A DNA stretch of 41,869 nt, taken from positions 1-41,869 of the forward strand of contig JAIXMF010000093.1 in the NCBI GenBank assembly GCA_025201365.1. The letters are read 5' to 3'. Of the stretch, positions 1 to 41,869 are shown piece by piece; positions within the stretch are counted from its first letter, which is position 1, and each line of letters starts with the position of its first letter. A program made the position numbers and the translations under genes. The notes below the pieces were generated by a model. It saw only the letters and a list, made by a program, of their open reading frames with translations. It made no database searches and had not been told where the DNA came from. The DNA is from Syncephalis plumigaleata (lineage: Eukaryota; Zoopagomycota; Zoopagomycetes; Zoopagales; Piptocephalidaceae).

Positions 1-2893
1 TTTCTTTATCTCATCTATAGACCCGCGTTTTTACCATTATAGCTGCAATAATATGCCATAGTCATGATAATGATCACACACCACACACATGACGACATGC
101 TAGACGAGTAGTTTATTCGTCAGGTCTGTGCCATAAATGATGTATTCATTCCAGTTCTATACACGCCATTACAGTCATGCGGTGAATAGAATTGCGAATA
201 CGGCAAACCTTTTCTCCATTCCTGCATGATGGTTGTCATCATCATCATCATCATCAGTATGGGTATGACAAACCTTGACTGAGTAACCCATACGTACACA
301 CACACGCGTACAAGTTATACAAACAGTAACATGTTGCTACATTAACAATAGGCTAAGTAGAAAAGAGAGATAAGAGACATTGGTTATTGAAATGATTGAC
401 AATCAATGATGGATCACCTTACTATAATTAAATAAATGAATTACCATGTCTAGTATAATCAATGAGACATCAATTAAATGAAAGGGTGCATGCATTAATA
501 TGCAGTAGAAGAAGAAATGGAAGTGGAAATGGAAGTAGGAAAGGGAAAGGATAAATGTCATCATTGTACGTGCTCATGACTCTTTTTTTCGTCATTATAC
601 GAGATGCTCGATATTGATCCATTCTGTTATCATGACGATGACAATGACATGATGATGAATAAGGACTTATAGTAGATAGTTTATATTGCCATTCCTTTCA
701 ATTACAATAGAATAGTAGGACACAATTAATAGAACATCCATTAAGGAATCTATAGGCCTTGGAATGGTTGGGTGCATGATACACTAATATAATTGTTTTA
801 AAGTTCGTAAAACTTATGGAATGCCTGCATAGAATCTTGGCTTAAAGAAGACAAGCTCGGTCATCCACCATGTGAATGCCATTGTATCAAACGGTATAAG
901 GAAGAGAGAAGTGAGGGGAGACATAAGTCGACATGCGGTTCTACAACTAATAGAACTGCAATTACTACATGAGTAAAGAAGAAACATAGTGTATGTATCT
1001 GTTTGTTTCCCATTATAGTATAGACTGCATATACTACTGTATTCATCTGTACAACAAGCAAGGTTAGAAACATCATGAGGATCCAGTCGATCGATTAATG
1101 GGAGTTTTTTTTATAACAAGCAAGAAGCAATACACACATACATCTATCATTGGATGACCATCTAAAATGAAAGCAATGGTTAACAGCACATCCCATTATA
1201 TATTGTAATGACAATCCAATGGAGAGAGAGACCTATTACCAAAAGATTCGAGTTATGGATTAAATAGTGTATTCATGTAACAACGCACATACACACGCGA
1301 AACAGAGATTGGTGCTCATCCCTGGCCAAACACGCACAGAGAGAGAAAGAGAGAGGAGAGATAATCCAACCAAGAACTCCGCCATACAACGCATACGCAC
1401 ACACACACACACACGCGTGTCCACCTGGCATCGCGTCTTTCATTCATTCATTCATTCATTCTCTATCTGTTGCTGCTGTTCTAGTAATCCTTTTTCATTC
1501 CTCGGTTATTGATACATTCAGGGTGTCACACACACACACACACACACACACACGCGTTGTCTGCCTTGTTTTTTCTCTTTCCCTCTCTTCCTCTGCTTGG
1601 CCTGCTGACTGGCTCACCTGCCCCAACAGCTGAGGCTACCATTACTATTCCGTCCTCTTTAGTATAATAATATACTGATTATAGTTAATCTAATCTTCTA
1701 TGATTGTCAACACTATTATTATAATCATCATCATTATTAGGGCTATTACTGTCATTTAACACACACACACATCAACATCCTTTTCCCCTCCTTGAACGGT
1801 ACTTTTTTCATTTCTACTCAGTTCAATTCACCGTTGCTTTATTAATAGTTCTGCTACGCTTTCCCAGTCCGCGACCTCTCCTTGACTCTTTTCGGTACGG
1901 CAGCTTACCTGTTCTGTCACTTTTGTTTCTCTCTATTTTCTATAACTACTCCTCCTCTCTCCTTCTTACTACTACTACTACTACTATTCTTTTTCTTCTA
2001 GTGTTACTCTCTCTTTCTCTTCTACACGCAGTATGGTTTGTTATTTCAAGCTGTTTTAATTTCATCCATTTTTGCTCTTATTCTTAGCAAAGGTTAGTTA
2101 TCCTTACGCTTCTATACTCCATTCGTCTCTCTTTATTACTACTACTACTATTACTATTACTACTACTACTACACTATTACGCCTTGTTATTTCTCTTTGT
2201 CGTTTATTACTATACTGTCGTATTACACTTATTTCCTGTGTAAGCGATCCACCTACGAACTATTTCGTTTTCATCATAGGTAAGTGTCTAGATTCGTGGA
2301 TCTATAAGAGATGTGTGGTGCCTATACAGACCTATAAAGGATTGGTTGAATACCTTTCTTGTTATTGTTATTTGCGTTGACATTGTTTATATTTAACTGT
2401 ATACTAACGTGATCACCCTTTTCTCTTCTTTATTATCAAAGCGCTATTACCGTATCCTCCCCTTTTCGTGTCTAATACACCGTAATCATAAGCTATTGTT
2501 GTGGATATTGTCACTAGAATACACTAGTATTGCTTGTCCTTGTTATTAGCAAAGGGGGCACACTCGTCTAGTGGCATATACGCATACATACATACGTACA
2601 TACATACACCTATTATTGTGTAGAAGTATTTTGTGTGTGTGTGTGTTTGTGTGTGTATGCATGAGTTGAGTTGAGTGAGTGTTTACCCTACTCGTTGTAC
2701 TTCACTAGTCTCACTATAGTTCGCTTCTTTTTCTTTCCTCTTCACCATCATCACTTATTCTACTAGTATTATTACCACATACACCGCTTCTACTATTACC
2801 TCTACCTCTACTACTCACTAGTACCATTATTACTACTCTTATTATTACTATTACTATTATTACAACCACTATTATTACTATTACCGATACATC
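1..2893. other. Intergenic region with microsatellites and a pyrimidine-rich leader
   Basis: I see no gene with coding character in this stretch; the short open frames are low-complexity and lack splice or family support. The first 1.2 kb is AT-rich. From about 1400 to 2890 the plus strand is strongly pyrimidine-rich and contains a CATT run (about 1440-1462), a CA run (about 1525-1553), ACT/TAC trinucleotide runs (about 1970-1986, 2140-2172 and 2820-2885) and a GT run (about 2632-2656). This is probably the promoter and 5' leader of the gene starting at 2894. Confidence 0.6.
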
Positions 2894-4253
2894 ATGTCTG
2901 CCACCGTCTCTACTATTTATTCAACAGCCTCTAATAACAACTCACTGTCCAATATGACTACAACTGCTGAAGCGTCAGCTCGTCCTCGGAGAAATCTGCA
3001 TCGTCGGGTAAGTAGCATAATTTATGCCGTATATGCGGTGTTGTGTGTGTGTGTGTGTGTGAATAGGAATGGTGGTTTCCTTTGCCAAGAAATGAATACA
3101 CTGGTGTATTAATCATGGTCAATATATATATATTTATAGACACGCTCTACAAACTCCGTCGATCCAACTCTACTAGCCGAACTACGTGCTAGTAAAGAAG
3201 CACCCAAGGATTTCTTTAGCGAATTGAACAGTAAACGAGTAAGTGCTTTTTGAATACTATCCGATATGATCTCATTATTAATAATGAATTGTCTCTATGA
3301 TGATGATGGTGTACATTTAGGCTTCTGTAGTTTCTCTACCAGCACTTCCCAATGGACGACGTTCGTTGGACGAACGACCACATCGGTTACCATCGGATGT
3401 GTTATCGAATGAGAAACCCAATAAGCAGCTAATGCTGGACTATCAGTTTAATAAGACAACGACGACAACGACAACAAGAACAAGAACTGCTAACAATAAT
3501 AATAATACGACGACGACTGACGCGTCTTCTAGAGGCATGATGTTAATAGCTCCCGCACAATCATCTGTCCTATCACCGCCCTTGTCTCTTACATCAGCTG
3601 CTACAGCACCCGCTGTATCGGATATCGACGGTGCAGCATTGCCTCCTACTTCACTACGTCTACCGCCAGCCATACCTAATCGACCACTTACTCGACTACC
3701 GCTACGTGGACGTAAACTACGTCTCGATCCCATCAACAATTGCGTACGTCTCAATAACATTGAAGGTGAGATCCGTTTACGATCACCCGTCATGGAAGTA
3801 GACGAGTCGGATTTGGAGGACGAGTTCAGTACGTATAACGAAAGTATGGCACCCACCGATGAAGTGTGCAGTCTCGGCAGCAGTAATAGTCAGCGTAGTA
3901 GTCGCGACAGCAGCATGCTACCCTCACCCTCTCCATCTCAACCCTATCTGCCAATATGTCCACCGATATCACATCCGCCTATGGCACACCACCACAGCAA
4001 TGATAGGGAGGAGATGATCGGTATTCCTGTAAAAGAGGAGGATCTATCGCTAAAGGGTATTGGCATCGGTATTGGTATCGAGATAGACACGTCAAACTAC
4101 GACACAATGAACAAAAGGGTGGCAATCGAGGAATCCCCTGCTACTGTTGCCACCACCACTGTAGATTATCGTAAAACACAAGTGATCGAACGACCCACCC
4201 GTTCATCAGGCGGACTACGATGGGATATCTGGCGATTATGCTGGCAAGCATAG
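2894..4253 (+). CDS. Unrecognised protein, 381 aa, three exons
   Basis: Three exons join in frame: 2894-3007, 3140-3238 and 3321-4253. Donors are GTAAGT-like; acceptors are TTTATAG and CATTTAG. The ATG at 2894 is the first in frame and follows a long pyrimidine-rich leader. The protein is hydrophilic and mostly disordered-looking. It has a basic N-terminal segment (RPRRNLHRR), a short motif EAPKDFFSEL, Thr and Asn runs near residue 110, a proline/arginine-rich segment (PPAIPNRPLTRLPLRGRKLRLDP, not quoted further), an acidic stretch EVDESDLEDEF, and a Gly-Ile dipeptide repeat (GIGIGIGIEID). It ends with a tryptophan-rich tail (LRWDIWRLCWQA). I see no membrane segment or catalytic motif. The composition would suit a regulatory or scaffold protein, but that is only inference. 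Confidence 0.7.
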
Positions 4254-5646
4254 TATATCTCCACACACACTATATTCCCTTTTTATTCTATTTACTGTAA
4301 CTTTTTTTGATTTTACTGCGTGTCCTAGTTCATATGCGTATGTATACGTGTATATGACTCCTTTGTCTTTACTCTCTCTCTCTCTCTCTTATACTACTAT
4401 CATTGTCGTTGTATGTGGCTATATAGCTCTATAGAGTTAATACTACTATACTCTATGATTATTTACACGCCCAATCCATGATAGCTCATTATCATTTGAG
4501 CTTTCTTTTTCTTTCTCTTTCCTCTCTTCTCTCTTTCCTTTCTCCTATGGGCTTGTTTATCGATCATTCTGTGTGAATTCCATCTCTACTCTTTGCAATG
4601 TTGAAATGTTTTTTCTCATTTTTAATGGCTTCTGTCACGGTTAGAGTAGCCATTCCTATATTCCTATATATCCTAGAGTGTTAGCAAAGTTCGTTTTGTT
4701 TGTTCGTTCGTCCATTCATTCGCTCCTTCGTTCGTTTCATTTCTGTGCTTCTCCTTTACTCATCGTAATTCAGCATTTCCTTGTCCTTCTATTTCCTTCC
4801 TGTTCGTAATTCTACTCATATCTGTGTCTCTATTATCTACTATCCATTGACTATCTATATATCCACTATATCCACTATATCTCTATATCTATATTGGCGA
4901 TTCCAAAAAGTACCTTACATTAATAAGGTCCTAGCTTTCTAAAAAATAATAATATACTAATGGCTTGATGCCAACAAGCGTTGTTGTTACATCTAGTTAT
5001 CGTATCAATACGAATCAACCAAAAAAATATCACTCACTATCCATCCATCTATCTAACTAATATATGCCACTGATTGTATATTTATATGCTGTATATGCAT
5101 ACACATGTACACACACACACGTGTGCATGCGTGTTCAATTCAGTTATAATGCTTCAGTATGTGCTATGAATAGATTGTAACAATGATACGATGTGATCAT
5201 TTTCGTTATTATCATCATCATCATCATTAGATTATCCTTAATAAACACCATCTATAGAAGCTTCACTATGAAATAATCGATTCAACTCTTTGTGACACAC
5301 GTATAGTACACTATACAAAGAAGCTTACTACCAGTCAAGTTACTTATGCATCATAGAATCATACCACAAAGTTAAATCTCAGATCTGAATACCGTCATTT
5401 GATTCATTAGCTGGATTGGTCTGATGTACTATTTAAGTAAACGTGCATCGGTAATCTACTACTACTTTTAGAGTGTAATTTGTTTGATAGTCACATGGCA
5501 CTATGGCTAAAACCGTATCTCTAGAATTCTACTACTTAAACCGCTTGCTAGATGCTTTTTCTCTTTCTAGATAGTCTTTTCTTTTCGTTTTTCGCTCTCT
5601 CTCCCTCGTTCTTCCGTGGTAGATCCTCGTCTCTTCATCGTCATCC
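4254..5646. other. Intergenic, partly pyrimidine-rich
   Basis: I see no supported gene. The stretch contains a TC run (about 4372-4388), long CT-rich tracts (4500-4560 and 4690-4830) with repeated TTCGTTCG/ATTCATTC words, a CATC run near 5214-5228, and CA/GT-rich sequence near 5110. Confidence 0.55.
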
Positions 5647-6059
5647 ATGTTGATCAGTATTGCTCGTCAATCTTGTCAGTATCATGACACTTGTCATGGT
5701 CTCTTCTTCCGTATCATTTCTATTGCAGTTATACTGGTTATAACTATGCATACAAATGTTACTGAGGCCATTTCCGGTAGAGCGGATGGTAATGTCTATA
5801 AATGATAATAGTTGTAGAAGCAATCTAATCTCTCTCATATTCATACTATATACATCTAGGCTATATGATGGACAGTTCATTCCTTACCTTTTCCAATGAA
5901 GTCATACAGAAATTACGCGATGCAGGATTGACTATCGTGAAATGGGAGCATAAGACTGCTTATCTTGGACTGGCCAATGCTCAATGGTTGGGCCAAAATG
6001 CATTTATGAATAGCGCATTCTCCCTTATGATAGAGTTGCCAAGAGTGGTGCACCCATAG
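5647..6059 (+). CDS. Small hypothetical membrane or secreted protein, 113 aa
   Basis: Two exons, 5647-5788 and 5860-6059, join in frame across an intron with a GTAATG donor and an ACATCTAG acceptor. Without splicing, the first exon meets a stop just after the donor. The N-terminal half carries a hydrophobic segment at about residues 20-33 (FFRIISIAVILVITM) that could be a signal anchor. The rest is soluble-looking (VIQKLRDAGLTIVKWEHKT). An AATAAA-like signal (TAATAAAG) lies about 180 nt downstream. I recognise no family. The model rests only on frame continuity and splice motifs, so a chance pairing is possible. Confidence 0.45.
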
Positions 6060-6381
6060 GCAGGAACAATGTGCAGCATCCACTTTATAGGTTCTCGCAT
6101 AACAATGGCGTATGCTTTGTTTACACGCATGTTGGCGAGTTACGGACACTAAAGAAAGCAATACAGATCATTTACAGTTGTAACAGTGATGTTCCCCTGC
6201 TTCTTCTCATTTCTTCTCATTTCTAATGAGATTACGATAATAAAGTATTCTACACTTTGAATAAAGCTGTATTAGTCAATCTCTACCAATGTACAAGAAT
6301 CAAGTTTATTACTTCCTATATACTATTTTATATATATACAAGAAGCAGAGATAACTATCCTATAAATAATACACGAATGAA
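6060..6381. other. Convergent intergenic gap
   Basis: This 320-bp gap separates the 3' end of the small plus-strand gene from the 3' end of the GCP2-like minus-strand gene. It is AT-rich and includes TAATAAAG (about 6239) and GAATAAAG (about 6260) on the plus strand, which may serve as polyadenylation signals. I see nothing else in it. Confidence 0.5.
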
Positions 6382-9300
6382 CTAGCGACGATGATTACTT
6401 TTACGATAGTGTTCGTTAAAGTCCAATCGAAAGGCCAGCGATTTAAAGTTCATATCAGGATGATCGGCCAATACATTAATTAACTTTGTAGCTTGTGTCT
6501 AATTGTAACAATAATGAGTATGAGTTATTTCTAGTCATTAATAGTAGTAATCACCTTGTATTCCTTCATAATACTATCCAACTGTTGACGTAATGGTGGC
6601 AATATCGTGGTGATAAATGTGGCAATCGCGTCATCATCTGCTTCATCCGCTGTTTGAATTCCCCATTCACCGCGTTTGGCTCGTTCCGTTGCTGTTTGAC
6701 GTACTGTCTTGCGACGTGTCACCGCTGACCATGCCTCTTCGTAGATACGATCCTAGTAATGAGCGTGTTAGTCATTGATCTATACTTGACCATCTCTCGA
6801 CTTACCTGCACTTGACATGAATCTAGGATTAAATTGAATATATTCCTTAGTTCTTGCATAAGATTCTAAACAAATCATGTCAATAGAATGTTATAACTGT
6901 CATTACTATTAGTTTCATACTTGTGAAGGCGAGACAGCCAATAGTGCCTTGTTTGTAATATTCGTTAAATATCGATCGTGTGCCTGTATCAATAAATCGA
7001 GATCATCTGCCTTTTCCTTAATAAATTTGTGCAACTCCTCCCATGAACACTCTAGCACCTAATCATATATACATTAACTAATATGCTCATTCTTCAGTTC
7101 GAATATGACCACTTGCCTCGAATAGAATGTAATACTGTAGTTGATAGATGAAATGCACCATTTCACTGCATTGAATATTACAGTATCTCAACTCTTTCTC
7201 AAGTTCTATATTGTACACACACAACTATAGCGATGAGTGTACTTCATTGGTGCAATGTTAGATGGCTTACCTTCAGCTTGTCTTAGTGTATGCACACTAG
7301 TCATTTGACGACGCCATCCATTGGATAGTGTGTGCTCGACACGTTTCAATTTCCATAGGAACTGGAATAGCTGTCGATATTGATCCATCGCTGATCGTTT
7401 AAACACAGTGGTGATCGGTTGCTCTACCGTGTACTCTAGACTGAATACATCCCAACCGGAATCACCAGGTGACACCTACATAATCATGCACATTAGAATC
7501 ATACTGCCAATAGTAGTAACTAACTAATTAGTTATACATACCTCCAATGCTTTGACATCTAGTCGTCGTTTAATATCGGGATCTTCATATTGTACATTCG
7601 AGGAACGAATAGCCGTTTCAAGTGTCGAGGTGAGATTATGACGGAATACCATACTGGCTGGTTTAGATAATGATGGACTAAATATTCATTAAGTAAAGTG
7701 TTATACGAATATTGACCCAAGTCAATTAGTGACATGCTTACCCTAGTGCATCCATTAAATGTTGAACAAATTCACCCTGACCCAATAGAAGGAATCGCTT
7801 AATGGCCTCGATATGATCAATAACTCGATAGCGAGTGTATAACGTGTCAAGTAAACGACGACTAGTCTCACGGTAAACAGTATCGATAGATGTCTCCAAT
7901 CCTTCCAGATCACTATATCGTAATACTAACATAGATAGATATATATACATTATTAATCAAAAGCAACAAACGAATAAAACGAATAACTTACTAGATCGCG
8001 TATCTTGATAACGTTGTGTGACCCATTCACTATCATTGCAGTTATAACGAATAAAATTTAGAGATTTGCCCACCGAATAAATCTAATATCATATAGATTA
8101 TCTTAGTATTTACTTCTATTCATTAAAGGGTGTGTATTACCTTATGAGCCAGTGAACTATGAATAAATCCGGGTATCATACTCGATTGTATGGTGTATCG
8201 ATCTCGCCATATGTCAACCTCACCATCATCGGTTATTGCCTCATTGCATATGACAAAGAACTCTTGATGAGGATCCTCCAGTTCTCCCTCGTATATCCAA
8301 CGTTGTAACATCTCGTAGAATGGTCGGGATACCTAGTCATTCATAGATAATTAATCTACATGTACATGTAGTAGGGCACACACACACACTACTATTCCTC
8401 ATTCCTCACGGATACACTTACCTCCTCCAAGGTTTCCTCTACAAATTGTCGAATAAATGGATCACCATGATCAGAGTAGGCATGAATCTGCGAGACTAAT
8501 GCGCCACCCTTTTGATCTATCATTTCATAATAAATGACCAGTCAATATCCTGCTTTGATAGTATAGACTAACAACATGGCATGATCCACTCACCTGCACA
8601 ACAGTCTACCATGACATTCATTAAACGTAGTTTACGTATAAAATCTTGTGTCCATATAACAATACTGCGTAGGGTAAGCGTATCGTCATTCGATGTTATC
8701 TCACCATTCTCTGCTGCATCTTTATTGATATGCGTGTCTAGAATGGCGAGAAATCGAAAGTAATCCGACAATTGCCGTTGCATAGCAGAACAGAAACTCT
8801 AATACGTAATAACAATAGGATTATTGCTAGTTAGTATCAAATAGATACACATGTATGCATACATGTATATGATATACTACACCTTACCTGACCCACTAAA
8901 CCATAGTTAATATCATTCGATTTAACCTCTACGAAACGATGAATATTCGCGTAGAGCATGCCTAATTCCGTGATTTGATGCACTAAACGACGTACAGATC
9001 GACTCACGGATATCTACAAGATAGTAATAGTAATCATGTTAGATATTCGTTATTGTCATTAGTACTCAATAACTGTTCAGTAAATGATTGTTCATTACAT
9101 TGGCATCAATGGCATAAGCATTTAGTCGTGGATCATATTTAACATAGTTGCCATCAATATCTTGGAATGCATAGAGAACATCGCGTAGTATAGTCATTTC
9201 AGATAGTTCATGTCGTGCTAAATAGATGTCAATCATTGTCTCATTCGATTAGTGAATGGTAAGATTACTAATAATGCTAATAGATAACAACATACCACGA

Positions 9301-10201
9301 CGCATTAATTGGAATTGTGGTTCTGCATTCGATGCTGTTGCAGGCATATCAACATTTCTAACAGATGGACGATGGGTGTCACGTTCGTATCGTTTACTAT
9401 GCGGTACTACTAATTGTTCAGATCTCGATGGTATAACGGATGGCATCTCAAATGCGTTATCCTGAAATGTAAACAAACAAACAGGCATGAATCAATGAGA
9501 ATGTACAAGGAGGGAGGAATAGTGCACTTACACTAGCATAGATAAATCCAGTCATGTCAATACTACCATGACTCGTATTAAGATCACTGGTGGCATAGAG
9601 TAAATAGAGTATGGCCCATGTATTGGATAATGCCGTCTAGTAAATAATAATGAATTAATAAAGTGTATTACTATCATAAACGTAAATAATAAACCTACTT
9701 GTTTAGAAAGTTGACTCAATAACGTGCTCAACTGTAACACTTTGGCACTTGATCTATTCTGTCGCATTACTAGTAATAATCGTGTACATGATTCATTATT
9801 AGCTAGTGTTTTCTACTACTAGTGGCTATAACACCCATGTACCTTTCTTCTTTATCGATTCGATAATTCGCGATTCATCCCTTATCGATGGTTCTGCAAG
9901 TCGACTAGATACTTTTGTTACTGGTTACTGAGCATAGCAACTACCGTATATATATATGTAGATATACATATACGGTATAGTCATCCTACACCGCTTACCT
10001 ATTCAATATGCGAAAACAATACTGGAGTAGTGCTTGTCGACGTGTCTCGTTGACGTGTTCATCCGTAGAATGGAATCCGGCGTGTTTAACAAGTTCACGA
10101 TTCACTAGTCCTGCAAGATCCTTATAGAGTGCATCAACAATAGTAGTACTACTGCCATTACTAGTGTTGCCACTGCTATTGATGTTATGTAGCCTATCCA
10201 T
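6382..10201 (-). CDS. Gamma-tubulin complex component 2 (Spc97/GCP2 family), 853 aa, 19 exons
   Basis: Subunit of the gamma-tubulin small complex that nucleates microtubules at spindle pole bodies. Nineteen exons join without a frame break: 10201-9999, 9904-9843, 9769-9699, 9636-9532, 9461-9296, 9217-9099, 9013-8888, 8798-8594, 8516-8422, 8332-8141, 8082-7992, 7925-7742, 7677-7542, 7475-7271, 7205-7117, 7058-6921, 6865-6806, 6752-6555 and 6498-6382. Family hallmarks include LYAFQDIDGNYVKYDPR, then ITELGMLYANIHRFVE, YGLVGQSFCSAMQRQLSDY, FIRYNCNDSEWV, and in the C-terminal gamma-tubulin-binding half GWDVFSLEYTVEQPI with FQFLWKLKRVEH. Length matches the family (yeast Spc97 is about 820 aa, human GCP2 about 900). 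The intron after exon 15 uses a GC donor (GCAAGT). A longer in-frame start exists upstream, but the ATG at 10201 fits better. Assignment to GCP2 rather than GCP3 rests on my recollection of conserved motifs. Confidence 0.88.
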
Positions 10202-10947
10202 TACGATAGTAGAGAGTAAGTGTCGTTTAGTAGTTACTTGACTAATTAAACACGAGAGAAAGGAGAGCACAATATACACGGTTTTTCCAACCGATTAACA
10301 ATGTTATCCTTTAACTTTTGTTTTTATTAATATTTACCTCTCTCTTTCCTCTTTCACACTTGACTACGTCCTCCATAATCACTTGTATGTGTATCGAATC
10401 GTGTTCTCACCAATCCCATTGCTCGCTGTTGTCATCACTCGATTCCATGCTGTTGTATCATGTAAGCATTAAAGTATAGGAACGTAGACGTTGTCTTTGT
10501 TCCTAGCAATACAGCAACACTAGACATAGTTATGACAGGTTGTAATCCAAGTGTAATGACAATATGTAGGAAGCATAGTTCTAAGGATGCTGACATATGT
10601 GATGAAATAGCACTCGTGTAATCAATATTCGATGACCTCACTCGATATACAATGCTCATTCATGGCACACGATAAGTAATAAGCATAGCTGGAGTAGAAG
10701 AAAGAATCGAACGATGAATAGAGTAGAAGAATGCCCTATAGCATTACATATTTATTCAATCAATGAACCAGCCATTAGTGGATAATTATGTAATAGGACC
10801 ATGGATGAATAGACGTAAGGGACTTGTAGATATATTTCTTGATCCAAGGAATAATGACTTGAATAGCGTGGACACAAAAGGGTCTTGCACCAATACATTC
10901 TTGACTTGAATACCTATAATATCTACTTGATGATGTCCTTGTCTTGT
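10202..10947. other. Intergenic: promoter of the GCP2-like gene and 3' flank of the microexon gene
   Basis: Both neighbours are on the minus strand. Their flanks share this stretch: the upstream region of the GCP2-like gene and the 3' end of the microexon gene. A short open frame at 10435-10659 (-) has no family or splice support. I see no other feature. Confidence 0.5.
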
Positions 10948-13900
10948 CCTGTAGTCATAATGGATTAGTATGAGGATGATTACTGTGGATTATTACTTAC
11001 TGCTTATTGCTTTCCCTGTAAAAATAAAATAGTTCATGTCGCCATTAATGCCTCATATCTTGTAAACGAGGATACTAGCTCACCTTCTATCATACACAAA
11101 TATATGTAATCAGTATAGCGTAAATTATAATCAGAGTGGTAACTTACTTTCTGTTATTTGTAAGCATACGTGAACCGAACGACATATATAATTAGTGTCT
11201 CATAGGCTACGATCAAGGTGACGACTTACGTCCTGTTTATACACGAATATATGTTGATCGAGTGGCATATGCAATTAGTACCTCTTAAGTTACGAACAGA
11301 ATGGTGACTTACAGGTCGCTATAGGTAAGCATACGTGGGATCGAGTACCACATTATAATTAATACTGCATAGACTACAATAATGACCTTAACTTACGCTC
11401 TGTTATAAATGAGCATACGTGGATCATATGGCATGTGTGATTAGTGCTTCATTCACTACAATGATAATGCAGCTTACTGGCTGTTATTCGTAAGTATACG
11501 TCGATCGAGTGGCATATGTGATTAGCGCCACATAGATTATGATCAAAGCGGTAACTTACAAGCTATCGTACACAAACACATGACATATTGGCATTAGTAT
11601 GGCGCACATTACAATGATAAGTAAACTTACAGATGACTATAGGTAAGCATACGTGATTAGTACTCAAGCATAGATTACAATAATAGTAAAAACTTACACG
11701 CTATCATACAGGAACATGAATTGATTATGGATCATAGCATGATTAGTATCTCATTCATTACGGTCAGAATAATGACTTACGGCCTATCATACAAAAACAT
11801 ACGTGAAACGTGTGCCATATCGTAGTTAGTACAGCATTCATTACAGTCAGAATGGTCACTTACCCTCTATCGTACGAGAACATACATGGATCGTGTGCCG
11901 CATTAATACCAATACATGCATACGTTATCATCGGGAATAGTAACTTACGCACTGTTATCCACAAATGTATGAATATCATGTGCCACATTATCATTAGTAC
12001 ATCATTCATTATGGTAAGAATGATAACTTACTAACTGTTATGCAAAAATGTATGTTGGCCATGCGCCGATACTGTGATTAGCAATCATACATTTCGATTG
12101 GGATGTCAACTTACTTTCTATCATACAGTAAATCACGTGCCACGTTACAATTAGTATGCTCATAGGTTACAGTTAGAATGATAGCTTACGTCCTATAATA
12201 AGAAAATCATGTACCACGTTATGATTAGTACCCATTCATTACAGCCAGAATAATGACTTACTCCCTATTATACACAGACATGTATTAATTGTGTGCCATA
12301 TCATAATTAGCGCATTCATTCACTGTAGTCAGAATGATTACTTACGCCCTGTCATAAACAGGCATATGTTAATCGTGCATCACATCATAATTAGTACTCA
12401 TTCATAGGTTACAATTGCAATAGTGACTTACAGGCTGATATACAAAAACATACGTGGATCATGTGCCGTATCATAATTAGTACCTCATTCATTACGGCCA
12501 AAATGTTAACTCACAGGCTGATATATGGGAACATATGTGGATTGTATGCCATAGCGTAATTAGTACTCATTCATAGGTTACAATTGTAATGGTAACTTAC
12601 ATACTATCATAAATGAACATATGTGGTAATGAGCCACGTCGATATTAGCGTATTTATATTACGGTCAAAATGATTACTTACAAACTATCATACGGGAACG
12701 TATGTGGATCATGTGCGATATCATTGTTAGTACATCCATTCATTACGATCATAACGGTAACCTACACACTGTGATAGGCAGATACATGTATGGATAGAGG
12801 GTCACATCATTATTAGTACACCATAGTTTATAAATGGAATGACAACTTACACACTGTTATACCGGGACATACGTATGGATTGCGTGCCATATTATTAGTA
12901 CATCGTACATTGGATTAGAATGATCACTTACGTTCTATCATACACAAGCATATGGATAGTGTGTCAGATTATGATTAGCGCATTAATAAATTACAATCAG
13001 AATAATGACTTACTTGCTGTTATACGAAAACACGTATAGATTGCGTGTCATATTATTATTGGTATCTCGTTTATTATTGTCAGAATAATGACTTACGTCC
13101 TATCATACAGGAACGGATGTGGATCATGGGTCAAACTGTGGTTAGTACATTCATAGATTACGATCAGAATGGTAACTTACTTTCTATCATGTGGGAACAT
13201 ATAGATTGGTGTGCCATAGCGTGATTAGTACTCATTCATTACGGTCGGAATAATGACTTACAGGCTATCATACGCAAACATATGTGGAGCGCGTGTCATA
13301 CTGTAATTAGTACGCCATTTATCGCGGTCAGAATGGTCACTTACGTCCTAGCGTCCAAAATATGTGTGATCGTACGTTATTTAAAATTAGTATACTATTA
13401 ATGATAATCGAAATATTAACTTGCCCACTAGCATACACAGGCATACGTTAATCGTGTGCCACGTTGTAATTAGTACTTCATTCATTACGATCATAGTGTA
13501 ACTTACAAACTGTCATACACAAACATATATGGATTCATGCGTTAAATTAGAATTAGTACTCCATTCATTACAGTTAGAATGATGACTTACCTCCTATCAT
13601 ACGGGAACATATAGATTGGTATGCCATAGCGTGATTAGTACCTCATTCATTACGGTCAGAATGATAACTTACGCCCTATCATACAGGAGCATATGTGGAT
13701 CATGTGTCATATTATCATTAGTACCCATTCATTACAGTAAGAAAGGTAACTTACAGGCTGGTATACGGAAACATATGCAAATCATATGACATATCATAGT
13801 TAGTACCTCATTCATTGCTGTCAGAATGGTTACTTACAGGCTAGCATACAGTAACATGCGTAGATCGTGTGCCATACCGTAGTCAGTACCTCATTTATTA

Positions 13901-14347
13901 CGATCAAAAGGTTAACCTACGCACTGTGATAGACAAATATATGGATTGTGTGACAGATTGTGGTTAGTAGTCGTACACTACGATCAGAATGATAACTCAC
14001 TTGTTCTTGACATAGTAGGCACATAGCATTTTGATTTTTTATTATTATTAGTATAGTACTCATTACGGCCAATAGAATAGCTTACCAACTATTATTAACA
14101 AATTTATAAGAAGAATAAACATTACAGTGTGATTAGCACGTCAAAACAACCATTAATATACATGAACTTACCAGCTATCGGTAATCATCGGTGGACAATG
14201 AAACAATAGGCTATGATTAGTACATCAATTGATAGGGTCACGGCCAGACATACCACGACGGACCAATGCGGGACTAGCTTCAACGGCGACCAGACTGGTG
14301 AGAGCGACAACAGCGACGGCAATAGCGATAACGGCAGAGAACTTCAT
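10948..14347 (-). CDS. Codon-per-exon gene: secreted Cys-containing peptide (76 aa) from exon 1 plus 39 microexons
   Basis: Exon 1 (14347-14254) encodes 31 residues: a signal peptide (MKFSAVIAIAVAVVALTS...) ending at Arg30-Arg31, then one extra base. Microexon left ends, 5' to 3' on the minus strand, are 14172, 14086, 14001 (5 nt), 13921, 13838, 13755, 13673, 13591, 13507, 13425, 13345, 13262, 13181, 13097, 13014, 12932, 12851, 12766, 12682, 12601, 12515, 12432, 12346, 12262, 12190, 12115, 12032, 11949, 11864, 11781, 11698, 11631 (6 nt), 11560, 11478, 11397, 11313 (6 nt), 11230, 11148 and 11084. All others are 3 nt. Exon 41 (11015-11001) ends GKQ-stop (stop at 11006-11004). A 3' UTR exon may start at 10948 after a 52-nt intron. 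The joined frame is open; the region after Arg-Arg begins AVEQCPPGEFWD and holds four cysteines including a Cys-Cys pair. Nearly all introns are GT-AG, 60-83 nt. Function unknown. Confidence 0.85.
10949..14253 (-). repeat. Array of about 40 homologous introns, period about 83 bp
   Basis: Units repeat every 80-86 bp, with a few at 64-75. Read on the minus strand, each unit is donor (mostly GTAAGT), then a segment like ATTCTGACCGTAATGAATG, then a branch-point word, then a segment like ATGTGCCAC/GATCCACATATG, then ...ATGATAG or ...ATAACAG. By my count 26 of the 40 coding-region introns carry exact TACTAAC or TACTAAT, and most others keep CTAAT. Unit sequences are degenerate and mosaic: introns at 13594-13672 and 13184-13261 are nearly identical yet flank different codons. 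The three bases between AG and GT are highly variable, whereas the splice motifs either side are conserved. Confidence 0.9.
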
Positions 14348-16428
14348 GTTGATGTTGGCCTAGTGGAATGGATAGATAAGTTGGCTAGAACGAGAGTAGA
14401 AAGTAGTGAGAGAGTAGAGTAGAGAGTAGAAGAGCGAGTATGAAGATGACAAGTAGAGTGTGTCAAAAGCGTCTTATTTATAGCCAAGATGATGCTAAAT
14501 ATTTAGGTGGAAAGCATGATGATGGCTATCGTGGCGTCATTCATTATACATGCGAGTAATTCCCCTAAGCATCTACTCCACATGCCGACATATTGTAACG
14601 ACATGGAATAATATTATAACGCTGTATTACACATTTTGCTACATTGTTTTAGCTCTAAGAGGCCTTCTCTCCTTATTTTCTTCACCTGAGATATTTTTCA
14701 TGGGACTTTGTAACCTAATCCTCTGTTGCCATCCACTATTTCCTCCATACTCGCCACTCCCATTTCTCTTTTTACCTGTTATTTCCAGGGAGAAACATTC
14801 GCATTGGGATTACTTTGGTGGTGGTGTGATAGAAGTCGCCATTGTTCAAAGGTAGCAGGACTAATATTCGAATAGGCCAGTTTGTAAGAAGAAGCCGGAA
14901 TGCCCCAGCACCATGAACTTTTGTCCATACGTTTCACCAACCTGACATGAGGAAGCTGGACAGGTGTTTGCTGGTCAAGGGTTAAGCAATTAGCCTCAGT
15001 TTGAGTAAAACATACCAGTTCAACAGAGCGTATTACAGCCATTCCACTTTTGAATAGAGGTCTGGGCTAAGTCATTAGAATAGCCAATCATTTAACGAGG
15101 AGTGAAGTAACCGTCATCTGCAATACAATGACACAAATGCAAGCATACAACAATGTACGAGTGTTTAATGATATCCGTTGCTTTCAAAGTGATCGGATTG
15201 GTCAGTTCAATGTAAGCAGGCTGGGAATATGAGCATTTGTCGAAGGAGGGAGTGTTTATTTGCTTGGAATTATCGAATGCAACTATCATTAGTCTAGGAA
15301 CTGACGTAGCTCGTTTACATCCACCTATTTGTTCGACGTCATTCTTCCCGGTCAATAAAAGTACTCATTCCCATCATCACTTGTTTTAACTCCTTAGCCG
15401 CACATTTCACTAACACTAGACATTATGCTATGCTCGGATTGTTATGCGTATTACATGCATGTGTGGTGAGGATAGTCGGCTGTTCGATGAAGTCGATTAA
15501 GAAGTGAATAGGTAAGAATAGGAGGCATGTCTGTCTAGTTGGACAGTGATGGCAAATCAAGTTGAATAGCCGATATTGTGCTCTTTTAGCATAGAAATAC
15601 GTGCGAATTACGAACAATACACGATAGCTGCCAATAATAGAGCGTGCATGTAATTATTATTCTGACTTGATTGTCACATTCATACAAATGCCATTCATTA
15701 TCATGACATCTACATGACATGTTCATTTGTATGTCATCTATCATTGTTCATTTCATTGTCGTTTGACGTGGTTGATACTGCTTGCAATCTATCACGGTAT
15801 GTCATCAAATGATCTCACGACCATATGGACGTATTAATAGAACCTGAACATACTTGATGGTAGCAATAACGTGATACGACGCGCATATTCAATCGATATG
15901 ATTTGTTAATGCATGTCACAGTTTATGTCCGGCACCTCATGCGTTGATTGTTGCATCAGTGCTATTGCCAGTCAGTATAATCATGATTGAATGGACGATA
16001 TAGCTGCCTGGTTAATTTGCCATTCAAGATGATCATGATATGAGCATATTATAGCAATACAACATGCATCGTTAACGAATTCAATCGTATCCCATAGCTC
16101 ACAACTAATTGAATGAACTCTGCATTTGATTCTAATGAAGAAGACATGTTGGGGCCATGTCTACAGGTTCCCTTAGCAGCAGTATTTTACACGGGTGCCA
16201 TCAATATGCATTGCATAAACCAGTTTACCTCTATGGTCATTGCTTTATTATCAAGCTACTATCAAGTCTATCCTTTGACGACACAGTAATACTACTAGCT
16301 TTTATTCTACCGACTATCCTAATTTCATCTATGGACAACCGTTTCCAATTTTATATTCTGTTTTCTAAACGCATCTGCCACTTTCTATCGCTCTATAGAT
16401 TATTATAATTGTATTTATTTACTTCACA
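14348..16428. other. Divergent intergenic region between the microexon gene and the 7TM gene
   Basis: This 2-kb stretch holds the promoter of the microexon gene at its left end, followed by mixed AT-rich DNA. Two unsupported minus-strand open frames, 14779-15042 and 15092-15355 (87 codons each), have ordinary composition but no recognisable motif, and I could not join them convincingly by splicing. They could be a decayed gene or element. From 15640 to 16140 the DNA is AT-rich with many CATGACA/ATCATG words and no coding signal. Confidence 0.45.
14475..14482 (-). promoter_or_regulatory. Candidate TATA box of the microexon gene
   Basis: On the minus strand this reads TATAAATA, within GGCTATAAATAAGAC. 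It lies about 128 nt upstream of the ATG at 14347, leaving room for a short leader. It is the best TATA-like word immediately upstream of the gene. No transcription start is known. Confidence 0.5.
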
Positions 16429-17423
16429 ATGCCAGTCATTGACTACAATAATCCCGATGATATTAAGCGAATTAAAGCGCTCGAGGAAAAGTATGACATG
16501 CCGTTTGATGAAATGCCCAGACTCACTATTGGTGACTTTTACATGAGGGCCTCTGGAGATATTCCCGAACAGCGCAATCGATTATTGGGAATACAACTTG
16601 AATTATCGTTCATTCTATTCATTTTCTGCTTGTTTAGTCGGAACATCATTAGGTTATCTAGAGCGCTAATGTCAAACCCACACGCACTACCCTTATGGTG
16701 CGCTTTCATATCCTCATTCTCGGGTATGGCCACCGAGGGTATTATTCTAATAGGATTTATAACAGGTCGTTTCAATTGCAACATATGTCTTTGGCTACAA
16801 ACGGTCGGTATGAGTTTGTCATTGTTTTGTAATAGCATAATACTGCTTCGTAAAGCGCACCTGGTGCTACTCAAGAAGAATTGGGTATTATACGTGGGGA
16901 TCCCATTGATCATGCCACAGCTCGTATATTCAGCAATTTGGATACAATACTGTATAGCTGTTCCAGAAGTCTACCTCGGTTGTGTCGTTTACTACGCGCA
17001 GGTTATATTGTGGTTTTGGGTAGGAATTAATATTCCACATACCATATTATTCTCTGTTATTTTCTGTCATAGAGCCTATAATCAGTACGTGATATTTGGA
17101 TCCGACATCTGGAAACGACTGATGCGTGAAGGCATACAAACAATGTGTTTTGTCCTATTATGCAACCTTGTCAGTATAACTATGATTGTTTTCACCACTG
17201 ATACCGTGAATAAGGACCTGTTCATTGGTATAGATTGGTAAGCAATGATGATAATAGTGATAACAAATGCCATCCTAACACTATCATGATTAGGGTCATA
17301 GTTACAACAATACTCGCGAATCATTGCTGCAACAATAAGGCTAAATCACCTACTGACCGTAAGCCTAAGACGGAACATCTGCTGCACGTATCACAGATCA
17401 GCACGGCACATAGTCAGGATTAG
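16429..17423 (+). CDS. Orphan seven-transmembrane (GPCR-like) protein, 312 aa
   Basis: Two exons, 16429-17237 and 17294-17423, join in frame (donor GTAAGC, acceptor ATGATTAG). Unspliced, the frame stops two codons after the donor. After a hydrophilic N-terminus of about 60 residues come hydrophobic segments: LSFILFIFCLF; LPLWCAFISSFSGMA...ILIGF; WLQTVGMSLSLFCNSIILL; VLYVGIPLIMPQLVYSAIW; VILWFWVGINIPHTILFSVIF; TMCFVLLCNLVSITMIVF; and a seventh spanning the exon junction (LFIGIDWVIVTTILA). A short polar tail with Lys/Pro follows. The topology fits a fungal serpentine receptor, but I cannot name a class or ligand. An AAAATAAAAG signal lies about 130 nt downstream. Confidence 0.72.
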
Positions 17424-18727
17424 CATGGCTATTAATATTGTAAGCTGCTCATTATTTATTATACAATTGCATTTACTATTAGCATTCATATCTTTCTATC
17501 TTGCTGACTAAATAACACAATTTATTACTGCTACTATTAGTTTGATACATGCATGTAAAATAAAAGTATTCAAGTGATCTTTGTATTGAAAGTAATTTAA
17601 TGTAGAAGATACGCTTACATTGATGCTTCACTGAATTCCAAATGGATCAACAGTCGTAGAAGAACATCTGATGGTAGTGTAAGCAGACGACTTTAACAGA
17701 TTATAATAATAACTACAATCGACTACTATGATTACTACAACCGATGGAATAGTGTCGTCATTAGCGACGTGGCTTTTTCGTCGTTAACCTTCCATTCTCG
17801 TGAATGTGATCTGTACCTCTTTCGTCAGTCGATTCCAACTTAGTGGTGCTAGTCGATTCTGTCTCATCGCCACATAACTCATCCATTGCTTGATATCAAG
17901 TATCACTATTATTTCCCTTGCAGCATGCTACTTTACATCGTACTGTCATTACATTCTTCCTACTCTAATCGGCTGGCTGCAAATAACTACACCGCATTAT
18001 CTAAATGATTACACCATAATCATATACTGTATTCGATGAGCATTGTAAATCGAGTATTTATTAAATAAACTATGTTGATAATGCTTACGATTGATTGCAT
18101 AGGAGTAGCAACGAGTGAACTAATAGAATACACGATAAACAATGTAATAAACAAGCAGTAACTAGTAGAATGACTGAGTTGTCACGAATGAACAAGGAAT
18201 GAGCAAGGAAGGGTGCATGAACACGTATGTCAGTTTATTTGGAGATTCGAGTATCGTTTGTGGAATCGGGGTTATGGTGGCTCGTCTGGATTTCATTCAA
18301 ATCACCAACTGCCTTCGTAGTGGAACCGATGTTCCAACACACCCTCATCCAAGTGTCGTTGCTTCCAATCATTCAAGACAAGGAGGACAAGAACAAGCAA
18401 CTTAACCGTGGCGTTATCGCTATCTACACATCTAAATACGTAAGTTTTATTATCATAGCTATTATATATTCATAAAAGCAAAAGACTAACTGCGTTAATC
18501 AGAAGGGGAAATTTTGTACAATGAATATTGCCTAGAATAAAGTTCATTGATTGGCTACAAAGAAAAGTGCTGATTTTTCTTTTTTTTTCATGAATTAATC
18601 GTTCTCTGTTCTACTCGTATTCTTCTCTCTCTTTATCGCGTACGTAGTCATTGGTTATTGTTGCTCGTAACATATATATACGTATATATCACTACTGTAT
18701 CGCGTAGCGTAATAGATCTACGACAAC
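17424..18727. other. Intergenic with ambiguous coding fragments
   Basis: I see no confident gene. A 41-codon minus-strand frame at 17886-17761 ends in KKPRR. An alternative minus-strand reading through 17929-17777 gives a plausible C-terminal exon (QWMSYVAMRQNRLAPLSWNR). However, its acceptor (GCTGCAAG) is weak and overlaps a good plus-strand acceptor (TTTCCCTTGCAG at about 17922). Plus-strand frames at 18199-18405 and 18227-18475 overlap each other, and neither can be assigned. The right end is the MAK16 promoter, with an AT-rich near-palindrome at about 18671-18690. Confidence 0.35.
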
Positions 18728-20300
18728 ATGAATAGCGACGATCTTATTTGGTCTGTGATTAATAAACAATTCTGCTCGTACAAGGTCAAGTAAGTGGTGT
18801 TAACAGCAAACTGCCGATTAGCTAGCGGTGTTTTGTATAGCAATAGTTATTAATATGTATTATACAAATAGAACGGTCACTCAGAACTTTTGTCGTAATG
18901 CCTATAATGTCACCGGTCTATGCAATCGTTCCTCGTGTCCATTAGCCAATAGTCGCTATGCTACTATTCGTGAACGTAACGGTAAGTCAAGCTATGATTT
19001 GATAGTAATCAAGTATAATAATAATAATAATGAATACTCGATTGATATCCATGCAGGTATCGTCTATCTTTACATGAAGACTGCTGAACGTGCTCATACA
19101 CCGGCAAATCTATGGGAGCGCGTTAAACTATCCAAGAATTATGTAAAAGCCTTGGAACAGGTGAGTATTCATCATCCATTCTATTAAGAAATAGACGAAC
19201 TAACAATGACTACACATGAATAGATCAACAATGAGCTGCTTTATTGGCCAAAGTTCCTTAAACACAAATGTAAACAACGTTTAACGAAGATTACACAATA
19301 TCTCATTCGAATGAGAAAATTGAAACTGAAGAACACGTAAGTAGTCCGCTATTTCTATATTATTTTGTTGCTTATTTATGTGTATATATGACAATGTATG
19401 TTCAACGAACTAGTCCAACGTTGGTGGGCATCAATAAAAAGATTGAACGTCGTGAAGCCACACGTGAACGTAAGGCAGAAGCTGCTGCTCGTCTGGACAA
19501 GGCAATTGAAAAGGAATTGCTCGATCGATTAAAGAACAAGGCATACGGCGAGGAACCACTCAATGTCAACGAGGATGTATGGCGTGAAATTCTCGAAGAA
19601 CACAAGATCGAAGTGGAAAGTGATGTAACAACTGAAGATGAGGAAATGGAAGACGAAGATGAAGAAGAAGAGGAGGAAGAAGACGAGGTAAGTATCAGTA
19701 TGATTGAATAGAACATGTACAGTATGACATGTTTGCTAATTGAATGTTGTATATTTGCTATTAGTTTGAACATGAATTTGTATCGGATATTAGCGATGAA
19801 GATATTAGTGATTTCGAGGATATGATGTCGTCGAGTAAATTCGGTGATGATATCTCGGTTAGTAATTAGATACTACATTTGTATTAACATTGTATTAATC
19901 ACATAATGATACTATTGAATAGAGTGGTGATGATGATGATGATGAGAATGATAGTATGGCATCATCTGATGAAGATGACGAAGAAGATGACACTACTACT
20001 AGAACAGCGGATAAGGTAGCGTGTTGATAATGATTACTAACATCAATTGACTACACGATTACTTACTCGTCATCATTGCTAACATTAGAAGAAACGAAAG
20101 AAACCCGCTAATGAACCGAAACGTATTACAAAACGATCCAAGAAACGTAAGTGCCACCCTCTTCTATACCTCTGCTACCTATATTATTGTCTAATCACAC
20201 TGTAATCTATCCATTAGGTGGAGCTCATGTCGAAATTGAATACGAACACGAGCCAAGTGAATTACGAATTGCCAATGGTGCCTCCTCGGCCGCTTGGTAA
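18728..20300 (+). CDS. MAK16: MAK16, 60S ribosome biogenesis factor, 329 aa, nine exons
   Basis: Nucleolar protein required for 27S pre-rRNA processing and large-subunit assembly. Exons are 18728-18789, 18872-18981, 19057-19160, 19224-19336, 19414-19687, 19765-19857, 19923-20015, 20089-20146 and 20218-20300, all in phase. The N-terminus carries the highly conserved block with its cysteines ([41 protein letters not shown]). It continues [21 protein letters not shown], then [20 protein letters not shown], and [19 protein letters not shown]. An acidic Asp/Glu tract spans exons 5-7. A Lys/Arg-rich nuclear-localisation-like segment precedes the end (HVEIEYE). Length is slightly above the usual 300-306 aa. 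The donor after exon 7, GTAGCG, is unusual. Confidence 0.96.
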
Positions 20301-22668
20301 TCGCGCGACTCATCCTATTATTATTTACAGTACATTTGGACGCTTTTCACCTTTTGGTTATCCGAGCTATAATACGAATTGAACTCCTTTTTATTAGTAT
20401 ACTTGCCAGCAATATATGAAAATAAACGAACTATCGTTACATTACTATTATGATGATTAGCAAACGATTACGTGACATGAAGCAACACTGACTACCGATG
20501 ATCATCTTAACTCCATTTGTCTATTTTGTTTTATTCAACTATGTACGCATCTTCGCGACAAATATCCCTCTAGAGTGTCACGACATTTGCACAAAAGCTA
20601 ATACATGCGTTATATCATTCATATACCACGTTTAACCATTCCTAGGGCAAGTGCCGATAAAAGCATACCAAAGAAAAACTAGCGACTCTACAAGAGAAAT
20701 CGCTCCGTGGAAGTAGATATAATTTGATACATGGTCGATACGCGAATTCGCGTTGTTTTTATGTTAAAGCAAGAAAACAGGGGTCTCACCCATGGACTTT
20801 GACTAAAATAGCAATCTAGTAACAAATTAAGCAATGAATAAACTGCTACATTGCTATCTCGTGTTTACACGTAGTAAAACACACATATGTAATGACGTAC
20901 AATCAATATTGGAAACAGTTACTACGGTTTACTTGTAACGAGACAAAGGAACAAACATATTTGACTTGAACTGGAACTGTAGTCGCCAACCAATATTACT
21001 TGTTAAATGAGCAGGCACGGCATGCATATTAATCCATTGTCGACTGTCATCAACTTGGACAAACATTGCTAGATTGGTGATACATTCATACATCATACAT
21101 CATCATCATCATCATCATTCCTGTATGGTGTGAATCACGACAAGCAAAAAGTACCTCATTGTTGAATAGGCAATGCGCTCTTTATTTACTACTATGACTG
21201 CAATGTACTAGTGTATATAGTGCTGAGTAGGATGCCGCGCCAGTAATGTCATCAATGTCGTCATCTGACCTGGCCCATTGGCGTCACCTGGCCTACTGGC
21301 TGCTGTTCTGCTGACCATCTCACCAATAACTGTGTATACCCATGATAGGAACAAGCTTCTATTTGTTCAATAACGAATGAATGAATAGTGGATTACTAGC
21401 CAAATATGTTTATACGCTTGTATAAATAATGATACATATCAATGGTATGCGTAAGAATTGCCGCTTGTATTAAGGCACGCTGTAACATTGCTCTTTTCTT
21501 TCATCATCTCTTTGTTTCTTATTGTACATCATCCAGTCACTCACTCACTTGCCCCTTCCCATTCTACGACATCCACATTGCTACATTACAAGTTGTACTT
21601 GTAGTATCCATTCTAGTGCCATTTCTTCCTCTCGTTTCTTGTAAGTTATTGTATTGTGTATTATTTGGTGTTGTCATTGATCGTGTTCCCACCAATTGAT
21701 TGATTGCGGACCTTTTCATTTATCTGGTCTGATATTCATTCATTCATTCATTCATTACAGTCTGAGTGTGTAGGATTATATCCCTGAGAAGCGTAGCGGT
21801 CAGTTCTTGTGACAGCAGCAGTTACTATTCCTGTAAGGAGTTCTTGCGGTGTAGCAGTACTATTCTTACAAGTTTCCAGTTCCTATCCTGATACTGGCAC
21901 TTTTCTATCCATCTCGGTAATAGAGTGCCATTATATCCGTCTGCACACACACATTCATACATCGCATCGCATATATCATCCGATAGTTTACCAGTGTGCG
22001 AATCTGTGAGTTTGAATGTGAGTGAGTCAGTGTCTGCATTACCGCTGCTGCTTCCTCTTCTTATCCGCATTGTCCACTCATACGCACCTCATTCATCAGC
22101 AGTCCAATCTCCTTTTCGGTCGTATTCGTCTGTTTCACACCTTTGTGTTTTGGCATCACTTTTTTACGCTCACACGTGTCTCCTTGTTCGAATTCACTTG
22201 CTTTTTAACCCGGCCCAACAACGACGACATCGACTATCGGCTAGTGTTGTTACTTTTATTTCTCAGTTCTTATATATCTTCTATACTATCATATTATAGT
22301 GGTTATTCATTGTTGGCGTAGATATAAGCAGTCAGTCAGTCAGTGGTACGCACAACTATAACTACAACCATTCAGCATATTTAAATCGATTGACTCTTGC
22401 TATTATTCTTACTCATTATCTTGTCCTCTCTTCTCTCCCCCTTCTACTATTTCTATCTGCTACTGTTGCTATTCACTAGGCTATCATACCTCCTGCTTGT
22501 GTGTGTGTGTGTGCATAGACAGAATTAGTGTAATAGTCAGTCATTCTAGTTAGTTTTGCTTGCTTACTTGCCAACTAGTATCTCTCTCACTCTCTCACTC
22601 TCTCACTCCTTCTACAACTATCTATCATTATTGTTATTCTTTTGTATTATCGTTGAACTTGCGTTACA
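20301..22668. other. Intergenic, with pyrimidine-rich leader of the ceramidase gene
   Basis: I see no supported gene. Notable sequence includes a CATC run at about 21092-21118, a CATT run at about 21735-21760, a GT run near 22499-22512 and a CTCACTCT run near 22583-22608. From about 21480 to 22660 the plus strand is pyrimidine-rich, as upstream of several other plus-strand genes here. It probably contains the promoter and 5' leader of the gene starting at 22669. Confidence 0.5.
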
Positions 22669-23800
22669 ATGCATATTCATTTTGCGGAAAGTCTCAATGC
22701 CACAACACTAGGCTACTGGGGTAAACGGTAAGTACTGCTGTTACTGCTGTGCCGTGCAATACTCGCACGCCATTCATGCTTCATTATAAGAAACGGACAA
22801 CTAATGAGACTTGTTATTATTTGATACTACAGAACATCCACACTCGATTGGTGCGAGGTAAGCATTAATAGCATACAGATGATTAATTCAAACGAATCTA
22901 TATATCTAATGGTTTGCAATGATATATTATGATACACGCTTTGTAGGAAAACTATGTGGTTTGCAAGTATATTGCCGAGTTCCACAACACCATCACCAAT
23001 GCCGTCTTCGGTAAGTATACTTGATGATAACAGACATATATGCGCAATAGCAATGTAACTAACTTCAATCATTATTGCTCTCCCCTGCTACGTTATCGAT
23101 AGTATTGCTTGGATTGTACGGCATGTACGTTGTAAGCAAGTTGAGGCAGGAATCTCGATTCATCGCTGGATTCGCCTCCTTCTTGTTGGTAGGCATTGGC
23201 TCGTGGCTCTTCCATATGACACTCCTATACGAGATGCAACTACTCGACGAGTTGCCAATGCTCTACGCCACCTGTGTCCTCATCTATTCCGTGTTCGAAT
23301 CGGAGGAAAAGAACATTCACGGCTGGAAGTTGCCAGCCATGCTAGCTAGTGTCGCCCTACTTATCTCGGCCATCTACGTGTTCGTCAAGAGCCCGCTATT
23401 CCATCAATGGTCCTATGGTCTACTCACGGCGGTACTCGTACTACGTGCTCTATTCTTGTTTACTCGCTTACCCGCCTGTGAGGCCAAATGCACGATGCGT
23501 CGTTTGCTCATCTCCAGCTGGAGTATGTACGCGCTTGGTTTCCTCGTGTGGAATATCGATAACGAGTTCTGCCCGCAAATCCGTGCTGCTCGTGCCTATC
23601 TTGGCTCGCCGTGGGACAGCTTGCTTCAACTGCATGGCTGGTGGCATATCCTCACTGGACTAGGCTCCTATGCCTACATTGTGTTCAGTCAGTATATCCG
23701 TCAGATGCAACTAGGCAAGTCTGACATGTACGCCGTTCGCTGGACGATGGGTGTCATACCCACATTGGTCCTCGCTAACAGCAAGGTCAAATCCGTTTAA
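22669..23800 (+). CDS. Alkaline ceramidase (YPC1/YDC1/ACER family), 281 aa, four exons
   Basis: Integral ER/Golgi-type membrane hydrolase that cleaves (phyto)ceramide to sphingoid base and fatty acid. Exons are 22669-22727, 22833-22857 (25 nt), 22947-23010 and 23103-23800, all in phase. Hallmarks appear in order: GYWGKRTSTLDWCEENYVV near the N-terminus, YIAEFHNTITN, GIGSWLFHMTLLYEMQLLDE with the conserved His and the DELPM acidic motif, WNIDNEFCP, and HGWWHILTG with the two late histidines of the zinc site. Several hydrophobic segments fit the family's seven-helix fold. Length is close to that of fungal and human members (about 265-320 aa). The short second exon carries only part of the DWCE motif. 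Confidence 0.94.
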
Positions 23801-24197
23801 ATTACTACTCACTTTCTAGCTAGCTAGCTAGTTGATTAGCCAATGATTAAGTTAAATGATATATGATATTAAGGTTTATAACGTATTACTACACATTTAT
23901 ATTTTATTTCTTACGATGATAGCTCACATACTACTTGCTGCTCGCTCTCCACACAAGTATGAAGAGTAGCGTAGAATTAATCCAAGAGAAAAGAATAGTC
24001 ATTGTTATTGTTAGTCTTTTATATTAAAATAAACCAATTGTCTATTTTGCATTCTTTCTATTTATGAAAAAGAATACACGTCCATTTCATTGTGAATTAT
24101 AGAGCATTCTATTGCATGTCATCAACGTACGACGAATAATCGATCAATCAAATAAGATGATTTTTTATTGATTTCTGTGCGGTGTGGTCATCGCTTC
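23801..24197. other. Convergent intergenic gap
   Basis: This is AT-rich DNA between the 3' ends of the ceramidase and subtilase genes. It contains a CTAG run (CTAGCTAGCTAGCTAG near 23816-23831) and AAAATAAACC near 24027 as a likely polyadenylation signal for the plus-strand gene. I see no coding feature. Confidence 0.5.
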
Positions 24198-25625
24198 TTA
24201 GATGCCTACCGGCTTGCCCTTGCCACCACCATTATCACCATCTCCTGGCTTTGGCCAAGGGAATGGCCAAGGGAATGGGTCATTAGGATCGGGCGATGGA
24301 CCTGGAGATGGCTTTGGCCAGGGGAATGGCCAAGGGAATGGATCCTTGGGAGCTGGAGCTGGAGTTGGAGAAGGCGAAGGAGCTGGAGCTGGAGATGGAG
24401 ACGGTGATGGAGCTGGTGATGGAGCTGGATTCTTGCCATCACCTGGCTGGTTGTACACCAATTTATTAGGAGTGTTGGCTGAGACACCCTTAAGAACATT
24501 AGGCGTGGCATTATCAACGAGAGCTTTGTAAACGGCGTCAACCGAGTTAAAGGCGCCGGTACCAAGATAGAGCGCGGCAACACCGGCGATGTGTGGAGAA
24601 GCCATCGAAGTACCGGAGATAGTATTGGTACTACCATCGGTGCCCCTCCACAATGACTTGATGTCCATACCTGGTGCGTATGCCTTGACACACTTGCCAT
24701 AATTGGAGAAGTAGGCTTGCTGGTCCTTCTTGTCGCTAGCAGCAACGGCGAACACCTTGGCAGCACCGGCTGGCGAGGTCTTACACGCATCATTACTCTC
24801 GTTACCGGCAGCTACGATAAACACGACACCGGCATCGACTGCGGCATTGACCGCGTCATCGAGTGCTCGTGACTGGGAACCACCCAACGACATGTTGGCC
24901 ACGGACTTGCCACGACGAGCATTCTGGGCAACATACTGAATACCGGCAATGACATTGGCATCCGTACCGGAACCCTGACCGTTCAACACTTTAACACCAA
25001 AGATCTTGGACTTCTTCGCAACACCGTACGACTTGGAGGCGGCAGTGCCGGCGACATGCGTGCCATGTCCATGCATGTCCGTGTCCGCCTCGTTCTTGAC
25101 GAAACTCTTGGCGAATACGGCACGTCCCTCGAAATCGGAATGTTTGGCCTCCACACCAGTATCCACCACCCAGATGTCGATACCTTCACCGGCGCTGTCC
25201 GGATACACGTAGGGTGCGCTCGTGTCAAGTGTACGCTGCGAGATACGTGGTAAACCCCAGCTTGGTGGCGAGTCTTGCTGACCTAGAATGGTGATGATGT
25301 TTTGCGGTTGCACGTATTCAATGCGTGGATCCTGCTTGTAGCGAGCGAGTTGATCGTCCGTCAGTTTACCGGCAAATCCTTGGAATTGCTCGAGTTCGTA
25401 TGTATGCTGAACCTCGGATCCTGGTGCGAAACTACGATGCTCGGCTACAAAGGCACGTGCCTCGTTGCCGGGACGTAACTTGATGATGTAGGCACCTTGG
25501 ATGCTTTCCTTCAAAGCAATGGGCACACTCTGGGCTAGCGCGGGAGATTGGATGGCGGCATTTGCCGAGACCGCAAGGAGAATGGCAGCAGTTGCCAGAG
25601 TCAGAAATGTTCTGACAAATTTCAT
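24198..25625 (-). CDS. Secreted proteinase K-like subtilase (peptidase S8), 475 aa, single exon
   Basis: Extracellular serine endopeptidase. The signal peptide spans residues 1 to about 23 (FLTLATAAILLAVSANA). An I9-type propeptide lies at about 43-112 (GAYIIKLRPG ... RIEYVQPQ). The catalytic domain runs from about 120 to 395. The triad is visible as Asp155 (VVDTGV), His187 (GHGTHVAGT) and Ser340 (GTSMASPH), with oxyanion Asn275 (AAGN). The tail after about residue 395 is a Pro/Ser/Ala linker followed by two copies of a DPFPWPFPWPKP block and a Gly-rich end. The gene is intronless and more GC-rich than its surroundings. Both features suit a highly expressed or recently duplicated secreted enzyme, though this is inference. 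A TATAAAAT word lies about 200 nt upstream. Confidence 0.96.
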   Translation of the reverse strand: MKFVRTFLTLATAAILLAVSANAAIQSPALAQSVPIALKESIQGAYIIKLRPGNEARAFVAEHRSFAPGSEVQHTYELEQFQGFAGKLTDDQLARYKQDPRIEYVQPQNIITILGQQDSPPSWGLPRISQRTLDTSAPYVYPDSAGEGIDIWVVDTGVEAKHSDFEGRAVFAKSFVKNEADTDMHGHGTHVAGTAASKSYGVAKKSKIFGVKVLNGQGSGTDANVIAGIQYVAQNARRGKSVANMSLGGSQSRALDDAVNAAVDAGVVFIVAAGNESNDACKTSPAGAAKVFAVAASDKKDQQAYFSNYGKCVKAYAPGMDIKSLWRGTDGSTNTISGTSMASPHIAGVAALYLGTGAFNSVDAVYKALVDNATPNVLKGVSANTPNKLVYNQPGDGKNPAPSPAPSPSPSPAPAPSPSPTPAPAPKDPFPWPFPWPKPSPGPSPDPNDPFPWPFPWPKPGDGDNGGGKGKPVGI

Positions 25626-26952
25626 AATGATAATGAAATGATTTTTAGCGTTGGTTACAAGAGGTAAATAGGGAAGATAAACAAAATTGCGTAAATTGTT
25701 CCGTTAAAACGCGTAGGCGAATAAGAATAGAATGGACAAGTGAGTAGGTTGAAGTGAGGTAATATTCGTTAAGATGAATGTTGTTGTGATAATTATTAAC
25801 GTGTTAGCACATAAACAGCTGCTCATTTTATAGTAAAACAAGAACAGGAATCTGGTAGGTTTATTACATGATTAACAACGAAATACTGCTGCTTGTTTGC
25901 GTGCTTGATTGCTACAATAATCAATACTATCATTCAATTGTTGGAATAATCTATGCATGTAAGTGGTGCGCTTGTCCAACAGTAGATTCTATAGAGTAAC
26001 CACAGCAGCGGCAATATTGACGCGTCACCACCGATAATGTGCTGGGTCACATGCAATAGGACTGCGACAAGTATGCATAGCGTGCCATACCGTGTCGCTT
26101 CTATTCGTATCCTATCGATTAGTATGTCATTTATTCGTTCACTTGCACTAAACCCAATTGACGAATGGACGTAGAACAAATGGAATACGCTATTACTTTC
26201 GTCGCTTTTGCTGGTCCAGCACATGTCAATGTTGCCTAATTGGCATGGTGTCTCCTCGTGGTAGGTCAGGCGTATACACAAATAAATGCCACTTTTAGTA
26301 GTAAATGATGACAACAGAGCGGTGCAAGCAGGGCCTTAGCTTGAAGTGGTCGTCGTTTTACATGAGAAAGGTCACGCGACATAAGTGAACGAAAGGCGCG
26401 TGTTTATGCCATGTAACAATGGCGATTATATTACATTTACACCAAAGTGTATGCGTATGCATGAATACGACGTTTGAAGCGTGGACGATCAAATGGCTTA
26501 ACGTATAACTAACTTACTGGTGGATATGCGGTATCACATTAGATGACATGTCCAAGTGTACACTGCATAAAATGTAACCGTGTTGTACTCGCACATAGTA
26601 TGACCGTGAAACCTATTGATATACCTTTAGCAACTTGGAGGGCATTGAATGAACCGGTACTAACCTATGGTATATTCCATCATGCCAATCCCCGAGTGGC
26701 ACCGAGCTCATTATAGAACGCAATGAATGGGCCCAGACTATTGGTAATTATGAGGGATTATCACGTCAACACTAATCGACACTTTGAACTAGAGCAAATA
26801 AGCACTGTATGTAAGAGATATAGTAGGATCCAAATATTTATTACTATTATTATTAGCGGTAATGATGCTAATAGATGTTGTTATTATTATAATCAAAGCA
26901 TCCTATAAAATAATGGAGTCATTTCGTAAGAAATGTATATAGAGAGATTGTG
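25626..26952. other. Intergenic; one uncertain open frame
   Basis: A 126-codon minus-strand open frame (26314-25934) has two hydrophobic segments near its C-terminus (CILVAVLLHVTQHII and LPLLWLLYRIYCW). I found no motif or splice support, so it is left uncalled. The rest is AT-rich and includes the promoter of the subtilase gene at the left and the 3' flank of the second 7TM gene at the right. Confidence 0.4.
25825..25832 (-). promoter_or_regulatory. Candidate TATA box upstream of the subtilase gene
   Basis: On the minus strand it reads TATAAAAT, about 200 nt upstream of the subtilase ATG at 25625. It is in the right orientation and plausible with a leader of roughly 150 nt, but there is no evidence of use. 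Confidence 0.3.
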
Positions 26953-28866
26953 TTATACTGCCGCGCTAAGCGGTACATCATCGAGCTTCTTCACGCTATC
27001 GGGTGATATTATCTCGCTTAGTTTGTCGTTATGTGCATTAAGTGGACATATGGTGGCGCCATCACTGAATCCCGTGTTGATGTAGAGTGCCTCGGATTTG
27101 AAGTGAGTCGCCGCGGTTGTCTTCCCTTTCGTTGTGCTTCCAACGCTAAGAATACACAGAATAGCACCGATACGCACGAGTACAAGTGTTTCCACCAGGT
27201 AATACACGGTGGCAGTCCATATGGGATTACTTGCCCAAACACCGGTGATAAAGATCATTCCTAGTGCCGCATGAGCTAAATAGGTGAAAAGACCAAGAGC
27301 GCATATATTGGTCACCTGCAATCGAATAGAAAATCAGTTTAGAATAAATGTCAATCCATACACATGTCAATATCAATACTTACATGATCCAGTGCAGCTG
27401 ATGTTTCCTTAGAAACCGGACAGGCACGCTTCTTCCGCTGGAACACTACTGCTAAACAAAATGAAAAGTATAAATAAATGAAATGGGTAGGTGTGCGATG
27501 GTGTACATACCGTAGAAGGCGAACAGAAAGACCGTTACGACATGTACGAGGAATGTGGTATACTGTAGCACGTTTAGCATTTCCACGATACCTAGACTCG
27601 GGACGTATGAATAGCACACGATAGTGATCCAATTGGTAAGGTTGACGAGGAATGTCCCTTTGATGAACCATTTCATGAATACTAACGACCTATTCTTTTT
27701 GACCTTGAGCAATAGTGAATTCCTATAAATGTGTCAACACTTGACATATTGCTACTGCTGTCATTATTGCTGTTTCATGCTTCTTACCAGAGTGAGAGCA
27801 ACATGTAGTAGGAAATGAGCATGAGAACATTCGTGGTATTCTCGAATACTGTAAATAGCAATGTAGAGTTCTTGTGGAATAGCTGTATCGTGTACACTGT
27901 AAACGAGTTAGTAACTAGGCCGTGTAGTAATTCTACCATGATATTCCTACCTATGGCAGCCGCAAGTGCCACGCTAAATATGACAACACGATCGGTCGAT
28001 GGATAGTTACCACGATTCAATGTCTTTACCAGAACTCTAACATTATACACGATAAAGATCAGGTTGCATCCGATAATGAAATAAATATAGCCTAGATGCG
28101 TGCTCGATAAGAGATACTCGTTCCATACACCCGGTTCTAATAGGATGGCATTGTATGTAAGTTTAGCTGCGTTGAGTAGGCATCATTGCAATAGCTACCT
28201 TGTGTTACGGTTAGGGTGACAGCAGTGGCGTTGTTGTAGGCTTGCAACGGCAATGCAAAATGATTCTCAGGCAAAAGTGCCATATTGATGGGTGGATATC
28301 CGTCGGGAATCGAGAAACTATGCGACTTGTACGGTGTACTACCGAGTCCACCATAGTAGGGTGAATCGGTGGCAGGCACGAGATAGAGGACGAGATCAAT
28401 CTTGGAGATATTCGCATGTTGCGATGCCTTTGCAAATTCGACTACGGCAACACCAGCCTGAGTACATCAAGCAGCATGGTCGAGTTAGTTGATCGACGAT
28501 CATTACACTTTTATTTCATCGGTGTCATTGCGAACTTACATGAGCTACTGTTTTGCAACCGGCATTATAGGCCACCTCTTCCCTTATCGTAACAATCGCC
28601 TTCGTATCTTCTATATGAGTGTTATTTAGCAATGCAGTCACGCTTGGAGAGGGAAAGGCGAGTCTACACTTTGCGGAGTCATCGAATGATGGTGCAATGA
28701 GTATGCCATCAGTGAGATACGGCTTGATGGCCACCTCAAATGGATCCATCGTGGGATAGTTGTACGTATGATTGTTCATACGATAGCTCACTAGTGCCGC
28801 GATAATACCGACATGCTGAAGAAGACATGTAAACCCGATCAATGAAAGATATCGTCTATAAAACAT
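26953..28866 (-). CDS. Seven-transmembrane protein with N-terminal ectodomain, 525 aa, six exons
   Basis: Exons are 28866-28540, 28457-28199, 28136-27788, 27722-27511, 27451-27384 and 27315-26953, all in phase. The N-terminus has a hydrophobic signal or anchor segment (LIGFTCLLQHVGIIAALV). An ectodomain of about 200 residues with several N-glycosylation sites (NNHT, NNTH, NATA) follows. Seven hydrophobic helices come next, for example IYFIIGCNLIFIVY, IFSVALAAAIGRNIM, VLMLISYYMLLSL, TFLVNLTNWITIVCY, TTFLVHVVTVFLFAF, ALGLFTYLAHAALGMIF and VYYLVETLVLVRIGAILC. A cytoplasmic tail ends the protein. The architecture resembles receptors with a lumenal domain preceding a 7TM bundle, but I recognise no specific family. 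Start choice: the ATG at 28866 is the first in this frame. Confidence 0.75.
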
Positions 28867-29377
28867 GATGACAACGATTGCTGCTATTACGGTCACTCGG
28901 GATTGAATGTAATAATGCGTGGTATGGTGCGTGTATAACGATGGAGAATGTGCGTATGATTAATTACGAGTGAAGTATACCATTGCTTGGTTGTCTCGTC
29001 GATTATTTAAATATGAATAGCATGCACATATCCTACAAGTTAAGAGCAGATATTCCACTGACAGACCTAGGCGGATAATTTGGTTGAAAGATTCTAAGAA
29101 GAAGAGACCATTGATGATTGGTGGACTAGTTGTAGTAAGGCCTCGCAAACAAGTATTTATCATATGGTGCAGAGATATAATCCACTAATCATACTGCATG
29201 CCATAGTTCTGGCCATCACCTAGTCCTGCATCCAAGCAGTTGCTGCACCATTTGTCGGAATCCAGGCCTTTCCTTTTTCTTTCTTTTCAACATTAGTCAA
29301 GTCAAGAAACAGAAACAGAAACTACCATAAGCGACAAGCATGTTCGAATAGCCTCTTCCTACTTTTATTGATCTATC
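28867..29377. other. Divergent intergenic region
   Basis: This holds the promoter of the minus-strand 7TM gene and the upstream flank of the possible small plus-strand gene. A short minus-strand open frame at 29163-28960 has no support. I see nothing else. Confidence 0.45.
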
Positions 29378-29705
29378 ATGCACCTACACAAGTTGCCAGT
29401 ATGTCTCGATCTATGCTTGATTCTTGATAGATGTACAACTCGTATGGGTGATGATCTTATTTCTAGCACGACACGAAGATTGTTACAATATAAATACGAG
29501 CAGTTGGCATTGTTCAAATTACACTATTGCAATAACTTGTTTATTGAATGGCACATGGTAAGCAATATTGTTCATTTGGGAGTGGCATCACTTCTACTAT
29601 ACTACCGCCATATGGATCATGTGCAATGATAAAGAGGCAGTATTTGCTCGAGTTACACCACAGATGCCGTGTGATGATGACATACCAATGCGGCATTGCT
29701 ACTGA
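29378..29705 (+). CDS. Possible small protein, about 82 aa, two exons
   Basis: An ATG-initiated 60-codon exon (29378-29557) ends at a good donor (GTAAGC). The best acceptor, AAAGAG before 29637, continues in phase for 22 more codons to a stop at 29703-29705. Exon 1 reads like a real helical protein (TTRRLLQYKYEQLALFKLHY), but I recognise no family. The acceptor is not the usual YAG type, so the second exon is weak. Confidence 0.3.
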
Positions 29706-29924
29706 AAATAACAACAATGACAACATAACAATGACAACAATGACAACAACAATACCTCATTTGAAGGAAACGGAATGTGTCAGCTGATACGATAACGTGA
29801 TCGAATTCAGTAGTTTATTTAATGTTGGACAAGGCGGCTTGTACCTTTTAGAACGTCGTTAACGCTCCCCTTTTTTGTTGTTGTTATTGTTGTTACAGTT
29901 GTTGTTTTTTCTTGTTTTAATTCT

Positions 29925-31354
29925 ATGGCACAGCCTATTGAACAAAGTGAAATAAGCCTAGCAGACCAGTATGCCTTTGACTGTCTTTTGCACTGGCGAA
30001 TCTGTCTGCAATTCCTGCAAGCAGCCCGTATACGAAATGAGGATTCCTCCGTAATATCGTCAACCCTTAGCAATTCGCACCTTTCGTTTGGCAAGCAACT
30101 CCCGCTATTTTATCGCCAGTGGAATAGCTCGGAATATGCTACGCAGCTGAAACATGTAGAAACCGTCATTAATGGTATGGTTCATCGTATATTGAACGTG
30201 CCTTCCTACAAACTGATTACGCTGTGTAGATTTAAAAACGAGAATGACCACCGAATTCAACACTATGATGTTGCTACGCTGGGAGTTGTCGAATTGTTTA
30301 ACGCTCATGTTTGGTCGCTATGCATTTCGTAATCCTCGTTCGTACACATCGTCTGATCGAGGAGATATCAAAAAATGTTCAGCACCTCCTTCCAATCAAG
30401 CAGAAATATATCAAGCTAGTAGTGCACCAACAATGACAAATCCATCTACTACTCATGCTACAGCCAGTTCAGCTTATATGCTACGATGCAGAAGACATCG
30501 CAGCCATACATGTCATCATTGTGCAGCACGGTCTACCGATGAACAACCATTGGGCTTGCTGAAAAGCGTATCGGCATTCGTGGCATGTAGCGCGGACTAT
30601 TTCGTGAATATGAATGGCGAGGAACGTAACAACTGGTTCCGTATTTTGTTAGATCTTCAAACTCAAGTAAGACCATAATGGATCTATATAAGCATATTGA
30701 ATCTTAATTTATTCATCACTATGATTAGGCAATTATTGAGGGCTATTTATGCGACAATCAAAGTATATTTGATTTGGTACAGAAGGCATTCTTGTTACAG
30801 ACACAATCAGAATTCAAAGATTTGTTCCAGTTGGATCATGAAGCATTCAGTAATTATCAGCAAGCACGAGAGGAACGAATGGACGAGGTAAGCCTAGTCT
30901 TCACGTATAATCATTGATCGTTTGATCATTAACTTATTGTACGATGACAGATACTAAATATCAATCCAGATGAGCGGTATCTTTCGCATTTATTACGCTT
31001 AAACACCAAGTACAAGGAGCAGGATACTATGGATACATTATTACTATATATTTATAACATGTATATTAAATTAGAAACACCTATTCTATACCAAGTAAGT
31101 GTCACTCGCTAATAGCACATGCTAGTGATAACACGACTGACCATTTGTTATTTACCAATTAGCATGCCACTCTATCCCTTACCACACTTCATCCTTATCA
31201 ACGCGCTATGTTAACCTCACCAATACTAGATGCACTGTCATTAGTAGATGACTTGTATTTACAATGCAAATATGCCAATCCATTAGATCGATTACACGGT
31301 ATCACTACTAGTGATCGGCATGATGATGATGATGGCAACAATAATAGTAACTAA
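29925..31354 (+). CDS. Unrecognised protein, 393 aa, five exons
   Basis: Exons are 29925-30174, 30230-30666, 30729-30887, 30951-31094 and 31163-31354, all in phase. The first intron (GTATGG donor, GTGTAG acceptor) is inferred from the frame change between two overlapping open frames. The protein is soluble and helix-rich (ADQYAFDCLLHWRICLQFLQAARI near the start, then EGYLCDNQSIFDLVQKAF and LLRLNTKYKEQDTMDTLLLYIYNMY). A Ser/Thr-rich, Cys/His-containing insert lies around residues 130-165 (SHTCHHCAARS). The C-terminus has an Asp/Asn run. I could not assign a family. The gene is tail-to-tail with the PTAR1-like gene, about 100 bp apart, with an AATAAACAT signal shortly after the stop. Confidence 0.65.
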
Positions 31355-31457
31355 TAATAACAACTAATAACAATAAACATTTATATTTCTATGTCATAGA
31401 TAATAGCAATAGCAATAGTTTACTACTAATCCTGCCTAATTATTGACATAGTCAACA

Positions 31458-32871
31458 TTATAAAAGCTGTTTCAATGGTAATCCTAATGCTAAATAAGCA
31501 TCACTCTCTTTCATTGTCATCTCGTTTAATCTACGGTTCGTGTAGTTTATCCATGTTTCATAGGCATTCGCATGTCGTAACTGATGCTGCAATTCGTTGG
31601 ATAGCTCATTCGTCGCATGTGTCATGGTATCCACTTGTAGTTGCATCGCTAATTCACGTTTTAGTTCATTACTCCAATCGAGCATGAATCTGAATTGATT
31701 TTCACGTTCTCTCGCCGTCACCATCTCTAATAACGATGTGGCCACCAGTCGTAAATGACACCAGATGGTTTCATGTCCTGGATATCGTGTGATTAGATCG
31801 TATACTCGTTCCATTTCCTTGTGCCAACAAGTGACAACTGTCCTATTGGCAAGAACACGACGACGATAATGCCATGCTGCCGAGTCTGACAGGTGAGTGG
31901 CCGTCCAGCCATCTGTGAATTCATCTTCATTATCGATCAGTTGCGTGTAGCTGGCAGAATTGGCAAATGCCACGCTAGCCTGCTCCATTAGCCATGCTCG
32001 TTGCGTCCACGCATAGTAATTACGTTGATGCAATGTGAAGGCACGCTCTGTCAACTTTAGTTCTCGCTCCATCACAGCGGGTGTCCACTCGATAAGCGGA
32101 TGCAGTAAAAGTGATCGTCTACATGTCATTTCGTTAATTACTCCACTACTACTCATATGTAGTGCCGTGTCATGTTCACTTACCGATAATGCCAGCCTAC
32201 ACCGCTCTTACGACCATTTGGTGCAGTCAATGCCACACTCGTCCAGTGTAGTTCGTCGAATAGCGAGAGTGACTTTTCTTTAAACAACAGACGACGTCTA
32301 ACTTGCTTTTGTTAACATACACACATATATACATATACATATACATATCTTCGTGATCTGAACCGTATATGACAACATTGTTCATTACCTAACATTGATG
32401 GCAGTATAATTCTCTGGTTGTAGCAACATTAGACAACGACTAGCCATTTCTATTTCATCGTTTACATCTATCTCATTATTATTGATGGTAGATGGCGATG
32501 ATAATTGTGTTGGTACGTTAGGAGTAGCTTGATAGTTCGGCCATAAGACACACGGTTCTACGCGTTGTTCATACTGCCATAGTCGTTGACGAGCATAGCC
32601 GTATAAGCTAGGAATCAGGTTGTTCGGAATACCTAGTTTATTGTCAACACACAAGAACGAGCCACCATTGCCGTCGGTATTTACAGGTAAGGCTGAGGGT
32701 ACTATACCAATCTCATCACTAACACAATAGGAATGACAATAGTTGGTCATATTATACAATAACTTGTACTTCATAGCGAGGTACTTACACTTTAGGATTA
32801 CCCACTTCACCTAAGGCAGTAAGGAATTCAACGTACAATGCTGTACTAGTAGGTGTATTGAATTGTGCCAT
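31458..32871 (-). CDS. Protein prenyltransferase alpha-subunit repeat protein (PTAR1-like), 395 aa, four exons
   Basis: Exons are 32871-32789, 32718-32389, 32297-32184 and 32118-31458, all in phase. The C-terminal half contains prenyltransferase alpha (PPTA) helical repeats with the typical Trp-Arg signatures: NYYAWTQRAWL, DSAWHYRRRVL and ETIWCHLRLV. The N-terminal LVDNKLGIPNNL-like segment and LWPNY also fit PTAR1. In animals PTAR1 pairs with the RabGGTase beta subunit to form geranylgeranyltransferase III, which acts on the SNARE Ykt6; the same role here is inference. The alternative is a farnesyl/geranylgeranyl transferase alpha subunit, which normally has more regularly spaced repeats. 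Confidence 0.78.
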
Positions 32872-33973
32872 TTCAACGTTAACACATTATAAACATAACT
32901 GTAGAAAGAAAATAGTAGAAAATAATAAGGAATACATTGGCCACAACACATGTTCTGTACGTTTGCGTAAACCCACTAAAAAGGAAACATTCCTTTGATG
33001 AGCTACCATATTAGGCAGTTCTCGAATAATAAGCGAAGTCCATTCTCTTTCCCATTCTTTCTTTACTCATCTCCATGAATCTATACGAATACTATTCTCC
33101 ATGATGCTTTTGTCTTTTTTTGTAGTATCCTCTATGTATAATCAAGGGGACCCATTCTACTAATGTACCAATACCATTGAATGGTAATACCATGTAGTAT
33201 AAGGCATTATCGTTTAAACAATGGGCCTTTCTGCATAGCATACATATGCACACTCACTTCCCCTCGTCTTTTCCCTTTCTCCGCTCGCCCTTCTATTGTT
33301 TCATCATGGTGGTGCCATCTTTTTTATTCTCCTCTATGGACAAGTCACTGTGTCTTCCCTATAGCGTTGTGCGTGTGTGTGTCCATCCAGTAACGGACTT
33401 GCCATTTTGGAGGAGACAAGTTGGCTAAGATGGTAATTCGACAGTTTATGGCAGCTCTCCTGTCGAATTGCCATAAATTATGATTGACACATATCGCGCT
33501 TCTATTGTCATTCATTGTAGTACCACGCTCAATTCGCTTAGTCTATCTATCTCTCTCTCTGCCTGTCTTTCTTCATATCTACCTTTCTTTTCTCTTTCTC
33601 TCCTACTGCCGCTGCTGTTGCTGCTACTTCCTTGTCCTCGCTCCTTTTTATTCTCCTTCCTACAGTTGCTGTTACTGTGTTCTTGTCCTTATTACAGTTA
33701 CAGTTATTGTTATTGTTGTTGTTGTTCTACCATTATTATCACGTCTATTGAACATCAGTTACATCTTCTTGTAGAGGGTCACTCCCACTCTCCTCATACA
33801 TCTCTCACTCTTATATCCTTATTCCTATCGGATCCATATTGATCTATGCGTGCCTGCATAGATTGGATGATCTTCCTTATTTCTACTTTTTAGCATCGTA
33901 ATCATCACTAATTCGCGCTATCATTCCTTCCTAATAATCGGTCATTCTTCTTTATCTCAATAATAATTTGCAG
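32872..33973. other. Intergenic, pyrimidine-rich, with interleaved inverted repeats
   Basis: The region left of 33200 is the promoter of the PTAR1-like gene. From about 33240 to 33780 the plus strand is strongly pyrimidine-rich, and the overlapping Ser/Leu/Cys-rich open frames are composition artefacts. The interleaved inverted repeat at 33435-33477 is listed separately. The 5' exon of the gene ending at 34414 should lie here, but I could not place it. Confidence 0.45.
33435..33477. repeat. Two perfectly interleaved inverted repeats (a-b-a'-b')
   Basis: AATTCGACAG (33435-33444) is the exact reverse complement of 33460-33469. TTTATGGCA (33445-33453) is the exact reverse complement of 33469-33477. 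The arms alternate a, b, six bases, a', b', with one shared base. Two mutually exclusive hairpins are possible. A simultaneous pseudoknot would be strained, because the connecting loops are essentially absent. Confidence 0.85.
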
Positions 33974-34414
33974 TGTACGGTCAATAAAGCAACTAGCTAT
34001 AGCACGTTATACCAATCATCACGACATCTACTTACTGGATAAGCAGGTAAGTGTTTGTTTATTATGCATATTTTATGTATATATGTAAATATGCGTATGT
34101 AGCATTGGATGCTAAATAAGCAATAATAATATACAATGATGCTTTTATCATTAGTCTTGTTTGGGACAATGAATACAGGCATACTCTCCTCATCTTATCA
34201 CTATCATATGTACATATACATATACATGCCTGTACTGAATGGTATATCCATTGCTTTATTCATCCATAATGGGCCCATCTTTTACTTGTTATGTTACGTA
34301 TACGTATACCTATATGTATGCTCATCATACCACAAATAGTGATGATGATGATAGCAACGTGTGTTTTGGCAGGTTGTTTCCAACTTGGTTTCCAAATTGA
34401 TTGATCCATTTTAA
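33974..34414 (+). CDS. 3' exons of an unrecognised small gene (5' end not found)
   Basis: Exon 33974-34046 follows an acceptor (AATTTGCAG) and ends at GTAAGTG. It reads one base plus VRSIKQLAIARYTNHHDI and then YLLDKQ. Exon 34373-34414 follows TTTTGGCAG and reads VVSNLVSKLIDPF-stop in the same phase. The intervening intron (326 nt) is long for this window. The peptide looks like a genuine amphipathic C-terminus, but I cannot name the family. The start and first exon must lie upstream, in or beyond the pyrimidine-rich tract. Confidence 0.45.
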
Positions 34415-35012
34415 TACTGCCACTCTTTCTTTCTTCCTCTTCCTCTTGCTCTGCCAACTTCTCTTTCGCCTTCTTTCTCTTTCTCTTTTATCCATATCAT
34501 TCCTTTTTTTGTTTGCTCGCAGGGCGGCGGACTTTTCATATCATAGTACGGATACTATTGTATCTTTACTAGCTGGCTAATACCGCCACTACTATTACAG
34601 CCATTGCTTCTCTTTATTTTTGCGAAATATCTCCTCCATTGTAGTGCATATAGTGTATGCATACAACTCTATACAATAGTAAACCATCTTGTCTACTATT
34701 ACTACCATTATTATTATTATTATTGCTACGCTTACTTTGTCTACTCTACAGTCATCTCTAGTATTGATTGTATAGTCGATTCTAGTAGTTATACAAATAC
34801 ATACACACACACGCATATTTACTTACTTACTTATCAACTATATTGCGTCTGCTATACTTAGGCCTGGTGTTTAGTATTGAACATAATTGTTGCATAGCAG
34901 CCAGCATATAGACCGTTTCTTGCTCACCTCACCACTAATTGGAATTCCGCTCTTCTCCTCGTCGTTAGTTAGTTAGTTGGTCGGTCATATTCCGCAACAT
35001 TCGTATATCACA
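34415..35012. other. Intergenic: upstream region of the Opy2-like gene
   Basis: It has a pyrimidine-rich tract on the plus strand (34430-34520), an ATT run near 34707-34723, a CA run near 34798-34812 and a TTAGTTAGTTGG run just before the gene. I see no coding feature. Confidence 0.5.
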
Positions 35013-36975
35013 ATGCGTATCACGCTTCGTCATTTGTCACTGGTACTCGCCTTCATCGCTAGTGTGTGCTTTGTTCTTGCTACACCGCAACAGCAAGCAT
35101 CAACGCCAACATCATCATCCGCATCGCCCGCTAACCCCACGTCAACTTGTCTTAAATGTCCACCACCTACTTGTGACCCAGTATGCAAAGGCACCGATAT
35201 ATGTGTCTATACCGTGCAAACCTGTCATAAATGTCCAGTTCCCTCGTGTCAGTCTGGCGACCAATTACTTCGGAATGCGCAGGGTGCATCGGCACCCGAT
35301 TCCTCATCGTCATCGTCGTCATCCTCTAAAATCGTACCCATTGCTATCGGTGGTGTATGCGGTGGATTAGGTGTGGCAGCGGCCATTGCCGGTCTCATTT
35401 GGTATCGTCAACGACGTCGTTCGCAGGAGAATCAGCCACGTTATGGCGCGCAACTTAATGCCACCGGTGTCTATGCGGGCAGTCGTCATAACATGAGTGG
35501 GTTCAAAAGCCCGTATGCAGCATCGCGACAAACCGGTTTCAGCGAGGAGAATGAATCCATCATGGTAAGTAGACTACTTGATTCATTCATATATAGAGTA
35601 ACTAATTCATTATATTTATTTACACTATAAGGATGAAAACGATCGATTCTCTATTAGTCGCCCGCCTACAGCATGGGGTGGATTCCAAGCGGCAGTCGGT
35701 GCCACAGAAGCATTGGCTGACATCACTTCAGTGACCATTGACAGTAAGGAAGCACCATTGTCCATGCACATGGCACAGACACACAGCACGCAAGGATCAG
35801 ATCCGTATATGGCTGCATCACTCGGCTCGCATAATGCCTATGATCATACCAATCAGAGTATGACGGAATCCGACACCTCATCTGTTAGCAAGCAGCAGCT
35901 GAATACACCACCAATGACATTAGGTGCAATGGTGGCAGCAGCTACAGCCGCCGTCTCTAAAGACATGAACGTTACCAGCTCATCCTACACCGGTAGAATG
36001 ATGAATGTACTTGACACGCATCAAATAGAGCGTACGAGTATGGCCGAATCAGCACATACTGATTTCTCCGATCAAATCGAAGTGACTAGAGCACGTAAAA
36101 CTACCGTAAAATCCGGTCAATCCGTAACTTACGTTGATAACGTGGAGAACTACATTACACCTGGTGGACAGATATCACGATCTGCCACCATTAGTGATCG
36201 CTCCTCTCGTCGTCAACCTCGTGGTGGTAATACTACCGCCGATGATGATCAGCATTCCTCTTCATTTGATGCGACCACCATACCTACCGGTCTTCACGAC
36301 AGTCTATTCCCCGTATCGAATACCACACAAATCATACGTGATATTAAAGAGGCCGACTATAATTATAATCATCTTCAAGTGGATAACAACAACAACAATC
36401 ACGATGATGATGACGATGCAGGCTGGCCACGTACTAGTTTCGCTCGTAATATATTCAGCTCACTACCAGAATCAGCCACCCTTGCACCATTAACTGCTAC
36501 GACGATGAATACCAACACTAACACAGCTCCTACTACTAATTATACATCATTAGTACCTGCTAACACTGCTGTCACTCCATCCGACATGAATAATGCTTAT
36601 CATTCTACTAGAGATTATACAATGCGACCAGAATCAGAAATAGATCCTAGTAATGCACTCTATAATCTAGCACGCGCTGTAGCAGAGGAGGACAACAACA
36701 TGCCATTACCTGTACCAAAGATCAACTACACCGCTCAACCATCAGCCGTAGTAGATGTCACCATTCAATTACCAGATTCTATTAGGGCAGCCATGGAAGC
36801 AGATGAAATGAATGCAGATATTATCACTACTAATACTGGAAGAGAGACACGACAAGAGTTAACCGATCCAAGTGATACTAATTCCGGTTATTGGCAATGG
36901 CGTCAACAAATGATCGATTCAGCTCGTGATAATAACCACAACAACAACAACAACAACAATTATACTACGCGATAA
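35013..36975 (+). CDS. Opy2-like membrane anchor of the HOG pathway, 631 aa, two exons
   Basis: Exons 35013-35564 and 35632-36975 join in phase. The ATG at 35013 gives a good signal peptide (LSLVLAFIASVCFVLA); an upstream in-frame ATG would add 12 polar residues. The ectodomain has the Opy2 cysteine pattern at about residues 45-76: TCLKCPPPTC, then CDPVC, then DICVYTVQTCHKCPVPSC. A Ser run precedes a glycine-rich transmembrane helix (IVPIAIGGVCGGLGVAAAIA). The basic stop-transfer RQRRRSQ follows, then a long disordered cytoplasmic tail rich in Ser, Thr and Asn. In yeast Opy2 recruits the Ste50-Ste11 module to the plasma membrane for osmostress signalling. The tail is longer than in yeast Opy2 (about 360 aa in total). 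The gene is convergent with THO2, 81 bp apart. Confidence 0.82.
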
Positions 36976-37056
36976 TTAAATAATCAATTTATTAAAATGT
37001 GTAATGTATTACAAACAAAACATCATCCATTCATCTTATACTATTAGTATTAGTAT

Positions 37057-40000
37057 TTATCGTCTACCCCCAACACGTCGTTTACCACCACTATTTGGAG
37101 GCATATTTGTATTATTGTTATTAGATCTTGTCATTTGTGTTCCATTATTACGTCCATAATATCCACCTCCACTATTGTTGTTATTGTTGTTATTATTACG
37201 ATTATTGGATGTATAATGATGACGATGATGTGGTGGATTACGTGAATGTGGTGCATTATCATTATTGGGTGTATTCGATCCATCTTGTCCTTGTCCACTA
37301 GCATTCGATGAATCAAGTCCAAATCGACGTGCTCGTCTATCACGTACATTCTGATCAGATCCAGAAGATGTACCCACTTGACGAGTATTATGATGAGTAG
37401 AACTAGTAGTAGTAGTAGTAACTACATCTGTTGTAGTATTAGATCTACCAGGACGATGTCGTGTTGATTCATTACTAGTATTACTTGTAGCAATGGGTGT
37501 AGCATTCGATGATGTAGCAATATTAGTCTGTTTCTCATTCATACGACGTGGTGCTTTAGAGGCATTCATATCAGGTCCTCCTCCTCCTCCTCCAGATGAT
37601 TTAGAGTGAGGTCCTGATAATTCTTGATCTGCTGGTCTCTTCTTACTCGTACGCCAATCTTTATTCGATTCATCTAATGAGATAATGACATCAATATACA
37701 TATAAGTATTATTAGTTATCTACTTACTATAATGATCTGCTGTATGACCAGTATTCGTAGTTGATGTATTATGTGTACGTGATCGTTTAACACGATCTGA
37801 TTCATTAGTATCACTAGTACGATGATCCTATTAATGTATACATTAATAATAGAATCATTAATATACAGTTAACGTCAAACATTACCTTTTTATCTCCTCG
37901 TCGTGTATCACGTTCATAATCATTACGTCTACCTCTATATTCTCGATCACGTACTGCTCCTCCTCCACTACTGCCACCACTACCTGCACTCCTTTCTCTA
38001 TCTCGACCCATTCCTGTAGTTGTTGTAGCTGTTGTTGTTGTAGCTGTACTCGATAATGGCATTGTAGATGGTGATGTGTTGGCTGATGTTGTGGCCATAA
38101 TTGAAGTAACAGCCGTATTGGATCGTCTAGTCTGATCTAACGATGATGATGATGATGATGATGATGGTATTCCTTCATTGGATCTATGATGTCGATGTGA
38201 AGATCCACCGGAATGATAACCTGCCTCATTATCATTTGTATTAATATTACCACTATTAGTAATGACAGTATTATCTCTTCGACGATCTGATCTACTTCGT
38301 GATTGACTGGAAGTGGGAGTGGGAGTGGTAGCAGTTGTAGTGGCAGTATTAGTAGTTGCTAGTGATTGACCTTCACTATTACGATGATCTGATTGTATAT
38401 CATGTTTACTGTAGTTAGATGTAGATATCGACTCATTGGTAATATTGCTCTCACCAGTAGTTGAAGTAGTAGAGTATTGCTGATGTCGACGACTAGAGCG
38501 TGTTTCTCGTTGTTTAGATCGATCATTCATTGTATGTTCCTCTACATGACTATGACTATTCTGTGAGTGTTGAGATCTACGTTCATCGCTCGTTGCTGTT
38601 GTAGCAGCAGCTGTTGTTGTTGCAGCTGATGTCGATGTTGTCATTGTATGACTACTATCAGTAGTATGACGTGATTCTCTAGTAGATCTACGATCTCTAT
38701 CAGTATCTGAACGATAACGTCTCTCTTCATAGATTGATGTATCTTTACGAGATTTAGATTCATTAACATTGCTTGTTGCTGATGTCGCTGTTGTTGTCAA
38801 TGATGATGTTGTATTCATCATATTACTTGATATTGCTGCAGATGATGATGATAATGATCCTTGTGTATCATCACGTCGATGATCAATTGTTCTATAAGTA
38901 ATAATCAATTAGATCAATATCTATAATATATATATATATAATAGTTACCGTTCATGTAATGATCTAGTAGTAGATCTACCTCCTTCTATTGTACCACTAC
39001 GTGTTGCTGTCATTGTTGTTGTAGCTGTTGTTGTAGTTGCCATACCATCTTTATGAGAACGTGTTGATACTGTTGATGGAGCAACAGTAGATGTGGATAA
39101 TTCTGTAGATTTGCTTACAGTCTCACTAATAACAACAAGTATAAGCATTAACTACAATAGTGTATATATAAAGTAATAACTTACCCAGATTCTCTATTAC
39201 TAGTATCTGAACGTTCTAATAACAGTCAAATCATTAATATCTAGTATAGTAATGATATAAGTAACTTACTTTCATATTTATCTACAAGATGACTTGATCG
39301 ACTACCCTGTCCAGTCTTTGTCATATGTGATGCAGTTGATGTAGATGACATATTAGATTGTGATGGTGTACCTGTTGTTGTTGTTGTTGTACTAGTCGTG
39401 TTAGTATTAGGTGGAGGTGCCACAATACGTTTACGATTCTTGAATGAATCAATGGTGATCCATGTTGTACTTTTATATTTTAACTTGGCATAATATCTAT
39501 ATTATAATTACATACATATCCATGAATAATTGCTATCACTACTACATCATCATACTACTTACCCAATAGCTAAGATACGTAAATCATTTCGTTCATCTTC
39601 TTGCAGTGTCTTCACATATTCAGATTGCATAATACGACCAGGTCGAGCAATGAGTGGGAAGTATTCGAGTATCTCTGTAAGGATAGAAATGGCATTTCTT
39701 ATTTGCATATACTCTCCTGAAGCAAGACAATCAGCAAATGTCTAATCATATTGTTAACATCATTACTATTACTATTACTATTGCTGCTAGTTACTCACCT
39801 CATGCAAGTATCGATGCCAAGTAATCATGGCAGATGTCATGTCATCTAATGACATTTGTTGACTCTCCAGTACCGGTACTTGTTGTAGTAAATTGACACA
39901 CGGCTGTTTAGCAAATCCCGGCCATCCCATACCGATACCCTCCTTCATTGTATGAGTAGTTACAGTTAGTATACATGTGTTATGATACACACAACCATCT

Positions 40001-41841
40001 ATCACACTACCTTAGCGAACTCTCCCTCCTTCATATGCCATCGAGTAAGTTTGGCTAGTGTATGCTTCAGGTATTGTCCAAGTCGTTTCGCTTCCTTTTC
40101 CGTACACGAGAATATCCAATTAGACATGGATCGTCGTAGTACAGAGGTGTATAGGCCAAATGTCCACAATCCAGGTACGGCCAATCGATGCATCGTCTCC
40201 ACGAATTTGAAACAGTAGAGTGCGTCGACATCTGAGAATAGTAAACGTGGTCGAATACAATACTGGAATATATACGCGGCTGTAATACGTGGATCTTTGA
40301 CTATTGATCAAGTGAGGTCATTGTATACATTAGTTCATTTACTTGATGCATTGTCTTGATTGATTCATCACTTACTATGACTAAACCATTGGCCCTTCTC
40401 TTGTTCCAATACATTCATAATAGAGGCGACATGCTTCTTATGTGCCTCCAATTCCCCTCGTAATCCCTTCTCCCATCCGTTAATTCTACTACACATGGTA
40501 TGTCGAATACTATGATTTTGATAGATCTACACGTATATCATTAGTCATACTAGTATTAATGGCGGTAATCATTCACATTAACCTACCAGATTACGATGAC
40601 CACGTTCAATATCCTGTCGTTCATCACGTAGTGTTCGCTCTTGAGCCGTGTACTGTGCTTCCGGTACATAAATGTCATACATGCTCAATTGCCAAAATGT
40701 CATATAAAATGCAGGACTACAATAACAAGTTGAATTAGTAGTTGATGACCATGTCTCTGCCATTCATTTACCTGATATGATCCCATACATCAGATGGTAA
40801 TAGTGAGCGTATTGCTACTTCCACTTCCGGTGTCTATAATAATATCTATTAGCATTACTGTTGCTGCTATTATTAATCTATTCACTTACTAATAGTATAC
40901 TATCATGTGATGTTGTGGTAGTTGTCGTCGAATCCACTTGCATTGAATCTGTATCCGCGTTTACTTCATTTACTACTGCGCTAGCTTCTTCACCGGTCTT
41001 CTTCTCATCTACAGCTGATTCCTGCGTAATACGTTTCGTCAATTGTCGTTGATATTTAGGACGTAACCAGTGGAATGCAACCTCCGGCTCTAGACCATAT
41101 TCGCCACATAACACATGTAGATCAGGTAAGGTGGCATCATACTCGGTAGGCGATGTGAATTCACGAAGAATTCCGCATATTGTAACTGCTGTCCCGATAA
41201 CTAATTAAACAAACAAACAAACAAACAGTCATCGCATGGTTATTAGTATGATGATGCTTGCTCAATTGATTATGTTTCACATGCTTACCTGATCATATCG
41301 ACTACCTAATACTTTGAGATTATCTAGGAAATCCTGTCCGATGTATATATTATATCACGTCGTAGTGACCCATCAGAACAGCTAGTACAATACCCAGTCC
41401 CGAGTGTAGTAGACTACGCATTAGTCGTACACCAGGACGACGTAATGGTCGTGGGCTTTCTCGACGATCAGTGCCTCGCGTCGTAGAATATCACCACCAC
41501 CCGCCGCGTATAGTTGATGTCGGTAAATATCGCGCCAGCCTCCATCGAGGCCACTTCTTTAATCATTTGCTCGAGAATAAACAAATCAATTGTGCTGCCT
41601 TTCCGTATTTGATTGACAATGTATTGCGCAATGGCCTCACTCGATATCGACGAGTAACGACGTATAGCTTGTCCACAAAATGATGCCAAATCTAATAATA
41701 ATCAATAATCGTGAATATCATAAATAAATAAAACATCACTAGTAGTTAATATAGTTCACTTACTGCGAAACCACGAGGAGATATGCTGTCCATCCTGTTG
41801 TAATCGATCCTCGCCATTAGCAAACAATTCAAGAATGGTAT
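37057..41841 (-). CDS. THO2: THO complex subunit 2 (THO2/THOC2), C-terminal part, partial at the right edge
   Basis: Core scaffold of the nuclear THO complex, coupling transcription to mRNA export. In-window exons, 5' to 3', are approximately 41841-41764, 41691-41289, 41200-40890, 40833-40772, 40716-40587, 40526-40376, 40300-40011, 39942-39799, 39742-39563, 39496-39270, 39215-39185, 39125-38949, 38891-37886, 37827-37728 and 37673-37057. Family motifs are LASFCGQAIRRY, NLKVLGSRYDQ, SPAFYMTFWQLSMYDIYVP, GWEKGLRGELEAHKKHVA, PRLLFSDVDALYCFKF, and LTEILEYFPLI. The last 600 or so residues are a low-complexity Ser/Thr/Asn/Arg tail ending in RRVGGRR. Within 41200-41520 the frame shifts several times although homology continues, so this part is either misassembled or damaged. 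The gene continues beyond the window. Confidence 0.9.
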
Positions 41842-41869
41842 CTATTAAACAGTTAAGCAAATAACCAAT

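Follow-up and report, generated by a model that had tools for sequence, protein, structure and literature searches.

Organization of the locus

The window analysed here, i.e., the whole stretch of 41,869 nucleotides corresponding to contig C377 of the searched assembly, carries on the minus strand of positions 10948–14347 a gene in which a 94-nt exon is followed by about 40 units of about 82 nt each. Every array unit has YAG or a similar sequence, then three bases and a donor resembling GTAAGT, and also a branch site resembling CTAAY. The structure was parsed by dynamic programming, blind to the reading frame, in which donor, acceptor, branch site, and lengths were the only scored elements, with a weighting in favour of 3-nt exons. 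For the window gene, this signal-only parse gave exons of 94, 3, 3, and 5 nt, then a series of 3-nt exons that includes two of 6 nt, and finally a 15-nt exon with a TAA. The features of the locus are listed below.

14254–14347, minus strand: exon 1, 94 nt, encoding MKFSAVIAIAVAVVALTSLVAVEASPALVRR and carrying one further base; predicted hydrophobic leader and a Kex2-like Arg-Arg site
14172–14174, minus strand: microexon CTG (signal-only parse)
14086–14088, minus strand: microexon TTG (signal-only parse)
14001–14005, minus strand: phase-setting 5-nt exon AACAA, downstream of which each 3-nt exon is one whole codon
11084–13923, minus strand: main array of 36 microexons (34 of 3 nt, two of 6 nt) with introns of about 80 nt; spells CPPGEFWDPKDQNCCFYPPGGDKLCRARSSLPSRPDKK
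11631–11636 and 11313–11318, minus strand: 6-nt exons of the main array (signal-only parse)
11001–11015, minus strand: terminal coding exon GGAAAGCAATAAGCA (G K Q stop; signal-only parse)
10949–11000, minus strand: last intron, 52 nt (from the comparison of 3' junctions)
10823–10948, minus strand: 3' UTR exon, matched as far as about 10823 in 32 fetched gene loci, including the intronless L046, L048, and L050 and not L049
14390–15880, no strand: upstream block common to L015, L017, L020, L022, L027, and the flank of L032 at 86–91% identity; probable promoter region
10835–15617, no strand: segment that holds the whole gene and that contig C79 (L043) lacks at the corresponding position

The joined product of the window gene would be MKFSAVIAIAVAVVALTSLVAVEASPALVRR-AVEQCPPGEFWDPKDQNCCFYPPGGDKLCRARSSLPSRPDKKGKQ. 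A preliminary description, made from the letters alone, had read the gene as a 94-nt exon, 39 microexons, of which 36 have 3 nt, two have 6 nt, and one has 5 nt, and a final coding exon, for 76 residues in all and a joined frame open up to a stop in the first exon after the array. Its counts turned out to be exact in the signal-only parse, from which the 76-residue product and the open frame were also reproduced, the 15-nt exon holding the TAA. The same description had foreseen that ordinary gene finders would call the locus a minisatellite, an apt remark since Tandem Repeats Finder reported only pieces of the array as repeats (period 72–165, 72–76% matches).

The flanks of the gene at 3000–10500 and 17843–22000 matched contig C79 at 98%, with a stretch of 94% between them, and no target-site duplication was seen at the place in C79 where the segment 10835–15617 is missing. 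A paralogue (L032) is located on C79, about 65 kb further on. From this comparison, the window and the matching part of C79 are probably alternative copies of one region, the gene being present or absent depending on the copy. Among the fetched loci, those with Cys-type arrays had around 1.4–1.5 kb of upstream sequence common to five of them and 530–620 bp downstream common to six. Elsewhere in the window, positions 15618–17772 correspond to a dispersed repeat, 86–94% identical in several other contigs and beside L032, in which an ORF (16399–17241, plus strand) encodes a multi-helix, membrane-like product with no Pfam match. Positions 24198–25703 (minus strand) encode a Subtilase with an I9 propeptide and a Pro-rich repeat tail, with tandem repeats of 6–63 nt in the 3' part, and an Opy2-like cysteine domain slightly below the Pfam cut-off lies at 34977–35630 (plus strand).

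A gene family across the genome

The search was extended to the complete assembly (32.6 Mb, 383 contigs). Its fungal nature is indicated by 16 Fungal_trans matches, compared with none in 14 control genomes; Radial_spoke matched neither the assembly nor its own control, and a pattern for rDNA ends had no match. One strict unit pattern matched 160 times genome-wide and a pattern of two consecutive strict single-codon units 684 times, with 0 matches for the reversed-pattern control in both cases; one version of the unit pattern had no exact match in IMG/VR. A pattern for exon 1, which recovers 35 of the 35 parsed copies, matched 131 times in the genome and once in its control, part of these matches being probably alternative haplotypes. 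When a 161-base query around exon 1 was used, 40 scored matches out of 193 candidates showed 90–100% identity.

Loci L009 to L050 were fetched, the first 20 of them picked by the array pattern and the next 14 by the similarity of their exon 1 to that of the window, so that the sample is not random. BLAST located 37 exon-1 copies in L009–L042 plus the window, 35 of which gave a parse; the exon-1 copy of L037 had no donor above the filter. In many genes, a frame-aware parse continued beyond the true end, and the signal-only parse together with a first-AG rule was used in its place. The parsed genes have from 7 to 68 microexons per array, with an exon of 5 or 2 nt near the array start. Small symmetrical exons hold most of the coding sequence, as in micro-exon genes (888 three-nt exons in 35 genes), and each parsed intron has its own donor and acceptor, with exon bases separating neighbours, which distinguishes them from stwintrons, where a splice site of one intron is split by another, internal one.

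In the longest array, that of L022, 48 exons have 3 nt and 18 have 6 nt, for a predicted product of 118 residues; in the second half of this 68-exon array, many 6-nt exons give a Pro/Arg-rich tail. In L045 (C1:1740600-1744100), exons AAG and GCC alternate to spell KAKAKAK, as if a two-unit block had been multiplied. The reverse complement of L026 (21–2144) holds a second array upstream, with looser signals and at least one 3-nt exon that reads TGA in phase 0; as the other two phases are open by eye, it is possibly a relative with split codons. In addition, array loci in small contigs (such as C6, C58, C97, and C186) have close copies in large contigs, which suggests the presence of alternative haplotypes in the assembly.

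Splice signals

YAG-NNN-donor sites number 35 in the array region of the window and form regular chains of up to 28, whereas in the rest of the window, and in all 300 resamples of this region under a first-order Markov model, no chain is longer than 1. Introns of the family (936 introns of at most 130 nt) have a mean length of 79.4 nt (SD 4.3), the donor GTAAGT in 721 cases, and a median of 43 nt from the branch site to the AG. As the parser scores AG, donor, and branch site, part of their conservation is built in; AG and GT were required and the rest of the donor was scored, so the 1.5–2.0 bits of these positions are partly of our own making. The exon slot of the 888 three-nt exons carries 0.02, 0.05, and 0.12 bits per position, whereas unscored intron positions nearby mostly carry 0.4–1.3 bits, with the exception of position -11, which at 0.09 bits varies as freely as the slot itself.

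Given the strong signals, the removal of such introns by intron definition is plausible, and single exons of 1 nt and of 3 nt are known. Counting against the model, an efficiency of 95% per intron would leave, by our own arithmetic, only about 13% of complete transcripts. The AG found close to a donor at every parsed unit could also be expected if the array sites were stepping stones of recursive or ratchet splicing that leave no codons in the mRNA. Recursive sites are not known to carry bases between AG and GT; here, in contrast, 3 nt separate them in 888 parsed cases and behave as codons, and we hold this alternative to be highly improbable.

Probable coding character of the arrays

Downstream of the phase-setting exon, no in-phase stop was found among 886 array codons of 35 genes, compared with 4 and 96 stops in the other two frames, in a count that skips interior exons of a length not divisible by three (so that L012, L034, and the second L018 gene contribute no frame lesion) and that does not reach the exon-1 frameshifts of L010 and L011. 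In a nonredundant set of 31 genes, the result was 0 stops in 790 codons versus 26.8 expected from composition. A stop in the same phase was present in 29 of 30 terminal exons, and the array codons were enriched over expectation in Trp (5.9-fold), Cys (2.0-fold), and Pro (2.05-fold).

Frames open from the ATG to the stop of the terminal exon were found in 24 of the 35 parsed genes, and three further genes (L029, L035, and L039) were open to the edge of the fetched DNA. Under the strict rule, six of the 35 lost the frame or ran into an early stop: L010 and L011 by a frameshift in exon 1, L012, L034, and the second gene of L018 by an interior exon of 2 nt, and L025 by an early stop under the first-AG rule. 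Finally, the arrays of L033 and L040 break off into other sequence. That of L033 ends at around position 3564 in unrelated sequence; its near twin L017 reaches the terminal exon.

These six lesions and two broken-off arrays, together with the high copy number (131 exon-1 pattern matches) and the lack of the gene in one copy of the region (C79), are what would be expected if most arrays were decaying pseudogenes or mobile repeats that had inherited their open frame from a few working copies. However, the arrays of the 31 nonredundant genes have diverged, the introns of different genes being about 65% identical, and still they hold no stop in their 790 codons, for which reason we see such decay as an improbable account of the family. 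An array with one codon per exon, encoding a secreted peptide, appears to be the best explanation of the data, to which we assign a probability of roughly 88%, and the coding interpretation of the preliminary description is supported at the level of sequence.

Predicted peptides

The hydrophobic leader is conserved in the exon-1 copies, where a putative signal peptide and Kex2 site were recognised by eye, and in many members the leader and the Arg-Arg site are followed by a peptide of the C...CC...C type. In a set of 13 peptides picked for showing this C-CC-C pattern, it is spelled across exons in all 13, and C, CC, and C are the only invariant columns, tyrosine not being among them. The pattern is absent from other members, such as L009, L013, L014, L021, and L024. 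A comparison of the window peptide with the PDB gave nothing convincing (best E 1.6), and a search of its own genome for uninterrupted sequence coding for it, run with no positive control, gave no match. As for function, our guess is that the secreted peptides form a hypervariable, disulfide-bonded family shaped by diversifying selection and act on other organisms or rival strains.

Intronless relatives and the predicted 3' junction

Of six loci fetched late, five were used and L047 was left out; one of the five (L045) is an array, and the other four (L046, L048, L049, and L050) have no intron after exon 1. The second exon-1 copy of L019 also runs on with no intron. In L046, L048, L049, and L050, the frame passes from the Arg-Arg region (Arg-Cys in L050) directly into the mature sequence. 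L046 is a Gly-rich member with internal repeats. The frame of L050 continues past the expected stop, so this copy may be broken.

L048 reads TAAGCA-AGCAAGACAAGGACATCATC, identical to the predicted spliced 3' junction of L015 and close to others. The 3' acceptors had been located through a conserved UTR motif, with the same junction in 25 of 30 cases and a later AG in five. In 32 fetched gene loci, the match extends over about 128 bp from the start of the 3' UTR. The intronless genes could be either ancestral or processed (retroposed) copies, and in both cases they support the predicted outer splice sites.

The same relatives bear on another possible reading, in which everything that separates exon 1 from the terminal exon would be a single long intron, or a regulatory minisatellite, with small exons that are cryptic or always skipped. 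Repeat finders do report the array as a repeat only, and exon 1 joined directly to the terminal exon stays open by eye into the 3' UTR, in another frame. However, one frame alone is free of stops across the 35 genes, the phase-setting exon is kept, the C-CC-C pattern spans exons, and the intronless L048 is read in the frame that places the stop in TAAGCA, all of which makes an array without codons quite improbable.

Variation between gene copies

Codons and introns of related genes were compared by counting only those codons for which both flanking introns were at least 90% identical between the two genes. Between the window gene and L032, codons differed at 16 of 60 sites versus 94 of 3130 in introns (p = 6e-11), and between L020 and L029 at 5 of 54 versus 50 of 2882 (p = 0.003). 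The opposite was found for the pairs L036/L038 and L017/L033 taken together, with 0 of 120 sites differing in codons versus 200 of 6393 in introns (p = 0.054), a borderline signal of purifying selection; all these p-values are rough, since an intron located between two scored codons was counted with both. Alignment of whole genes gave 0 differences in 89 exon sites versus 4.6% in introns for L036/L038, and 4 in 131 versus 9.3% for L017/L033. Thus, codons seem to diversify in some gene pairs and to be conserved in others.

Overall, 53 of 189 codon pairs differed, 41 of them with a change of residue and 12 silently. When both flanks were at least 97% identical, 7 of 44 codon pairs still differed, four of them at two bases, one of these four being silent. 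One codon of the window/L032 pair went from CGT to CTG (two bases) inside 141 of 141 identical flanking bases. Two-base codon changes within near-identical introns were observed in both the window/L032 and the L020/L029 pairs, and they are hard to obtain through single point mutations alone. In addition, L020 lacks around 11 consecutive units that are found in L029.

Intron identity was 0.646 within the same gene, 0.654 between different genes, and 0.678 between adjacent introns, and 51 within-gene intron pairs were more than 90% identical. These values suggest an old array that was copied many times, with recent duplications of units. A system of codon cassettes that generates diversity might even be imagined, with single codons kept apart by the related introns that insulate them, residues gained or lost one at a time by recombination, in-frame peptide libraries produced by exon skipping, and a codon slot rewritten faster than its surroundings, perhaps by targeted mutation or by conversion of tiny tracts; we offer it as a speculative and rather unlikely extension of the coding reading.

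Proposed mechanism and significance

In the model that we propose, the gene would encode a small secreted peptide whose mature part is built from tandem cassettes, each of them formed by one intron of about 80 nt and one codon. The conserved 94-nt exon would supply the leader and the Arg-Arg processing site, an exon of 5 or 2 nt would set the phase, each 3-nt exon would then add one residue, and a short last exon would bring the stop. Through intron definition, the spliceosome would take out about 40 introns related to one another, guided by a strong GTAAGT, by a CTAAY branch site located about 43 nt ahead of the AG, and by YAG. Because the introns of the main array fall between codons, the gain, loss, or skipping of a cassette would add or remove one residue with no frameshift, and the codon slot would be free to diversify under fixed intron signals. 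The structure of the array and its coding nature are supported by the genomic comparison; splicing, secretion, and Kex2 cleavage are inferred.

The gene would be a tandem repeat of introns, each of which carries a single codon; if placed under micro-exon genes, it would be an extreme variant of them. Should transcripts confirm it, an exon size near the lower limit would be used as a building principle, with one residue per splice event, and a family with more than 100 first-exon matches would be built that way, which would be a test of the spliceosome on about 40 consecutive introns with 3-nt exons. Single codons located every 82 nt or so in non-coding sequence would offer an unusually clean measure of selection, and as intronless relatives share the genome, the origin of the array by gain or loss of introns is directly testable. 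Genes of this kind would probably be missed by standard gene prediction and by short-read mapping.

Comparison with known systems

Precursors of the conotoxin type have a conserved leader and a hypervariable mature peptide framed by cysteines, encoded in ordinary exons. The family of the window would resemble them in its predicted leader and, in many members, cysteine frame, and differs in its exons and in the organism. In the SP7-like effectors of Rhizophagus, a fungal secreted family, modular repeats are preceded by a conserved intron, and the passages of that source that we draw on describe 6–11 hydrophilic repeats with the motif Y[KR]Rx[AP]x[AP] (PMC11333574). This motif was absent by eye from the 13 chosen peptides. 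The SP7-like repeats are of many residues at the protein level, and codon-sized exons are not mentioned in those passages (PMC11333574).

Isolated microexons of the smallest sizes are on record as 1-nt exons in plant APC11 and VPS55 (PMC8831610), a 3-bp micro-exon in fly homothorax (PMC7392893), and two 3-nt exons in Dactylellina lipS (PMC5639578). They appear one or two per gene, with no repeat array and no hypervariable slot, whereas dozens of them are consecutive in the family described here. The preliminary description knew of no gene with dozens of consecutive one-codon exons, and in agreement with it no run of one-codon exons was described in titles or abstracts among the literature matches listed (e.g., the best 15 of 655), a search whose scope excludes preprints and most subscription journals.

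Exons of schistosome micro-exon genes (MEGs) are mostly of 6–36 nt, and these genes are not known to contain homologous intron units in tandem or one-codon exons in succession. Bicycle proteins of aphids carry paired cysteine-tyrosine-cysteine motifs, which may differ from the invariant C-CC-C of the 13 chosen peptides. In the published account, most of the coding region of MEGs consists of very small symmetrical exons, with secreted products and variants produced by alternative splicing (PMC4350168). The window family is like them in its very small symmetrical exons and its products, here predicted to be secreted; MEGs, as described, are set apart by longer exons and by belonging to an animal parasite. 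Bicycle genes are presented as fast-evolving putative effectors with many small exons, and megacycle has more than 100 microexons for about 2000 residues (PMC9168663). Each exon of megacycle thus carries many codons, whereas those of the window family carry one. Among the literature matches listed, micro-exon genes and bicycle genes are the nearest kinds to the arrays described here.
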